Shown in pieces: positions 1-64,000 of a stretch of 64,000 nt of DNA. Under the pieces are notes generated by a model. That model was not told where the DNA came from, made no database searches, and worked only from the letters and a program-made list of their open reading frames with translations. Position numbers and translations under genes: made by a program. Where the stretch lies: assembly GCF_000346485.2 (NCBI RefSeq), contig NZ_KQ976354.1:4181436-4245435 (forward strand), read 5' to 3'. The stretch is from Scytonema hofmannii PCC 7110. Its GTDB lineage: Bacteria; Cyanobacteriota; Cyanobacteriia; Cyanobacteriales; Nostocaceae. The stretch's first letter is position 1. Every line of letters starts with the position of its first letter.

Positions 1-10
1 GAAATTGCCC

Positions 11-2209
11 ATGATTGTTGATTCTCACACTTACAAAACTCTTGGCGGTATAGGTGTATCTCGCTCCATCACTGAAGTGAAGTTGGACACAGCCTTGGAT
101 GAAATTTCCTTTTATTTGGACTCCCAGCGAGGAGGATTGCTTAAAAGCAGCTATGAATATCCAGGGCGATACAAAAGATGGGCGATTGGATTTGTAAATC
201 CACCACTAGAACTGACAACACGGGAGAGAGCTTTCAGCGTAAAAGCTCTAAACAATCGCGGCAAGGTGCTTCTACCCCTATTGTTGGTGCGTCTATCTGC
301 ACATTCCCAACTTCAAGAAGTCAAGCAAGACAGCGATTATATTACTGGATCTGTAAAGCCTGCCTTGCAATTGTTTGTAGAAGAAGAACGCAGTAAGCAA
401 CCTTCTGCGTTCACAGTGATTCGCGAAATTCTCCATGTTTTCTCTAGTCATGAAGACGAGCATCTAGGATTGTATGGGGCATTTGGCTATGATTTGTTAT
501 TTCAGTTTGAACCAATTCCAATGCGTCTGGAACGTCCCGCAGACCAACGGGATATAGTGCTTTATTTGCCCGATGAATTGGTTGTTGTTGACTACTATTT
601 GCAGCGTGCTTATCGAGTGCAGTATGAATTTGAAACAACAGAAGGCAATACCCAACATCTTCCACGTATAGGGGAATCAATTGACTACAGAGGTAAGCAC
701 CTTGTTCCAGCAAAAGCTTCCGACCATGCACCAGGAGAATATGCCAGTCAAGTAAAAGTAGCGCTAGATTATTTCCGGCGTGGAGATTTGTTTGAAGTGG
801 TTCCTTCGCAAAGCTTTTTTGAGTCCTGCGAACAACCACCCAGCCAACTTTTCCAAACCCTACAGCATATAAACCCCAGCCCTTATGGTTTTATCTTCAA
901 CCTTGGTGGAGAGTTTATCATTGGTGCTTCCCCAGAAATGTTTGTGCGGGTTGAAGGGCGGCGAGTAGAAACCTGCCCAATTAGTGGTACTATTACTCGG
1001 GGACAAGATGCCCTTGATGATGCCGAGCAAATTCGTCAACTCCTAAATTCAGGTAAGGAAGAAGCAGAGTTGACCATGTGTACTGACGTGGATCGCAATG
1101 ACAAATCCCGGATTTGCGAACCTGGATCCGTACAGGTGATCGGTCGCCGTCAAATAGAAATGTATAGTCACTTGATCCATACAGTGGATCATGTTGAGGG
1201 TTTGCTGCGATCGCAGTTTGATGCTTTGGACGCCTTTCTAACCCATACCTGGGCGGTGACAGTGACAGGCGCACCCAAGCGATCGGCAATGCAATTCCTC
1301 GAACAGCACGAACGCAGCGCCAGACGCTGGTATGGTGGAGCAGTGGGCTACCTCAACTTTAATGGTAACCTGAATACAGGATTAATTTTGAGAACCATTA
1401 GGCTTCAAGATTCAATTGCCGAGGTAAGAGTAGGAGCAACAGTTCTTTATGACTCTTTGCCATCAGCAGAAGAACAAGAGACAATGACAAAAGGTGCGGC
1501 ATTATTTGAAACAATTCGCCGTGCAAAGCAAGGAATCTCATCAAACAATTGCAAACGAGCAAAATTGAGCGCTTGTGTTCCAGATGTCGAACCCGGTAAG
1601 CGTATTTTACTTATCGATTACGAAGACTCATTTGTTCACACACTAGCCAACTACATTCGTCAAACTGGAGCAACAGTCACCACATTACGTCACGGCTTCT
1701 CAGAATCCCTCTTGGATATAGAGCGTCCGGACTTAGTTGTTTTATCTCCCGGTCCCGGTAAACCCAGTGATTTTAATGTACCAGACATGGTTCAAAGTTG
1801 CGTGCGCCGCAATATACCTCTGTTTGGAGTGTGTCTGGGACTACAAGGAATTGTTGAAGCCTTTGGAGGAGAACTCGGAGTTCTTCATTATCCCCAACAT
1901 GGTAAATCCTCAAGGGCGATCGTGACTGAACCAGATTCAGTTTTATTTAAAGGCTTACCCCAATCCTTTTCAGTAGGTAGATATCATTCTTTGTTTGCCT
2001 TACCACATCGGTTACCCGAACAATTGAAAGTAACAGCTATCTCAGATGATGAAACGATCATGGCAATTGAGCATCGATCGCTTCCTATAACTGCCGTGCA
2101 GTTTCATCCAGAATCTATTATGACTCTATCACAAGAAGTTGGTCTGGCAATCATCCAGAATGTAGTCCGTGCATATACTCAAATACAGAAGTTAGTGGTT
2201 AGTGGTTAG
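11..2209 (+). CDS. trpE/G: Anthranilate synthase, fused TrpE-TrpG
   Basis: This fused enzyme makes anthranilate from chorismate and glutamine, the first committed step of tryptophan synthesis. The N-terminal ~500 residues are the chorismate-binding TrpE part (motifs CPISGTITRG, DRNDKSRICEPGSV, TVTGAPKRSAM). A glutamine amidotransferase follows from about residue 530, with the Cys608 nucleophile in GVCLGLQ and the His699/Glu701 pair in QFHPES. The natural start is taken as ATG 11; a TTG six bases earlier is also in frame, and upstream sequence is outside the window. It is the first of six co-directional aromatic genes. The last codons (KLVVSG and TAG) lie inside a ttagtgg heptamer repeat. Fused TrpE/G is known in some bacteria, including cyanobacteria; the assignment is firm. 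Confidence 0.95.
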   Translation: MIVDSHTYKTLGGIGVSRSITEVKLDTALDEISFYLDSQRGGLLKSSYEYPGRYKRWAIGFVNPPLELTTRERAFSVKALNNRGKVLLPLLLVRLSAHSQLQEVKQDSDYITGSVKPALQLFVEEERSKQPSAFTVIREILHVFSSHEDEHLGLYGAFGYDLLFQFEPIPMRLERPADQRDIVLYLPDELVVVDYYLQRAYRVQYEFETTEGNTQHLPRIGESIDYRGKHLVPAKASDHAPGEYASQVKVALDYFRRGDLFEVVPSQSFFESCEQPPSQLFQTLQHINPSPYGFIFNLGGEFIIGASPEMFVRVEGRRVETCPISGTITRGQDALDDAEQIRQLLNSGKEEAELTMCTDVDRNDKSRICEPGSVQVIGRRQIEMYSHLIHTVDHVEGLLRSQFDALDAFLTHTWAVTVTGAPKRSAMQFLEQHERSARRWYGGAVGYLNFNGNLNTGLILRTIRLQDSIAEVRVGATVLYDSLPSAEEQETMTKGAALFETIRRAKQGISSNNCKRAKLSACVPDVEPGKRILLIDYEDSFVHTLANYIRQTGATVTTLRHGFSESLLDIERPDLVVLSPGPGKPSDFNVPDMVQSCVRRNIPLFGVCLGLQGIVEAFGGELGVLHYPQHGKSSRAIVTEPDSVLFKGLPQSFSVGRYHSLFALPHRLPEQLKVTAISDDETIMAIEHRSLPITAVQFHPESIMTLSQEVGLAIIQNVVRAYTQIQKLVVSG

Positions 2210-2262
2210 TAGTTTCTAATAACCAACAACTATTCACTATCCACTAACAACTATCAACTAAC
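2188..2262. repeat. Heptamer STRR between trpE/G and trpC
   Basis: Tandem and degenerate ttagtgg heptamers are followed by their inverted counterparts (ccactaacaac). The block spans the trpE/G stop codon and fills the 57-base gap to trpC. The inverted arrangement could fold into a hairpin. It belongs to the short tandemly repeated repetitive sequences known from heterocystous cyanobacteria. Confidence 0.75.
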
Positions 2263-2266
2263 ATTT

Positions 2267-3100
2267 ATGAATTATTCAGTTGGTGTTCGTCCGCGCCACA
2301 TTCTCGAAGAAATTGTGTGGTACAAAAGGCAAGAAGTTGCACAAATGCGTCAGGAATTGCCTTTAGTTTCTTTGCAACAACAATTAAGTACGGCTTCTAT
2401 AGTCAGAAATTTCTTGACGGCTTTGCGAGAAAACCCTTACCTACCTAGCGTGATTGCGGAGGTGAAAAAAGCATCTCCAAGCCGTGGCGTACTTCGTGCT
2501 GACTTCGATCCGGTAGCGATCGCACAAGCTTACGAACGAGGTGGAGCAGCTTGTTTGTCCGTTCTTACAGATTCCAAGTTCTTCCAGGGTAATTTTGATA
2601 ACTTGCGTAATATCAGGCAAAAAGTTGCACTGCCACTATTGTGTAAAGAGTTTATTATTGATATTTATCAAATTTATTATGCACGAGTGGCAGGTGCAGA
2701 TGCTGTATTATTGATAGCAGCCATTTTAACAGATGAAGAAATTCAGGATTTTGCGAGAGTTATCCATGACTTAGGAATGAAAGCTTTAGTAGAAGTTCAT
2801 ACCTTAGGTGAACTAGATAGAGTTCTAAAATTGGATAACATACGCTTAATAGGTATAAACAATCGCAATCTAGAAGATTTCACCCTCGATATTAAAACAA
2901 CCCAAAAACTGTCAGAGCAACGGCGATCGCAATTACAAAGCTATGGCATCACTCTTGTCAGTGAGTCTGGCTTATATACACCCGCCGATTTATCATTTGT
3001 AGCTGAAGTTGGTGCTCGTGCAGTACTCGTGGGAGAATCCTTAGTAAAACAAGCTGATATAGAGAAGGCTGTGCGAAGCCTGCTTAACAGTGACCAGTGA
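2267..3100 (+). CDS. trpC: Indole-3-glycerol phosphate synthase
   Basis: TrpC closes the ring of carboxyphenylaminodeoxyribulose phosphate to indole-3-glycerol phosphate. At 277 residues it has normal single-domain length. The TIM-barrel signatures are all present: the N-terminal HILEEIV helix, [10 protein letters not shown] with the catalytic Lys, CKEFIID, GINNRNL and SESGL. ATG 2267 lies just after the STRR block, with no strong Shine-Dalgarno, which suggests translation within the trp transcript. The final residues NSDQ and the TGA stop are read from a cagtgac repeat. Confidence 0.95.
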
Positions 3101-3143
3101 CCAGTAATCAGTGACCACTAACAACTAACAACTAACAAAATCA

Positions 3144-3962
3144 ATGGCTTCTATTTCCGAACGCTTTCAATCTTTAAGAAATCGCAATCAGTGTGCTTTA
3201 ATTCCTTTTGTGACAGCAGGAGATCCAGACCTGGAAACAACAAAAGAGGCTTTGCGCGTATTAGACAGGAATGGTGCTGACTTTATTGAATTGGGTGTTC
3301 CTTATTCCGATCCCCTTGCAGATGGTCCCGTTATTCAAGCGGCAGCGACTCGCGCTTTGTCTAAGGGAACTACACTAGAACAAGTGCTAGACTTAGTTGC
3401 AGAAGTTAGCCCTAGCCTGCAAGCACCTATTATTTTATTTACTTACTACAATCCTATTTTAAATTGGGGTATTAGGCCATTTTTAGCGCAAATTGCAAAT
3501 GTTGGAGCGCGGGGCTTAGTTGTTCCAGACTTACCTTTAGAAGAAGCAGAAGAGTTAATTAACACGGCTGCTGAATTTGGAATAGAAGTTATTTTGCTTG
3601 TGGCTCCTACAAGTTCCAAAGAAAGAATTAATGCGATCGCCCAATCTTCTAGAGGATTTATTTACCTTGTTAGTGTCACTGGTGTAACAGGTATACGTTC
3701 TCAAATTCAGGAGCGTGTAAAGCCGTTATTAGCGTCCATGCGAAGCGTAAGTGATAAGCCAATTGGCGTCGGCTTTGGTATTTCCGGCTCAGAACAAGCG
3801 CGTCAGGTTAAAGAATGGGGCGCAGACGCCGTGATTGTTGGTAGCGCTTTTGTGAAACGTTTAGCAACTGGTAATCCAGAAGAAGGACTCCAAGCAATTG
3901 AAGAACTTTGCAAAGAATTAAAAGCAGCGATAGCACCTGAATTGCTAATTGCTAATTGCTAA
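3144..3962 (+). CDS. trpA: Tryptophan synthase alpha subunit
   Basis: TrpA cleaves indole-3-glycerol phosphate to indole, which passes to TrpB through the alpha2-beta2 tunnel. The 272-residue TIM barrel shows [11 protein letters not shown], the catalytic Glu in [27 protein letters not shown] and GVTGIRS. It sits 43 bases after trpC and before trpB. Its C-terminal tail (LLIANC) and stop are read through an aattgct heptamer repeat, so the last few residues are probably not functionally constrained. Confidence 0.95.
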
Positions 3963-3978
3963 TTGCTCATTAGCCACT

Positions 3979-4007
3979 GTACGGGCGCAAGGCATTGCGC
4001 TCCCTAC
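3979..4007. repeat. Dispersed hairpin repeat (gcgcaaggcattgcgc family)
   Basis: A palindromic element with the core gcgcaaggcattgcgc flanked by gta-ggg/ccc-tac arms sits between trpA and trpB. Other copies lie at 6633-6660, 15690-15717, 16528-16555, 22562-22589 (inverted), 26613-26640 and 55593-55620. Here it is followed by the pentamer-like repeat actccct. It would form a stem-loop in the trp mRNA. Confidence 0.8.
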
Positions 4008-4033
4008 TCCCTACTCCCTACTCCCTAACAAAC

Positions 4034-5272
4034 ATGGTAAGCATCTCAGATAAAAACATTGCAGCCGCATCTGTAGTTCCTGACTCTTTGGGAAGATTTG
4101 GACGTTTTGGGGGTAAATATGTCCCTGAAACCTTAATGCCTGCTTTAAGTGAATTAGAAGCTGCAGCAGCACAATATCGCAATGACCCAACTTTTCAAGC
4201 AGAATTAAACGAATTACTGCGCGATTATGTGGGTCGCCCCAGTCCTTTATATTTTGCCGAACGTCTGACAGCAAAATATACTAGACCCGATGGAACCGGA
4301 CCACAAATTTACTTAAAGCGTGAAGATTTAAACCATACAGGTGCTCATAAAATTAATAATGCTTTGGGTCAGGTGTTGTTGGCAAAGCGTATGGGCAAGC
4401 AGCGCATTATCGCTGAAACTGGCGCAGGTCAGCACGGAGTTGCAACTGCTACTGTGTGTGCTCGTTTTGGTTTGCAGTGCGCGATCTACATGGGTATCCA
4501 TGATATGCAACGCCAATCCCTTAACGTTTTCCGGATGAAGCTGATGGGAGCAGAGGTGCGTCCCGTTGCAGCTGGGACTGGAACCCTCAAAGATGCAACT
4601 TCTGAAGCTATCCGAGACTGGGTAACAAATGTAGAAACAACTCATTACATTTTAGGTTCTGTTGCTGGTCCTCATCCCTATCCAATGCTAGTACGCGATT
4701 TTCACGCTATCATTGGTCAAGAGACTCGCGCTCAATGTTTGGAGAAATGGAGCGGTCTTCCAGATATCCTTTTGGCTTGTGTGGGTGGTGGTTCTAATGC
4801 CATTGGGTTGTTCACTGAGTTTGTGAATGAACCATCTGTCCGTATCATTGGAGTTGAGGCAGCAGGTGAAGGTGTTAACACGGAGAAGCATGCAGCTACT
4901 TTAACACGAGGTCGAATTGGTGTGTTGCATGGTGCGATGAGCTACGTGTTGCAAGATGGCGATGGTCAGGTTGTGGAAGCCCATTCCATTAGCGCTGGTT
5001 TGGATTATCCTGGTGTAGGTCCAGAACACAGCTATCTTAAGGATCTCGGTCGTGCTGAGTACTACAGCGTAAGTGATTCTGAAGCTTTAGCAGCGTTCCA
5101 GCGTTTGTCTCAGCTAGAAGGAATTATTCCAGCTTTGGAAACCTCTCATGCGATCGCGTATCTTGAAACACTCTGCCCGCAGCTAAGTGGTAGCCCCCGA
5201 ATAGTGATTAATTGTTCGGGTAGGGGAGACAAGGACGTACAAACAGTTGCTAAAGTCATCAATCCCGCTTGA
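4034..5272 (+). CDS. trpB: Tryptophan synthase beta subunit
   Basis: TrpB is the PLP enzyme that condenses indole with serine to give tryptophan. From ATG 4034 the protein has 412 residues, the usual TrpB1 length. An upstream in-frame TTG at 3995 would add 13 residues read through intergenic repeats, so ATG 4034 is preferred. The PLP lysine motif [10 protein letters not shown], the glycine-rich phosphate loop GGGSNAIG and the C-terminal SGRGDKD are present. Known scytonemin clusters often carry tyrP between trpA and trpB; only a 71-base gap exists here. Confidence 0.95.
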
Positions 5273-5472
5273 TACTTATTTTAGATTTTACATTTTGGAT
5301 TTTGGATTGAGAAATGATGTTGACCCTCTCCCAAAGGCAGAGGGAATGAGGAAATTAGCTCCCTTCTCCCTTTGGGAGAAGGGTTGGGGATGAGGGCAAT
5401 TCATTTTTAATCCAGAATTGAAAATTTAAAATTCTTCTTCGCGACTGCATTCATCAAAAACCAGAATAAATT
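5273..5472. repeat. trpB-trpD gap with strong hairpin
   Basis: The 200-base gap contains a perfect 10-bp stem (cccttctccc at 5361-5370 with gggagaaggg at 5374-5383) and a 3-base loop, inside a ccctctccc/gagggagaag-type repeat. It could slow or partly terminate transcription within the operon. No U tract follows, so a classical terminator is not supported. Confidence 0.6.
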
Positions 5473-6606
5473 ATGGTAGCCTCAACACAATTGGCAAGTG
5501 ACAACATCACCGTCACACCCGAATCTCTCGATTTACCTGCTTTGCTCAAGCAACTGCTCGATAGGCGATCGCTTTCAGTCGATCAAGCCAGAGCGCTTAT
5601 GGAAGGTTGGCTGACAGATGCTATTTCTCCAGTACTATCTGGGGCAATTTTGGCAGCGATTCAAGCCAAAGGAGTATCTACAGAAGAGTTGGTAGGTATG
5701 GCTGGTGTCCTGCAATCCCAATCTTCTTCCCCCATTGCCCCTTGTCCCCAGAGGGGGCCGCACCTTCCCCATTCACCACTCCCTACTCCCTTAGTAGACA
5801 CTTGCGGAACGGGAGGAGATGGAGCTTCAACCTTCAACATCTCCACAGCCGTCGCCTTTGTTGTTGCAGCAGCAGGGGTAAAAGTTGCAAAGCATGGTAA
5901 TCGTTCGGCGTCCAGCAAGACTGGTTCTGCTGATGTGTTAGAGGCTTTAGGTATAAATCTTAGCGCCGATCCTCAGAAAGTCAAGTCCGCAGTCGATGAA
6001 GTCGGCGTAACATTCTTGTTTGCTCCTGGGTGGCATCCAGCACTCAAAGCAGTTGCTGCTATGCGAAAAACATTAAAAGTGCGAACTGTTTTTAACTTGC
6101 TGGGTCCTTTGGTCAATCCCATGCGACCAACAGGGCAAATTATTGGTGTGTGTGACCCAATGCTAGTAGAAACAATTGCGAAAGCTTTGTCAGAACTAGG
6201 AACTCGTCGTGCAATTGTAGTGTACGGACGGGAAAGGTTAGATGAAGCTGGGCTAGCAGATTTAAATGACTTGGCTGTACTCAAAGATCGAAGTGTCATT
6301 CCATCTGTACTTAGTCCGGAAGAACTGGGTTTAACTCCTGCGCCAACGGAAGCATTACGAGGAGGAGAAGTCCAGGAAAACGCAGAAATTTTAAAAGCGG
6401 TGTTACAAGGAAAAGGAACACAACCACAGCAAGATGTTGTGGCATTAAACGCAGCCCTAGCACTTTATGTGGGTGAAGCAATTGATGATGGAGCAACGGA
6501 TATTGCCACCGCAGCTGTAAAAGGTATTGCCCTTGCCAAGGAAGTTCTGCAAAGTGGTGAAGCTTGGAAAAAACTAGAACAGCTTGCGGAATTTTTAAAT
6601 CAGTGA
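5473..6606 (+). CDS. trpD: Anthranilate phosphoribosyltransferase
   Basis: TrpD transfers phosphoribose from PRPP to anthranilate. The PRPP site [35 protein letters not shown] and the metal-binding region are intact in 377 residues. About 25 residues between MAGVLQSQ and [10 protein letters not shown] (roughly residues 83-107) are Pro/Ser-rich and look like translated intergenic repeat, including the string actccctactccc. The frame is kept, so the enzyme may tolerate a longer surface loop. The stop TGA is part of a downstream cagtgaccgg repeat. Confidence 0.93.
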
Positions 6607-6660
6607 CCGGTGACCGGTGACCAGTGACCAGTGTAAGGGCGCAAGGCATTGCGCCCCTAC
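6604..6660. repeat. STRR plus hairpin repeat after trpD
   Basis: A gtgaccg/gtgacca heptamer tract at 6604-6632 abuts the trpD stop. It is followed directly by a copy of the gcgcaaggcattgcgc hairpin element (6633-6660). Together they fill most of the 93-base gap before the DAHP synthase gene. Confidence 0.75.
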
Positions 6661-6699
6661 TAACCACTCACTACTATCAAATTTAGAGGATAAACAATC

Positions 6700-7788
6700 A
6701 TGATTGTAATTATTAAGAATAATACACCTGTTGATGAAATTACTCGTATTAGTCAAGAATTGAGTGAAAATTGGGGAGTTACTGTAGAAAAAAGTGTCGG
6801 TCAGCATAAAGTGGTTCTCGGAATGATTGGTGAAACTGCAACTCTTGACCCAATGGTTATTCAAAATAGCAGCCCTTGGATCGAGCAAGTTTTGCGTGTT
6901 GAGAAACCTTTTAAGCGGGCGAGCCGACAATTCCGTCACGGACAACCAAGCGAAGTTGTTGTACCTACACCCAATGGTTCTGTCTGCATTGGCGAGCAAC
7001 ATCCTATTGTATTGATTGCTGGACCTTGCTCTGTTGAAAATGAAGCCATGATTGTAGAAACAGCTAAGCGGGTGAAGGCTGCGGGAGCTAAGTTTCTGCG
7101 TGGTGGTGCTTTCAAGCCTCGTACTTCTCCTTATGCCTTTCAAGGACACGGTGAGAGTGCTCTAGAGTTATTAGCAGCTGCTCGTGAAGCGACAGGTTTG
7201 GGTATCATTACAGAAGTTATGGATGCTGCTGATTTGGCTGCGATCGTTCGTGTTGCTGATGTGGTACAAGTTGGCGCTCGAAATATGCAAAACTTTTCTC
7301 TATTAAAGAAAGTAGGTGCTCAAGATAAGCCTGTACTGCTCAAGCGAGGAATGTCTTGCACAATTGATGAGTGGCTCATGGCAGCAGAATATATTCTGGC
7401 TGGTGGAAATCCAAATGTGATTCTTTGCGAGCGTGGGATCAGAACTTTTGATTCTAAATATGTTCGCAACACCTTAGATTTGTCTGTCATTCCAGTATTG
7501 AGACAGCTTACACACTTACCAATCATGATCGATCCCAGTCATGGTACTGGTAAGTCTGAGTATGTTGGCTCAATGGCGTTAGCAGCTATAGCAGCAGGTA
7601 CAGATTCTTTAATGATTGAAGTTCACCCCAATCCTGCTAAAGCACTTTCTGATGGACCCCAATCCCTCACTCCCGAAAAGTTTGATTGCTTGGTTCAGGA
7701 ATTGTCAGTTATTGGCAAAGTCGTTGGTCGTTGGTCTAATGAACAGACTTTCAAACCTTCCCGAAAGGAAGTAGGTGTTATGGTGTAG
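6700..7788 (+). CDS. aroG: 3-deoxy-7-phosphoheptulonate synthase (DAHP synthase)
   Basis: This enzyme condenses phosphoenolpyruvate and erythrose-4-phosphate, the entry step of the shikimate pathway. The 362-residue protein has a ferredoxin-like N-terminal domain of about 70 residues (IVIIKNNTPVDEI) before the barrel, as in the Thermotoga/Bacillus-type enzyme. Barrel motifs include LIAGPCSVEN, LRGGAFKPRTSPYAFQG, KRGMSCT and MIDPSHGTG. An RBS-like gagga lies about 10 bases before ATG 6700. It closes the trp operon; pairing with a dedicated DAHP synthase suggests demand for extra aromatic flux. Confidence 0.93.
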   Translation: MIVIIKNNTPVDEITRISQELSENWGVTVEKSVGQHKVVLGMIGETATLDPMVIQNSSPWIEQVLRVEKPFKRASRQFRHGQPSEVVVPTPNGSVCIGEQHPIVLIAGPCSVENEAMIVETAKRVKAAGAKFLRGGAFKPRTSPYAFQGHGESALELLAAAREATGLGIITEVMDAADLAAIVRVADVVQVGARNMQNFSLLKKVGAQDKPVLLKRGMSCTIDEWLMAAEYILAGGNPNVILCERGIRTFDSKYVRNTLDLSVIPVLRQLTHLPIMIDPSHGTGKSEYVGSMALAAIAAGTDSLMIEVHPNPAKALSDGPQSLTPEKFDCLVQELSVIGKVVGRWSNEQTFKPSRKEVGVMV

Positions 7789-8428
7789 AAGTTAAAAGTT
7801 AATTCTAACTTTTGATTTTGTACTTATTCCTAATTTGAAAGATTATGTAGGTAGGGCTAAAGCCCATCAATTTTAGCTTTTAGTAGGCATTGCCCACCCT
7901 ACAAAAATTCTTCCTAATTTAAATTAGACACTGTATTCCTGCTATAGGACTCCTATTTAATTTTTGAAATATACGTATGTAGGGCTAAAGCCCACCACAT
8001 AAAGCTTTTGGTGGTCTTTAGCCCTACATACCAAGATTTTTTGATAAATCATTTATGATTCCTAATATTGATACTTAATGAGTTAATTAAAGGTAGCGAT
8101 CGCGCTGTCTATTTTGCATTTTAAAATATATCTAAAAATTTGATAAATACATCAAAATAAATTTTATTGAATTTCTTGAATATTTTGTTTAAGTTTTATA
8201 TAGATAGTAGCGTGATTTACAGTTTGATTTGATTGCGTATACATCGTTTCAGAATCGGTGTGAGTGGATTTTACATGACAACGCAGTCTGCTTCTTAAAC
8301 CTCAAACTTCATTATTAATTTGAGCGATAAAAATAAGCAAAAACTTGTAAACAAGCAGACTATTTTTGTCTGCAGTGTTTACCATTGCTTCCGTGATTTC
8401 TAGTTCAAAAATAGGAGAATTATTCTCA
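7789..8428. other. 640-base intergenic with two palindromic elements
   Basis: There is no supported gene. It holds a palindrome at 7851-7902 (gtagggctaaagccca arms) and a related 120-base element at 7945-8064. After these the DNA is A+T-rich up to the ribosome site of the next gene. It probably contains the aroG 3' end and the promoter of the 8429 gene. A TTG-initiated 21-residue extension from 8366 into the next gene is not favoured. Confidence 0.5.
7945..8064. repeat. Palindromic MITE-like element, 'taggactcc' family
   Basis: The left arm begins taggactcctatttaattt, the centre is a gtagggctaaagccca palindrome, and the right arm ends atcatttatgattccta. Related copies occur at 10409-10500 and 61831-61952 with the same flanks but different central palindromes. 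The conserved flanks show that the repeat unit is larger than the hairpin. No coding capacity. Confidence 0.65.
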
Positions 8429-9502
8429 ATGGCAACTGAAAACACTTCTACCCAAAGTACTTCTAGTTCTGGGTTTTCACAATCTCCATTTGGTCGCTTG
8501 GGCGATGCTGTAGGCACTGAGAATTTACCAGGCTTTCCTGACGGTGGTGGTACTCAATCTGGCGGTGAGGGTGGCAACCAATTTGCTGGTGGTGGTGCGC
8601 CAGTGTCACCTTTCGATCAAATCAGATATAACATTGACCAGGCAATTTATAGCGCATTTCCTCCTGGTGGTACTCCTGATACCAACACCAGCATTAACAC
8701 TAGCACGTTAAACCCTTTCAATCAACCGTCAGGTGGTAGCAACCAGTCTGGTGGTGGAGAAGGCTCATCCTTTGGCGGTTTCAATCCGTTTGATCCTAGC
8801 TTTGGTAGCAACGTGAGCAACCAAGCTATCCAGGCTAGCAGTGGATCTGGTGGTGGTAGCACTGGCGGCTTTGGTGGTGGTGATAGTAACCAAACTGGTA
8901 GTCCTTTCGCGTCCAATCCACAAGCAAATCAAATAGATGCAACTCGTACCGATTTAAGTAACTTTGTTACTGCACAAGTCAACGGCGGTAACACTAACTT
9001 AATTGCAGAGCAAATAAGCTCTATAGTTAGCGGATTGGTTACTTCTTTAACGGGTAATACACCATCTTCAACTGTTGTACAAGAATCAGTACTAGTTGCT
9101 GAAGTTGTTACTCCTGCTGAAGAAAACATCGTCATTCCAACAGATGAAGTCGCAGCAGTAAATAACATCACAAACCAAACAGATATCTTCAACAGCAGCA
9201 TTGAAAATTCTTCTGTTGCAACCTTCAACGAATCTATTGCTGGTAGTAGTGTGACTTCTGGTTACCCAACTCAAGAAGAGTTCCTTGCAATCCTTAATGG
9301 TGGAGATTTAAATCTTCCTGACTATTTGTCTGATGACGCAAAAGCATATATCCAAGGTCGGGTTTCAACAATTAGCGGGAATATCGGACAGTACCAAGAA
9401 GCAGGTAGTTTATTTGCTGGTGGTAATCTATCTACTGATGGAAGTAATCCATTTAGTGGATCTGGTGCTCCATTTGGTGGTGGTAGTAACCCATTTGTCT
9501 AA
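8429..9502 (+). CDS. Gly/Ser/Asn-rich protein with NPF motifs (trio member A)
   Basis: No known family is recognised. ATG 8429 has a good ribosome site (aggag, 8413-8417) and gives 357 residues. The N-terminus ATENTSTQSTSSSG is not a Sec signal. Glycine/serine-rich tracts alternate with motifs such as NPFNQ, NPFDP, NPFSG and a terminal SNPFV. A central helical, less repetitive segment (LSNFVTAQVNGG through AEVVTPAEENIVIPTDE) separates them. No Cys is seen. Composition and motifs match the gene at 11113, so they are probably paralogues. A secreted or surface role, perhaps by type I export, is inference only. Confidence 0.75.
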   Translation: MATENTSTQSTSSSGFSQSPFGRLGDAVGTENLPGFPDGGGTQSGGEGGNQFAGGGAPVSPFDQIRYNIDQAIYSAFPPGGTPDTNTSINTSTLNPFNQPSGGSNQSGGGEGSSFGGFNPFDPSFGSNVSNQAIQASSGSGGGSTGGFGGGDSNQTGSPFASNPQANQIDATRTDLSNFVTAQVNGGNTNLIAEQISSIVSGLVTSLTGNTPSSTVVQESVLVAEVVTPAEENIVIPTDEVAAVNNITNQTDIFNSSIENSSVATFNESIAGSSVTSGYPTQEEFLAILNGGDLNLPDYLSDDAKAYIQGRVSTISGNIGQYQEAGSLFAGGNLSTDGSNPFSGSGAPFGGGSNPFV

Positions 9503-9521
9503 AGTTATAAATTGATACAAA

Positions 9522-9559
9522 AATGTTGGGTTCAATCATTTACTGAAGAACCCAACATT
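9522..9559 (+). terminator. Stem-loop after trio gene A
   Basis: A perfect 12-bp stem (aatgttgggttc at 9522-9533 and gaacccaacatt at 9548-9559) with a 14-base loop lies 20 bases past the stop. The run attattct follows. It is a plausible terminator, or an mRNA 3' stabiliser given the weak U tract. Confidence 0.55.
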
Positions 9560-9675
9560 ATTCTACAAGCTACTAGCCGTTATAAAGAATTGAAGAAGAA
9601 AGTCATAAACCTAGCTTGCATTATTCTCTCTAGTTCAGAAAAATTTTTGTTCTAACAATAGGAGGATTTTTGTTT

Positions 9676-10206
9676 ATGACAACGGCTTCAAATGTTAATA
9701 CCAACGCTAGTAGCAATAGCGTGTTCCCTCAATTATCCGGTGATGTTTTAAACCGCATTCAAAAAAACCTCTCAACCTTCACTGACATTGTTAATCGCTA
9801 TAAAAGCGGTAATCCAGTGACAAACGGTGACTTAGCAGTATTATCACCTGTGGTTGAGTTTGTCAACTATTTAAATAGTACTGGTCGATTACCTACTGGT
9901 AGCAATACAGTTGCTGGTAGTAGTAATGTGCCTGGTACTACCAGCCCAGTGACAACTAGTGGCAGTGTGGTTCCCTTGCAATCTCCTAATGATGTTTTGA
10001 AGTTGATAGAAGCTGATATCACAAGCTTTTACAATACTGTCAACCGGAATTCTGGTATTGGTGGTAACAATCAGCTTCCACAATCTGCCGCTGATGTCTT
10101 CAAACTCTTGCAGAATGACATCATCGCATACAGTAACAACATCAATAAACTTCAATCTACTAACAGCCCATTAGTTGGTGGTAGCAATACCAATACGATT
10201 CTCTAA
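9676..10206 (+). CDS. Ser/Asn/Thr-rich protein (trio member B)
   Basis: This 176-residue protein has no recognised family. It starts at ATG 9676 behind an unusually strong site (aggagg, 9660-9665). It has no signal peptide and no Cys. Two repeated helical units are visible: SGDVLNRIQKNLSTFTDIVNR near the N-terminus and two PNDVLKLIEADITSFYNTVNR-like units in the second half. The same unit (PSDLLTLFKNDILSANTSIN) appears in the 11113 protein, linking the two genes. Gly/Thr/Ser linkers such as GTTSPVTTSGS connect the units. Function unknown; shared repeats and position suggest joint function with its neighbours. Confidence 0.75.
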   Translation: MTTASNVNTNASSNSVFPQLSGDVLNRIQKNLSTFTDIVNRYKSGNPVTNGDLAVLSPVVEFVNYLNSTGRLPTGSNTVAGSSNVPGTTSPVTTSGSVVPLQSPNDVLKLIEADITSFYNTVNRNSGIGGNNQLPQSAADVFKLLQNDIIAYSNNINKLQSTNSPLVGGSNTNTIL

Positions 10207-11112
10207 GAGAACTCAATTAGTCTCAAAGTTTACTAGCTCATGATTTAACACCCACTCCAGAAACAAAAGAAGAAAGTTGCTTTTTTAGGTTTGTTTTTAG
10301 ACGTTACACAACAGTTATTCTGTTTGCGTCTGAGGCAAACCTATTTTCTTTCATAAAAACGGCCAAGTTTACCCAAAAAAATTCTTGTGTTTTGTATTGT
10401 TTTCTCTCCTATATGACTCCTGTTTGATTTTTGAAATATACGTAGGTAGGGCTAAAGCCCACCACATAAAGCTTGTGTGCGGCAAAGCCCTACCTACTAA
10501 AAAAATCTTATGTTTTGTATTTTTTTCTTTCCTAATTTATTTATATTTAAATAAAAAAAACAGAAAAATATCTAAAAAATAGACAAGCTTATCGAAAAAT
10601 AACTTATTGCTGTTTGTCTTGCAATTGCTTAGATTCTTAATTAACTAGTGTTGATTACAATCCTAAAAAAACAGTCACAATGTGCGTTAGTGGTAGCATC
10701 TATCTTCACTATTATTTCCCTTGGGTGAATAATTTTATGCTAAAGACCTACTGTTCTCTAAGAAAACTAACAAAAGGTATAGCTTTAGTCTTCTAATTGT
10801 TAGTGATGGTAGCTTGTGTTTTCTGTCTTGTAACTCTTACACAGGCAGTAAATCTATCAACGCAATGAAGAGCGATCGCTTCGGCGCAAGCCGTACTCGG
10901 CTTATCGCACTCAAACAGTTCAAATTCTTAGTTGAAATAAGAAATGCTGGGTTAAACCCATTGACGGATCACCCAACAAGCTTTCAAGAGCTATTAGCCA
11001 ATAATGCCTGCCCTCAAAAAACTGTCAAGTGCTAATTGATAAGCAGGATCGACTTTTCTATCTTTTATATTCTACGGGATTTTGGTTCCACAAATTAGGA
11101 GGATTGTTATTC
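10207..11112. other. Intergenic region with palindromic element
   Basis: About 900 bases lie between trio genes B and C. They include a copy of the taggactcc-family palindrome (10409-10500), an A+T-rich stretch to about 10640 and one HIP1 site near 10872. Two short frames (10385-10582 and 10814-11035) have no RBS or recognisable sequence and are not called. The length suggests a separate promoter for gene C. Confidence 0.4.
10409..10500. repeat. Palindromic element, 'taggactcc' family, copy 2
   Basis: The left arm is atgactcctgtttgattttt followed by gaaatatacgtagg, the same flank as at 7945. The centre is gtagggctaaagccca with an imperfect right arm (gcaaagccctacctac). The right outer flank is degenerate. 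Confidence 0.6.
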
Positions 11113-12828
11113 ATGGCGACTTCTACTACTGATATTCTCACACCTAGCGACCCCTTGGCTGGGAGCGTAACTTATGGCTCCTCTGCAAGCACTTCTAGCG
11201 GTTCACTCCCCAACACTTTTGGTGATAGTGCTAACTTATATAGTGGCAGTACTTGGAGTTCCAGTACTAGCAATAATTCTTTTGCTGGTGCTGAAAATAA
11301 CCCATATGCAGGTGGTGGCGGCTACGCTTATGCAAGTCTTGGCAACACGGTTGTTGGTGACAATCAATGGATTATCGGTAAAGAAACCACACCGGAGAGA
11401 TTTTCAAAAGTGATAAATTATACTACAGAGGAAGTGATAGACTCAGCGATCGTCAAGCTGACCAACAGACTTTCTGAGAGTGGCATTACAACTTCTTCCA
11501 CCGATGGAAACCCATTTGCGGGTGGAAACAATCCTTTTGGCAGTACTAATGCTCCAGCTCTCGATTTTTTAAGACAGGTATATGGTGTAAACTTCCCCAT
11601 ACCTGAATCAGCATCGGAGTTCTTAACATCAGTATACGGACAAACCTTACCTGGTGGTTCCAGTAACCCATTTCCCAGTACTGGTACTGAGACTTCAGGT
11701 ACTGGTGGTGGCAATCCGTTTGCTGGTGCTGGAACTTCAAGTGCTGGTGGTAGCAATCCGTTTGCGGGTGCTGGTAGTTCAGGTGCTGGTGTTAGCATAC
11801 CTCAACAGCCATCTTTTGATATCACACAAGTTATCTTTGGTGAAAGCTTACCGTCTGGAGGTAGTGGCAAATCTTCCTCTGAGACACTCAGAGTTGTCCA
11901 AGATGGTTTGTTAAACTTCACGAAAACCGTCAATTCTGCTGTTGGTCAAAGACTTTTTAGTGGTAACAACACACCTCTGAAATCACCTTCAGATTTGTTG
12001 ACGCTTTTTAAGAATGACATACTCAGCGCCAATACCAGTATCAACACTGTTAATGACCTTGCTGGTGGTGGCGAAGATCCCTATAACAACCTGACTGGAG
12101 GTAGTGGTTCTCAGGCTGTTCAGCCATCTTCCGATATTTTGTACACCGTTCTTGGTGGTTTGTTGCCTTTCAGTGGTACTGACAACATTTTCAATACTCC
12201 TGATGGTAGTATACCTGTTGGTTACGGCAATAAGGACTTTGGAAGTGACAGCGCAGTTATCGGTAATTCCAACTGGAATTATGGGCAATCCAATGCAAGC
12301 ATCGGTAATGCTAACTGGAATTGGGATTACACCAAAGATAACGCAACTATTGGTAATGGTAACTGGTATTTAGACTCCAGCCAGAACAACAGAACTTTAG
12401 GTAATGGTAACTGGTACTGGGAGTCAACGGCTGAGAACAATACCTTGGGTAACGGTAACTGGCACTTTGGAAATAACAATACCACCATTGGTAACGGTAA
12501 CTGGGACTTCGGTAGCAACAACACAATCATTGGTAATGGCAATAGGGTCTTTACCAGCAACAGCATTGTAATTGGTAACGGTAACTGGTCTGTTATTATT
12601 GACAAATCTTCCACTGCTGCAGGCGACTTCCTGGGCAAGTTGGACAATTTAGTAATGTCAATGGGAATTAAGGACAGTGCTGATAATCTGGTGAATTCCC
12701 TGATTGGCAAATTCGGTGGTGCTTTTGAACCACTGACAGGTGAGTTAACTGAAGGCGGTCGTAAGACTTACAATCAGCTTTTCTACTCCGATAATAGCAG
12801 TGCGATCGCAGCTGCACCTAGCCCATAG
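11113..12828 (+). CDS. Gly-rich protein with NPFAGG and IGNGNW repeats (trio member C)
   Basis: From ATG 11113, behind taggagg (11095-11101), the protein has 571 residues. It has no signal peptide and no Cys. The N-terminal ~380 residues mix Gly/Ser linkers carrying NPF/NPYAGG motifs (NPYAGGGG, NPFAGGNNPFG, NPFAGAGTS, NPFAGAGSS) with helical units such as PSDLLTLFKNDILSAN. Residues ~383-492 contain eight hexapeptide copies of [IL]GN[GSA]N[WR] spaced 10-17 residues apart, separated by Asn-rich turns. This pattern resembles a beta-solenoid or a YadA-head-like roll, by inference. A hydrophobic helical tail follows. Family unknown. The repeats also create long antisense frames that are not genes. 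Confidence 0.8.
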   Translation: MATSTTDILTPSDPLAGSVTYGSSASTSSGSLPNTFGDSANLYSGSTWSSSTSNNSFAGAENNPYAGGGGYAYASLGNTVVGDNQWIIGKETTPERFSKVINYTTEEVIDSAIVKLTNRLSESGITTSSTDGNPFAGGNNPFGSTNAPALDFLRQVYGVNFPIPESASEFLTSVYGQTLPGGSSNPFPSTGTETSGTGGGNPFAGAGTSSAGGSNPFAGAGSSGAGVSIPQQPSFDITQVIFGESLPSGGSGKSSSETLRVVQDGLLNFTKTVNSAVGQRLFSGNNTPLKSPSDLLTLFKNDILSANTSINTVNDLAGGGEDPYNNLTGGSGSQAVQPSSDILYTVLGGLLPFSGTDNIFNTPDGSIPVGYGNKDFGSDSAVIGNSNWNYGQSNASIGNANWNWDYTKDNATIGNGNWYLDSSQNNRTLGNGNWYWESTAENNTLGNGNWHFGNNNTTIGNGNWDFGSNNTIIGNGNRVFTSNSIVIGNGNWSVIIDKSSTAAGDFLGKLDNLVMSMGIKDSADNLVNSLIGKFGGAFEPLTGELTEGGRKTYNQLFYSDNSSAIAAAPSP

Positions 12829-12840
12829 GCTAAACAAGGA

Positions 12841-12880
12841 TGAAGTATGAAAAAATTTATCTTTCATGCTTCACCCTTTT
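12841..12880 (+). terminator. Rho-independent-type terminator after gene C
   Basis: The stem tgaagtatgaaa (12841-12852) pairs with tttcatgcttca (12862-12873) with one G-U pair, followed by cccttttaa. It lies 13 bases downstream of the trio C stop. The stem is A/T-rich and the U tract short, so efficiency is uncertain. Confidence 0.55.
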
Positions 12881-13054
12881 AACCAAATTCCTTTCGTAGT
12901 GCATGGCAGTTACTTGACATTAGTCCGGTGACTGCTTTTTGTTTTGCCTCATAAACTCAGAAGCAGGCGTTGTCATGGGTGGTGCGGTATCAAGCAACAA
13001 TGTTTTCACGTCTTGATTGCCAAAGCCATAGGTCTTTTACTATACTTTAAGGTA

Positions 13055-13164
13055 TTATAGCCTTTCTCAGTCTAATGAGGTACACCCCCCTTTCATCCCC
13101 CCAAGGCATCGGGGGGACAGAGGGGGGTAATTTTTGTACCTCACCAAGTTGAAATTTGCTGTAA
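13055..13164. mobile_element. 110-bp MITE-like palindromic element
   Basis: Imperfect terminal inverted repeats run from tatagcctttctcagt into tgaggtaca on the left and its complement (gtacctca...gctgtaa) on the right. The centre is a C-rich/G-rich hairpin (ccccccaaggcatcgggggg). A second copy with the same termini but a different centre lies at 61068-61171. There is no ORF. It overlaps the 5' end of an upstream-extended reading of the GNAT gene, supporting the later ATG 13212. Confidence 0.6.
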
Positions 13165-13211
13165 GAGATTATGGTATTTACTATGTGCTGAAAGCGTACC
13201 TAAAGTTATCC

Positions 13212-13682
13212 ATGCTCCGACTTGCAAAACCCGAAGATACAGAAGCATTAATTGCCGTAGCCAAGACAATTGGTTTCGAGCCGAACGAGATCGAGCTAAT
13301 CAGCAAGATGCTTGCTAACTACTTCCATGGCAACAACGACAGTGATTCCTTCTGGATTGCTGACGATGATGAGAAAGACGGAATCGTGGGAGTTGCTTAC
13401 TGTGAGCTTGAACGGATGACTGAGCAGACGTGGAACCTACAATTGATTGCTATTCGCTCTGACTACCAGGGACAAGGACGTGGTGGGAAACTGCTGTGCT
13501 ATGTTGAAGAAATTTTGAAAGCACAAGGTGGGCGAATGCTTCTAGTAGAAACATTGGCAAGCTTAGATCGCACGCGTTCGTTTTACGCAAAATGTGGTTA
13601 TGAAGAAGAAGCTTGCATTCGGGACTTCTACACGACGGGTGCTGATAAGATTGTGTTTCGCAAAGTTTTAAATGCGAACTAG
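13212..13682 (+). CDS. GNAT family N-acetyltransferase
   Basis: An acetyl-CoA-dependent acetyltransferase of unknown substrate. ATG 13212 begins MLRLAKPEDTEALIAVAK, the canonical GNAT beta1-alpha1 start, giving 156 residues. The acetyl-CoA loop QGQGRGGKLL (motif A) follows LQLIAIRSDY, and the C-terminal RSFYAKCGYEEE is typical motif B. A TTG-initiated form from 13134 would read through a palindromic repeat and is rejected. The gene stands alone, 27 bases before the Rpn-type gene. Confidence 0.85.
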   Translation: MLRLAKPEDTEALIAVAKTIGFEPNEIELISKMLANYFHGNNDSDSFWIADDDEKDGIVGVAYCELERMTEQTWNLQLIAIRSDYQGQGRGGKLLCYVEEILKAQGGRMLLVETLASLDRTRSFYAKCGYEEEACIRDFYTTGADKIVFRKVLNAN

Positions 13683-13709
13683 AAAATAAAGACCAGACAA
13701 AATTCAATT

Positions 13710-14687
13710 ATGACCTCTGAAAGAAAAAGAGCTGATAATGATTCACCATGGAAAGAAATTTTAGAAGCCTACTTTCCGCAAGCAATGCAATTTTTCTTCC
13801 CGCAAACAGCCGCATTAATTGACTGGACGCGCCCTTACGAATTTTTAGACAAGGAATTTCAGCAAATTGCACGCGACGCCGAAGTTGGTAGACGATATGC
13901 AGATAAGTTGGTGAAAGTCTGGCAACTGCAAGGAGAGGAAATGTGGTTGTTGATACACGTAGAAGTTCAAGCTAGCCCGGAAGACGACTTTGCACAAAGA
14001 ATGTTTTCCTACAACTTGCGGATCTTCGACCGCTTTGGCAAACCTGCCATCAGTTTAGCCATTTTGTGCGATGCCGACCCCGAATGGCGACCGAATCGGT
14101 ATAGTTTTCGCTACCCTAACACCAGGCTGAAATTTGAATTTGGTATTGTCAAGCTACTCGATTACCAAAACCGTTGGGCAGAGTTAGAAGCGAGTGACAA
14201 TCCATTTGCCACAGTGGTGATGGCACACTTAAAAATGCAACAAACAACGAAAAAGCCCCAGGAAAGGAAAAGTTGGAAATTTAGCTTGATAAGACGGTTG
14301 TATGACTTGGGATGGCAAGAGAAAGAGATTCGGAACCTATATCGATTTATCGATTGGATTATGATATTACCAGATGGATTAGAAGCAGAGTTTTGGCAGG
14401 AATTTAAGCAATTTGAGCAGGAGCGTCGGATGAGTTACATTACTACAGGTGAGCGCATTGGCTACGAGCGCGGAAAGAGCGAAGGCAAGATCGAAGGAGA
14501 GCTTGAAGGCGAACAAAAGCTTGTTCTACGGCTACTGAGAAGACGAGTAGGAGAATTACCACAAGCACTCATCGAAAGCATTCAAACCCTCTCAGTTACA
14601 CAATTAGAATCACTAGGCGAAGCTTTGTTAGATTTTACAGCCATGGAAGACTTGCTCGACTGGTTAGACGCCAATCGCACAGTCTAA
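13710..14687 (+). CDS. Rpn/DUF4351-type putative nuclease
   Basis: This 325-residue protein matches the cyanobacterial Rpn-like group, often annotated as cytosolic protein or transposase with a C-terminal DUF4351 domain. The core has a PD-(D/E)XK-like arrangement (DKLVKVW, then WLLIHVEVQAS with the E-x-Q signature). A linker YERGKSEGKIEGELEGE is followed by the C-terminal LLRRRVGELPQALIESIQTLS and WLDANRTV. Members are implicated in recombination or DNA cleavage; the role here is unknown. Two fragments of the same gene lie downstream, so the locus has undergone duplication. Confidence 0.8.
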   Translation: MTSERKRADNDSPWKEILEAYFPQAMQFFFPQTAALIDWTRPYEFLDKEFQQIARDAEVGRRYADKLVKVWQLQGEEMWLLIHVEVQASPEDDFAQRMFSYNLRIFDRFGKPAISLAILCDADPEWRPNRYSFRYPNTRLKFEFGIVKLLDYQNRWAELEASDNPFATVVMAHLKMQQTTKKPQERKSWKFSLIRRLYDLGWQEKEIRNLYRFIDWIMILPDGLEAEFWQEFKQFEQERRMSYITTGERIGYERGKSEGKIEGELEGEQKLVLRLLRRRVGELPQALIESIQTLSVTQLESLGEALLDFTAMEDLLDWLDANRTV

Positions 14688-15235
14688 GGTAAGTTGTTGG
14701 GAAGCTCTACTGAAGCTAGGCTCCCAAGACTCAATAGCTAACAATCCAAGTCGATGTTTTTTCAAGCTTTCGGATTGATAACATTATGATATTACCAAAT
14801 AGGTTAGAAGCAGAGTTTTGGCAGGAATTTAAGCAATTTGAGCAGGAGCGTCGGATGAGTTACATGACTACAGGTGAGCGTATTGGCTACGAGCGCGGAA
14901 AGAGCGAAGGCAAGATCGAAGGCAAGATCGAAGGCAAGATCGAAGGAGAGCTTGAAGGCGAACAAAAGCTTGTTCTACGGCTACTGAGAAGACGAGTAGG
15001 AGAGTTACCACAAGCACTCATCGAAAGCGTTCAAACCCTCTCAGTTACACAATTAGAATCACTAGGCGAAGCTTTGTTAGATTTTACAGCCATGGAAGAC
15101 TTGCTCGACTGGTTAGACGCCAATCGCACAGCATAAGGTAAGTTGTTGGGAAGTTCTACTGAAGCTAGACTCCCAAGACTCAATAGCTCTACAATCCAAG
15201 TTGATGTTTTTTCCAAGCTTTCGGATTGATAACAT
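14361..15235 (+). repeat. Tandem duplication of the Rpn gene 3' end
   Basis: Unit 1 (14361-14785, 425 bases) covers the last third of the Rpn gene plus its 3' flank. Unit 2 (14786-about 15235) repeats it at high identity, including the downstream string ggtaagttgttgggaag. Unit 2 is about 25 bases longer because it has two extra copies of a 12-base GKIE-coding repeat. A direct tandem duplication is the simplest explanation. Confidence 0.85.
14786..15136 (+). pseudogene. Duplicated C-terminal fragment of Rpn/DUF4351 gene
   Basis: The frame encodes 116 residues nearly identical to residues 218-325 of the protein at 13710, beginning MILPNRLEAEFW. It keeps the DUF4351 tail but lacks the whole nuclease core. 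The linker has expanded to GKIEGKIEGKIEGELEGE. It arose from the tandem duplication, and no ribosome site is seen. Confidence 0.8.
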
Positions 15236-15326
15236 CACTGCCGTAAGGCGGATACGGCTTGCTCTTCGCCATTAGCTAAGTCCGGCTGACGCTTCGCTAT
15301 CAGTTCTCAATGAAACATCCTTTGAT

Positions 15327-15581
15327 TTGCATCGTCTTTTGGTTGATTTAAAAGATACGATCAGTTTAGCTATTTTGTGCGATGCCGACCCCGAATGGCG
15401 ACCAAATCGGTATAGTTTTCGCTACCCTAACACCAGGCTGAAATTTGAATTTGGTATTGTCAAGCTTCTGGATTACCAAAACCGTTGGGCAGAGTTAGAA
15501 GCGAGTGACAATCCATTTGCCACAGTGGTGATGGCACATTTAAAAATGCAACAGACAACGAAAAAGCCTCAAGAAAACTGA
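15327..15581 (+). pseudogene. Internal fragment of Rpn/DUF4351 gene
   Basis: Bases ~15358-15572 match ~14050-14265 of the Rpn gene (LAILCDADPEWRPNRYSF through QQTTKKPQE) with few changes, then stop. The fragment lies after the C-terminal copy, so segment order is inverted relative to the parent gene. This implies a deletion inside a once longer duplication. Confidence 0.8.
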
Positions 15582-15689
15582 GGTTACGCCAACTTCTCTA
15601 TCTTCTCATAGGTGTCAATCATGCCTAGTTATGCACTGAACGATCGGACTTTTAGCATGAGAGTGGATTAGACATCTGGTGGAAAAGGT

Positions 15690-15717
15690 GTAAGGGTGCA
15701 AGGCGTTGCGCCCCTAC
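15690..15717. repeat. Hairpin repeat (gcgcaaggcattgcgc family), variant
   Basis: A slightly diverged copy (gtgcaaggcgttgcgcccc core) lies in the 210-base gap between the Rpn fragments and the VOC gene. Nothing else is seen in this gap. Confidence 0.65.
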
Positions 15718-15791
15718 CAAGACTTTTGGGTAATGCATAATTAATTTCTGGAGATGTCTATGAACAAGTTTCGGTTCAGAAGTGGAAGTTT

Positions 15792-16202
15792 TTAAGGTAA
15801 GTTTGGCATATGCACAAATTCTAGTTTGATTCCATCAGGATCGGCAAAGTAAAAAGCGTAGTAGCCAGGAGCGTAGTGGTTGTATTCTGCGGGTGCATCC
15901 AAAATTGTACCGCCCATATCCAGAACGATCTGGTACAGTTTATCGACTTGCTCTCGACTTTCAGCGTTAAAGGCAAGGTGATGCAATCCTGGTGAGTAGC
16001 GGTCATGAATTTTGTTAGGAGAGTCCGGGCGGCTGTTGTAAATGAGAATAGCCCCCGCACTCTGTTGCCACCACATGATGAATTCTTCGTTCTTTTCTAC
16101 CTGCTGATACCCCATGAACTGTAAAATCTGGTCGTAAAAAGGTTCCGATAAGGCGCGATCGCTCACCGTTAAAGATAAGTGGTTGATTGTACCTAACGTC
16201 AT
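15792..16202 (-). CDS. VOC (glyoxalase/bleomycin-resistance) family protein
   Basis: A 136-residue single-domain VOC metalloenzyme of unknown substrate. The paired beta-alpha-beta-beta-beta modules begin INHLSLTVSD and LHHLAFNAES. Likely metal ligands are the His in each (INH, LHH) and the Glu in the terminal DPDGIKLEFVHM. Members include glyoxalases, dioxygenases and antibiotic-binding proteins; this sequence cannot be narrowed further. It stands alone on the minus strand. Confidence 0.85.
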   Translation of the reverse strand: MTLGTINHLSLTVSDRALSEPFYDQILQFMGYQQVEKNEEFIMWWQQSAGAILIYNSRPDSPNKIHDRYSPGLHHLAFNAESREQVDKLYQIVLDMGGTILDAPAEYNHYAPGYYAFYFADPDGIKLEFVHMPNLP

Positions 16203-16330
16203 AGCAGCTTACCAAGCAGTTGTTTGTACTGAGTTTATCTTAGTACTTTTGTTCTTGTATGCGAAGCAGGTTGTTAGTTCATAACATAGAGTTAATCAAC
16301 AGACAATACTGCTCGGATAAGCGGAAATTA

Positions 16331-16362
16331 GAACCCCGGTTTCGCAGAAGAAACCGGGGTTC
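16331..16362. repeat. Perfect 13-bp inverted repeat
   Basis: gaaccccggtttc (16331-16343) and gaaaccggggttc (16350-16362) form a perfect 13-bp stem with a 6-base loop. It lies upstream of the minus-strand VOC gene in a gap with no other feature. It resembles the short dispersed palindromes of cyanobacterial intergenic DNA. Confidence 0.7.
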
Positions 16363-16527
16363 TGACATCAACGCCCTTAGCTGCTTTCAGTTTCTGCTAA
16401 GCATGCTTGCTGTTCTGCTGAGAGCGCTGGTTTCGCTTGTCCGACGACTAACTATTGTTTCTAACTTTGTTTTCGCTCAGAGCCAATTCACTAGTATAAA
16501 CATCACTCACTCCTTGAGTGAACAATC

Positions 16528-16610
16528 GTAGGGGCGCAAGGCATTGCGCCTCTACGAATGCTACGAAACCATTCCGAACAAGAACAGTTGTTAGCCTTGT
16601 TGGTTAATAG
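16528..16610. repeat. Composite hairpin element, right part
   Basis: The hairpin core is followed by caaaccattccga/aagaacagttgttagcc-type sequence shared with the copy at 26591-26682. The left flank seen at 22542 and 26591 is missing. Its right end supplies the stop codon region of the minus-strand Rpn remnant. Confidence 0.6.
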
Positions 16611-16870
16611 CTTGTCTTACTACCTCAATATCTAGTTCGAGGACTGGTGCAATTTGTTCTAAGCTCAATCCTTCTTTTAACAACTTTGGAATTGTTTCTA
16701 ACTTTGTTTCTTCCTTAACTTCTTGATAAAACCTGGTTTGTCGCCATTCTGTTAATCCAAACATTGCTTCCAACTCCTGCCGACTTTGATTTGAGAATTT
16801 ATAAATTAACATCCTTTCTACTAATTCTAAAAGCTGACTACGGTTCGCAGCATCTGCTTTGGGAAACGCT
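16591..16870 (-). pseudogene. C-terminal remnant of an Rpn/DUF2887-type protein
   Basis: The readable frame (KADAANRSQLLELVERMLIYKF, then LEAMFGLTEWRQTRFYQEVK and LSLEQIAPVLELDIEVVRQA) is the typical C-terminal tail of Rpn/DUF2887 putative transposases of cyanobacteria. The nuclease core is missing. The open frame runs to about 16870 before homology ends, with no proper start upstream of the internal ATG at 16812. Confidence 0.6.
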
Positions 16871-16970
16871 ATATTACAGTTGAATGCTATAATTCACTAT
16901 CTTAAAATTCTGTGCTTTGATTAAATTTGAAAGTTGAGAATCTGCTGTGTCACAGGTTCTTACTACAATT

Positions 16971-17636
16971 CTATTTATTGTGAAGTGGAGTCCAATCTCC
17001 AGAAGCAACAAAGCTCGCCCAATACTTTGGATGCTGGTATTTTGGTGTTGCCAACATCTCTAGTTGTGCTTCCCTCAGTGCTTCATGTCTGCCCTGACTT
17101 GCTTTCAATTTCTGATAATATTTCACCATCAGCTCTTTAGTACCAGCATCGTCCACTTTCCACAAACTTAAGACCTGGCTTTGAGAACCAGCAATGACTA
17201 GAGCACAACAAAAGCCATAAAGCCCATCCCCAACTTTAATATCACCCAATCCCGTTTCGCAAGCTGACAGCACCACTAACTGTGTCCCACGTAAATCCAG
17301 TCCCGCCACTTCCAGTGAAGTGAGTACGCCATCATCAGAATTTTGTGAAACCGTTCGGCGATTGTTAAAACCAGCCAAAGCCAAACCAGAACGCAGCAGG
17401 GGATTTTCTCCTGAGAATGTAACAGGTGTTTGGGAATCAAAATTATTCAACTGAGGTTTGATTTGTTGGTCAGTGAGGAAAAAGCCATGAGTTGCTAGGT
17501 GTAAAATACTGGGAGCAGAAAGTTGCTTGATGGCTGTTTCTGTGGCTTTGGTACCAGATAATATTGTTGCACTCGAAAAAATTACCTTGATTTGTTGTGC
17601 TTCTTCTTGAGTATTCCCCAGTCTTGGAAATTGCAT
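16971..17636 (-). pseudogene. CHAT-domain remnant of a TPR-CHAT protein
   Basis: The 221 residues are a caspase-like CHAT protease domain with the catalytic His in LHLATHGFF and Cys in VVLSACETGLG, ending KYWASFVASGDWTPL. In the family this domain usually follows a long TPR array, which is absent. The frame stays open upstream to ~17740 (readable as QLDYDKQQTIAATPKSATRG), so the start is ambiguous and the gene appears 5'-truncated. It could still encode a free CHAT domain. CHAT proteases act in conflict and cell-death systems. Confidence 0.7.
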
Positions 17637-17948
17637 ACTAGTTGTGAGGTCATTGGAACGACGGTGAGTAGCACCCCTAGTTGCGGACTTTGGTGTAGCG
17701 GCAATAGTTTGTTGTTTGTCATAGTCTAGTTGACAGGAAACTTTTGTGCGATCGCGATGGTAGCACAGGACACAACAACCTTCGGGTGCAAGTTCTCCGG
17801 AAGCTTGAATTTAATAATACTTGTACCCCAAATTCTGATTGTGTTTGCAACTTTTTGAGGTAAGTTTTGTGGAGTTTACAAATTGCATTCTTGACAAGAC
17901 AATGCAAATGCATTACATTAAAAGAAATCTTAAATAAATTAATTTTCT

Positions 17949-18281
17949 ATGGCAGTAACACAAATTATATGCGTAGAATCTAGCCTTACCGATCGCTATC
18001 AGACTACAGTCCCTGATGCTGTTCGCAAAATTCTTGGCTTAAGTAAGCGCGATAAAATTTGCTACACAATTCAATCCGATGGTAAAGTAGTAATTTCTCG
18101 CGCCGAGCAGACCCAGAGCGATCCTGTCCTTGGGCAGTTTCTGAATTTTCTTGCACGAGATATTGAAAAAAATCCTCAGCATTTACAAGCACTTAGCCCT
18201 GATTTAGTTAGTCGTGTTCAGTCCTTGGTTGCTGAAGTTGATTGCGATCTTGATGCTCCACTCTCTGATGAGGATGAATAA
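17949..18281 (+). CDS. prlF: Antitoxin, PrlF family
   Basis: A 110-residue AbrB/SpoVT-fold protein. The N-terminal swapped-hairpin segment SSLTDRYQTTVPDAVRKILGL, then KRDKICYTI and GKVVISRA, is diagnostic. The remainder is an acidic helical toxin-binding tail ending PLSDEDE. It precedes the YhaV toxin by 17 bases. PrlF neutralises YhaV and autorepresses the operon in E. coli; the same arrangement is inferred here. Confidence 0.9.
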   Translation: MAVTQIICVESSLTDRYQTTVPDAVRKILGLSKRDKICYTIQSDGKVVISRAEQTQSDPVLGQFLNFLARDIEKNPQHLQALSPDLVSRVQSLVAEVDCDLDAPLSDEDE

Positions 18282-18298
18282 ATTTGTCTCTAAACCAG

Positions 18299-18781
18299 AT
18301 GCTAGTAATTAATGAGTGGAGCATATTTGTCCATCCTCTCTTTCTCAAACAGTTTGATGAACTTTTGGCGCAAGTTGAGCGTTTGCGCCAGAAGTATCCC
18401 AAAGACTACAAGAGAAAAAACGCTACAAAGCGTCTAGCTGCCATAGCAAAGCTGGCATTTGAAACTATTCCTCAAGATCCAACACGTAGTGATTATCGCC
18501 AAGGTACAACGCTTGGTGATGATTATAAGCACTGGTTCAGAGCTATATTTTTTCAGCAGTACCGACTGTTTTTTCGATATCATGTAGAGAGCAAAATAAT
18601 TGTTTATGCTTGGGTTAATGATGAGAACTCTAAGCGAGCCTATGAAAGTAACACAGATGCTTATCGAGTTTTTAAGAAAATGCTTGAAAGCGATCGCCCT
18701 CCAGATGATTGGGATACCTTACTTGAAGAGGCAAAAAGCGAGATTAATCGTTTAGAGGAAATAGTCAAAGTAGAAATTTAA
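18299..18781 (+). CDS. yhaV: Toxin, YhaV family
   Basis: A 160-residue RelE-superfamily ribonuclease toxin. The signature order NEWSIFVHPLF, ATKRLAAIAKLAF, HWFRAIFFQQYRLFFRY, YAWVNDENSKRAYES and DAYRVFKKMLESDRPPDDW matches E. coli YhaV closely. The Arg/His residues proposed for catalysis lie in the FFRYH segment. ATG 18299 is chosen over an in-frame TTG at 18284. The toxin appears intact and is paired with its antitoxin. Confidence 0.9.
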   Translation: MLVINEWSIFVHPLFLKQFDELLAQVERLRQKYPKDYKRKNATKRLAAIAKLAFETIPQDPTRSDYRQGTTLGDDYKHWFRAIFFQQYRLFFRYHVESKIIVYAWVNDENSKRAYESNTDAYRVFKKMLESDRPPDDWDTLLEEAKSEINRLEEIVKVEI

Positions 18782-18825
18782 TTTATGAGGACGTTCTGAA
18801 GTAGACAGTTAATTTCTAGAGATGT

Positions 18826-19482
18826 CTACTGGTTACATAACTTTTCTGGCAAATCTTTTCTTATTTGTAATAGCTCACTAGAAGCCTTGGGAACTGAATA
18901 CACTTGCTGCAATACGTCAGACCATAATTCTTTTTCAGCGAAAAATTGTGCTTTTTCAAGGGCGACTGTTTTCTCATCTGCTTTTTTGGCTTGCAGTTGT
19001 TTTTCCAAAGCCTTAAGTTCATTGCTTATAACCAAGCGTTCTTGCTCGTCCATGATTTGAAAATTGGCAAATATAGCAGGATTGTCACCGAGGAAGCCTT
19101 CCCACTTATAACTATTTCCTGGTTGTAATGCTTCTTTTCCTGTATAAGTTACTGAAGTTTTTTGCTCGATATTTGGCTTCCAAGCATATTTATTACCATC
19201 TACTTCTGAAACTTCAATTTTCTTCAAATTACCTTTCCATAAGAAAAGTGGCTGAGTACTGTAAATCTTTTCATTAGGAGAGATGAGACATAAATCTCCT
19301 CGTGAAATTGGACGTTGTTTCTTCCGTTTTACCAACCAATGAAACATATTTTGCCAAGAGGATACGTAGATTGATGTTTGACCTCTTGTTATTTCTGGTG
19401 CGATCGCTAAAGTAGGAATAACTGAAATTGAGGCAAAACTGACGCACATCAAAAAGCGAATTCCAGAAATTTTATTTATCAT
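18826..19482 (-). CDS. DUF928-like exported protein
   Basis: The 218-residue protein starts with a hydrophobic signal (IRFLMCVSFASISVIPTLAIA). The rest resembles DUF928-type cyanobacterial periplasmic proteins: a beta-rich part with ISPNEKIYSTQPLFLWKG and a helical tail (ALEKQLQAKKADEKTVALEKA). Its start overlaps the last bases of the upstream CHASE2 frame (19472-19482), indicating an operon. Family members commonly sit beside CHAT-CHASE2 genes, consistent with a joint envelope-sensing role (inference). Confidence 0.65.
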   Translation of the reverse strand: MINKISGIRFLMCVSFASISVIPTLAIAPEITRGQTSIYVSSWQNMFHWLVKRKKQRPISRGDLCLISPNEKIYSTQPLFLWKGNLKKIEVSEVDGNKYAWKPNIEQKTSVTYTGKEALQPGNSYKWEGFLGDNPAIFANFQIMDEQERLVISNELKALEKQLQAKKADEKTVALEKAQFFAEKELWSDVLQQVYSVPKASSELLQIRKDLPEKLCNQ

Positions 19483-21928
19483 TGTGATTCCTCAATCCGA
19501 ATAACACATAAATCCAAAATGTTGCGGATGGTAAAAATAAAGGCACTACAAGGCTTGCTGATACATACAACTGCATTGATATCAATGCATAAATTCCCGT
19601 TCCACCCACAAGGGAAGTCATGAATAAAGATCTACGGCGTTTGGTATGCTGACTTTGAGTCAGTAACAACTGTGTCCCTTTTCCAAATAATGCAGCAATA
19701 CCAATCATCCACAAGTCGGGAATTGGGATAATAAGATGTTGTTTGAGCAAATGTTGAATCATATAAGCATTGATTTCTACTCCAGTAATCTCTGGAAGAA
19801 AGTTCTGAGAAGGATTTTGCGATCGCCAATAAGCCACTCCCATTGGTAACGCAAAAATATCCTTGTGAAACTTTGATAATCCAGCTTCCTCATATCCACC
19901 AGCACCAATAAGTACAACTTGCTGTTTTAAGTTTTCTTGGTTGAGAGTCGTATTATATTTTTGTAGAAAATCCCCAGACTTCATGAGCTGATAAACTCGA
20001 TCTGGTGGTAGAGAATAGTCAATAATTGGATAGAGCCAAGCTTGACCGAAATACTCCGAAAAGCTCGTGACTCTTGAAAGACTTAATTTTCGTAATTCTT
20101 GAGTCAACGATGAATTTTCTGGAAGTTTCTCCAAAGACTTAATCAAATCTGTACGTAGATCGCGATTTCTTGATAATTGTGGTTGCGGTATATTTTGAGT
20201 TAGTTTTTCTTGATTTTAAAAAGATACTAATGCTATTAAGTAACTAAAAGGACAGCTTTCTATACAATCTGTACTCGCCTGGACTAATGATAGATATCCA
20301 GCAAATTTATCGGCATTACCTTGTAAGGTTTGGTTGAGGTCGGCAACCTCTTTAAGTATACCTTGCGGCTTGTTATTATATGTTGTGTTTGCAAAGATAA
20401 ACCACGTTCCATTGTTATTAATAGAGTTTTTTATAGACGTAGATAAGATTTTATCGTCTTCTGTCAATCTATCAAAAAGATAATCTATACCAATAATTTT
20501 AATAGAAAATGTTGTTGCTTTATCAATTAATTTAGCAAAATAACTACGATCTATAGGATTAAATTTATGAGCTTTAGTACCAGCTTCATTCAATGATACT
20601 TCATCGATGTGGATAAGTAAAACTGGTGGATGAGTTTTTGGTGGGATTTGTTTAGTAACATTGCGATAAGCGGCTTGCATACCCACTTGCCAATCTAGTA
20701 CAGCTTCTTGTACGGGTTGGAAAAGACTTAAAATAACTAATGTTCCTAACGTAAAAATTTCACAAGGTGTTGGTAACCATTTTCTAATTTGATGTTGAAT
20801 GCCAAATGGTTTTAAACGGAATAACTCTGCATCAGGATGACGAAATAAGGAAGTAATTAGATAAGCACTGGGATAAGTAAGATTTTTTTCAGTTTTGAGG
20901 TAGTCGTTTGCTGCTAATAATGCTTCATGGACATCTCTATACTCTTTAATTGCATTCAAAAACTGAACAAAAAATTCTCCTGCTACACGATTATGTACCT
21001 TTTCTCGCATAATGGCAACTTGACTTAAGCCCAAATCAATCAGTTTGTTTGCTATACTTAAACCATCGCAAGAATTAAAGAGAGCAAATTGTAAACCATT
21101 TGCGATCGCAGTCTTTAAAGGTTTCTCAATTTCACTTAAAGCAATAGTTACATTGGGAGCGATTGATAATTGACCACCAGTGAAGTTCGTTTTATTACTG
21201 TGACCTGCAAAAAAGAGCATATCCCAGCATTGAGTTATTAGAGACTTGATGATTTCACCTTTAAACTCATTAATATCTTGGTTTGGTTTCCAACGAAGAA
21301 CTTTAACCGTGGCTTGGTTTTTAAGTGATTTTATAGCTCGTAATTCTTCATCAAAGCTTAAGCCAGTTTCGTCTCCAAAGATTGCTAACAATCGAGCTTT
21401 TCTGGAGCTTTTTTTATTTAAGTTAACAACTTCTTGACGGATATTAAGTGGTTGACGCACAATACGGAGTTTACCAGATACGAATTCCGTACTAATTTCC
21501 CATGCTTCCCAAGGCAAATATTCTAATTCAGAACAATTACAACTGATGAAAATATCAATGGTGTTTGCGGAATTATCTTTAACGCTCCTGTTAGTCTGTT
21601 CTAGTGCTTTCTGACTGAGCTTTATCCGAATCTCGTACAATTCTTTATTGCGTAACCATTGATGAAATTCATATAAAAACTTTGCCTCAGATTGCACTAA
21701 TTGTGCTTGCCAATCTACAGGAGGTGGAGCAATAACTCCTTTGTCTATGACTTTTCCTCGCGATTGATTGCTGTAGAAATTACAATAAACTTTTTGCCAT
21801 TCTTGGTAAGACAATATGATGTTTTCCGGATAAGAAAGTTCAGCAGTGATATGTTGACTCTTACCCCAAGACAGTTCAAATAAACAAGTTCTAGCAACTT
21901 TTTGAATTTTAAGATAAAAGTTATTCAT
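19472..21928 (-). pseudogene. CHAT-CHASE2 sensor protein, interrupted by an in-frame TAA
   Basis: Two frames, 21928-20216 (570 residues) and 20146-19472 (224 residues), lie in the same phase. Reading through a single TAA at 20218-20216 joins them into an ~818-residue protein via the plausible segment NQEKLTQNIPQPQLSRNRDL. Domains in order: an N-terminal region to ~160, a CHAT domain (FFAGHSNKT with His, FNSCDG with Cys), a membrane segment (IFTLGTLVILSLFQPV), a CHASE2 extracellular sensor (PVLLIHIDEVSLNE onward) and C-terminal membrane helices near IYALISMQLYVSASLVV. The stop separates CHASE2 from its final helices. A Leu codon (TTA) changed to TAA is the likely cause. Confidence 0.8.
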
Positions 21929-22023
21929 AGATTTGTTATTTTGTCAAATCAAAGGCAAATGGTGGTAAAGATAGTATGCGATCGCTCGGATTGCTAGTGG
22001 TGGAATCTACTCTAGAATAATTA

Positions 22024-22175
22024 AGAGGTCATTTATAAAGTCAATCTTAAATCGCCAACATCAGATATTACGTAGGTTGGGTTGAGGAACGAAACCCAAC
22101 ATTGAATCGAATTGTTAGGTTTCGTTCCTCAATCCAACCCACGATGTCTTAATGTTTACTTTATAAATCATCTCT
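22024..22175. mobile_element. 152-bp MITE-like element with 18-bp inverted ends
   Basis: agaggtcatttataaagt (22024-22041) and actttataaatcatctct (22158-22175) are inverted repeats matching at 16 of 18 positions. The interior is a long palindrome (cgtaggttgggttgaggaac and its complement, ~22071-22143). There is no ORF. It lies upstream of the broken CHAT-CHASE2 gene and may affect its promoter. No clear target duplication is visible. Confidence 0.7.
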
Positions 22176-22359
22176 AACCGCAGATGACCGCAGACGCACG
22201 CGGATGAAGTCTAGGTAAGTCAATTGTCATTTGTCACCTGTCCTTGGTAAGGATTTTGGGTTTATTTACCGAAAATAAGGAAGGAGGAAGAAGAAAGGAC
22301 CGAAGTTGGAAAGAATTTTCCTGATTCTCTTTCTCTCTTCCTTCTTCCTAAGGTAGAAG

Positions 22360-22432
22360 CCCCTCAATTTATTGATGGAAAAGTAAGATTTTGTTCTTGC
22401 CATTTCAAATCCCCTCAATTTATTGATGGGGA
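22360..22432. other. Two CRISPR-like repeats, possible relic
   Basis: The 19-base string cccctcaatttattgatgg occurs at 22360-22378 and 22411-22429, 51 bases apart. On the minus strand it reads ccatcaataaattgagggg followed by atttgaaat, resembling the 3' end of cyanobacterial CRISPR repeats (ggggattgaaac). Only one spacer-length gap exists and no cas gene is in the window. The rest of the 22176-22560 gap holds purine/pyrimidine-rich inverted tracts and no gene. Confidence 0.25.
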
Positions 22433-22541
22433 TACTTCTTCCCTCTTCCCTCTTCCTTCTTACGAGCGTTAAATTTTGTAACTTAGTTCGGTTTATTTGC
22501 GCCTAGCTACTTATACTTAAAACGGTTTAGAATCTAACTTT

Positions 22542-22604
22542 CCAAAAATTGTCAAAAACTTGTAGGGGCGCAATGCCTTGCGCCCCTACAAATGCTATCA
22601 AACC
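22542..22604. repeat. Composite hairpin element, copy in reverse
   Basis: ttccaaaaattgtcaaaaac precedes the hairpin core at 22562-22589, and aaatgctatcaaacc follows. The same flanks occur around the hairpin at 26591-26682. The element ends abruptly where the CHAT fragment begins. Confidence 0.65.
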
Positions 22605-22954
22605 TTCGAGGATATTTGCGACTTGCAGACTTGTTTAACCTCGATTATCCAGCCGATTTAATTGTGCTGAGTGCTTGTGAAACCGGACTCGGTAAAGAAA
22701 TTCAAGGAGAAGGATTGGTAGGGTTGACAAGAGGACTCATGTATGCAGGTGGAGAACGACTGTTAGTGTCATTGTGGCAAGTGAGCGATGAAGGCACATC
22801 TGAGTTTATGCAAGAATTCTACCAGCAAATCTGGCAAAACAAAAAGACAGCAAATCAAGCGTTACGAGCAACACAATTAAAAATGTGGCAGCATGAAAAA
22901 TGGCGCAATCCCTATTATTGGTCGGCGTTTACCTTCTTGGGTGAATGGCGATGA
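22605..22954 (+). pseudogene. C-terminal half of a CHAT domain
   Basis: The frame reads YLRLADLFNLDYPADLIVLS and then ACETGLG with the catalytic Cys, a VSLWQVSDEGTSEFM helix and the closing PYYWSAFTFLGEW. The His half of the catalytic dyad and any TPR region are missing, so the product could not be an active protease. The 5' boundary coincides with the composite hairpin element, suggesting truncation by repeat insertion or recombination. Confidence 0.8.
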
Positions 22955-23003
22955 ATTAATAGTATTGCACTTAACTGAAAACAGCTATGAGGTTGCTCGA
23001 AAA

Positions 23004-23720
23004 CTAAATATTATCAGGGTCAATATTCAACTCGCGTAATTTGGCAGCCAGTTTTTCAGCCCGTTGTGCTTCGGCTTGTGCCCGTTGTGCTTCGGCTTGT
23101 GCTTGTTGTTCGGCTATTTTGACTTGTTCAGAGGGTGTTGGATATCGCTGTTGGTGTTCGTCGTACCAATACAGCCACTCGCGGGTAATTCCGCCATAAC
23201 TTCCACGAGCACAGCCAATTCCCAACATGATTTCTGGCATCCAAATTGGGTTTCCCTGCTGTAATACGTACTCACCGTTTACTAGTTTATGTACTTCTAG
23301 GCGAGGTTTGCGACGGCGACGCGATGAGTAAATTACATAGTAAAGTACGCCTAGCGTTGCATACTCATCTTTTTTAGCACTGTATTCTTTACGATAAGTT
23401 TGGGATACGACTTCTAAAGCTAAAATTGGGACTACATTTTCATCCCAAAGTACATAACTAGGACGTAACTCTTCATCATAAAATCTTTCAACACCCAAAC
23501 TGAGAAATCCATCCGGTACTATTGCCGGTTCATCTGGGTGAGTATAAATCCCCATATCAATGCCGAAAAACCAGTCCATCCGCTCTGACCAAAGCATCAG
23601 CAGGGTGGCTTTTAACAGTCCTGGTAATAATTCTTGCAGTTCGTTATCCACAGGTGTTTCGTCCGAGTCGGGCAGTTCTTCTGCCGAAGGTAGATATCGC
23701 GGCAATTTGTACTCTAGCAT
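23004..23720 (-). CDS. Uma2 family putative endonuclease
   Basis: A 238-residue PD-(D/E)XK-type protein of the Uma2 (DUF820) family, highly expanded in cyanobacteria. The nuclease-like motifs AIVPDGFLSLG, PILALEVVSQTY and KKDEYATLGVLYYVIY are present. The C-terminus carries QAQAEAQRA repeats forming a charged coiled coil. The biological role of Uma2 proteins is not settled. It stands alone, starting at 23720. Confidence 0.85.
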   Translation of the reverse strand: MLEYKLPRYLPSAEELPDSDETPVDNELQELLPGLLKATLLMLWSERMDWFFGIDMGIYTHPDEPAIVPDGFLSLGVERFYDEELRPSYVLWDENVVPILALEVVSQTYRKEYSAKKDEYATLGVLYYVIYSSRRRRKPRLEVHKLVNGEYVLQQGNPIWMPEIMLGIGCARGSYGGITREWLYWYDEHQQRYPTPSEQVKIAEQQAQAEAQRAQAEAQRAEKLAAKLRELNIDPDNI

Positions 23721-24288
23721 GGCGGAGTATCAAGTTTGGTTTGGGGTTCTAAAATTATTTTAGATAATTTAATTGCCATTTAATAGATAAACACACCACA
23801 CCAGATACATCTTTTTGTCAAAGCGAATACTAAAGATTGCAGGTCATCAGAAATTGTCATTTATGATGAGCCTTTTGTCTGGCGTCTCAGAGTTAAGTTA
23901 TGTTAAGCATAGTGCTGATGTTTCCATAACAACTCTTTTTTGTCCAAATTTCAAAAGAAATTTTAAACTCGCGGTAACTTCTCGATCGCAGTTTGTCCGC
24001 CCATTATAAAAAGTTATAAGAGTACCTCAATTCAATCGGATGTCTGTACCTTAGTAAAACCTGGAACGGGTGTAGATTTATTTATCGTTTTAGCAAAACT
24101 GCATACCTGGTAAAACCTCTAGAAGTATATTAACTTGTCAAAAACAAAAGTTTCATTTTCACAACTCTGAATTACAAAATCAAGAGATGAAACCAATTGG
24201 AAAAAAAGCTGAGACAGAGAATTAGTTAAAACTAAGTCTATGCAAGACTTTCTCAATCCCAAATCCCAAATCCCAAACGGTATGAACT
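23721..24288. other. Intergenic, nothing assigned
   Basis: A 568-base A+T-rich gap between divergent genes. Only a triple aatccca repeat just before the protease start and one short unsupported frame (23815-24009) are seen. It presumably holds both promoters. Confidence 0.4.
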
Positions 24289-25260
24289 ATGAATAACAAT
24301 CTCATCATTCAAAGAATAACTGCATTATTTACTGCTAGTCTCACCAGCGTAATTACGTTAAATTCTTGGTTGAATAGCAATGCTCAAACTGCTACATCAT
24401 CAGCAACAACACCAAAATTTACACGGTTACAAGATGCTAACAATTCTCTTATCAAAGTGAATGGCAGAGCTTTCCAACCTCATACTTTACAACAATCCAC
24501 TCAGCCAGACCAAGCTGATGATACACAAGCTCGCAGCAGAGGAATCGTGGGTTGGGACGATCGCATTCCTCTTTTAAGCTGTAAATATCCTTGGTCAGCA
24601 ATTGGTAAAGTCCAAGGATTAACTGCTGAAGGAAAAGGTTACCATTGCACGGGTACATTAATCGGTGAAGATATCGTTTTGACTAACGCACACTGTGTTA
24701 TTGATGAAAATACAAGCCAGTTAAGTCAAAAAATTTTATTTATACCGAATGTAATTAATCGTAAAGTTGCAGATAAATCAGATGTTGCTCTGGTTGAAAA
24801 TGTAGTTTACGGCACTGATTTTACGGGAACTGCTTTAGAAAATCAAATCAACGACTGGGCGCTTTTAAAGCTAAATAAACCTATTGGTTTAAAATACGGT
24901 TATCTGGGTTGGCAATCTTTATCTTCATCAACTCTTCTTAACAATCGCAATCAGTATATTTTTGTGGGTTATTCTGGTGATTTTCCCGATCCAAACAAAG
25001 AAAAATATCAATTTTTCACTGCTGGAAAGGGATGGACGGCTAACGTGCAAAAGGGTTGTAGTATTGTAGGTGAAGAAAGCAATGTTTTATTACATAACTG
25101 TGATGCGACAGGTGGTTCTTCAGGTGGACCAATTATCACTATTATTGGTAATCAGCCTTACATTGTCGCCTTAAATAATGCAGAATTTAAATCCAATGGA
25201 CGTGCAGTTATCAACTTAGGGGTAAAAATTAACTTTTTAGATAGATTTCGTAGAAATTAG
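24289..25260 (+). CDS. Secreted trypsin-like serine protease
   Basis: The 323-residue S1-type protease begins with a hydrophobic signal (residues ~8-32, ending NAQTA). The catalytic triad is visible: His135 in LTNAHC, Asp189 in NDWALLKL and Ser278 in GGSSGGP. CTGTLIG before the His is typical of the GluV-like/trypsin-like bacterial group. A propeptide of about 50 residues precedes the mature start near RGIVGWDDR. It is probably exported to the periplasm or sheath. ATG 24289 is used; the gene is monocistronic. Confidence 0.88.
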   Translation: MNNNLIIQRITALFTASLTSVITLNSWLNSNAQTATSSATTPKFTRLQDANNSLIKVNGRAFQPHTLQQSTQPDQADDTQARSRGIVGWDDRIPLLSCKYPWSAIGKVQGLTAEGKGYHCTGTLIGEDIVLTNAHCVIDENTSQLSQKILFIPNVINRKVADKSDVALVENVVYGTDFTGTALENQINDWALLKLNKPIGLKYGYLGWQSLSSSTLLNNRNQYIFVGYSGDFPDPNKEKYQFFTAGKGWTANVQKGCSIVGEESNVLLHNCDATGGSSGGPIITIIGNQPYIVALNNAEFKSNGRAVINLGVKINFLDRFRRN

Positions 25261-25299
25261 GATTGATAGGAATTGGTGGTAGCCCTATCAAGGTAATGT

Positions 25300-25402
25300 T
25301 TGAAAAACAAGTATTCTCTTCGCGCTCTTTGTGTCTTTGCGGTTCAAAAACATTTTTTAACCACAAAGACGCAAAGAGCACAAAGGTAAGAGAGCGAGAA
25401 TT
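25300..25402. repeat. Long imperfect inverted repeat
   Basis: ctcttcgcgctctttgtgtc with tttgcggttc on one arm pairs with aaccacaaagacgcaaagag and cacaaaggtaagagag on the other, with a short T-rich loop. It lies 40 bases after the protease stop and may act as its terminator. The 310-base gap holds no gene besides a 22-codon frame (25534-25602) overlapping the next start. Confidence 0.65.
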
Positions 25403-25571
25403 AGGTGGAATTTATCTAGTTTTTGCGTCACTTTAACAATACGTTTTCGAGTATACTCAAGCGACTAACACTTCTATTGACGATCACAAGCAAAGTTGTT
25501 GTTTACAGAATACCTAACCCGTGTAGGCTCAATCATGGAAGAGTTAACTATGAAATTGAAGCCAGAAAGAG

Positions 25572-26567
25572 ATGAAGCAAAAAATATCCTGTACGTCTCT
25601 TAAACCCAAGTATCATTACTGTTACGAGAATGTTGAACAAGCGATGACTGCGATGGAGAAATACCGACAACAACTCTGTGTCATTGCTCACGAAAAAAGA
25701 AGACAAGGAGAGGTGATTGCCGATCAAAGCTACCCTGTAGAAGTTATTGCCCTCAGACCAAAGCAGATTCGATTACCACCTTTACTTCTGTTAGGTGGTA
25801 TGGGTCCCTTAGCGGGTACCATCGCTTTTGAACAAGCTTGTCAAATGTTTCAAGATAACAGGGAAATTGTTTTGTTTCAGGCTTGTTCTCTACCTGACAG
25901 AACTGCAATCATCGAACAAACAACTCGAATTTTGAGTGCATTCTCTCAAGAACACCAAATAGTTGTGATGCTAGAAACTGCTATCCGAGAAGGGCTTCAC
26001 TATATTTACTCGATCTCTAAACCTGTTCAAGTGATTGTCCTATGTAATACCGCTCATTACTTTTTTCCTAAAGTGTGGCATCGCTTACAACTTAATTATC
26101 CAAAAATTGCTGACAAATTGCAATGGGTTTCTTTGATTGAGTCTGTTATGTATCATTTACAGACATCCAACTTGTGTCAGCCTTTAATTTTGGGTACGAG
26201 CGGAACACGACTAGGTCATATTTACTCTCAACCATTGCAGCAAGCCAACATTGCCTATGTAGAACCCAGCAAGATGTTGCAACTCACGCTAATGGAGGGA
26301 ATTTATCAAGGTGTGAAAGCCTTTGACCGTGACATTGCCTGTCAAGCAGGGGAGAAATTTTTTGTACAGATGCTCAAAACGCAACCAGACTTTGACTGTA
26401 TTATTGCTGGATGTAGCGAAATTCCTTGCTTATTCGAGTGGCTCAAAGCAACAAGTGTTGACAAAGTCAAGCAATTCTTGTCACAGATTGAAATTATCGA
26501 TCCAGTACAAATAGCTTTACAATGCACTGCCCAAAGCTTTGAGATAGTGGAAGCAATCTTAGGTTAG
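25572..26567 (+). CDS. Aspartate/glutamate racemase family protein
   Basis: The 331-residue protein has the two-Cys racemase fold: LLLGGMGPLAG near residue 75, the first Cys in VLCNTAHYFF, GTSGTRLGHIY, and the second Cys in IIAGCSEIPCLF. Members racemise Asp or Glu without cofactor, or act as related isomerases or decarboxylases. An N-terminal extension of ~70 residues is unusual for the family. The neighbours do not reveal a pathway. The stop lies in a ttagtag repeat. Confidence 0.8.
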   Translation: MKQKISCTSLKPKYHYCYENVEQAMTAMEKYRQQLCVIAHEKRRQGEVIADQSYPVEVIALRPKQIRLPPLLLLGGMGPLAGTIAFEQACQMFQDNREIVLFQACSLPDRTAIIEQTTRILSAFSQEHQIVVMLETAIREGLHYIYSISKPVQVIVLCNTAHYFFPKVWHRLQLNYPKIADKLQWVSLIESVMYHLQTSNLCQPLILGTSGTRLGHIYSQPLQQANIAYVEPSKMLQLTLMEGIYQGVKAFDRDIACQAGEKFFVQMLKTQPDFDCIIAGCSEIPCLFEWLKATSVDKVKQFLSQIEIIDPVQIALQCTAQSFEIVEAILG

Positions 26568-26590
26568 TAGTTGCGCTTTAGCGCTGTTCT

Positions 26591-26682
26591 CTCCAAAAAT
26601 TGTCAAAAACTCGTAGGGGCGCAAGGCATTGCGCCCTTACAAGTAATATCAAACCATTCCGAAAAAGAACAGTTGTTAGCCG
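26591..26682. repeat. Composite hairpin element, most complete copy
   Basis: The element reads tccaaaaattgtcaaaaac, then the hairpin core (26613-26640), then aatatcaaaccattccgaaa and aagaacagttgttagcc. Its outer ends are weakly inverted (ctgttctctcc against gaaaaagaacag). Partial copies lie at 16528-16610 and 22542-22604. This makes the unit about 90 bases rather than a bare 28-base palindrome. Confidence 0.65.
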
Positions 26683-26714
26683 TTTCCAGTATACAAACTT
26701 GTGCAATTCTGTAC

Positions 26715-27056
26715 TTAATTCTCGTCCCTTCCGTGAACTTGAGCGGGTGGACTGGTTGCTTCAACAGCTGTAAACGATTCTAAGATTTTGTAAGTGTGAG
26801 ACGATCCCTTCGGTACGACCCAAGAACTTCCAGGCTCTAGCAAAACCACTTGTCCTTCAATATGTAACTCAGCCCGACCGCTAATGACATAACCAACAGT
26901 TTCGTATTCCCTGACAGTTGCTTTTTTGGGTTCATTGGGTTGTTCATTTTCCCAAAGGCGCATTGAAATAGTCTTACCGGAAGCAAGATACTTTTGACCT
27001 TGTTCACCTTTAGGGGAATAAGCTGAATCTATTTTATTAACAGTTGTATCTAGCAT
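26715..27056 (-). CDS. Cupin-domain protein
   Basis: A 113-residue single cupin barrel with motif 1 region VGYVISGRAELHIEG and motif 2 PGSSWVVPKGSSHTYKI. Metal ligands are only partly conserved. It could be a small isomerase, dioxygenase or sensor; no substrate can be inferred. It is the last gene of a minus-strand stress-type run (31.1 to 26.7 kb) whose gaps are filled with ttagtgg repeats. Confidence 0.8.
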   Translation of the reverse strand: MLDTTVNKIDSAYSPKGEQGQKYLASGKTISMRLWENEQPNEPKKATVREYETVGYVISGRAELHIEGQVVLLEPGSSWVVPKGSSHTYKILESFTAVEATSPPAQVHGRDEN

Positions 27057-27157
27057 ATTTGTTTCCTCAATATTGTTAGTGGTTAGTGGTTAGTGGTTAG
27101 TGGTTAGTGGTTAGTTGTAAAACAAATAACAAATAACTCCTAACCACTAACCATTGT

Positions 27158-28342
27158 TTAAACTTTTACCTTTTCGCCTGTACGCGCTGCTTGGTAAATT
27201 AAATTCATGAGTTTGACATCTTGCAAGCCTTCCTTACCGGGAGTTTTAGGTTGCTTGTTTGCCAAGATGGACTCAGACAGGTGATCTATTTCTAAAGCAA
27301 ACTGGTTTTTCTCTTCAATATTTTGCTCTTCTCTACGGTTATTTCGGTTGATATATAGGCGATGTTGATAGTAGTCTGTTGCTGGATCTAATTCCAAGAC
27401 TGCGTCAGATCCAAAAACTTGAATGCGCTTCGTACTGGAGTAACCATAACTGGAGGTACAGTTAGCAAGCACACCGCTAGGAAAGCGCAACGTGAAGTTA
27501 ACGTTTTCCTCAACTTGACGGAAGCGGGGGTCTCCAGGAGTGCTGTAGGTAAAGGCACTAATTTCTGCGGGTTCTTCGCCTGTAATGTACCTTGCAGCTT
27601 GCAAGCTGTAGATACCGATATCGTAAAGGGAACCTCCACCTGCTAGTTTTTTGTCCATGCGCCAAACATCTGCGGGGTCTTTGGGGTCAAGAATCCGCCC
27701 GTGGTCAGAAGTCACAGCTTTTAATTTTCCTAGTTTGCCACTTTGAGCAAGTTGAATGGCGGCTAGATTATAAGGTTCATACTGAGCGCGATAAGCAATC
27801 ATCAACTTGCGGTTTGCTTTTTTGGCTGCATCAATCATTGCTTGGCATTCTTCAACAGTATTTGCCATTGGCTTTTCACACATAACGTGCTTAAGTGCCT
27901 GTGCGCCACGAATACTATATTCGGCGTGCAGCCCATTAGGTAAGATAATATAGACGACATCTACCTCTGGGTTATTGCGAAGATTATCGTAGTTCTGATA
28001 ATCGTAAATATTTTTTGAGTTGATACCGTATTGCCGTGCATACTTTTCTGCTTTGGCGCGATCGCCACTCACTAAGGCGACCAACTTTGACCTTTTGCAC
28101 TCAGCGAATGAAGGCATAATTTGTTCGGTAGCAAACTTACCTAGACCGACAACTGCCCATCCCAGCTTTTTCTCAGGAGGCAAAGAAGGTTCTTTAGATG
28201 GTGCAGGAGCAGCTTGAGCTAGAGTCCGAGATGGTTTAATAATGTACTCTATTGCCCCACTGACACCAACTGCCATAAAGCCAAAACCTGCTTTATGTAA
28301 AAGATGACGACGAGAAAGTTCTTTTCTAAAAGAATCAAACAT
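27158..28342 (-). CDS. Gfo/Idh/MocA family oxidoreductase with Tat signal
   Basis: The 394-residue NAD(P)-dependent oxidoreductase starts with a twin-arginine signal (SRRHLLHKAGF at residues 10-20). The Rossmann fold begins LGWAVVGLGKFATEQIMPSF at ~61, followed by EKPMANTVEECQAMIDAA with the catalytic Lys and the C-terminal beta-sheet domain (GGGSLYDIGIYSLQAARY). Tat export with bound cofactor resembles glucose-fructose oxidoreductase-like enzymes. The substrate, probably a sugar or cyclitol, is unknown. Confidence 0.88.
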   Translation of the reverse strand: MFDSFRKELSRRHLLHKAGFGFMAVGVSGAIEYIIKPSRTLAQAAPAPSKEPSLPPEKKLGWAVVGLGKFATEQIMPSFAECKRSKLVALVSGDRAKAEKYARQYGINSKNIYDYQNYDNLRNNPEVDVVYIILPNGLHAEYSIRGAQALKHVMCEKPMANTVEECQAMIDAAKKANRKLMIAYRAQYEPYNLAAIQLAQSGKLGKLKAVTSDHGRILDPKDPADVWRMDKKLAGGGSLYDIGIYSLQAARYITGEEPAEISAFTYSTPGDPRFRQVEENVNFTLRFPSGVLANCTSSYGYSSTKRIQVFGSDAVLELDPATDYYQHRLYINRNNRREEQNIEEKNQFALEIDHLSESILANKQPKTPGKEGLQDVKLMNLIYQAARTGEKVKV

Positions 28343-28407
28343 AATAGTTACTAGTCATTTATTACTAGGAAATAGGGAATAAGGACTCCCTACTCCCTAC
28401 TCCCTAT

Positions 28408-29007
28408 TTATCGAGCGCGAGAAGGTTCTTGATAGTAACCTTCTGGTGTTCGAGTTACTGGTTGAACTGTCTTTTCAACTCGCTTTTCCGTTGAATTCAA
28501 AAATTCTTTTGTACTGCGAGGAAGAGGCTCATCTAAATTCAGCTTTTCGCGAACATTATCAGCAGCATCTTTTAAAGGATTTCCAGAATTTTGGGAGTAG
28601 CGATCGTTATTGCTATAGTTACCCGCATCAGGTGTTGATTTGTAATAAGTGCCTTCTGGGGTTGTAACGTTATCACCAATATTACGGGCGGTATCATTAA
28701 CATTCCGAGAAACTGAATCACGGACATTATCAGCAGTTTCTTTCAGGCCTTTTTTGGCATTTTCAAGCAGGTTATTATCATTTCTGATGTTATCAGTATA
28801 GCCCGTATTATTGTTATCAATAGTTCTGAGCTTGTCAGTACTGTTAACATTACGTGCTTCTCCGGGTACTGCTTTGTAGTAAATACCCTCTGGGCTTGTT
28901 ACAGTTTGGTCAGCTTGCGCTTGTAATGTACCATAACCAAAAGCTTGCATCACGAAAAAAGTTGATGCTACTAAAAAAACTGTCAAAATTTGATGTAAGC
29001 GTTTCAT
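28408..29007 (-). CDS. Exported protein with three TPEGxYY repeats
   Basis: The 199-residue protein has a signal peptide (residues 1-32, cleaved about AQA). Three copies of a [TS]PEG-x-YY motif lie near residues 38, 116 and 187, separated by amphipathic helices such as LKETADNVRDSVSRNVNDTA. This composition is LEA-like or apolipoprotein-like and fits a desiccation/osmotic stress protein, by inference. Similar small cyanobacterial proteins exist without known function. A good tttcctcc-complement ribosome site precedes ATG 29007. Confidence 0.7.
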   Translation of the reverse strand: MKRLHQILTVFLVASTFFVMQAFGYGTLQAQADQTVTSPEGIYYKAVPGEARNVNSTDKLRTIDNNNTGYTDNIRNDNNLLENAKKGLKETADNVRDSVSRNVNDTARNIGDNVTTPEGTYYKSTPDAGNYSNNDRYSQNSGNPLKDAADNVREKLNLDEPLPRSTKEFLNSTEKRVEKTVQPVTRTPEGYYQEPSRAR

Positions 29008-29034
29008 GAATTTCCTCCTATATAATCGGAACTT

Positions 29035-29110
29035 GGTTAGTGGTTAGTTGTTAGTGGTTAGTTGTTATGAGAACCACTAACAACTAACCACTAACCACTA
29101 ACCACTAACA
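29035..29110. repeat. STRR block between stress genes
   Basis: Direct ttagtgg/ttagttg heptamers are followed by inverted ccactaac copies, forming a hairpin between the ADH stop and the next gene. Equivalent blocks occur at 27077-27150 and 30321-30382, punctuating the minus-strand gene run. Confidence 0.75.
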
Positions 29111-29114
29111 AACT

Positions 29115-30284
29115 TTATGGTTTCAGCAGAACTTTGACACAGTTATCTTTCTTGTGCTTGAACATTTCAAAGCCCTGCTTTGCTTCCTCTAGGGGTAAGC
29201 GATGGGTGAAAACACGGGACGGATCGACTTCGTTATTAAGAACGCGATCCAACAACATGGGCATATACTTCTGACCGAACATTTGCCCCATTTTCCAAGT
29301 AAGGGCTTTGTTCATAGCTGCACCCATGGGGATTTTGTCTACAAATCCCGAATAAACACCCATAATTGACAAAATTCCACCTTTTCGACAAGCCAAAATC
29401 ATTTCCCGCAGCACGTGAGGACGATCCGTTTCTAACCTGACTGCTTGCTTGGCTTCATCGTAAAATCCTTCCAAACCCATACCGTGTGCTTCAAGCCCAA
29501 CAGCATCTATACAAGCATCAGCACCACGTCCGCCCGTCATTTCTTTAAGGGCATCCCCTGCACTGATTTCTTCATAGTTGATAGTTTCTGCGTTGGCGAA
29601 TTCTTGAGCCATTTGCAGACGTTCGGGAACTCGGTCAATGGCAATTACCCGTTCTGCGCCCAGCATATAGGCACTTTTCATAGCGAATAGACCTACGGGA
29701 CCTGCACCCCAGACTGCTACGGTATCCCCAGGAGAAATATTGCACATTTCTGCTCCCATGTAGCCTGTGGGGAAAGCATCGGAAAGGGGCAGTATTTTTT
29801 CATCAGGAATACCTTCTGGTACTTGAACGGCACCGTAATCTGCAAACGGTACTCGTATATATTCTGCAAAAGCTCCTGCATAGCCACCGAAAGCGTGGGA
29901 GTATCCAAAAATCCCTGCTGTACCAAAACCAAATAACTTATCATGTATCCAACCGTTGGGGTTGGAATTATCACACAGCGACCACTTCTGTTGTTGGCAG
30001 TAGTGGCATTGACCGCACCCGATGATTGAAGAGACTACAACGCGATCGCCCTTTTTCAACTTCTTGACTTCACGACCAACATCAACGACTTCTCCCATAA
30101 ACTCGTGACCAATAATGTCACCTGCTTTCATCGTTGGGATGTAGCCATCATAAATGTGTAAATCAGAACCACATATAGTTGCTGATGTAATTTTGAGAAT
30201 GGCATCACGGGGGTTAAGAATTGTTGGATCTGGTACATTCTCTACCCTTACATCATTAGCACCGTACCAACAGACTGCTTTCAT
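29115..30284 (-). CDS. Zinc-dependent alcohol dehydrogenase (formaldehyde dehydrogenase-like)
   Basis: A 389-residue medium-chain dehydrogenase. Catalytic zinc residues lie in TICGSDLHIYDG and GHEFMGEV. The structural zinc loop CGQCHYCQQQKWSLC is complete. The nucleotide fold GAGPVGLFAMKSA is followed by AIDRVPERLQMA. Overall it resembles the glutathione-independent formaldehyde dehydrogenase/threonine dehydrogenase-like group with its insertion near CIDAVGLEAHG. Aldehyde or alcohol detoxification is likely; the exact substrate is open. Confidence 0.88.
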   Translation of the reverse strand: MKAVCWYGANDVRVENVPDPTILNPRDAILKITSATICGSDLHIYDGYIPTMKAGDIIGHEFMGEVVDVGREVKKLKKGDRVVVSSIIGCGQCHYCQQQKWSLCDNSNPNGWIHDKLFGFGTAGIFGYSHAFGGYAGAFAEYIRVPFADYGAVQVPEGIPDEKILPLSDAFPTGYMGAEMCNISPGDTVAVWGAGPVGLFAMKSAYMLGAERVIAIDRVPERLQMAQEFANAETINYEEISAGDALKEMTGGRGADACIDAVGLEAHGMGLEGFYDEAKQAVRLETDRPHVLREMILACRKGGILSIMGVYSGFVDKIPMGAAMNKALTWKMGQMFGQKYMPMLLDRVLNNEVDPSRVFTHRLPLEEAKQGFEMFKHKKDNCVKVLLKP

Positions 30285-30374
30285 TTTATGCTTATAGTTT
30301 GGATTTTAAATTAAAAATTGTTGGTGGTTAGTAGTTAGTGGTTAGTTGTTATGAGAACCACTAACTACTAACTA

Positions 30375-31076
30375 CTAACCTTTGCCTCTAGGCTGTCCCT
30401 CGGTTGTAGCAATTTCGCCTGCTTCCATCAGCATTTTGAAACGGCGCAAATCATCACCAATTTGTTGTTCTGGTTCTTCACCGAAAAGTTTAGCGAAAGT
30501 CGCTGTCAACGCCCCGCCCGGTGGGAAATATTCAATTACGACCTTGACCTCAGTCCCACGATTACCAGGTGCTTGTTTAAACCGGACAAAACCCGAGTTA
30601 TCGATATCTGCTCCTTCTACTGAAGCCCAAGAAATAAATGCATTTTCCCGGTCTTCAAGAATCTCAGCATCCCATTCCACACTTCCGCCTAAAGGTGCGC
30701 TAGTAATCCAATGAGAACGTTTTGCATCATATACCTTCACGGATTTGAGATGCTTCATAAATCTGGGCAAATTTTCAAAGTTGTGCCAGAAACGATAAAG
30801 CTCTTCAACAGGCTTATCTATAGTCACTGTCTTTTCAACTTTGATCCCTTGTTGACCTATGCCTATTGCTTGCTGTGCTTGCTGAATCGTGCTTTGCTTT
30901 GTTGCACCCTGATAAATCAGACCACCACCCGCCACAGCCATCAAAACCCCTCTCAAGGAACGCTGGCTTAAACCCATTAATACCATTGCACTACCACCAA
31001 GCAATGAAGTCCAGCGTTCGGTTTCACTGGCTTCAGTTTTACCTTGATTTTGCTTACTTTCTGAAATAGATGCCAT
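30375..31076 (-). CDS. SRPBCC family membrane-associated protein
   Basis: ATG 31076 has an ideal ribosome site (aaaggag) and gives 233 residues; a 24-residue longer form would read through it and is rejected. Residues ~20-55 form a glycine-rich hydrophobic hairpin (SLLGGSAMVLMGLSQRSLRG), as in DUF2892-SRPBCC fusions. A START-like SRPBCC lipid-binding domain follows (VEKTVTIDKPVEELYRFWHN to PEQQIGDDLRRFKMLME). A role in membrane or lipid homeostasis under stress is inferred. The tail RGKG and stop lie at a ttagtag repeat. Confidence 0.85.
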   Translation of the reverse strand: MASISESKQNQGKTEASETERWTSLLGGSAMVLMGLSQRSLRGVLMAVAGGGLIYQGATKQSTIQQAQQAIGIGQQGIKVEKTVTIDKPVEELYRFWHNFENLPRFMKHLKSVKVYDAKRSHWITSAPLGGSVEWDAEILEDRENAFISWASVEGADIDNSGFVRFKQAPGNRGTEVKVVIEYFPPGGALTATFAKLFGEEPEQQIGDDLRRFKMLMEAGEIATTEGQPRGKG

Positions 31077-31206
31077 TTTATGATTCTCCTTTACAAATTG
31101 TATAGACGTGTCATGACGCGTCTGTACAAACGAACCATACAGGCGCAAAGTTACCCTCCTGAACTTTTTACGCTATCTTTACGCCTATAGTTCGTTCCGC
31201 AAAAAC

Positions 31207-32304
31207 CTACATTGACACAGCCGCTCCTGTAGTCGGTTTCGCGGGCTTAACTCCTGCACCCGAATGCGCCCGATACAAGTCTACGAGTCGCTGCTCGTAT
31301 GTCCGTAGGTCGTTGTGGATTTGTGTAAAAATGGTCGTTGAAACTGGATCGGTTGTTGCTGCCATTAAAGCTCCAATATCACCTATACCAGTTTGCACAT
31401 CTCCTAAAGCACTACGCAATTGGTATATGTCATCGCTTCCTGTGAGGGCAGTTTTCACTTTTGCATACTGGTTAGCGATATTTGCTGTCAAGGAAGGCTT
31501 TTCACCTAATTGATCCAGACGTGCTTCCAATATTTTGATATTGCGCTGTTTGCTTCCTACCATTTCTTGAAAGACAGAGTTCACTTGTGGCTCTGATTCT
31601 TTTTGGATGTAATTTTCCAGCGCTTCTAAAGAATAACGCTCACCAGCAAGAGATGTATTTAACGCTTTGACAATATCACCCTTGGTAGAACCGCCCCAAG
31701 CATCAGCGAGTTTCCACCACTCAGCTGCTGTGTCTTTTTCGTTTGGTAATGCTGCATCTTTACCGCCATATCCCAATCGGCTCAAAATAGCTGTGGTAAA
31801 AATGGCTAAGTCTCCAGGTTGGCGTGATGTAATTAAGTTACCATCAACGACTAAAGGCTCATCTATATAATTAGCACCCGCATTAATCATGTCTTTGCGA
31901 ATCGCCAAGAAGCCTGTCGCTTGCTTACCTCGAAGCAAATCCCCTTCAATCAAAACTTGTGGACCGTGACAAACAGCAGCTACAATCTTTCCTTGCTGCA
32001 TAGCTTCTTGCACAAATCTAACAGTGTTGGGATTGCGGCGCATTTTATCAGGAGCCATACCACCAGGAACAATTACAGCATCAAATTCGGATGCGATCGC
32101 TTCTGATGTTGTACCATCAGCTTGTTTGGAAAGTTTACCTTGTTTGCCTTTGTAGGTTTCATTCATCCGAGCACCAAGGACAACAATCTCTATTCCTGCT
32201 TGTTTTATAGCGTTGTATGGAACTTGAAACTCCGAATCCTCTACATAGTTTTCTATGAGGATAGCTACTCTTTTTTTTCCAGAATGATTGTTATGTTGTA
32301 CCAT
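31207..32304 (-). CDS. DJ-1/PfpI protein fused to a helical domain
   Basis: Residues ~11-185 form a DJ-1/PfpI-like domain with the nucleophile elbow AAVCHGPQVL (Cys112) and the acidic residue near IENYVEDSEF. Residues ~200-345 form a separate all-helical region (YSLEALENYIQKESEPQVN, LEARLDQLGEKPSL) resembling a ferritin-like or four-helix bundle. DJ-1 domains act in glyoxal detoxification or as proteases/chaperones. The fusion is uncommon in my knowledge of the family. A Pro/Thr-rich tail ends the protein. Confidence 0.85.
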   Translation of the reverse strand: MVQHNNHSGKKRVAILIENYVEDSEFQVPYNAIKQAGIEIVVLGARMNETYKGKQGKLSKQADGTTSEAIASEFDAVIVPGGMAPDKMRRNPNTVRFVQEAMQQGKIVAAVCHGPQVLIEGDLLRGKQATGFLAIRKDMINAGANYIDEPLVVDGNLITSRQPGDLAIFTTAILSRLGYGGKDAALPNEKDTAAEWWKLADAWGGSTKGDIVKALNTSLAGERYSLEALENYIQKESEPQVNSVFQEMVGSKQRNIKILEARLDQLGEKPSLTANIANQYAKVKTALTGSDDIYQLRSALGDVQTGIGDIGALMAATTDPVSTTIFTQIHNDLRTYEQRLVDLYRAHSGAGVKPAKPTTGAAVSM

Positions 32305-32375
32305 GGTATCTCCTTGTAAGTTTATAATAGCTAATGGCTAATTGTAGGTTTTTCAGATTTATTAGCCATTAGCTA

Positions 32376-32774
32376 TTAACAATTAGCCATTGTTGGTGAG
32401 ACGGGAAATAACTCTGCATAGTCGTCTGAGAAATTAGCCTGAAAATCCTGAAACTCACCTGGTGTGACAGCGTTCCGCAGTACAGCGAAGACAGCACGAG
32501 TGTGTGTTGCTGCAGCAACTGGATCTACTCCCTCTTTCTGACTCACTAGGGAAATAAACTCCTGCATTGAAAACGCTTGACCGTTTTCACCTTCACGCCC
32601 GTGCAAATACTCACCCAGTTCTTGCGGTAACTGAGATGCTAAGTCTTTTGCCTCATCTCCAACGATGCGCTCCCTGATAGTTTCTAGTGTTGCACGTGTT
32701 GCACGTTCTGCATCCTCGTGAGAATTCAATTGAGCAATGCTTTGAACGTGTTTTATAAATTCTCCATATTTCAT
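32376..32774 (-). CDS. DUF2267 domain protein
   Basis: The 132-residue helical protein matches DUF2267: KYGEFIKHVQSIAQL, HEDAERATRATLETIRERI, DLASQLPQELGEYL and AVFAVLRNAVTPGEFQDFQANF. Members occur in stress and phosphate/osmotic regulons, often near DJ-1 and SRPBCC genes as here; molecular function is unknown. It is the first gene of the minus-strand run. The C-terminal MANC and TAA are read from a gctaattg repeat. Confidence 0.88.
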   Translation of the reverse strand: MKYGEFIKHVQSIAQLNSHEDAERATRATLETIRERIVGDEAKDLASQLPQELGEYLHGREGENGQAFSMQEFISLVSQKEGVDPVAAATHTRAVFAVLRNAVTPGEFQDFQANFSDDYAELFPVSPTMANC

Positions 32775-33472
32775 TTTTTACCTCCAATGCTGACTGTGAT
32801 ACTGGTTTCAAGCAGACTGTAATCTTATAAAAATCAATTATTTTTATCTTTGAAGATTTGATGACTATATGAGTAAATTTAGAAAATAGTTAGGAATCAT
32901 GAGTTGGGTATGAGTTATATCAGCATATCCCAAGTCATAAATCCTAACTCCCTTATCACTCGACCATGAATTCATGACTCTTATTATTACGTTGAAATTA
33001 CTAGCTTTTCTTCGTTCTTTGGGGATATATGCTTCTTATCTCTAAAGTGATACATTGATGGTTTTATACTTTCTCTCAATACTGCTGAAGTCAAGACTAA
33101 TATGCCTGGTCATAAACTCTGTGAACGGTTACCTTCAAACAGATCGTCTCTACATATTTGACAATTGTGCCAACAGAGTATAAACGATGAGTATTGAGTT
33201 GCATTTAAGTAAATATACTTTTATTTATTTAAGATAAAGGAAGGAGTTATGAGTTAAAGCCTGGAATCTGCTGAAATATTTTCGTGAATTCCAACTTTTT
33301 GTGAAGTGACCATATCATAAATATAAAAAATAGGTGTCACTCCTCAGATTCTCTTCATACTAAAGAAAGATCTTGTTGAGTTTTGATTACCTCATAAGTA
33401 GTAAATCTTTTGGGTGACTATTCCAGATAGAGAACGCGTTATCGTGAGAATGCACCAAAAAGTAAAAGAGCT
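32775..33472. other. Divergent promoter region, nothing assigned
   Basis: About 700 A+T-rich bases separate DUF2267 from the divergent DUF6335 gene. A degenerate inverted segment near 32890-32990 (aatcatgagtt / catgactctta) is the only structure noticed. It probably contains promoters in both directions. Confidence 0.4.
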
Positions 33473-33871
33473 ATGGCAGAAGAAAAGTCCAATCAAAACT
33501 TTGACACAGATGATTTGCCACAAGTTGTCACTGAATCCTACGGAACTGGTGTCAAAGACTTACCAGGGAATAATATTGGCGATCGCAAAAACAAATATGA
33601 CGATCCAGGTAACGCAGAAGCCAGTCCAAAGTTAACAGGGGGAGATATAGATGCTCGTTGGGATTTAGAAGCAACAGTAGGGGATGAGGGTGTTGGTGGT
33701 ACAGTCCCCACTCCCGACCAAGACATTGTAGATGACCTTGGCGCTGCTGTTGGCATGGAAATGAATGATAAAGCCAATCTGCGAACAGTAGATATTTTTG
33801 AGCAGCGCGATGACCGCCGTTGGGAATTAGATCCCATGTCCTCGGAAGATTATGAACAAAGGGGACAGTGA
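33473..33871 (+). CDS. DUF6335 family protein
   Basis: The 132-residue acidic protein carries the family marks: VVTESYGTGVKDLPG, LTGGDIDARWD, VGGTVPTPDQDIVDDLGAAVG and EQRDDRRWELDPMSSEDYE. No enzymatic motif is visible and function is unknown. The family is mostly cyanobacterial, and members sit near stress genes. The terminal GQ and TGA are read from the gtgacca STRR. ATG 33473 is the family-consistent start. Confidence 0.8.
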   Translation: MAEEKSNQNFDTDDLPQVVTESYGTGVKDLPGNNIGDRKNKYDDPGNAEASPKLTGGDIDARWDLEATVGDEGVGGTVPTPDQDIVDDLGAAVGMEMNDKANLRTVDIFEQRDDRRWELDPMSSEDYEQRGQ

Positions 33872-33927
33872 CCAGTGACCAGTGACCAGTGACCAGTGAC
33901 CAGTGACCAGTGACCAGTGACCAGTTA
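33866..33927. repeat. Tandem heptamer STRR (gtgacca)
   Basis: Eight or more head-to-tail gtgacca units begin inside the DUF6335 stop codon. An A+T-rich inverted repeat (attcggaattcggaatt / aattccgaattccgaat) follows to about 33992 and may terminate both converging genes. Confidence 0.85.
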
Positions 33928-33990
33928 ACAATGAAGTTTGAAATAATTCGGAATTCGGAATTATGAATTTAAAATTCCGAATTCCGAATT

Positions 33991-34866
33991 TTAAATGAGG
34001 GTTTGTGTTTGCTTATTTTCCAATCCTTCTTTAGAGTGATCGAGGCGCAATTCACCCTTAGGTGCAAACCTCATCCAGAAAGGAGTGTCTGAACCAGCAG
34101 ACCCTTTTGCAGTAGTCACTCCACCATCAGCTAACCATAACGCACCAGTGACATAACTGGCTTCATCAGAAGCAATGAAAGCGTAAACGTTAGCAATTTC
34201 TTCTGGTGTACCGCGTCTTGCTAGTGGTGTGGCATCAATGAGGTTTTTTTCCATCTTCGCATTCATTGGACTATCTTCCTTATGTGTCCAAGCGGTATCA
34301 ATAGCACCAGGACAAACACAGTTAGCGCGAATGCCATATTTAGCTTGCTCTACTGCAACACCAAGCATAAAAGAGTGCATCCAACCTTTTGTACCGCCAT
34401 AAACCGTGTTATACGCTAAACCGTTATAACCTGCTTCAGAACCAGCTGAAACAATGTTACCGCGAGTTTTGTGCAGATGGGGGAGTGCGTATTTGGTCAT
34501 CAAAAATGCCGATCGCAAATTCATGCGAATAGTATCATCGAATACTTCAGCAGGATAGTCTTGAAGTTCTGCTGTAGCTAAAAATACACCAGCATTGTTG
34601 ATTAAGATATCTAACTTACCATAAGCATTAATTGCCGTCTGAACGCAATTTTGGGCGTGAAATTCTTGAGAAACATCTCCAGCATAGGCTATAGCTTTAC
34701 CACCGTAGTGTCTGATGGAATTAACAACATCCTCAATTGGGTCATCAGGAAGTCCATTGACAACCACTGATGCACCTTCTTTAGCAAATTTATGGGCAAT
34801 AGCTTCTCCAATACCAGCACCAGCACCTGTAATAATTGCAACTTTTTCTTTTAAACGTCTATCCAC
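33991..34866 (-). CDS. Short-chain dehydrogenase/reductase
   Basis: A classical SDR of 291 residues with the cofactor motif TGAGAGIGEAIA, NNAG in ILINNAGVF, catalytic Ser in VSAGSEAG and YxxxK in YGGTKGW. In the canonical position the Tyr is followed by GGTK, so the Tyr-x-x-x-Lys spacing holds. The closing GALWLADGGVTTAKG is typical. It resembles the glucose/3-oxoacyl reductase-like set common in stress islands; the substrate is unknown. Confidence 0.88.
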   Translation of the reverse strand: MDRRLKEKVAIITGAGAGIGEAIAHKFAKEGASVVVNGLPDDPIEDVVNSIRHYGGKAIAYAGDVSQEFHAQNCVQTAINAYGKLDILINNAGVFLATAELQDYPAEVFDDTIRMNLRSAFLMTKYALPHLHKTRGNIVSAGSEAGYNGLAYNTVYGGTKGWMHSFMLGVAVEQAKYGIRANCVCPGAIDTAWTHKEDSPMNAKMEKNLIDATPLARRGTPEEIANVYAFIASDEASYVTGALWLADGGVTTAKGSAGSDTPFWMRFAPKGELRLDHSKEGLENKQTQTLI

Positions 34867-35123
34867 GGTTAAATCTCCTAAAAATAGGGAATGGGGAATG
34901 GGGAATAGGAATTTAGGTTAAAAAAGTAACAAACTTAGAAGTTAAAACTTAAAAAGTCCTTTTAACTTCTAATTGTCTTTTCCCCACTCCCTACTCCCTA
35001 CTCACCACTCCCTACAATTGTTCTTCTCTTTGATTTACATACATCTGTCTTCAGTGGGGTTAAACATCAAATTCAACTTTGATAGCTTGGAGCGTGAAAG
35101 TTTTTTTGCAATCGGAGTGGATT

Positions 35124-35615
35124 ATGACATTTACTCAAACTAACGATCCTAATGTTCGAGAACACGTTCAAGCTTTTCAAAGTTTACCTGTAGATGAACA
35201 ATTGGCTTTGTTCTGGTTTCTTTATAAAGAAATGGGCAAGTCTATAACTCCAGCAGCTCCTGGAGCAAGCACAGTGTCTGATAGTGTTGCTGAAGGTTTA
35301 TTCAATCAAATTAAAGAACTACCATCAGAAGAACAACTACAGTTTCAGCGCGATTTGATTAATAACACAGATAATCAGTACAGTCGTATGTATGGTTCCA
35401 TGAGCGATACTACGAAGTTACTATTTTGGTATCGCCTAGCTCAAGGTATGGATAATGCGACTATTATTTCTATGCCTCCTGGTTACAAGCTTTCTTCACA
35501 ATCTCAAGAATTGCTCAATAAACTTAAGCAAGTTGAATTTGAGCAGCAAATGAATATTTTCCGCGATTACGTCTCTCCAATGGGGACTGAACCAAAGGCG
35601 GGTGCTGAAGTTTAG
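35124..35615 (+). CDS. hcp: Helical carotenoid protein (OCP N-terminal domain homologue)
   Basis: From ATG 35124 (ggag at 35114) the 163-residue protein is a stand-alone OCP N-terminal domain. Conserved carotenoid-contact positions are visible in LALFWFLYKEMGKS (Trp and Tyr) and LLFWYRLAQGM (Trp). HCPs bind carotenoid and quench singlet oxygen or phycobilisome excitation. No C-terminal-domain homologue is nearby. Which HCP clade it belongs to cannot be settled by eye. Its place beside the stress genes fits photoprotection. Confidence 0.92.
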   Translation: MTFTQTNDPNVREHVQAFQSLPVDEQLALFWFLYKEMGKSITPAAPGASTVSDSVAEGLFNQIKELPSEEQLQFQRDLINNTDNQYSRMYGSMSDTTKLLFWYRLAQGMDNATIISMPPGYKLSSQSQELLNKLKQVEFEQQMNIFRDYVSPMGTEPKAGAEV

Positions 35616-35758
35616 TATCTAGCTGAATAACAACAAAGCTCAAACTAGTTGTGTAATATCTGCAATTTTGCACTGATAACGACTGTTGTAGGGTGGGTGC
35701 TGCTCACCCTATATTCGTGTTTGAGTTTCAATATCTAAAGAAGATTTAAGGAAAATTT

Positions 35759-35986
35759 ATGGTAACAAAAACTACTGCGACTAGAATCAATACCATTAAA
35801 AGAAAACATCTTGTTTATAGTCTAATTACTGGTTTGATAATTGGATCGATCATAGGTGCGCCTCTTGGTTGGATTACTCATCGATATTACTATCAACAAC
35901 GTCTAGCTCAGTTCTTACTTTGTCGAGAACAAAATAGGAACCAGCCAGCCGCTTATGTAGATTCTATTTGTGGGCGTTCTTTTTAG
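35759..35986 (+). CDS. Small single-pass membrane protein
   Basis: A 75-residue protein starting at ATG 35759 with aagga at 35748. One membrane helix (LVYSLITGLIIGSIIGAPLGWI, residues ~19-40) with GxxxG-like glycines is followed by a polar tail with two Cys (FLLCREQ and SICGRSF). No family recognised. It lies between the carotenoid protein and the cytochrome gene in the same orientation and may be co-transcribed. Confidence 0.6.
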   Translation: MVTKTTATRINTIKRKHLVYSLITGLIIGSIIGAPLGWITHRYYYQQRLAQFLLCREQNRNQPAAYVDSICGRSF

Positions 35987-36087
35987 AAATTTTGACAATA
36001 TCGAGTCCCACCAATCGGCTTTCTTCTTGTATTTACCATCTTTCCTTCTGTCCTCTGCCTTTCTTTGGTAAAACTATATTAGGTCTT

Positions 36088-38163
36088 ATGTTATCATCTC
36101 AAGAAACTACCGAACACCAAGTCAATCAACCAGAAGCGTCGCGATCTCAACAAATTCCACTTTTTATGCGGCTGCGTGGAATTATTATATTAGTAGCGCT
36201 CTTAATTCTTGTTAGTTTCTTTACATACCAAATTGACTTTGCATTTCCAGGAACGCCAAGCCTCAACAATACATACACTCCTCTCAGCCACCCTACAGCA
36301 CAAGAAATAGGTTCTTACGATGTGTTGGGCAAAGTTGTTAGTAAAGCTGAAGCAGAAAATTTACTAAAAACAGAAGAAGGGAAACAGTTACTTTCAGCAG
36401 AGAATGGCGCTGTTGCGATTACAGAAGATTTAATCGCTCTTGGACGAAAAGCTTTTTATAGAGAAACTTTTGGGAACGAAATTTTCTTTACCGATGTCAC
36501 TGGTATCTTAAATGGTCCGCTAAATCTCATCAACTTGACAAAAGCCATATTATCTCTCAAGGGTCAACCTACAACGAATCTTCAAGTGACCATGGATAGA
36601 GATATGAATGTAGGTAATCGCAATTTCAAAAAGGGTGATATTCTGAATACCGGGCTTGACATCCCTGCTAACTCCTTCGTTCCTCTAGGAATGATGACTC
36701 ATATCAACAAGGGTAAAATCCGAGTTGGTATAACTTGTGCGGCATGTCATGCCACTGTAGATAAAAAGACTGGACGTATTCTTGAAGGCGCACCCAACAA
36801 CGATCTAGATACAGGCTTAATGCTGGCGTTAGCGAGTAACTCAGCATCATGGTTCCGTCACACAGGCGTTAATCCTTTAACAGTTCGCTCTGGCAAACAG
36901 ACTTACATAAGATCCGATAACCAAGAAGCTCATTTACCAGACGCCAAAGCTTTAGAAGATGCAGTAGACACCCAATTGCTCAGTTGGACTCCAGGGAACT
37001 TTGACTCAACCGGAGACAATCACAACAATCCCTCCCAAAATCCATCTTCCTATACTATCGGTGCCTATCCTTATGGTTGGAGTGGTAACGCTGCTATTGG
37101 TTGGTTTCATGGATTAACTTCATTAAATAGCAATGTTCATGGAACAAACTCAGATCAAACATCAACGGCTGATTCTAGCCAAAAACTTCTAGGTATTGAT
37201 AAAGAAACATACTTGGGTTTCATTCTACAAAACTCAGCTAATCCAAAGTTTAAGTTACCCCAAGGTACTAAACCATCAAAATTTTTCCAGAAAATTGACC
37301 CTACTCCCGGTACACCTGCTATGAATGAGGTGATTGCTATGCCGGGATATCCTAAAGGTTCACCTTTTATCCTAGATGGATTGATGGCGAGTTCGCCAGG
37401 ATTTCCGGTAGCTGCACAACTCAATGGTATGTCAGCGTATCAGAACTCACTAGCACCATCTCCTGTAAAAACGCAAGATTCAGCTTCTGTTCGACAAGGA
37501 GCAGTCATTTTTACGAAGGCTGGATGTGTTGAATGCCACAGTGGACGTTACTTCACAAACAATCACGTTATTGCAGAACAAGAAATCAAAGCACAGCCTT
37601 CACGGGCAATAGCACAAGCTGCTTTTGCTCGCAACTTCGTATCACCGCAAACCTATCCAAGCAATGTGCCGGTTCCCCTCCCAGAAAATCCACCTGTATT
37701 AAATGTTCCTACAGATATTACTGCAAAACGAGACTTTGAACTGGCTTTTGCGATCGCTAATTCTGGAGGTTACAAAGTCCCTAGCTTAATTGGGTTGAAC
37801 GTTACCGCTCCTTATTTACATGATGGCGGTGCTGCTGCAGGACCAGAAGCGCTAAAAGTAGATAAAAATGGTTATGACATTGTCAACCCAGACCAGTTAG
37901 GCATACCGGGAACATTATTAAGCAACATACTACCAGAACCGAGGGCAAGTTTGCGCGTACTTATAGACCGTAACTTACGCAGGCAAACCGTTTTAACCAA
38001 CCGTGCCAATTCCGACTTGCAAGAGTCCAATGCAGATGGTAGCGGTCACAACTACTGGGTAGACAAACAAGGTGGTTTTTCTACTCAAAATCAAACAGAT
38101 CTCATAGAGTTTCTTCTGTCATTAGATGACGAGCCTGAACTCATGCCAAAGCAAAAAAATTAA
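36088..38163 (+). CDS. Di-haem cytochrome c peroxidase-like protein
   Basis: From ATG 36088 the protein has 691 residues; a longer GTG/TTG form into the upstream gene is rejected. An N-terminal membrane anchor (residues ~29-49, IIILVALLILVSFF) is followed by a large periplasmic region. Haem-binding CXXCH motifs are CAACH at ~217 and CVECH at ~480. PSLIGLNVTAPYLHDGGAA near the C-terminus is the characteristic CcpA/MauG-type peroxidase segment. At 691 residues it is about twice the length of simple CcpA. Peroxide removal or an oxidase role is likely. Confidence 0.85.
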   Translation: MLSSQETTEHQVNQPEASRSQQIPLFMRLRGIIILVALLILVSFFTYQIDFAFPGTPSLNNTYTPLSHPTAQEIGSYDVLGKVVSKAEAENLLKTEEGKQLLSAENGAVAITEDLIALGRKAFYRETFGNEIFFTDVTGILNGPLNLINLTKAILSLKGQPTTNLQVTMDRDMNVGNRNFKKGDILNTGLDIPANSFVPLGMMTHINKGKIRVGITCAACHATVDKKTGRILEGAPNNDLDTGLMLALASNSASWFRHTGVNPLTVRSGKQTYIRSDNQEAHLPDAKALEDAVDTQLLSWTPGNFDSTGDNHNNPSQNPSSYTIGAYPYGWSGNAAIGWFHGLTSLNSNVHGTNSDQTSTADSSQKLLGIDKETYLGFILQNSANPKFKLPQGTKPSKFFQKIDPTPGTPAMNEVIAMPGYPKGSPFILDGLMASSPGFPVAAQLNGMSAYQNSLAPSPVKTQDSASVRQGAVIFTKAGCVECHSGRYFTNNHVIAEQEIKAQPSRAIAQAAFARNFVSPQTYPSNVPVPLPENPPVLNVPTDITAKRDFELAFAIANSGGYKVPSLIGLNVTAPYLHDGGAAAGPEALKVDKNGYDIVNPDQLGIPGTLLSNILPEPRASLRVLIDRNLRRQTVLTNRANSDLQESNADGSGHNYWVDKQGGFSTQNQTDLIEFLLSLDDEPELMPKQKN

Positions 38164-38178
38164 TTAACTGGTCACTGT

Positions 38179-39279
38179 TCACTGTTCACTGTTCACTGTA
38201 AAGTGGCTGCGCTGTTCGTAAAACGCTTCCTGCATTCCACTTATGTAAGGCAGTAGAAAAGATCGCTGTTCTGGTTTGACACGTCTGCTAATTTCGTCCA
38301 GCAAGAGTTTATTCCATTGTGCCGTTATCTCCCACGGCACTCCGACTCGTTCCATAACCATAACACACAGATTCACCAATTCTTTTTCTACGGGTGCGAA
38401 ACTCTTCTCCAAAACACACAGCCATAAATAAGCTTGAAACATCTGCAAGTCGCGCAAGCAAGAATGTTCTACACCTGGATGGTCAAATCCACCTCGACGA
38501 CTGCGATAGTCAGGAAACATTTCTGTCAATTGATGGTAAACAGTTCGTGCAATATCTGAAGCAGCAGGAAACATTTCCTTGACAATAGTAAAAGCTGGAG
38601 AGTCTAATTCATGTTTTGCTACAGCTATGCAAACTCGCTGCCAAGGTATGGCAACCTGTTCTTCAATAAACCTAAAGTAGGGATAAATCAAAATTTGCTC
38701 TATGGGTGTAAGCTTTTTTAGAAGTAACTGATTGCTAAAGTTGAATTGTGTGGTCAGAAAACCAAGAGTACACCAATCTTTTGAAGCCGTGTATTGTTCT
38801 TGGCACTCTAACAACACGCCTTCCAACGCCTTAGCTAAATCTTCAATATCTGGAATACCCCACACTGACAGCAAAGAATGATTTATGGGAGTCATACCTG
38901 CTAGAGTCTGTAGCTTTTCTTCTACTGAACTGGTAGCAGAGGATGGCTGTTGATAAAGTTCCAGAAGCTCAATGTACACTTGAACAGTAAAATGTGTGAG
39001 TCGTCTTGCCTCACTTAAATCCACAACATTGGGAATATACTCGTATAAAGCTTTAGCTTGTATGCCCGCAAACTGGCATTTAGTGTCAACGATCGCCTCA
39101 CGTAACTTGGAGACAGTTAAAGCTTTACCTTCAAGTGAAGATGCTTCTAGTAAAGAATTGTAGACAGAGGGGTCTTGCTCACAAAATACGGACGAGAAGT
39201 CTAGTGCGTAACGTTCTGCCCAAAGCTGAACAAAACATTCAACAGTAGGAGTACTAGCTGTTTGGGTGCTAATTAACAT
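38179..39279 (-). CDS. Conserved cyanobacterial hypothetical protein
   Basis: The 366-residue soluble, helix-rich protein has no recognised domain. Notable segments are CFVQLWAERYALDFSSVF, ARRLTHFTVQVYIELLELY, PYFRFIEEQVAIPWQRVC and YRSRRGGFDHPGVEHSCLRD. It has several Cys and no signal or membrane helix. The last eight residues (HFTVNSEQ) and the TGA are read through a gtgaaca heptamer repeat, so the native C-terminus may be slightly shorter in relatives. Convergent with the cytochrome gene. Confidence 0.7.
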   Translation of the reverse strand: MLISTQTASTPTVECFVQLWAERYALDFSSVFCEQDPSVYNSLLEASSLEGKALTVSKLREAIVDTKCQFAGIQAKALYEYIPNVVDLSEARRLTHFTVQVYIELLELYQQPSSATSSVEEKLQTLAGMTPINHSLLSVWGIPDIEDLAKALEGVLLECQEQYTASKDWCTLGFLTTQFNFSNQLLLKKLTPIEQILIYPYFRFIEEQVAIPWQRVCIAVAKHELDSPAFTIVKEMFPAASDIARTVYHQLTEMFPDYRSRRGGFDHPGVEHSCLRDLQMFQAYLWLCVLEKSFAPVEKELVNLCVMVMERVGVPWEITAQWNKLLLDEISRRVKPEQRSFLLPYISGMQEAFYEQRSHFTVNSEQ

Positions 39280-39469
39280 AATGCTCTAGCTGATTTCTTT
39301 AGTACACAAGTATCAATCATTGCGTTTAGAATTTTACTAATGCACGATATAGTCTTTTATAATTTTCTCTGAAAAAGCTATCTCCCACTTCAGGATACAC
39401 TTAGTATTTTGATTTCTTTTGTAAATTAATTTACTTTCTTCATGAAGAAACGATAAAGATTAAAAGTGA

Positions 39470-39709
39470 TTATTGGTGATATTCGCCGAGTTCTTCCTCA
39501 AACAATGCCCACTCATGACGGTTTGCATTATTTTGGTAATGACGCAGATTTTTGGGGTAGTACACGCAATGACCCACATACACCCACCTATCCCAACAGC
39601 GATTAATTTCGCACACCTTAACAACTACCCCGTGGTAGATGACATCTTCTCGTGATACCTCTAGCAATTGTCCTCGTCGATATCGAGGTTTTGTCTGAAG
39701 TGCAGTCAT
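39470..39709 (-). CDS. Small conserved-type hypothetical protein
   Basis: A 79-residue protein with a likely beta-barrel (SH3/KOW-like) start: RRGQLLEVSREDVIYHGVVV, then the aromatic-rich CWDRWVYVGHCVYYP. Ribosome site ggaggt lies ~11 bases before ATG 39709. Residue pattern and RBS support a real gene. No function can be assigned. Confidence 0.55.
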   Translation of the reverse strand: MTALQTKPRYRRGQLLEVSREDVIYHGVVVKVCEINRCWDRWVYVGHCVYYPKNLRHYQNNANRHEWALFEEELGEYHQ

Positions 39710-40147
39710 CTTTTATCTGTACCTCCTGTAGTCGATGCACAATTCCAAACCTGTTTTGACCGTTAGATCTCGGTACAGGTGATGGTTTACAGTGTTTATT
39801 CCGTTGAAGAAAAATCCCACCTTTGTAGGTGGGGTTAATTCTTAGGATTCATAATACAAATGTACCATAAACATTTGCAATTGGCATTATGCTTTGCATA
39901 GCATTGCTATTCAGAATGAAGTTTGGCTGAGAGAAGGCTAAAGTTATGCTTGGGCGACTCGCTTCTGCTCTTCGTTAGCAAAAAATATGATCGAACGATA
40001 TTGCGTACTTGAGTCGGGACTTGAATTGTAAATCAACAACTGTCATTTTTTTGTCATATTCATTCCTGATAATTAAAACAGTAAAATCTGGCAACTCGCA
40101 TTCCTGGGCGTTACACGCACTTAACCATCGAATGGCAGTGGGGAACT
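39710..40147. other. Intergenic, promoter region of the Mo-hydroxylase operon
   Basis: About 440 bases with no gene. A short inverted pair (atcccacctttgtaggtgggg, around 39813-39834) may form a hairpin. The remaining DNA precedes the paoA-like start and likely contains its promoter. Confidence 0.4.
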
Positions 40148-40789
40148 ATGACAAAACAGGATAATCCTGAAAATGCAAAACCTAGCGGCGTCTCTCGTCG
40201 CGGATTTTTCAAAAGGGCAAGTGTCACCGTAGCTAGCGCAGCTATTTTAGATTCTGGTTTGATTGGTACCAAAGAAGCAGCAGCAGCACCTTCCAACTTT
40301 GTTGGTCCAAGACGAACACCGATTAAACTCCGTATTAATGGAGCTGAGCGTCGTATGGAACTCGAACCCCGCACTACCCTTGCTGAGGCTTTGCGCTTCG
40401 AGTTAGGTTTGACAGGCACGAAAATTGTTTGCGATCGCGGTTCTTGTTCCGCTTGTACAGTTTGGTTGGATTCAACACCTGTGTGCTCGTGTATGATGCT
40501 GGCAATGGATGTGGGCGATCGCGCCATCACCACCATCGAAGGACTCGCCAAAGGAGAAGATTTGCATCCAGTACAGGCTGCATTCATTGAATACGATGCC
40601 CAGCAATGCGGTTATTGTACGCCAGGGATGGTGATGAGTTGCGCGGCTCTCCTGGCAAAGAATTCAAACCCCACACTTGAAGATATACAAGCAGCTACAA
40701 GCGGTAATTTGTGTCGTTGCGGTACTTATCCCAAAGTGTTTGAAGCAACCCTCGCGGCGGCCAAGTCCATTCAAAGTGCGAGGAGTTAA
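40148..40789 (+). CDS. Molybdenum hydroxylase, 2Fe-2S subunit (PaoA-like)
   Basis: The 213-residue protein has a Tat signal (SRRGFFKRASV, residues 17-27). A plant-type ferredoxin domain follows with CDRGSCSACTVW, and then the helical domain with CGYCTPGMVMSC and NLCRCGTYPK. These hold the two [2Fe-2S] clusters of the xanthine oxidase family. As in E. coli PaoA, Tat export suggests a periplasmic aldehyde-oxidoreductase-type complex. It is the first of three genes; a gtcactg repeat lies in the 65-base gap to the next. Confidence 0.92.
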   Translation: MTKQDNPENAKPSGVSRRGFFKRASVTVASAAILDSGLIGTKEAAAAPSNFVGPRRTPIKLRINGAERRMELEPRTTLAEALRFELGLTGTKIVCDRGSCSACTVWLDSTPVCSCMMLAMDVGDRAITTIEGLAKGEDLHPVQAAFIEYDAQQCGYCTPGMVMSCAALLAKNSNPTLEDIQAATSGNLCRCGTYPKVFEATLAAAKSIQSARS

Positions 40790-40854
40790 AGGTATGGTAT
40801 CACTGGTCACTGGTTACTGGTCACTGTTCACTGTTCAAAAAAGGAGTTAAAGCT

Positions 40855-43353
40855 ATGGCTCCCAATCGCAAGCTCAAGAGAAATAGAAAGCGTTATGTCA
40901 TCTTCATGGCTTCTGCGATCGCTACAACCGTTGCAGACGCAACCGCAAAAAGCCATGCTCAATCGAGTTCATCTACCTCAGGGGGGATGACAAACATTGC
41001 CATTGGTATTCCTGGCATCAGTATGAGTCAGGTTCAGCGAGAGATTCCACCGGATGAACCACCACCACTGCCTCCCAACGCCGAACTTTCCGTAATTGGC
41101 AAGCGCACTCAGCGTTTGGATGCCCGCCTCAAGGTAACAGGAACGGCGCGTTACACATCAGATGTACAGTTGCCCGGTATGCTTTATGGAAAAATGTTGC
41201 GATCGCCTTATCCGCACACCCGCATTCGCTCCATTGATACTAGTGCCGCAGAACGCTATCCTGGAGTGCGTGCCGTGCATATCCTCGACAAGGTCGTAGG
41301 CGGTGCAACAGAGCGCGACCCCAAACCCGTTACAACCGGACAACTACCCCTCATTCGCTTTGTCGGTCAGCCCATAGCTGCTGTGGCTGCAACAACACCA
41401 GATGCAGCAGAAGAAGCAGTGCGATCGATCCGCGTAGAGTACGAGCAATTGCCCTTTGTTGCCGATATGGATGCAGCACGTCAACCCAACGCACCCTTGG
41501 TTTTTGAAGGACCAACAGAACAAGTGGCCACGGGTGGTGGTGGTGGAGCACCTAAGGGGTTACCACAACGCGGCAATGTGCGAGGACCAGTCAAAGAAAA
41601 CCCATTTGGAGGAGCGCGTGGTGACATTAAACAAGGGTTTGCGGAAGCAGAGGTGACCGTCGAAGGAGAATTTCGCACGCAAGTCCAAACCCACTCTGCA
41701 CTGGAAACCCACGGTGTTGTTGCTGATTGGAAACCGTCAGGCTTGACAGTTTATATCTCAACGCAAGGCACTGCAGGTGTACGCGACGAGCTTGCAGAAT
41801 TATTTAAGTTGCCGAAAAGCCAAGTGCGCGTGATTACGGAATTTATGGGCGGTGGCTTTGGTGCCAAATTCGGTGCGGGTAATTACGGTGCAGCCGCGAC
41901 TTACCTCTCAAAGAAAGCAGGTGCGCCCGTGCGTCTGATGCTTGATCGTAAAGAGGAGCATCTTGCCGTTGGCAATCGTCCCGGTACAATGCAAAAACTG
42001 CGTATTGGAGCCAAGCGTGATGGAACGCTAACCGCCATCAGTCTCAGTGCTTACGGAACGGCTGGTGTTGGATTGGGAGCGGGCGTTGGTAACGTGGCTC
42101 AAGTCATGTACAAATGTCCAAACTTTGATTCAGAACAGTACGACGTTTTCATCCACGCTGGACCGGGTGCTGCCTTTCGCGCCCCCGGTAATCCCCAAGG
42201 TGCTTTTGCCTTGGAGCAACTCATTGATGAACTCGCCGAAAAAATTAAAATTGACCCAGTCGCACTGCGTGACAAAATTGATGAGAGTCCGACACGTCGC
42301 GAACAACGCCGTATCGGAGCCGAACGCATCGGTTGGAGTCAGAGACACGCGCCCGGTGCTGACTCTGGAGCGATTAAACGCGGTATCGGTATGGCACAGT
42401 CTTTTTGGCCTCGTATCGTTCATACAGATTCATCATGTGAAGTACGAGTTTTGCGTGATGGTTCAGTAGAAGTACGGTCAAGCGTACAAGATATTGGTAC
42501 TGGTATCCGCACTGTATTGGCACAGGTCGTTGCGGAAGAGTTTGGTTTGCAAGCAACAGACATTACTGTGCGTATCGGTGATACTATGTTTCCTGCTGGT
42601 CCACCTTCAGGTGGTAGTAAAACTACTGGCTCAATTACGCCGGCTGCTCGCAATGCTGCTTACAGTGTTCGGCAACAAATGTTACAACAAATTGCACCAG
42701 CTTTAGAAGTGAGTGCAGATGCTTTAGCGATGAAAGACGGACGTATCTTTGTTCGTGCTACACCATCGAAAGGGTTGTCGTTTCGTGAGGCTGCCAAGAA
42801 GTTGCGAACAGAGCAGATTGCAGTCATAGCAAGCCGCAGTGAAGACTATGGTGGTTTCCAAGTCAAAAACCCGACAGGGAATAGCTTTTCGCATGGTGGG
42901 TTAGGTGGCGTGCACTTTGTTGAAGTGTCAGTTGATACGGAAATAGGATTGGTGCGAGTCGATCGCGTCGTAGCCGTCCACGATTGTGGTCGTCCGATTA
43001 ATCCATTGCAACTAGAAAGCCAAATTAATGGCGGTATTCTTCAAGGCACATCATGGGCGCTTTACGAGAATCGGCATTTGTGCCAAAAATCCGGGGTGAT
43101 GGTCAACGCAAACTTCGACCAATACAAAATACTTGGTTCTCGCGAAACCCCAAAGATTGAAATTCTTTTGTTGGAGGATTACCAGGGACGTAGTTCTACT
43201 GATGCAGGTGGTATTGGAGAACCAGCAATTATTCCAACGGCGGCAGCGATCGCTAATGCCATTTATAACGCCACTGGTGTCCGTTTGCGGGAATTACCAA
43301 TGACACCGGAGAAAGTACTAGCTGCTCTTAATGTATCGAGGAGAACATCATGA
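40855..43353 (+). CDS. Molybdenum hydroxylase, Moco-binding subunit (PaoC/YagR-like)
   Basis: The 832-residue catalytic subunit binds the molybdopterin cofactor. Motifs include RLDARLKVTGTARYTSDVQL, MGGGFGAKFG, FRAPGNPQGAFALE, GPPSGGSKTTGS and the catalytic Glu in GGIGEPAI. It is about 100 residues longer than E. coli PaoC, with a basic/hydrophobic N-terminal region (~1-45) and a Gly-rich loop VATGGGGGAPKG. The Glu and cofactor loops look intact. Substrate (aldehyde or N-heterocycle) unknown. It overlaps the next gene by four bases (ATGA). Confidence 0.92.
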   Translation: MAPNRKLKRNRKRYVIFMASAIATTVADATAKSHAQSSSSTSGGMTNIAIGIPGISMSQVQREIPPDEPPPLPPNAELSVIGKRTQRLDARLKVTGTARYTSDVQLPGMLYGKMLRSPYPHTRIRSIDTSAAERYPGVRAVHILDKVVGGATERDPKPVTTGQLPLIRFVGQPIAAVAATTPDAAEEAVRSIRVEYEQLPFVADMDAARQPNAPLVFEGPTEQVATGGGGGAPKGLPQRGNVRGPVKENPFGGARGDIKQGFAEAEVTVEGEFRTQVQTHSALETHGVVADWKPSGLTVYISTQGTAGVRDELAELFKLPKSQVRVITEFMGGGFGAKFGAGNYGAAATYLSKKAGAPVRLMLDRKEEHLAVGNRPGTMQKLRIGAKRDGTLTAISLSAYGTAGVGLGAGVGNVAQVMYKCPNFDSEQYDVFIHAGPGAAFRAPGNPQGAFALEQLIDELAEKIKIDPVALRDKIDESPTRREQRRIGAERIGWSQRHAPGADSGAIKRGIGMAQSFWPRIVHTDSSCEVRVLRDGSVEVRSSVQDIGTGIRTVLAQVVAEEFGLQATDITVRIGDTMFPAGPPSGGSKTTGSITPAARNAAYSVRQQMLQQIAPALEVSADALAMKDGRIFVRATPSKGLSFREAAKKLRTEQIAVIASRSEDYGGFQVKNPTGNSFSHGGLGGVHFVEVSVDTEIGLVRVDRVVAVHDCGRPINPLQLESQINGGILQGTSWALYENRHLCQKSGVMVNANFDQYKILGSRETPKIEILLLEDYQGRSSTDAGGIGEPAIIPTAAAIANAIYNATGVRLRELPMTPEKVLAALNVSRRTS

Positions 43354-44399
43354 AGCGTTTTGAATGGATGAATGCGTCTACCATTAATGAAGCTGTAGCC
43401 CAAGTTAACAGTACGGTTGCTGATGCTACAGTTGCTGCTAGCTCTGTGGCTGCTACCAAGCAAAACCAAACTGCGAATAACACGGCGATTGTTAAAGCAG
43501 GGGGTATCGATCTACTAGATTTGTTAAAGGAAGGATTGGTGACACCATCGCGAGTCATCAATATTCGCACACTTCCCAATATGGATCGCATGAGTGCAGA
43601 TGCCCAAACTGGTTTACGCATCGGACCTCTAGTTACACTTGCCCAATTAAGCACAGATTTGTCAGTACGTCAAGGTTATACTGCCCTTGCTGAAGCAGCA
43701 AGTCATATCGCCACCCCACAAATTCGTAATGTTGCGACTATTGGTGGAAATCTCTTACAACGTCCGCGCTGTTGGTATTTCCGTTCCGAGCAGTTTCGCT
43801 GTTTGAAGCGGGGAGGTAAGGAATGCTTTGCTATTGAGGGCGAACACAAGTATCATGCTATTTTTAATAATGAGGTTTGTCCTTGCGTGCATGCCTCTAC
43901 AGCTGCAACAGCACTCGTTGCTCTGGGTGCTCGATTGGTGTTAACGAGTCCAAAAGGAGTAGGAGAAGTTTTACTGGAAGAGTTTTTTGTGACTCCGGAA
44001 AAAGACGTTCTGCGGGAAAACTCGCTTCAGCCTAACGAGTTAATAACAGAAATCCGGGTACCTGCACTAGGGGCAAACGTGCGATCGGTTCATCTCAAAC
44101 AGGGTGAGAAAGAGTCTTATGACTGGGCGATCGCAGATACTGCTGTCATGGTTGAGAAGTCTGGTGGACGTTGTACAAAAGCTTCTATCGTCTTGGGTGC
44201 AGCCGCTCCCGTACCGTTGCGTGCTCGGACTGCGGAGGCTGTTTTAATTGGCAAACCGATTAATGAAGAGACGGCGCGTGCCGCAGCAAAAGCAGCAGTG
44301 CAAGGCGCAAAGCCGCTTTCACAGAATGCGTACAAAGTGCCTATCTTTGAGGTGTTAGTGCGCCGAGCGATTTTACTTGCCGATACTCGTTCAATGTAG
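43350..44399 (+). CDS. Molybdenum hydroxylase, FAD/4Fe-4S subunit (PaoB/YagS-like)
   Basis: The 349-residue FAD subunit starts within the end of the previous gene. FAD-binding motifs are AGGIDLLDLLKEG and ATIGGNLLQRP. An insertion with four Cys (PRCWYFR, RCLKRGGKECFA, VCPCVH) matches the extra [4Fe-4S] site of PaoB-type subunits. The C-terminal domain ends RRAILLADTRSM. Gene order here is A-C-B rather than the E. coli A-B-C. Together the three genes encode a complete electron-transfer chain. Confidence 0.92.
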   Translation: MKRFEWMNASTINEAVAQVNSTVADATVAASSVAATKQNQTANNTAIVKAGGIDLLDLLKEGLVTPSRVINIRTLPNMDRMSADAQTGLRIGPLVTLAQLSTDLSVRQGYTALAEAASHIATPQIRNVATIGGNLLQRPRCWYFRSEQFRCLKRGGKECFAIEGEHKYHAIFNNEVCPCVHASTAATALVALGARLVLTSPKGVGEVLLEEFFVTPEKDVLRENSLQPNELITEIRVPALGANVRSVHLKQGEKESYDWAIADTAVMVEKSGGRCTKASIVLGAAAPVPLRARTAEAVLIGKPINEETARAAAKAAVQGAKPLSQNAYKVPIFEVLVRRAILLADTRSM

Positions 44400-44860
44400 A
44401 ATATGTTGCATTTGACTAAAGACCTGGAAAAATTTTTCCCTGGGGTTTGAATCAGTTAACCGCAAACCCTAATTACGAATTACTCCCTTCCCGCTAGAAG
44501 ATTACCTATAATGTAGGAAAAAGTATTACAAGAAGTGACAAGGTGGAATTGTGGATAGATATACAAGAAATCGAACATTCCAACTATGCAATTGCCTCCC
44601 GAAAGCTTCGCGATCGCGACCGTCTCACCAGGCTATCAAAAATCTCCTGAAAATGGTAACATTTATCTGGAATAGTATCTTGTCCATTTGTAGCTTTGTA
44701 TGGATACTATTTCGTGTACAACCGTCCAAATCTGTAGGGTAAATCAAAAATAGTATATGAAACTTATTGCCCGATTTTACCTTGAGCGATCGGACTGTGC
44801 GTCAATATGAATCGCCTTCCAGGTTTGGGGGATTGTGTTCTCTATTAATATGGTGGAACA
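44400..44860. other. Intergenic, no assigned gene
   Basis: This 460-base gap contains one HIP1-like site (cgcgatcgcg) and a short frame that is not convincing (44551-44742). A readable out-of-frame string (IDIQEIEHSNYAIASRKL, near 44552-44605) could be a degenerate gene fragment. Confidence 0.35.
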
Positions 44861-45265
44861 CTAGGGAGTTGTAGTGGTAATTAACCTCACATGAGGATAA
44901 GCAAGAATATTGCCATCATTAGTCATTAAAGGACAGTCGTAAGTCCTTGCAGTAGCAACGATAATTCTATCAGCAGGATCTTTATGAAATTCTCCTGGTA
45001 AGGAGTAAGATTCAATGGCGATCTCAGGGGTAATAGGAATTAAAAGGATTCCTTCTTCAGCCAAGGCTACAGAAAACCATTCGTTCAATGGCTTAGGAAG
45101 AACTAAACGACCTTGATTGACTAATCTTGAAATTTCCAGAAGACTAATAGTTGATATTCCTATCCCATCAGGACGAGAGTTTTCAATAGTTTCTTTCTGC
45201 AAATTCGTAAGTTGGAGGGAATCTTGGTTCCACCAAACCCAGATATGGGTATCAAGAATAATCAT
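44861..45265 (-). CDS. vapC: PIN-domain toxin, VapC family
   Basis: From ATG 45265 the protein has 134 residues: the first Asp in IILDTHIWVWW, central Glu in ISLLEISRLV, Asp in DPADRIIVATA and Asp in LMTNDG form the usual Mg-binding site. It starts with ATGA overlapping the end of a preceding frame, typical of vapBC operons. The antitoxin partner is truncated, so the toxin may be silent or orphaned. Its N-terminal MGYGKG extension in the longer frame is discarded. Confidence 0.85.
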   Translation of the reverse strand: MIILDTHIWVWWNQDSLQLTNLQKETIENSRPDGIGISTISLLEISRLVNQGRLVLPKPLNEWFSVALAEEGILLIPITPEIAIESYSLPGEFHKDPADRIIVATARTYDCPLMTNDGNILAYPHVRLITTTTP

Positions 45266-45369
45266 TCCTTTTCCATATCCCATTCATCAGCAGGGAGTCC
45301 TGACTCTTCGGGATTTTATGCCGTTAGGTGTAGAAAATACTTAGATGCGCTTTCTGGTAGATGAATGTA
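45262..45369 (-). pseudogene. Truncated antitoxin of the VapC module
   Basis: The 17 codons before the overlapping TGA read NPEESGLPADEWDMEKE, a typical acidic antitoxin tail. An in-frame TAA (45316-45318) precedes them, and the frame continues upstream as HLPESASKYFLHLTA until 45369. There an IS-like inverted end begins. No start codon or DNA-binding domain remains. The antitoxin family cannot be identified. Confidence 0.5.
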
Positions 45370-45728
45370 CCCACCCTTCCGCACCCTAAGTGTCACATAC
45401 GAAAAACCACCACAAAAATAGTACAAAAGAACTAACTTGAGAAGAGAGTTCAATCAAACAGTTGAGAAGTAATAGCATTAAGCTTTAAGAGTGATAGAGA
45501 GATATTCCCATTCTCAAGGGAATTGACTCCACTTGAGAATGGAGTCAGAAAAATAAAAGAAATAGAAAAATTGAAGTTTAGTAGAAGAAATGTAGAAGAA
45601 TTGAAACAGAATTAATTGGGAGAATTCTGTTGTGATGTTGAATATTGAAGAGATGAAAATACAGAACCTAGACCATTTAGGGATAGTGGCCGGAATAGTG
45701 GATGAAATAGGATTAGTAGAAATTAGTG
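45370..45728 (+). mobile_element. 5' relic of an IS1634-type element
   Basis: 45370-45391 (cccacccttccgcaccctaa) resembles the inverted end of the complete IS at 49080 (cccacattccgcacttcaaa). After ~265 bases of leader, a transposase start follows at 45635. Homology to the complete IS stops at ~45728, where an unrelated gcagatg repeat begins. The 3' part is missing. Confidence 0.65.
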
Positions 45729-45778
45729 AAGAAGGCAGATGGCAGATGGCAGATGGCAGAAGGGATGCAATATGGTAG
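45635..45778 (+). pseudogene. Transposase N-terminal fragment (DUF4277/IS1634-type)
   Basis: From ATG 45635 the frame reads MKIQNLDHLGIVAGIVDEIG then LVEI, matching residues 6-31 of the complete transposase at 49310 (IKNIDHLGIVAGLIDEIG). After this the reading frame enters ggcagat repeats and stops at 45778. It cannot encode a functional enzyme. Confidence 0.75.
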
Positions 45779-46731
45779 GGGCTTCAACCAACTACCAATT
45801 GCTCGCCACCAATATCGTTGCATTATGGTGGGGGACTTAAACCCTTGCTCCCTTCGGCCCTTGAGAAGTACAAGGGCATTTCCTTCTGCCCTCTGCCCTC
45901 GTACTTCTGCCTTTTGTTAAAGCCATAACAATTTCTCCTCGATCGCAGATATCAATAGTTGTATTATTAAGTTTATCTGTAGGTATTACACATTCATATT
46001 TTTTTGATTCCCCTAAAGTTGAAACTAATGATGAAGTAACGGAAATAGCGGAAATGGAAAGTAAGTGGTTTTGCGATCAAGTATTCAGATTTGGCGGAGA
46101 CGGTTTTCCTGCCGCAACTCAAAGTAGCTGCCGAACTACTGAATATTTTTGTAAAAACGTAAAAATATGGGATAAAAAATATGAATGTAAAAACATGGGA
46201 TGGGAATAAAAAAAACTTTGGTAAAATCTATGAGCATCGCCTATAACTACCTGAAATACAACCCCAACCTTACTTAGAGCGACTAACGTGAGCCTGTTTT
46301 GACACAAGCGTTGAGCCATAAGACACATTGTCAGTTTATACTACAACAAATGCCAGCGCAGAATATAGGCGTTTATGCGATGATATCAAACGTTAAGCAG
46401 AAATAACGATGTTAATTTAATTAAAATTAAAATATACTTTATACTCCACCTAACATACAGTCCAGTTAGCTTTTCTTTATTTTTTCCATCAGCATAATTA
46501 TAATCAATAGGAGATCCCCAATGGTTTGAAAAAATCGCAACACCTTACCTTTATGATAGACTCACAGAGATCGCTGCAATACTTGATGAGCATATTAATA
46601 ATAAAACAGACTATAGTATTCTTGGCCTGTTTGGCAAAATCACTTATTGTGATGTCATATATATAGCAGCTATAACTCTATTTTAATCCGTCCTTTTTTA
46701 CCACCTACTCGTACTCATTTGCCATTCTCTA
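45729..46731. other. 1-kb region of repeats and gene remnants
   Basis: It begins with a gcagatg tandem repeat (45732-45760). From 45865 to 46209 one plus-strand frame stays open for 114 codons without a usable start; it contains a hydrophobic stretch (ISIVVLLSLSVG) and a Cys-rich end (WFCDQVFRFGGDGFPA), suggesting a decayed membrane protein. A second start-less frame (46494-46686, QWFEKIATPYLYDRLTEIAA) may be another fragment. The rest is A+T-rich. The promoter of the ATPase gene should lie before 46732. Confidence 0.35.
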
Positions 46732-47958
46732 ATGCCTAGACAATCTATTCCCCGTATAGAATATCTCAGAGTCAAAAACTATCGAGCGCTGCGTGACCTA
46801 GAACTCAAAGGAATTACTCCCCTGACTGTATTCTTAGGTCCAAATGGCAGTGGTAAATCAACCATTTTTGATGTTTTTGCCTTTTTATCAGAATGTTTTA
46901 CAGTCGGCTTACGTAAAGCTTGGGACAAACGCGGACGCTTTAGAGAACTGCGGACACGGGGCGCTGATGGACCTATTGTAATTGAATTAAAATATCGTGA
47001 AAAGCTAGATTTACCTATCATCACTTATCATTTGGCTATCGAAGAAAGACCTAAAGGACCGTTAGTAGTAGAAGAATGGTTGCAGTGGAGAAGAAGTCAG
47101 ACTGGCAAACCTTTTAAATTTCTCGACTTTCAAGAAGGTGCAGGACGGGTTATTACAGGCGAAAAGCCAGACGAACAAGACGAAAGAGTATTTGAGGAAC
47201 TAAACTCCTCTGAACTGCTTGCTGTTAATACTTTGGGACAATTTTCTAAACATCCTCGTGTGAGTGCATTACGCAATTTTATTAGTGGCTGGTATCTTTC
47301 CTACTTAACAGCCGACAACGCCCGCAGTGTTCCAGAAGCAGGTCCACAGGAAAGATTATCACCCACAGGAGATAATTTACCTAATGTCATTCAATATCTC
47401 AAAGAACAACATCCTGAACGGTTACAACATATTCTTAATACTTTATCCTGTCGCGTTCCCCGCTTAGAAAGAGTAGATGCAGAAATGATGCAAGATGGGC
47501 GATTATTGCTGCAAATTAAAGATGCCCCTTTTCAGCAACCCATACTTGCTAAATTCGCATCAGATGGCACACTCAAAATGTTAGCATATCTAACCGTATT
47601 ATATGACCCAGACCCACCTCAACTTATTGGAATTGAAGAACCAGAAAATTACCTACACCCGCGTTTGTTGCCAGAATTAGCAGAAGAATGTCGCGCAGCT
47701 TCAGCTAACACTCAATTAATGGTAACAACTCATTCACCCTTCTTTACCGATGCTCTAAAACCAGAAGAACTGTGGGTATTGTACCGAGATGAACAAGGTT
47801 ATACACAAGCCAAACGCACTGCGGATATGCAGGGAATTAAAGAGTTTATGGAACAGGGAGCTAGTTTAGGTTCATTATGGATGGAAGACTATTTTGAAGT
47901 AGGTAATCCCTTAATTAATTCTGGTGGACCAAAGAAGAATATATCTCAAACAAAATAA
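46732..47958 (+). CDS. AAA/ABC-type ATPase (AAA_21, OLD/RecF-like)
   Basis: The 408-residue ATPase has a SMC/RecF-type head: [17 protein letters not shown], Walker [12 protein letters not shown] (~36-46), signature region [14 protein letters not shown], Walker [13 protein letters not shown] and the switch His in VTTHSPFF. There is no long coiled coil or fused nuclease. Seventeen bases downstream lies a DUF4276 gene. Such ATPase plus TOPRIM-like pairs recall split OLD and AbiL/PARIS-type phage-defence systems. Function by analogy only. Confidence 0.85.
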
Positions 47959-47975
47959 AGAAGGAGTTAACTAGC

Positions 47976-48587
47976 TTGCACATTGAGTTTTTAGTTGAAG
48001 AGCTATCTATGAAAGAAGCTCTCCAGAATTTAGTACCTAAAATATTGGGAGAAACCAACAGTTTTGATATTCATCCTTACCAAGGTAAATTCGATTTACT
48101 ATCCAAATTGCCTAAACGTTTAAAAGGTTACAAAGCTTGGTTACCAGATGATTACCGAATTGTAGTTTTGGTTGATGAAGACCGAGAAGATTGTAAAGCT
48201 TTGAAGGAAAAATTGGAAGGCATAGCTATTGATGTAGGCTTTAGCACTAAGAAATCTGTCGGTATAGGTCAGCAATTCCAAGTCCTTAATAGAATAGCAA
48301 TTGAAGAACTAGAAGCGTGGTTTTTTGGAGATATAGATGCTCTCATCAATGCTTATCCTGGAGTGTCATCCAATATAGAAAATCAGGCAAAATACCGCGA
48401 CCCAGACGCGATTACAGGTGGTACTTGGGAAGCTCTAGAAAAAGTGCTACAAAGAGCAGGATATCATAAAGGAGGTCTAGAAAAGAGAAGAGCAGCACGA
48501 GAAATATCGCTACATATGAATCCATCAAATAATCGCTCTAAAAGTTTTCAAATATTCTACGATGGCTTATTAAAAATAATAGCATGA
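47976..48587 (+). CDS. DUF4276 family protein, TOPRIM-like partner of the ATPase
   Basis: The start is TTG 47976 with a strong aaggag ribosome site (47960-47965); the product then begins HIEFLVEELSMKEAL, the expected DUF4276 N-terminus. The 203-residue protein has an acidic cluster VVLVDEDREDC, like the DxD of TOPRIM folds, and the early Glu in FLVEE. IAIEELEAWFFGDIDAL and KRRAAREISLHM follow. It may be the effector nuclease of a two-gene module; no experimental function is claimed. Confidence 0.8.
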   Translation: MHIEFLVEELSMKEALQNLVPKILGETNSFDIHPYQGKFDLLSKLPKRLKGYKAWLPDDYRIVVLVDEDREDCKALKEKLEGIAIDVGFSTKKSVGIGQQFQVLNRIAIEELEAWFFGDIDALINAYPGVSSNIENQAKYRDPDAITGGTWEALEKVLQRAGYHKGGLEKRRAAREISLHMNPSNNRSKSFQIFYDGLLKIIA

Positions 48588-49079
48588 GCAGGTTTAATGC
48601 ATCCAAATTTATCTGCTATCGCTCTGTAAACTCAATATTAGCGTAAATCCCTTGGGCAATTTGCTGACCCAGATGTAAGGTATTGCGTAGTGATGTTTAA
48701 CCTTTTGGATAGTATTCATGACACTCACCTCGAAGAAAATAGCAGAGCGATCGCATATATTATCAGTTTAGCCTTAAGTTCCAGACAGTCTTGGAGCAGT
48801 GGAGTACCGAGTGCGATCGCTTCTGGAGAAAGATATTGGGTGGTGAAGATTTGAGTCATATTAAGCTTTTAACCCAAGTACGGAATGCACGAGTCGTTGC
48901 TATTTCCCCTGCCAGCTAATGTTTTCAAGTAGGATTTTAGTTTCTGCTGGTGTTACGATTGTAACCATAGTGAAAGTCTTTCACCTAAATTGTTATCTTT
49001 CTTCTTTTTTTAACCTATAATACATATTATTAATTTATACTACAACAAAGTCTATTAAAAATTTGGCGTAAAATAGTAA
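48588..49079. other. Gap with degenerate gene fragments
   Basis: On the minus strand, 48971-48901 reads MVTIVTPAETKILLENISW and then stops, resembling a Uma2 N-terminus. Further short minus-strand frames (TQIFTTQYLSPEAIALGTPL, 48861-48730) are also cut. These are probably remnants of degraded accessory genes. Two HIP1 sites occur (near 48749 and 48815). Confidence 0.4.
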
Positions 49080-51166
49080 CCCACATTCCGCACTTCAAAA
49101 TGTAGTACAGAGAGTCACATAATTCTTCTCAGATGCAGGTAAATAAAAGTACACGAATTTTTTCAGTAGTTCGGCATTGAGTTGGCATGAAGAAATAAAG
49201 CAAAAGCAAAGTAGAAAATTGATTTCCAGCTTTTGATAAAACTAAATATACATTGATTAATTTCAAATGGGACAATCAGAAAAACTCAAAAATCTTTGAT
49301 AGGTAAAAAATGTTCCCAATCTCAGATGCGAAAATTAAGAATATCGACCACTTAGGAATAGTAGCTGGGCTGATTGACGAAATAGGAATAGTTGAAATAA
49401 TAAATTCTAAATTAGGAATAGACACCCGAGAGAAGATTTCAGCGGGAATATTGGTGAAAGCAATTTTAATCAATGGATTAGGATTTGTATCAAGACCTTT
49501 ATATTTATTTAGCCAGTTTTTTGAAGATAAAGGAATCGAAATATTATTGGGTTCAGAGGTAAAAAAAGATTATATGAATGACGATAAACTGGGAAGAGTC
49601 ATGGATAAATTATATAAATATGGATTGAATAATCTGTTTATAGAAATTGGATTATCAGTGATTAAAAAATTTCAGATAAATACAAAATATTCACATCTGG
49701 ATGCGACATCATTTCATCTACATGGAGAATATAAAAGTGGAGAAAATCAGGAAAAAGAAGAAGTAAGCAGAGAAAGACCAATAATTGTAACCAAAGGATA
49801 TTCTCGTGACCATAGACCAGATTTGAAACAATGTATTTTAGATTTAATTACGAGTAGTGATGGAGATATACCATTATTAATGAGAGCGGGAGATGGTAAT
49901 GAAGCGGATAAAGCCGTATTTGGAAAAATTTTAGTAGAGTTTAAAAAGCAAATAGATTTTGAAAGTATTATGGTCTGCGATAGCGCATTATATAGTCAAG
50001 AAAATCTCCAATTAATTGAACATCTAAAATGGATAAGTAGAGTACCGATGACAATTAAAAAAGCACAGGGATTAGTGAAGTTTGTAGAAATAGAAGAGAT
50101 AAGTCCAGAAGAAAGAGATAAAAGAGCAGCCCTAAACTTAGAAGGATATAAATGGAAAGAAGAAATAGTAAATTATGGTGGAATTAAACAAATATGGCTA
50201 ATAGTAGAAAGTCAAAACAGAAAAATTAGTGATTTAGAAAAGCTAGAGAAAAAGCTAAAAAAAGAAAAAGAAAAAGTTGAAAAGCAGTTGAAAGCATTCA
50301 AAAAAGAAGATTTTGAAACACCGGAGCAAGCCAGATACAGACTAAAAGCCATTAATAAGAAATTGAAACTATTTGAAATTAAAGATGTTCAAATTTTTGA
50401 AAGTCAATCAAAAGAGAATCAGACTATTTATAAAATATCAGGAGTCATTCATGAAAAAATAGAAGAGATAGAAATCCAAAGAAAAGAAGCAGGAAGGTTT
50501 ATTTTAGCAACTAATTTAGTAGACGAGAATAAGTTAGAGCCAGAAGAAATTCTGAGAAATTATAAAAATCAACAATCATGTGAACGAGGATTTAGATTTC
50601 TGAAAGACCCATTATTTTTTGTTGATAGTTTTTTTGTAGAAAATCCTGAAAGAATAGAGACGATGTTATTTTTAATGTCTCTGTGTTTATTAGTTTATAA
50701 TCTCGGTCAAAGGCAACTAAGAAACAGCTTAAAAAGAGTCAAGATGGGAATCAAAAATCAATTAGGAAAATTAACTTTTAGTCCTACATTAAGGTGGGTA
50801 TTTCAATGTTTTCAAGGAATTCATATTTTAATTTTAAACGGTGTTAGTCAAATAGTTAATTTAACAGAAGAGCGTCATTTTATTTTGAATAATCTGCCAT
50901 CATCTTGTCAAAAATATTATTTGCTTTCTTAATTTAAGCAGTATATGGAGAGTGAATAAAAATTTCTCAGTTTCCGAGGAAATCATAATTATTCCTCCAA
51001 TTTTTAGTGCTTAAATAACCTGTTTTATCAGTTAAATATTTGATAATTGATAATTTTTCTTTATGCCACGGATTGGTTCAATATTCTTTTCTTAATTATC
51101 CTAATTGTTTGACTTTTACGTTGATTGTAGTTTTTTTGTACTTCAATTTGAAGTGCGGAATGTGGG
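49080..51166 (+). mobile_element. Complete IS1634-type insertion sequence
   Basis: Terminal inverted repeats cccacattccgcacttcaaa occur at 49080-49099 and, inverted, at 51147-51166. A direct gtaac at 49076-49080 and 51169-51173 could be the 5-bp target duplication; boundaries are then uncertain by about 3 bases. One transposase gene fills the element, with A+T-rich flanks of ~230 and ~210 bases. It separates the ATPase/DUF4276 pair from the aldo/keto reductase. Confidence 0.85.
49310..50932 (+). CDS. IS1634 family transposase (DUF4277 N-terminal domain)
   Basis: A 540-residue DDE transposase. The N-terminal DUF4277-like segment (IDHLGIVAGLIDEIGIVEII) is followed by the catalytic core: first Asp in HLDATSFHLHG, second in MVCDSALYS, and the Glu in the YxxxxxxERGFRFLKDP segment (QSCERGFRF). 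A Lys-rich coiled insert (LEKKLKKEKEKVEKQLKAF) lies between the second Asp and the Glu. The frame is intact and the codon use is A+T-rich compared with neighbours, fitting recent arrival. Confidence 0.92.
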   Translation: MFPISDAKIKNIDHLGIVAGLIDEIGIVEIINSKLGIDTREKISAGILVKAILINGLGFVSRPLYLFSQFFEDKGIEILLGSEVKKDYMNDDKLGRVMDKLYKYGLNNLFIEIGLSVIKKFQINTKYSHLDATSFHLHGEYKSGENQEKEEVSRERPIIVTKGYSRDHRPDLKQCILDLITSSDGDIPLLMRAGDGNEADKAVFGKILVEFKKQIDFESIMVCDSALYSQENLQLIEHLKWISRVPMTIKKAQGLVKFVEIEEISPEERDKRAALNLEGYKWKEEIVNYGGIKQIWLIVESQNRKISDLEKLEKKLKKEKEKVEKQLKAFKKEDFETPEQARYRLKAINKKLKLFEIKDVQIFESQSKENQTIYKISGVIHEKIEEIEIQRKEAGRFILATNLVDENKLEPEEILRNYKNQQSCERGFRFLKDPLFFVDSFFVENPERIETMLFLMSLCLLVYNLGQRQLRNSLKRVKMGIKNQLGKLTFSPTLRWVFQCFQGIHILILNGVSQIVNLTEERHFILNNLPSSCQKYYLLS

Positions 51167-51207
51167 GTGTAACAGCAATGTATCTATCACCTTAGGAGAA
51201 ATCAGAC

Positions 51208-52194
51208 GTGAAAACACGAAGACTTGGAACACAAGGATTAGAAGTCTCAGATATCGGACTCGGCTGCATGGGTATGAGTTGGGCATATGGTAGTAGAGAT
51301 GAAGCTGAGTCAATTCAAACAATTCACCGAGCTATTGAGCTAGGCATTAACTTTTTGGACACCGCCGAGGTTTATGGCCCGTTCACTAACGAACAATTAA
51401 TAGGTCGGGCTATCAAAGACCGTAGAGAGCAAGTTATCATTGCTACTAAGTTTGGCTTTAAGATTGATGAAAGCGGTAATATCACTGGTGTAGACAGCAC
51501 ACCAGAAAATGTTCGGCGCGTCTGTGATGCTTCTTTACAAAGGTTGGGAGTTGACCACATTGACTTGTTCTACCAACACCGGGTGGATAAGACAGTGCCA
51601 ATTGAAGAAACCGTTGGTGCAATGGCAGAGTTGGTGGAGCAAGGTAAAGTTCGCTACTTAGGACTATCAGAGGCAAGCTCAGAAACTATCCGTCGCGCTC
51701 ATGCAGTCCACCCTATTAGTGCATTACAATCCGAGTACTCTCTTTGGGAACGGAACCCAGAAAAACAAGTTCTGCCAACTGTAAGAGTCTTGGGAATTGG
51801 TTTTGTTCCCTATAGTCCACTCGGACGAGGCTTTCTTACAGGGCAGGTCAAACGGGCGGAAGAGTTTGCTGAAGATGACTATCGGCGGAACGATCCCCGT
51901 TTCCAAGGTGAGAATTTTGAAACCAACATGAGAATTGTCGATCGCGTTAACCAGATTGCCCAATCCAAGGAGGCGACACCCGGACAAATTGCATTAGCTT
52001 GATTGTTGCACCAAGGCGATGATATTGTACCTATCCCTGGTACGAAACGCAAGGCATACGTTGAGGAGAATGCCGCAGCCGCTGAGATTAGCTTGAGTGC
52101 TGAGGAATTGGCACAACTGGATCGAGTTGCGCCTGTGGGAGAAACAGCAGGCGATCGCTACGCTCCACAAATGATGAGCCTTCTTGACCGATAA
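51208..52194 (+). pseudogene. Aldo/keto reductase with in-frame TGA
   Basis: The frame starts at GTG 51208 with aggag at 51194-51198. It shows [20 protein letters not shown], the catalytic Asp/Tyr in [11 protein letters not shown] and [12 protein letters not shown]. At 52000-52002 a TGA replaces what should be Trp in ALAWLLHQG; the same frame then continues LLHQGDDIVPIPGTKRKAYV to 52194. The unbroken protein would have 328 residues. TGG to TGA is a single change. The IS right end lies only 41 bases upstream. Without readthrough the product lacks the C-terminal cofactor loop. Confidence 0.85.
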
Positions 52195-52224
52195 CTACGA
52201 TTGCTTATGAAAATCCCTACTCCC

Positions 52225-52252
52225 GTACAGACGCGCCATGGGGCGTCTCTAC
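52225..52252. repeat. Palindromic repeat (gacgcgccatggggcgtc type)
   Basis: gtacagacgcgccatggggc with gtctctac forms a palindrome. A related sequence (tagacgtgtcatgacgcgtc) lies at 31101-31126 upstream of the SRPBCC gene. It is followed by ctccctactcccc repeat. Confidence 0.55.
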
Positions 52253-52284
52253 AACTCCCTACTCCCCATTTTCTTACTGGTGTT

Positions 52285-52368
52285 GCAGGTGCGATCGCCA
52301 ATGCCATATATCATGCAACAGGGAAGCGTATCCGCGACTTGCCAATTACCCCAGATAAGCTGCTATAG
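52285..52368 (+). pseudogene. 3' remnant of a Mo-hydroxylase large-subunit gene
   Basis: The frame reads AGAIANAIYHATGKRIRDLP and then ITPDKLL before TAG. It matches the C-terminus of the Moco subunit at 40855 (AIANAIYNATGVRLRELPMT). No upstream part remains. With the xdhC gene 900 bases downstream, it shows that another molybdenum hydroxylase once stood here. Confidence 0.7.
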
Positions 52369-52379
52369 GAGCAACTCAC

Positions 52380-53162
52380 ATGAATGGGTCTACACATGAT
52401 GCTGTGACAAATGAGGAGCATCGTCGCCTAGTAAGCTACGAAGCACCTGTCAGCGTACCGCGCATAAGCACTCAACTGATTATCTCAGCTGGTGAGCCTG
52501 AAAACGAAGCGATGCGGTGCTTGCTGCTTGAGCCTCCCACCGATCCAAGCCAGATGCGTGGGTTGCGGTTCGTTATCTTAGCAACAGATGGCGTCGAAGA
52601 ACTCGAACTCACCGTGCCTTATAAATTTATTGCAGAACGCGGCGGGACTGTACATCTAGTTTCTCCTCGCTTTGAGATGCCACCTGCAAAGTTTGGCGTA
52701 CAGTATCCTCAGATGCGGGCTACACACATTATGACAGTGCGCTGGATGGAGAATGCTGGTTGGTTTCCAATTGACCGATTCCTCGACGAAGTCAAGGTTT
52801 CTGACTATGATGTGCTGATTATACCGGGTGGTACGTGGAATCCCGACGCCCTACGCTCAACACCTACAGCAGTCAATTTCGTCAAGGACTTCTACCAGAG
52901 TGGCAAAGTAACCGCCTCGATCTGTCATGGTCCATGGGTGTTTGTCAGCGCGGGAATTTTGCAGGGTAAGCAGGCGACAGCGAACTGGCCTATTCACGAC
53001 GATTTAAGGAATGCAGGTGCAATTGTGATTGATGAACCAGTTGTGGTTGATGGTAACTTAATTACCAGTCGCCACCCAATTGACTTGCCACCCTTTATGG
53101 AAGCAATTGCTGTGGCGGTAAAAAAAGCTACTGGTGCAGCACAACACAGTTTCACCTCTTGA
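52380..53162 (+). CDS. DJ-1/PfpI family protein
   Basis: The 260-residue protein has a ~60-residue N-terminal extension and then a DJ-1/PfpI domain: LRFVILATDGVEELELTVPY, DYDVLIIPGGTWNP, and the nucleophile elbow SICHGPWVFVS with Cys182. Late motifs VIDEPVVVDGNLITSRHP match the domain in the 31207 gene. ATG 52380 lies 12 bases after the remnant stop. Likely a glyoxalase III/chaperone-type or amidotransferase-like activity; the exact role is unknown. Confidence 0.85.
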   Translation: MNGSTHDAVTNEEHRRLVSYEAPVSVPRISTQLIISAGEPENEAMRCLLLEPPTDPSQMRGLRFVILATDGVEELELTVPYKFIAERGGTVHLVSPRFEMPPAKFGVQYPQMRATHIMTVRWMENAGWFPIDRFLDEVKVSDYDVLIIPGGTWNPDALRSTPTAVNFVKDFYQSGKVTASICHGPWVFVSAGILQGKQATANWPIHDDLRNAGAIVIDEPVVVDGNLITSRHPIDLPPFMEAIAVAVKKATGAAQHSFTS

Positions 53163-53171
53163 GCAGGTTCA

Positions 53172-53202
53172 GATCCCCGATTTCTTCAAGAAGTCGGGGA
53201 CC
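53172..53202. repeat. Perfect-type hairpin between DJ-1 and xdhC genes
   Basis: gatccccgatttcttcaa pairs with agaagtcggggac on the other arm, with one G-T mismatch. It lies 10 bases after the DJ-1 stop and could terminate it or stabilise the transcript; no U tract is seen. It resembles a dispersed cyanobacterial palindrome. Confidence 0.55.
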
Positions 53203-53233
53203 TTACAGCCCATATGTATCAACATTAAAGTAA

Positions 53234-54409
53234 ATGAAAGAACTTCAAAATATTATTAAAACCTTCGAGCAATGCAAGCTAACTGGTCAACGTACTGCGA
53301 TCGCTACTGTTGTTAAAACTAGTGGCTCAGTATATCGCAGACCGGGGGCACGGATGTTGCTTACGGAGGACGGTCAAATGATTGGTGCTATAAGTGGTGG
53401 CTGTTTGGAGAGCAATGTCTTTGAACGATCGCAACCGTTAATGTTTTACTCAAGCGAGCCGCTAGTTGTGCAATATGATACTACATCTAGCGAGGATATT
53501 GTTTGGGGCTTTGGTCTTGGCTGTAACGGAGTTGTCAATGTATTGATTGAATCTCTGTTTGATGCCTCTGCTAGCAATCAGCTTGAGTTTATCGCTGAGT
53601 GTTTTCTTCAAAATCAATCGGGAGCGATGGCAACTATCTTTCATGTTAAGGGAGAAACCCAAGTAAAAGTTGCCTCTCGGCTGTTCTTAAAACAAGATGG
53701 TGCTGTAGCTACCAATATTAAAGACCGTGAGTTGACTCAAAAGGTGTTGCAAGATGCTCAACAGGTTCTCAAAAACGGGCGATCGCGTGTAGAATCATAT
53801 TCACTCGTCAACGGATGCGTTGAAGTCCTTCTAGAATTGATTCAACCACCCCTCCCCTTGCTATTATTTGGAGCGGGTCACGATGCCATTCCGGTTGTTG
53901 ATTGTGCCAAACAACTTGGTTGGCACGTTACAGTTATTGATAATCGACCAGGTTACACAACTCGCGATCGCTTTCCAAATGCAGATCGTATCATCTTTTG
54001 CGATCCAGAAAACCTTGAAGCACACCTGAGTTTCAATTCACGCATGGCTGCTGTAGTGATGACCCATAAATATCTCCAGGATTTAGAATTGTTAAGAACT
54101 TTACTGTTGTCTCCCCTACAGTACATTGGTCTGTTAGGACCGAAAACTCGACGCGAACGATTGCTTCAAGACTTACAAGCCTCTGAATTCATTCCTACAC
54201 CGAACCAATTGCATCGCCTCTATGGTCCAGTTGGTCTCGACATTGGTGCTAATACTCCAGAAGAAATTGCTCTTTCAATTGTGACAGAAATTCAAGCTGT
54301 TGTTGCTCATCGGGGTGGTAGTTCACTTAGAGAACGCAACAGACCCATTCATTCTCAGCACGATGAACTTTTGTCTTTAGTGCCGTACCAGCTTACAGCA
54401 AGTTCATAA
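53234..54409 (+). CDS. xdhC: XdhC/CoxI family Moco-insertion protein
   Basis: The 391-residue protein has the N-terminal XdhC domain (TAIATVVKTSGSVYRRPGAR, then ISGGCLESNVFE) and a C-terminal Rossmann domain (LLLFGAGHDAIPVVDCAKQL to YIGLLGPKTRRERLL). XdhC chaperones sulfurated molybdenum cofactor into xanthine dehydrogenase-family enzymes. It may serve the PaoABC-type enzyme 9 kb upstream. Its last ~15 codons overlap an antisense HxlR remnant, so its C-terminal tail (LVPYQLTASS) may be non-native. Confidence 0.9.
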   Translation: MKELQNIIKTFEQCKLTGQRTAIATVVKTSGSVYRRPGARMLLTEDGQMIGAISGGCLESNVFERSQPLMFYSSEPLVVQYDTTSSEDIVWGFGLGCNGVVNVLIESLFDASASNQLEFIAECFLQNQSGAMATIFHVKGETQVKVASRLFLKQDGAVATNIKDRELTQKVLQDAQQVLKNGRSRVESYSLVNGCVEVLLELIQPPLPLLLFGAGHDAIPVVDCAKQLGWHVTVIDNRPGYTTRDRFPNADRIIFCDPENLEAHLSFNSRMAAVVMTHKYLQDLELLRTLLLSPLQYIGLLGPKTRRERLLQDLQASEFIPTPNQLHRLYGPVGLDIGANTPEEIALSIVTEIQAVVAHRGGSSLRERNRPIHSQHDELLSLVPYQLTASS

Positions 54410-54525
54410 AGGTGATCGAGTGCCTGAGACAACTTTTTGCCACGTTCAGTCAGACTGTAGGTAACTTGTGGTGGAATCGTGGGTTCATAGTGGCGGTGAA
54501 TCATCTCAATGTTAGGCAGATCGTG
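54355..54525 (-). pseudogene. C-terminal remnant of an HxlR-type regulator
   Basis: The minus frame reads LPNIEMIHRHYEPTIPPQVT, then YSLTERGKKLSQALDHLYEL and AVSW, the wing and last helices of HxlR winged-helix regulators. It begins after an in-frame stop and has no recognition helix or start. It overlaps the 3' end of xdhC on the other strand. Such regulators often control redox genes like the neighbours. Confidence 0.6.
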
Positions 54526-54591
54526 TTAGGGAGGCAAAGGTAGTAGTCAAACCTTTACTTGTTCTCGCTAATCAAAATTCACTTTGAAACG

Positions 54592-55044
54592 CTATATAGC
54601 ATTAATGTCTTCCAGTAGTAACACTTGCAATTCTGTAATACGTTTGAACACCACATCATTAGTCAGAAATGCCTCACAACTTGCTGCCAAAGCGACAGCG
54701 ATTTGAAAAGCATCTGGTAATTGTAAGTTGTATTTAGCTCGGATTTGAGCAGCATCTAGAGCTATGCTTGAGTTAATAATTGGCTCAAAGATAATGTTTT
54801 CAGTGTTAAAAAATAATTCCATGTATTGTTGTTGTAAATTTATTTGTTCTAAACGGTAGGGACGCACTAAACACTCAGCTAGAGTGACTGGGGACGTAAC
54901 ACCTATCAATAAACCGTTCTCAATGCGCTCAAATATTTCTCTGACAATTGGCAAATATTGTAGATTTTCTTCTACGGCATAAATGACTGGTGCGCTATCT
55001 AGAAACAAGCGCTTTACATCCTGTAATCTTTCCTCAGTAGTCAC
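54592..55044 (-). CDS. PIN-domain toxin
   Basis: A 150-residue PIN ribonuclease: first Asp in LFLDSAPVIYAVE, Glu in VTLAECLVRP, Asp in QLPDAFQIAVALA and Asp in FLTNDVVFKRI. The start overlaps the upstream antitoxin by four bases (ATGA). It is intact and forms a type II module with the gene at 55041. Target RNA unknown. Confidence 0.85.
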   Translation of the reverse strand: MTTEERLQDVKRLFLDSAPVIYAVEENLQYLPIVREIFERIENGLLIGVTSPVTLAECLVRPYRLEQINLQQQYMELFFNTENIIFEPIINSSIALDAAQIRAKYNLQLPDAFQIAVALAASCEAFLTNDVVFKRITELQVLLLEDINAI

Positions 55045-55307
55045 TCTTGCTTCCTAGATTCCATTTCTTCAATTTCTAACTCTGGAAACTCTCCCCGTCT
55101 CATACGTGTAATATATTCTTGAGCATCCATACCTCCTAAGTGATTGGGTGCAATTCCAATAAATTCAGTAACTTTGCGACGTGGTTTGCCTGTAATCTCG
55201 CACCCTCTAAGTTTTTCTACTAAATGAGAAATTAGATGCAGTTGCTCATCAGGTGTAAGTGCATCTACTAGTCTCATCACCTCAATTAATTCTCCAGACA
55301 TCTTCAA
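55041..55307 (-). CDS. Antitoxin-like partner of the PIN toxin
   Basis: The 88-residue protein begins with a helical segment (ELIEVMRLVDALTPDEQLHLISHL) resembling cyanobacterial antitoxins of the DUF2281/VapB-like sort. It continues with a basic stretch GKPRRKVTEFIG and an acidic tail (FPELEIEEMESRKQE). It precedes and overlaps the toxin gene. The DNA-binding fold is not evident by eye. Confidence 0.7.
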   Translation of the reverse strand: MKMSGELIEVMRLVDALTPDEQLHLISHLVEKLRGCEITGKPRRKVTEFIGIAPNHLGGMDAQEYITRMRRGEFPELEIEEMESRKQE

Positions 55308-55810
55308 TACTCCCTTGTGGCTGTATTATTTTAACCTTAGAGCAAACTTTTTCTCGTACTATAGTGAATAGCTTTCATTTTTATTATCTCTAGGTCAGAG
55401 ACATCAATAGACTCAAAAATGGCCTCTCGACCAGCAGCAGCTGGTGGAAAGAGAAAAAATCGAAGTCTTTTTGGTGAATAAAACAAACGTAGTTCACAGA
55501 TGCCGATCGCCCCATTTTGAAGAAAAGGATAGCTAAGTCTAGTTTCTCCAGGTGCCAATCCATACCACATTTTCAGGTAAATAGACCACACCGTAGGGGC
55601 GCAAGGCATTGCGCCCTTACAAACAGTGTCGTTCGTTTAGGTGAAAGCGGCTGTAAGAGCAAGATTGTGAATTTATTTTATAGATATAGTTATATATCCG
55701 GAGAAGAGGGCTTTCTCCGTGTAGTTTTACCTATAAAAAAACTAACTAATTTTTAATGGCACGCAAAATATCTTGCAATTCATTTATTTATATTTACCCA
55801 TTATTTATTT
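55308..55810. other. Gap with hairpin repeat and an uncertain frame
   Basis: It contains a copy of the gcgcaaggcattgcgc hairpin at 55593-55620. A minus-strand frame (55337-55609, 90 residues, GETRLSYPFLQNGAIGICEL) starts inside that hairpin and may be the end of a truncated gene; no family is recognised. The last 150 bases are A+T-rich and carry the promoter side of the caspase gene. Confidence 0.35.
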
Positions 55811-58800
55811 ATGACTCAATCTAGATATGATTTTCAACGTAATTTAGCAGTTATTATTGGTATTAATGAATACTCAAGTGGTATCCCGCTCTTAACAACT
55901 CCTGTTGCTGATGCCGAAAAACTGGCAAGTGTTCTTCAACAAACCTATAAATATCAAGTTAAAACTCTACTCAATTCACAGGCTACCCTTTCTGGATTAA
56001 ACTCTCTGCTTGAGGATTTCAAAAACAAGAAATTCCCCGTAGGTGATACGACTGTGGAGGTTCAAGAGAGCGATCGCATACTATTTTACTTCGCCGGACA
56101 CGGAATCGTGCCTACAGATGGGCTAGAAAACAACAGTCATTGCAGAGGCTATCTCATACCAAGTGATGCAAAAACTGAAAATCTTCTCCAAACACAAAAC
56201 CTTCTCTTACCCATGCAAGACTTGCATGATGCTCTCATAGAATTGCCATGCCGTCATATGATGGTTATTTTAGACTGTTGTTTTGCAGGAGCATTTCGTT
56301 CAAGTACCTACCGCAACGCCATGCCTGCACGGAAAGTCTACAAGCAACGTTATGATCGCTTCATTAGCGAAAGTGCATGGCAAGTCATCACCTCTGCTGC
56401 TTACAATCAAAAAGCCCTTGATTTCTTAGGTTTTTTTGGCAAGAGAGAAAGTGACCAGACACAAGAACACTCCCCTTTTGCAAGTGCATTATTTGAAGCA
56501 TTAGAAGGTCATGCTGACACAACTTTAAAAAGAGGTGATGGTATTATCACTGCAACGGAAATTTATTCCTACGTGCGGGATAAAGTTGAGCAAATCACTG
56601 ACGACCAAAACCTCCGCCAAACACCAAGTTTATTTCCCCTGCAAAAGCATGACAAAGGTGAATATATTTTCTTGCTACCTCAATTTGATAGGGAGAAGCT
56701 CGAAGATGCACCCGTACTCAAGCTAGAAAACAATCCATACCGAGGACTCAAAAGCTATGAAGAAAAACATTCTTCTCTGTTCTTTGGTAGAAATGAACTT
56801 GTCAATCGACTGTATACTCATATGAGCGAACGCCGTCACCAGCTAACTGTGGTCTTAGGAGTTTCCGGTTCTGGCAAGTCAAGTTTGGTGAAAGCAGGGC
56901 TGATTCCTTGCTTGCGAACTCATCACGAACAAGAATTTTATATCTTACCTACCATTCGACCAACAAAGTCTCCTTTTGGAGCACTTGCAGAAGCAGTTTT
57001 GCGAAATGCTTATACAGATGAAGCCGAGAAACAAGAGGAAATTTCTCACTTCAAACAAAAGCTTAAGAAATCACCCAGTCAATTTATTAGCCTCATAGAA
57101 CAGTATAACCAAGTACCCGCTAACACAAAGTTTTTATTGGTTGTTGACCAATTTGAGGAACTCTTGACAATGTGCAAGACAGAAGAAAAGCGAGAGAGTT
57201 TCTTAAATTTTTTGGCACAAGCTTTAGAAACAGAACCTCGCCTTTATATTGTGTTGACTTTGCGGTCTGACTTTGAATCCCGTTTTACAGATTCTCCTCT
57301 AAAACCATATTGGAATACAGCACGCTTTGAAGTCAAAGCTATGAAGTCTCATGAATTGCGTCAAGCCATTGAAAGACCTGCGATGGAAAAGATGTTAGAC
57401 TTCGAGCCAGCAACTCTTGTGGATCGCCTCATTGATGAAGTTGGGCAAATGCCAGGGGCGCTGTCACTGTTATCTTTTACACTCAGCGAACTTTATATAA
57501 AATGTATAGCACAAGAAAGGCGAACGTTAACTGAAGAAGATTACAATGCCTTGGGTGGAGTTGTTGGTTCGTTAAGACAGCGAGCAACGGAGGAATACGA
57601 AAAGTTTGACTCAGCCCATCAAGCAACATTGCGGCGAGTCATGTTAAGAATGGTAACGATTGAGGATGGACAGTTAGCACGGCGGCGAGTCCCTTTATGG
57701 GAACTTAAGTACGTTTCGGTTGCAGAGAACGAACGAGTGGAGACAATTCTCAAGCATTTTGCCCAAGTTCGCCTGATTGTTAAGGGACAAGACATCGGAG
57801 GAGAACCTTATGTAGAACCCGTTCATGATGCGCTAGTCAGAGAGTGGGACAAGTTGGAAAAATGGCAGCGACAGGAACACGAAAACTTGATATTGCAACA
57901 GCGTTTAACATTTGCTGTTTATGATTGGAACAAGCACGAGCAAGCAATAGGGTATCTTTGGGTGAACGATCCTCGTCTCAATCGCTTAGAGGAATTGCTT
58001 GAATCTAAAGATGGTAACTGGCTCAATCAACTAGAAATAGAATTTGTTCAAACTAGCATCAACAGAAGAAAGAAAGAGCGTGAGAAAGAGAAAAAGCAGC
58101 GACAAAAGTTCCAGAGATATCAAGTGACAGCAGAACTGCAACAGCAAGCATATCTCGTCCAACAGCTACTCACGCTTAAACAACCCGCGAGCAGTTTGGC
58201 TCTAGCAGTCGTAACATTAGGACAGAATTTAGAAGAACTCACAGAGATTCTCAGCCCCGTACAGTCTAGCTTAAGAGCGGCAGTGGAAAATGCCAGAGAA
58301 CGGGATATTTTGGGGGTCGGGGATATATCTGCTGTGGCTATTAGCTCTAATAAACAGTACATCGCTTATAGTGTATCGGATTCATTAAGTTTGTGGGATT
58401 TTCAAGGGAGTTTTATTAAGGAATTTCTAGTTTCCGATAGCGATCGCATCCAAACCATCGTTTTTAGCCCAGACAGTCAGGCGATCGCAACTGTTAGCAA
58501 TAATTGTAAAATACATTTGTGGAACATTTATGGTGACCTTCTCAGTTACTTTACAGTCCCCGATGGTAATATCAACTCTATAGCTTTTAGCCCCGATAGT
58601 CAAACAATGATAACGAGTACTTCTGGGAGTGAGGGAAAAATCCAATTATGGAACATTAATGGTGATTTAATTCGAGTTTTTTCTGTCTGTCAAGAGAGAC
58701 TAAATTCAGTAGCTTTCAATGGTAAATACATTGTAACCGCTAGTGCTGTAAGTCAGGAAAAAGTTCAGTTATGGAATATTGAGGGTAACTTAATTAAAGA

Positions 58801-60256
58801 TTTTATTGACCTTGAAGAAGAAATCAACTCTGTCGCTTTTAGCCCTAATGGTGAATATATTGTGACTGGTAGTGCGGGTCGTTTAGGAAAAGTCCAGCTA
58901 TGGAGTTCTCAAGGAGAATTTATCAAAGAATTTCTCTTAGGTGAGGATGAAATTAACATTAAAGAAAATGGGGTTCAATCGGTTGCTTTTACATCAGATA
59001 GTCGGAAAATTATTTGTATCAGTCAATGTGAAACAGGCACACCATCAGTCGTGTTGCGATTGTGGAACTTAGAGGGCTATGTCATCCAAAAACTGGCATA
59101 TTCTGGAAATTACATTGCTGTAAGTGCAGATGGCAAATGTGCTATTACAGGCAGTCGTGGAGACTTTGGCAAGGTCACATTATGGGATTTGCAGGGCGAT
59201 GAAATAGATGTCTTATCAGAACATCAAACTGCTATTCACTCAGTTGCTGTCAGTGGTGATGGAAAAATTATTGTGAGTGCGAGTGATGATGGCGCTTGGT
59301 TGTGGAATTTTAGAGATGCTATTCGTCAACCACTGCCACATAAAGGAACTGTCAAGTTAGCTGCGATCGCTACTGATGGGCAAGCGATCGCAACAGGAAC
59401 TCACAATGGAATTCTACGTTTGTGGAATTTACAGGGCGATTTATTAAGAGAGTTCCAAGCATATCAAAGTGCGGTCAATGCAATTGCTATTAGTCCCGAT
59501 GGCAAGAAAATTATCACTTGTGGAAGTGATGACCTGAATCTTGACAAGATACGACTGTGGGATTGCCTGGGCAACTTGCTGGAAGAAAGATTCTTTGAAG
59601 GTCAAAAAAGCTTTCACCGGAAAGTTGCTATCAGCGCTGATGGCAAGACAATTGTGAGTATCAGTGATGTTGTTAACATTCAGATGTGGAATGTCCGGGG
59701 TCAATTGATTGCGGAAATTTCTGATGGTCACTCGGCTTATATCAATTCAGTGGCTGTGAGTGCTGATGGACAAACGATTGTTACGAGTAGTGATGATGAG
59801 ACGTTAGGATTGTGGAACAGACAGGGTAAACCTATCCTCGATCGCCCTTTGTTAGATTCAGTTCCTCATTCCGTCGCCGTTAGCGCCGATGGGCAGTATA
59901 TTATTAGTGGAACTCGCGACAATTGCGTGCGGTTGTGGGATCGGCAAGGTCATCTCATCGATCGCCTCCTCCCCGGACATGCAGATGTTGTGAGTGCTGT
60001 TGCTATCAGCCAAGATGGGCTAACAATTGTCAGTGGAAGTTGGGATGGAATGGTGCGGTTGTGGTGGGGCGGTAATTGGAAAAACTGGCTGCAAGTGGCT
60101 TGCGATCGCCTGCGCTATCACCCAATCTTAGAAGAGCTTTCAGACGACATTGACAAACAAGCCTGTGAAGTTTGCAGAAAACTTGTTTGGGAACAAAACG
60201 ATCTATCAGAAACAATATGGGAGAGCGAGAACCCCTCTGTTTTAACCAAGAGATGA
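55811..60256 (+). CDS. Caspase-nSTAND NTPase-WD40 protein
   Basis: A 1481-residue protein in three parts. Residues 1-290 form a caspase-like C14 protease: NLAVIIGINEYS, His97 in FYFAGHG and Cys157 in ILDCCFAG. Residues ~310-780 form a STAND NTPase: PYRGLKSYEEKHSSLFFGR, Walker A LGVSGSGKSSLVKAG (~350), Walker B LLVVDQFEELL and an LRxAIERPA-type helical domain. A coiled coil (RRKKEREKEKKQRQKF) leads into about a dozen WD40 blades (~845-1435). Target binding by WD40 probably triggers oligomerisation and protease activation, a conflict/cell-death design. The frame is intact and both catalytic residues are present. Confidence 0.92.
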   Translation: MTQSRYDFQRNLAVIIGINEYSSGIPLLTTPVADAEKLASVLQQTYKYQVKTLLNSQATLSGLNSLLEDFKNKKFPVGDTTVEVQESDRILFYFAGHGIVPTDGLENNSHCRGYLIPSDAKTENLLQTQNLLLPMQDLHDALIELPCRHMMVILDCCFAGAFRSSTYRNAMPARKVYKQRYDRFISESAWQVITSAAYNQKALDFLGFFGKRESDQTQEHSPFASALFEALEGHADTTLKRGDGIITATEIYSYVRDKVEQITDDQNLRQTPSLFPLQKHDKGEYIFLLPQFDREKLEDAPVLKLENNPYRGLKSYEEKHSSLFFGRNELVNRLYTHMSERRHQLTVVLGVSGSGKSSLVKAGLIPCLRTHHEQEFYILPTIRPTKSPFGALAEAVLRNAYTDEAEKQEEISHFKQKLKKSPSQFISLIEQYNQVPANTKFLLVVDQFEELLTMCKTEEKRESFLNFLAQALETEPRLYIVLTLRSDFESRFTDSPLKPYWNTARFEVKAMKSHELRQAIERPAMEKMLDFEPATLVDRLIDEVGQMPGALSLLSFTLSELYIKCIAQERRTLTEEDYNALGGVVGSLRQRATEEYEKFDSAHQATLRRVMLRMVTIEDGQLARRRVPLWELKYVSVAENERVETILKHFAQVRLIVKGQDIGGEPYVEPVHDALVREWDKLEKWQRQEHENLILQQRLTFAVYDWNKHEQAIGYLWVNDPRLNRLEELLESKDGNWLNQLEIEFVQTSINRRKKEREKEKKQRQKFQRYQVTAELQQQAYLVQQLLTLKQPASSLALAVVTLGQNLEELTEILSPVQSSLRAAVENARERDILGVGDISAVAISSNKQYIAYSVSDSLSLWDFQGSFIKEFLVSDSDRIQTIVFSPDSQAIATVSNNCKIHLWNIYGDLLSYFTVPDGNINSIAFSPDSQTMITSTSGSEGKIQLWNINGDLIRVFSVCQERLNSVAFNGKYIVTASAVSQEKVQLWNIEGNLIKDFIDLEEEINSVAFSPNGEYIVTGSAGRLGKVQLWSSQGEFIKEFLLGEDEINIKENGVQSVAFTSDSRKIICISQCETGTPSVVLRLWNLEGYVIQKLAYSGNYIAVSADGKCAITGSRGDFGKVTLWDLQGDEIDVLSEHQTAIHSVAVSGDGKIIVSASDDGAWLWNFRDAIRQPLPHKGTVKLAAIATDGQAIATGTHNGILRLWNLQGDLLREFQAYQSAVNAIAISPDGKKIITCGSDDLNLDKIRLWDCLGNLLEERFFEGQKSFHRKVAISADGKTIVSISDVVNIQMWNVRGQLIAEISDGHSAYINSVAVSADGQTIVTSSDDETLGLWNRQGKPILDRPLLDSVPHSVAVSADGQYIISGTRDNCVRLWDRQGHLIDRLLPGHADVVSAVAISQDGLTIVSGSWDGMVRLWWGGNWKNWLQVACDRLRYHPILEELSDDIDKQACEVCRKLVWEQNDLSETIWESENPSVLTKR

Positions 60257-60288
60257 AGCTCGACCCATAGGGCTTTAGCCCTGTGTTT

Positions 60289-60400
60289 CTATTTTCCTTT
60301 TTGATTTTCAATATACTTTTTAACTACCTCGGTACTGACTTGACCTGTTGAAGCTACAAAGTAAGTCGGTGTCCACAAAGCAGGTAGTTTTTTTAAGTTA
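60289..60400 (-). pseudogene. C-terminal remnant of IS200/IS605 TnpA
   Basis: The minus frame reads LPALWTPTYFVASTGQVSTE then VVKKYIENQKGK before TAG. This is the C-terminus of Y1 transposase TnpA, including the catalytic Tyr helix (KKYIENQ). Nothing upstream of Leu remains, and a TetR gene abuts it. A cccatagggctttagccc-like palindrome sits at its 3' side. Confidence 0.75.
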
Positions 60401-61012
60401 GATTTTTCCTACCGTTAGGGCTACGGTTAGTAATTTAACGACTGCGATCGCTTGTTCTTCGAGTGGCTCATGAGCGGATTCTCGAACGAGCCAGGGATGG
60501 TGAAATTTGAGGGTAGCAGCAGTCACTGCTGAGGTTGCCAGGGAGAGATCGGCAATCTGGAATTCACCACTTTCGACTCCACGGGTCAAAATTCCTAGAA
60601 GGATGGACGATAAAACCTGCAAGTGATGCTCGATTACCGTGCGATCGGCTTCCACAATGGCGAGATAAGCGTCAAAAAGTTCTGGATCGGCGGCAAGTTT
60701 GTCCCGTTTGAGCCGATAAAGTCCTAATATGTAGGCTTGCAGGCACTCCTCAGCAGAGACCGATTTTTGAGTCATCTCTTGCAGAGCTTGTTCAATGCCG
60801 CTAAACCAACGTCCTACAACGGCATCCATCACATCCGCTTTAGTTTTAAAGAAGCGGTAAACATTGGCATGCGACATTTTACAAGCACGAGCAATTTCAC
60901 TAACTGTAGTGCGGGCGTAGCCATACCGCCGGAGATGGGCTTCAGCTGTTGCCAAAATGAGTTCTTGTGTCTCTTGAGCAGTCCGTTCTGTTTGCGCCAT
61001 CCCAGTTATCAA
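60398..61012 (-). CDS. TetR family transcriptional regulator
   Basis: The 204-residue regulator has the helix-turn-helix in TTVSEIARACKMSHANVYRFFKTKADVMDAV (quoted motif IARACKMSHANVYRFF). The remainder is an all-helical ligand domain that may start LQAYILGLYRL. ATG 61012 or the internal ATG 61000 (MAQTERTA) are both possible. No divergent target gene lies adjacent; upstream is a MITE-like element. Ligand unknown. Confidence 0.85.
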   Translation of the reverse strand: MITGMAQTERTAQETQELILATAEAHLRRYGYARTTVSEIARACKMSHANVYRFFKTKADVMDAVVGRWFSGIEQALQEMTQKSVSAEECLQAYILGLYRLKRDKLAADPELFDAYLAIVEADRTVIEHHLQVLSSILLGILTRGVESGEFQIADLSLATSAVTAATLKFHHPWLVRESAHEPLEEQAIAVVKLLTVALTVGKI

Positions 61013-61067
61013 TTGCTACTTTCTCACTAACACATTTTGCCACTTGTCTGGCGCATTAGACGACTAA

Positions 61068-61171
61068 TATAGCGTTTCCTAGTCGTTGAGGTACAAATTT
61101 ATCAGCGTCCATCCGCGTTCATCTGCGGTTAATTCATTATTCTGTACCTCACGAAAGTGGGAATTGCTATA
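61068..61171. mobile_element. 104-bp MITE-like element, copy 2
   Basis: Ends tatagcgtttcctagtcgtt then gaggtaca and the complement gtacctcacgaaagtgggaa with ttgctata. The termini match those of the element at 13055-13164 while the centres differ (here tccatccgcgttcatctgcg). Conserved ends with variable cores suggest a mobile non-autonomous family. Confidence 0.6.
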
Positions 61172-61305
61172 ATATCTAAAATAATATAAAAAATTAGACT
61201 TTATTACTAAAAGATCAAAAAATAGATTTTTGCCTGTATTTTCTATTAAAGTTACAGAACAAATTTTTTGTTACATGACTTTGCTAAGAATTAATGCGAA
61301 TTTCA

Positions 61306-61527
61306 TTAATTTTCCCACTTTAATTGACGACTACTGCCACTTTCCCGATTGGTAGGAATTCCACGATTGGGGGGTATACGGGCTTCTAGTTGCTCTTGTT
61401 TAAGAATTTTGACGATTCCACCAGGAGTTTTCAGAGAATGTAACAAATAATATACTTGTACGTAGTTAGCAGAGACAGCTATTATTCCTAGCGTTATCAA
61501 TGGAGCTATAATATATTGCAGTTTCAT
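61306..61527 (-). CDS. Small membrane-anchored hypothetical protein
   Basis: A 73-residue protein with one N-terminal membrane helix (QYIIAPLITLGIIAVSANYV, residues 4-23) and a polar tail LKTPGGIVKILKQEQLEAR followed by Arg/Pro/Asn-rich sequence. No family is recognised. An RBS is weak and only codon pattern and helix support it. Confidence 0.4.
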   Translation of the reverse strand: MKLQYIIAPLITLGIIAVSANYVQVYYLLHSLKTPGGIVKILKQEQLEARIPPNRGIPTNRESGSSRQLKWEN

Positions 61528-62058
61528 TATCTGTACCTCAGAAAAAACACTTGTAATACAACTTCACTAGTGTCTGTGTGTTTTTCTGATACAACATGGA
61601 ACTCTACTGTTCTAGATGAGTAAAGATTTGGTAAATGCCAGGGGCTTCCCTCCTTTCATCTCGTTGAGGCAGTGGACTGAATTTCAAACGCCAAAATTTT
61701 GGGAATAAGTCCAAGTCAAGCAACATAACATTGTTACAGAAAAATTGCACTTGATTATATAAAGATTATTGTCAAGAGAAATTCCTTCATCGTTACCAGT
61801 GTTAATTTAGTGGTTGAAGCTAATATAGCTATCGTATTTGATTTTTGAACTACACGTAGGGTGGGCAATGCCCACCGCAAGCTTTAGTTGGTGGGCATTG
61901 CCCACCCTACAGTACTTAAAGTTTTTCACAAATCATTTATGATTTCTATAGTTTTCTTAGCTAAGTAAATTAGCTTAGATCTTGTCGTCTTTTCAGGCCG
62001 GCTTTTCCTTTATTTAGCAAGGAAAAGAAAGCGCTAGATTGTATTGGGGATGATAGCT
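61528..62058. other. Gap with palindromic element
   Basis: This gap holds the taggactcc-family palindrome at 61831-61952 and otherwise A+T-rich sequence. No gene is supported before the small frame at 62059. Confidence 0.4.
61831..61952. repeat. Palindromic element, 'taggactcc' family, copy 3
   Basis: The left flank tatttgatttttgaac with tacacgtagg, a long perfect-type palindrome (gtagggtgggcaatgcccac and its complement) and a right flank aaatcatttatgatttcta match the element at 7945. The central palindrome is of a different sequence type, showing module exchange. Confidence 0.65.
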
Positions 62059-62160
62059 ATGATTGGAATAGTTATATTTTTAGGTTTTTGCTTTCTTTGG
62101 CTGATTGGCTTAACACTTCTAGCAGAAATCTGGTTTTTTGAAGAAGAACAGCAGTTTTAA
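62059..62160 (+). CDS. 33-residue putative membrane protein
   Basis: ATG 62059 opens a 33-codon frame of one membrane helix (IGIVIFLGFCFLWLIGLTLL) with an acidic tail FFEEEQQF. A second ATG (62050) is in frame. Size and topology recall photosystem/cytochrome small subunits, but no known one matches. The stop lies 28 bases before the psbA terminator. Confidence 0.35.
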   Translation: MIGIVIFLGFCFLWLIGLTLLAEIWFFEEEQQF

Positions 62161-62187
62161 GGAAAATTCTCATAGAGGTTTTAGATA

Positions 62188-62217
62188 ACAAAAAAGCGCT
62201 CCTTTTTAGGGAGCGCC
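62188..62217 (-). terminator. Rho-independent terminator of psbA
   Basis: On the minus strand the 7-bp stem gcgctcc/ggagcgc (62216-62210 with 62202-62196) with an A-rich loop is followed by a run of seven or more T. It lies 60 bases after the psbA stop. A textbook terminator. Confidence 0.9.
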
Positions 62218-62275
62218 TGGATTAGTTACACTTTGTTTAGCATTACTAACAAGTTAACTGTGTGTTACCTAAACC

Positions 62276-63358
62276 TTAACCGTTGATAGCAGGAGCGCTG
62301 ATAGCAACAGGCGCAACTTCAGCAGATGCTAAGTCGAGAGGGAAGTTGTGAGCGTTGCGCTCGTGCATCACTTCCATACCGAGGTTAGCGCGGTTGAGGA
62401 TGTCTGCCCAAGTACCGATCGCACGACCTTGTGAGTCAATCACGGACTGGTTGAAGTTGAATCCGTTGAGGTTGAACGCCATGGTGCTGATGCCCAGTGC
62501 GGTGAACCAGATGCCGACTACTGGCCATGCTGCCAAGAAGAAGTGCAAGCTCCGACTGTTGTTGAATGATGCGTATTGGAAGATCAAGCGACCGAAGTAG
62601 CCGTGTGCGGCGACGATGTTGTAGGTCTCTTCTTCTTGTCCGAACTTGTAACCGTAGTTCTGAGATTCGGTTTCGGTTGTTTCACGAACCAAGGAAGAGG
62701 TCACTAGAGAACCGTGCATTGCACTGAATAAGCTACCACCGAATACACCTGCTACACCTAACTGATGGAAGGGGTGCATGAGGATGTTGTGCTCAGCCTG
62801 GAACACCAACATGAAGTTGAAGGTTCCAGAGATTCCCAAAGGCATACCGTCAGAGAAAGAACCTTGACCGATGGGGTAGATCAAGAAGACTGCGGTTGCA
62901 GCAGCAACGGGTGCGCTGAACGCTACGCAAATCCAAGGACGCATACCCAAGCGGTAGGACAATTCCCACTCACGACCCAAGTAGCAGAAGACGCCAATCA
63001 GGAAGTGGAAAACCACCAACTGGTATGGACCACCGTTGTACAACCACTCATCTAAGGAAGCCGCTTCCCAGATGGGGTAGAAGTGAAGACCGATGGCGTT
63101 AGAAGAAGGAACAACTGCACCGGAGATGATGTTGTTACCGTAGAGTAAAGAACCTGCAACAGGTTCGCGGATACCATCGATGTCTACTGGAGGAGCAGCG
63201 ATGAAAGCAATGATGAAGCAGATGGCTGCGGAGAGGAGTGTAGGGATCATGATGACACCGAACCAGCCTACATAAAGGCGGTTTTCGGTAGAAGTGATCC
63301 AGTTACAAAACTGCTCCCACACGCTTGCGCTTTCGCGGCGTTGTAAGGTTGCTGTCAT
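62276..63358 (-). CDS. psbA: Photosystem II D1 protein
   Basis: The 360-residue D1 reaction-centre subunit binds the primary donor, pheophytin, Q_B and the Mn4CaO5 cluster. Cluster ligands D170, E189, H332, E333, H337, D342 and the C-terminal A344 are present, and the processed tail (16 residues after LDLA344) is of standard length. Residue 130 is Glu ([10 protein letters not shown]), the form associated with high-light D1; the low-light form carries Gln. It is not an atypical D1. The D1 signature [15 protein letters not shown] is intact. Confidence 0.98.
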
Positions 63359-63392
63359 GGTTTTATGATTGCGATGAATTTTGGCGAATGTG

Positions 63393-63412
63393 TATAGGCT
63401 TTTTTGCCTATG
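63393..63412 (-). promoter_or_regulatory. Hairpin in psbA 5' leader
   Basis: In the psbA direction cataggcaaaaaagcctata forms a 6-7-bp stem with an A-loop, about 40 bases before ATG. Upstream an A+T-rich promoter-like stretch (ttgatgagttttact ... tctattgtaaag, 63450-63480) fits a sigma70 site but is not proven. The leader hairpin may tune mRNA stability, as known for cyanobacterial psbA leaders. Confidence 0.5.
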
Positions 63413-63551
63413 AACTTAATCTACATCTGTTTACTTAACTTTACAATAGAATTAAGTTTAGTAAAACTCATCAAAAACATAAGTGGAACTTATGAAAATA
63501 CCATTTAGAGATCGGCTCTAGTGCTGCATATTTTAAGTAGGTTGAATTAAC

Positions 63552-63602
63552 TGGTCACTGGTCACTGGTCACTGGTCACTGGTCACTGGTCACTGGTCAC
63601 TG
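63552..63602. repeat. Tandem heptamer STRR (tggtcac)
   Basis: Seven head-to-tail ctggtca/tggtcac units separate psbA from the gene at the right edge and end immediately at its stop codon. It is the inverse of the gtgacca repeat at 33866. Confidence 0.85.
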
Positions 63603-64000
63603 TTAATTTCCAATCGGGCAGAAAGATGGTAAAAACACCTCTCCCGTTTCTATCGAAAGAAAGCCCCGATTTATTCCTGCTCCATACAGTCCAGTGAGAT
63701 TGTCTTCAATCCAACAGGCAGTTTCAGGATAACCTAAGTCAATTGCCCGTTGCAAAGTTGCCACCCAACTGACTAGTCTAGTAGGATCGTCAGTATGAAT
63801 AGCGTAGAGTCCTATCCATACACTTTGCGGTACTGAAACGGGACTGGTGGCGAAAGCTAACTTATCTTCAGCGTCTTGTGGCTGCACGATTCGATTATTT
63901 ATCACCACAATTTGTCCGCGATCTGATGGGGTTTCTCCTGAATACGTGACAGTTCCATTCAGTTGATAGTCCCAGCCAACAAAGAAATGAACAATTAGGT
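63603..64000 (-). CDS. Partial hypothetical protein running off the right edge
   Basis: The frame remains open from the window edge to the stop at 63603, 132 codons. The readable part is FFVGWDYQLNGTVTYSGETP, then VVINNRIVQPQDAEDKLAFA, IGLYAIHTDDPTRLVSWV and ETGEVFLPSFCPIGN. No family is recognised; it looks globular and soluble. The annotated inner GTG start is probably not the true one. The 5' end is outside the window. Confidence 0.6.
   Translation of the reverse strand, partial: LIVHFFVGWDYQLNGTVTYSGETPSDRGQIVVINNRIVQPQDAEDKLAFATSPVSVPQSVWIGLYAIHTDDPTRLVSWVATLQRAIDLGYPETACWIEDNLTGLYGAGINRGFLSIETGEVFLPSFCPIGN

What the first reader, a model, noticed from the sequence alone, without database searches (positions are those of the whole stretch)
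8429..12828. Three-gene Gly/Ser/Asn-rich protein system with NPF motifs
Three adjacent genes, each with a strong ribosome site, encode Cys-free proteins without Sec signals. Genes A and C share NPF-[AGS]-G motifs. Genes B and C share a helical unit of the form S-D-[VL]-[LF]-x-L-x-[KE]-[ND]-I. No known family is recognised. Together they look like structural, possibly exported, matrix or filament proteins next to an aromatic/sunscreen supply operon.
Basis: partly seen in the sequence, partly recalled or inferred. Interest (0 to 1): 0.75.

Follow-up and report, generated by a model that had tools for sequence, protein, structure and literature searches.

The report
Unrecognised structural proteins of scytonemin cluster
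Next to the genes for the cyanobacterial sunscreen pigment scytonemin sit genes for unusual repetitive, probably structural proteins that turn up almost only in cyanobacteria carrying the pigment genes, so they are probably an overlooked part of how the pigment is released, held or deposited outside the cell.

Summary
The three genes are real. Gene C is the key: nine coils of a 14-16 residue repeat (xNxTIGNGNWxFG), confidently modelled as a beta-solenoid plus helical tail, with no meaningful Pfam, NCBIfam or PHROGs match. Intact C occurs in 25 of 100 relatives: 25 of 28 ScyC-positive and 0 of 72 ScyC-negative. Order-wide the repeat protein is in 35 of 48 ScyC-positive and 2 of 330 ScyC-negative genomes, the two being a truncated relic and a 65%-complete assembly. 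C, usually with a Gly/NPF-rich partner (A), sits at four or more positions in scytonemin clusters, sometimes fused to A. B is a Scytonema/Brasilonema/Tolypothrix extra related to C's helical units. Some relatives carry PEP-CTERM-type tails, yet none of 25 C proteins has a signal-like N-terminus. Best reading: dedicated scaffold or matrix proteins for scytonemin deposition. Cluster membership is strongly supported; mechanism is inferred. Eight searches of an open-licence library found no description.

The parts
5..7788 (+). Tail of the scytonemin cluster: trpE, trpC, trpA, trpB, trpD, aroG (scyA-F, ebo genes, tyrA, aroB lie upstream of the window)
   Evidence: ORFs; AroG = DAHP synthase in Pfam; upstream ORFs in L078, one of them hitting NCBIfam ScyE_fam NF033206 at 308 bits; the other names by reading the translations and by gene order as in PMC2726228
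8413..8417 (+). Ribosome site of A (aggag)
   Evidence: sequence
8429..9502 (+). Gene A, 357 aa, Gly/Ser/Asn-rich, N-terminal QSPFGRL motif, 4 NPF
   Evidence: A-like ORF beside C in many other genomes
9660..9665 (+). Ribosome site of B (aggagg)
   Evidence: sequence
9676..10206 (+). Gene B, 176 aa, repeated helical units; found in Scytonema/Brasilonema/Tolypothrix only
   Evidence: AlphaFold helices at low confidence
11097..11102 (+). Ribosome site of C (aggagg)
   Evidence: sequence
11113..12828 (+). Gene C, 571 aa, IGNGNW solenoid protein
11509..11763 (+). NPF-rich stretch of C
11869..12048 (+). Helical units of C similar to B
12214..12588 (+). Nine 14-16 residue coils (xNxTIGNGNWxFG), predicted beta-solenoid with one Trp in most coils
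12619..12798 (+). C-terminal helical domain of C

Best explanation
A and C are dedicated, previously unrecognised components of the scytonemin system: non-enzymatic scaffold or matrix proteins. C is a rigid beta-solenoid rod with a Trp/aromatic ladder and a helical tail. A is a flexible, Phe-studded, Gly-rich partner. Inferred mechanism: after ScyABC make the monomer and Ebo/ScyE export and dimerise it (published), A/C act beyond the cytoplasmic membrane as the platform that binds the flat, insoluble pigment, or tethers it to sheath polysaccharide, so that it accumulates in the sheath. SHOWN: the genes, the fold prediction, co-occurrence and cluster linkage, A-C fusions, PEP-CTERM-type tails in several relatives. 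INFERRED: location, pigment or polysaccharide binding, role in deposition. B is a lineage-specific accessory sharing C's helical units. The first part (belonging to the scytonemin system) I hold at about 0.9; the number given is for the whole statement.
For: (1) Same 100 relatives: intact C in 25 of 28 ScyC+ and 0 of 72 ScyC-; order-wide the A2 profile is in 35 of 48 ScyC+ and 2 of 330 ScyC-. Fisher p 1.4e-20 and 3.8e-36, not corrected for shared ancestry. (2) C lies beside scytonemin-cluster genes in 16 of 25 relatives (8 with none in the fetched flanks, 1 on a contig end), and at four or more positions overall: after aroG; between scyF and ebo; between scyF and trpE; between trpE and scyA. 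(3) The 8 genomes with C away from the cluster (in G007, G035, G059 more than 1 Mb from ScyC on the same contig) are still all ScyC+. (4) Natural loss, one case: in G337, colinear with two ScyC+ members of its genus, C is cut to its C-terminal ~130-173 aa and no ScyC is found. (5) A-C fusion proteins (L055, L189, L164, L165, L177, L178, L181). (6) Tails: both partners in L185 pass NCBI's TIGR02595 cut-off. Exosortase CrtB is essential for scytonemin in N. punctiforme (PMC12188702). (7) Solenoid modelled at pLDDT 93-97 over residues 31-140 of the 224-residue model.
Against: No signal-like N-terminus on any of 25 C proteins, so even the tailed forms lack the usual entry to the Sec route, and the window's C lacks the tail too. 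The same L185 tails miss Pfam's PEP-CTERM cut-off (19.7 and 17.5 vs 20.7). Genomes with scyA-F-type clusters but without C: G379 and G401 (no hit), G365 and G002 (weak hits only), so C is not universally required. No expression, localisation or binding data. Which way the Trp side chains face could not be read from the model; residue statistics are ambiguous. Many unrelated left-handed beta-helix enzymes also align to the model at Z about 10, so fold says little about function.
Confidence: 0.5

Rival explanations
1. A/C are a periplasmic or outer-membrane-crossing carrier (chaperone) for the insoluble monomer or dimer, or a docking partner of ScyE, rather than a sheath matrix protein.
For: Gene order scyF-A-C-eboA in L185, L186, L188 (and scyF-C-eboA in L187, with a short A-type ORF between) places them between the dimerisation and export genes; the outer-membrane step of scytonemin is described as undefined (PMC12188702).
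Against: Large low-complexity regions of widely varying length (C 341-759 aa) fit a matrix better than a stoichiometric chaperone; no transporter-like domain recognised.
Confidence: 0.22
2. A/C are cytoplasmic or membrane-tethered scaffolds that gather the biosynthetic enzymes (a condensate-like assembly), not exported.
For: No signal-like N-terminus; sticker-and-spacer NPF/Gly composition; strong ribosome sites.
Against: PEP-CTERM tails over the NCBIfam cut-off in both partners in L185, and VPE[PSAF]-helix-basic tails by eye in 13 of the 25 aligned C proteins; positive charge after the tail helix predicts the main domain outside (general rule, recalled).
Confidence: 0.15
3. General sheath or polysaccharide structural proteins useful in exposed habitats; the link with scytonemin is ecological and by gene neighbourhood only.
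For: 8 of 25 relatives have no cluster gene in the fetched flanks of C; YadA-like adhesin heads and an ice-binding protein share the fold class; in the D-paralog regions fetched, no scy or ebo gene was seen, though these were only compared with window proteins.
Against: Near absence from ScyC-negative genomes, the cut-down copy in G337, several different positions inside the cluster.
Confidence: 0.1

Closest known systems
ScyD/ScyE/ScyF and the scytonemin cluster of Nostoc punctiforme (PMC2726228, PMC4870267, PMC12188702)
   Same: Same cluster and genomes; PEP-CTERM-type tail in many C and some A relatives, as in ScyD-F.
   Different: No recognised enzyme or propeller domain and no signal-like N-terminus; [quoted passage not shown]
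Lolium perenne ice-binding protein (3ULT), 14-15 residue beta-roll
   Same: Best structural match: Z 15.8, rmsd 1.1 over 111 residues, 32% identity; Asn/Gly-rich coils.
   Different: Sequence match insignificant (E 8.4; 5.3 with the profile); C has Trp plus another aromatic or hydrophobic residue per coil, a helical tail and an NPF region.
YadA-like heads of trimeric autotransporter adhesins (AtaA 3wp8, UspA1 3ntn, YadA 1p9h)
   Same: Short-coil beta-roll, Z 11-13.5; extracellular structural role (recalled).
   Different: No Hep_Hag hit for A, B, C or the relatives scanned; no signal-like N-terminus.
PEP-CTERM/exosortase substrates
   Same: C-terminal VPEP-helix-basic tail in relatives, over the NCBIfam cut-off in L185.
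   Different: No N-terminal signal; window's C lacks the tail.

Membership tests
Scytonemin gene cluster component | Occurs only with scy core genes | tested here: met
   25/28 vs 0/72 and 35/48 vs 2/330; exceptions G337 (truncated) and G295 (65% complete; its C lies beside ebo genes)
Scytonemin gene cluster component | Physically inside or beside the cluster | tested here: met
   16 of 25 relatives (8 with no cluster gene in the fetched flanks, 1 contig end) and several other families
Scytonemin gene cluster component | UVA co-induction and scytonemin phenotype of mutants | not testable with these tools
   no expression or mutant data
PEP-CTERM / exosortase substrate | C-terminal PEP-CTERM tail | tested here: not met
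   Window C has no tail. In relatives mixed: L185 C and A pass the NCBIfam TIGR02595 cut-off (17.0 and 16.6 vs 16), L054 just misses (15.1); all three miss Pfam's cut-off
PEP-CTERM / exosortase substrate | N-terminal Sec signal peptide | tested here: not met
   0 of 25 C proteins with a hydrophobic N-terminus comparable to ScyD-F (hydropathy scan)
PEP-CTERM / exosortase substrate | Exosortase system in the genome | tested here: met
   CrtB-associated family TIGR04533 at 302 bits, cut-off 65, in G000; the exosortase itself was not searched for
YadA-like trimeric autotransporter adhesin | Hep_Hag repeats and C-terminal membrane anchor | tested here: not met
   No Pfam hit for the window proteins at E 10
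YadA-like trimeric autotransporter adhesin | Short-coil beta-roll fold | tested here: inconclusive
   Z 11-13.5 to several heads, but no Foldseek match at E <= 0.001
Ice-binding protein (3ULT type) | Same fold and significant sequence similarity | tested here: inconclusive
   Fold Z 15.8, sequence E 8.4 and 5.3
Type I secretion substrate (RTX kind) | RTX repeats recognised by Pfam | tested here: not met
   No Pfam hit at E 10; other type I substrates without RTX repeats are not excluded

The most novel reading that the evidence does not exclude
C is a pigment-organising solenoid: stacked Trp/aromatic ladders at the regular rung spacing of a beta-roll bind or template the flat scytonemin molecule and, with the Gly/NPF-rich partner, form a protein-pigment sheath material exported by a route that needs no signal peptide. 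This would be a dedicated bacterial pigment-matrix protein and a missing factor in rebuilding scytonemin production in other hosts.
Probability: 0.27. Interest if true: 0.88.

Novelty: new variant of a known kind. Interest (0 to 1): 0.7.

Why it matters
Scytonemin is a widespread and ancient UVA sunscreen. How it crosses the outer membrane and associates with extracellular polysaccharide is described as undefined, and production in other hosts has yielded only monomers (PMC12188702). A protein pair that tracks the pathway across many genera, yet is not mentioned in the cluster descriptions I could read, gives a directly testable candidate for that gap. The PEP-CTERM-type tail without a signal peptide is a second, separate puzzle about export.

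Tried and rejected
Family searches of A, B, C in Pfam and NCBIfam at E 10 and PHROGs at E 0.1: nothing meaningful. Sequence search of solved structures: no significant relative. Foldseek on the C model: no match at E <= 0.001; the VIA second look gave the beta-roll relatives, but also phage phi29 gp12 (Z 13.0) and many left-handed beta-helix enzymes at Z about 10; families not listed there are not excluded. AlphaFold of B from 6 sequences: low confidence (pLDDT 41.8), helices at the repeated units. I tried to decide whether the Trp ladder faces in or out from residue statistics and the 3ULT register: not decidable. Plasmid collection: no match to the C-terminal 204 residues of C. Phylum-wide sample: 11 of 386, all from the window's own order. 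The idea that B belongs to the conserved core was rejected: true B in 5 of 100 relatives. Promoter and terminator scan around the genes: not informative against shuffles.

Rows dropped or limited: of the 29 of 100 hits, four were not counted as C: G046 (D-type paralog) and G024, G029, G093 (short or with stops, E 2e-5 to 4e-4). In one search only 8 candidates per genome were scored, so misses are possible; I rechecked 17 genomes with a second query: 10 hit, and G028, G290, G296, G310, G363, G379, G401 did not. Of the 13 ScyC+ genomes without an A2 hit, four (G190, G199, G228, G286) carry a C-like ORF in the cluster; I did not add them to the 35 because ScyC- genomes were not inspected the same way. 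G290, G296 and G363 end on short contigs, so their clusters are only partly in view. Among the 35 A2+ ScyC+ genomes, the hits of G046 and G312 are the D paralog (G312 also keeps a 113-aa-frame C fragment). My greedy ORF caller listed no C ORF in L182 (G341) although the profile hits there. The model alignment A3 used 68 of 79 candidate slices; 11 with other coil numbers or layout were left out.
Full report
OBSERVATION. The window holds three consecutive + strand ORFs, A (8429-9502, 357 aa), B (9676-10206, 176 aa) and C (11113-12828, 571 aa), each 10-11 nt behind an AGGAG/AGGAGG site. None has Cys or a hydrophobic N-terminus. NPF sites: four in A, five in C. The helical unit shared by B and C is true similarity, since B as query hits C ORFs of other genomes at 4.8e-9 (G013) and 3.7e-4 (G012). 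No Pfam or NCBIfam family applies even at E 10; PHROGs gives only two unnamed hits at 0.02-0.08.

SURROUNDINGS. Upstream in the window lie trpE, trpC, trpA, trpB, trpD and aroG (AroG = DAHP synthase in Pfam). The adjoining stretch (L078) carries scyA, scyB, scyC, three ORFs with signal-like N-termini and PEP-CTERM-type tails (scyD, scyE, scyF), ebo genes, a glycosyltransferase, tyrA and aroB. The ScyE identification is NCBIfam NF033206 at 308 bits; the other names rest on reading the translations and on gene order as in PMC2726228. So the window starts inside a scytonemin cluster and A-B-C follow its last gene.

WHAT C IS. C has nine coils of a 14-16 residue repeat, consensus xNxTIGNGNWxFG, followed by a helical tail; many Gly, Asn and Trp positions are invariant or nearly so in 25 homologues and in 68. 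AlphaFold on the 68-row alignment (224 residues) gives mean pLDDT 84, and 93-97 over residues 31-140: a beta-solenoid, then helices. The closest solved fold is the ryegrass ice-binding protein 3ULT (Z 15.8, rmsd 1.1 over 111 residues), then YadA-type adhesin heads (Z 11-13.5) and phage phi29 gp12 (Z 13.0); many left-handed beta-helix enzymes follow at Z about 10. Foldseek has no match at E <= 0.001 and sequence similarity to solved structures is not significant. This is a fold analogy, not membership. Over 612 coil instances Trp occupies its position in 468 (76%), and the residue two further on is hydrophobic in 96% of 578. Whether these side chains face outward could not be decided.

DISTRIBUTION. 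In 100 relatives intact C occurs in 25 (29 hits at E <= 1e-3 before dropping G046, a paralog, and G024, G029, G093, short or with stops). ScyC occurs in 28 of the same 100, including all 25; the three ScyC+ genomes without C are G002, G028 and G046. In 378 genomes of the order, the profile of the repeat and tail is in 37 and ScyC in 48; 35 overlap. The two exceptions are G337, a truncated copy, and G295, a 65%-complete assembly whose C lies beside ebo genes. Fisher tests give 1.4e-20 and 3.8e-36 without correction for shared ancestry. In 386 genomes of the phylum only 11 hit, all from the window's order. Named carriers include Scytonema, Brasilonema, Tolypothrix, Calothrix, Rivularia, Nostoc, Aliterella, Chroococcus, Chlorogloea and Trichocoleus.

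GENE NEIGHBOURHOOD. Of the 25 relatives, 16 have C beside scytonemin-cluster genes (in G022 and G047 only aroG is in view), 8 have no cluster gene in the fetched flanks and 1 is on a contig end. In three of the eight (G007, G035, G059) ScyC is on the same contig more than 1 Mb away. Across families C sits after aroG, between scyF and the ebo genes (L185-L188), between scyF and trpE (L055, L189), or between trpE and scyA (L162-L165, L177, L178, L181), with further layouts in L183 and L184. Of 78 named loci, 38 contain two or more cluster genes within the fetched flanks. Of 115 C-like ORFs with a same-strand upstream neighbour within 1.5 kb, that neighbour is Gly/Ser/Asn-rich in 86 (B counted among them), with an SPF-type N-terminal motif in 58 and an NPFAGDNFW-type motif in 42 (one genome can be counted more than once). 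In some genomes the A-type and C-type segments are one protein (L055, L189, L164, L165, L177, L178, L181). True B is in 5 of 100 relatives and, among the named loci, in Scytonema, Brasilonema and Tolypothrix.

A NATURAL LOSS. G337 has the same gene order as its ScyC+ congeners G040 and G343, with most neighbouring genes at about 80-97% identity, but retains only the C-terminal ~130-173 residues of C. It has no ScyC hit, and its only ScyA hit (63% identity, two stops in the aligned span) resembles the ScyA paralogs that other genomes also carry. This is what decay after loss of the pathway would look like; it is one case.

AGAINST. G379 and G401 have scyA-F and no C hit at all; G365 and G002 have only weak hits. 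G028 and G310 have only a scyA-scyC pair in view, with a divergent ScyC, and may not be scytonemin producers. C is therefore not strictly required wherever scy genes occur. I have no expression or localisation data.

EXPORT. By eye, 13 of the 25 aligned C proteins end in a VPE[PSAF]-helix-basic tail, and A-type proteins of L185-L188 do too. In L185 both partners pass NCBI's TIGR02595 cut-off and L054 just misses it; all three miss Pfam's PEP-CTERM cut-off. None of the 25 C proteins has an N-terminal hydrophobic segment like ScyD-F (highest 1.29, at most 0.69 in the 13 tailed forms, against 1.8-2.3). The genome encodes the CrtB-associated exosortase partner. In N. punctiforme CrtB is essential for scytonemin, and the outer-membrane step is called undefined (PMC12188702, parts 1-5 of 6 read). 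How a signal-less protein with such a tail would be exported is unexplained.

LITERATURE. PMC2726228 (parts 1 and 2 of 5 read, passages elsewhere) says the response regulator was the only other conserved cluster gene in its four genomes. The passages I saw of PMC6282210, PMC4870267, PMC6529634, PMC9796282 and PMC3858816 mention no such proteins. Searches listed no paper whose title or abstract start describes them. The library holds open-licence papers only; supplements were not read and the 2009 AEM cluster paper was not available.

CONCLUSION. That A and C belong to the scytonemin system: about 0.9. That they act as an extracytoplasmic scaffold or matrix for the pigment: about 0.5. The Trp-ladder pigment-binding idea: about 0.27.

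Noticed in passing
L062:9549-10757, L066:9196-10530, L067-L070, L072, L075: A second family of Cys-free GNGNW-repeat proteins (starts such as MSxNSIQGNGNWYYTDGQW or TGNGNFSFTDGKW) outside the scy cluster in the regions fetched. Extended, clearly better-than-C hits in 12 of 100 relatives (G006, 11, 12, 17, 25, 40, 44, 46, 50, 52, 58, 59), all ScyC-positive.
   Followed up: partly
L162:10534-13722, L163:11120-14827, L164:10583-13963, L165:10576-13905: Giant (1062-1235 aa) Cys-free ScyD-like proteins stand where separate scyD/E/F are found in other clusters.
   Followed up: no
L157, L168; second ScyC of G052 (G052:C2:121342-122283): scyA-scyC pairs without the rest of the cluster in view (L157, L168) and divergent ScyC copies (58-63% identity): possibly a different scytonemin-like pathway.
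   Followed up: no
window 7852, 7980, 8012, 10447: Intergenic TAGGGCTAAAGCCCA elements, 6 in the window with up to 2 mismatches against 0.09 expected; these four lie upstream of A or between B and C.
   Followed up: partly
window 13710-15581: Three successive full or partial copies of one gene; the first two end in a DUF4351 domain.
   Followed up: no
window 35115-35612: Orange carotenoid protein N-terminal domain protein, another photoprotection gene in the window; an ORF that looks like psbA (by eye) is at 62276-63358.
   Followed up: no
window 40148-44399: Three-gene molybdenum hydroxylase (aldehyde/xanthine dehydrogenase type) with a twin-arginine-like N-terminus on its iron-sulphur subunit by eye (the third gene was not scanned).
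   Followed up: no
L098, L097: Two A-C pairs in Plectonema cf. radiosum LEGE 06105 and two C copies in Rivularia sp. MS3.
   Followed up: no
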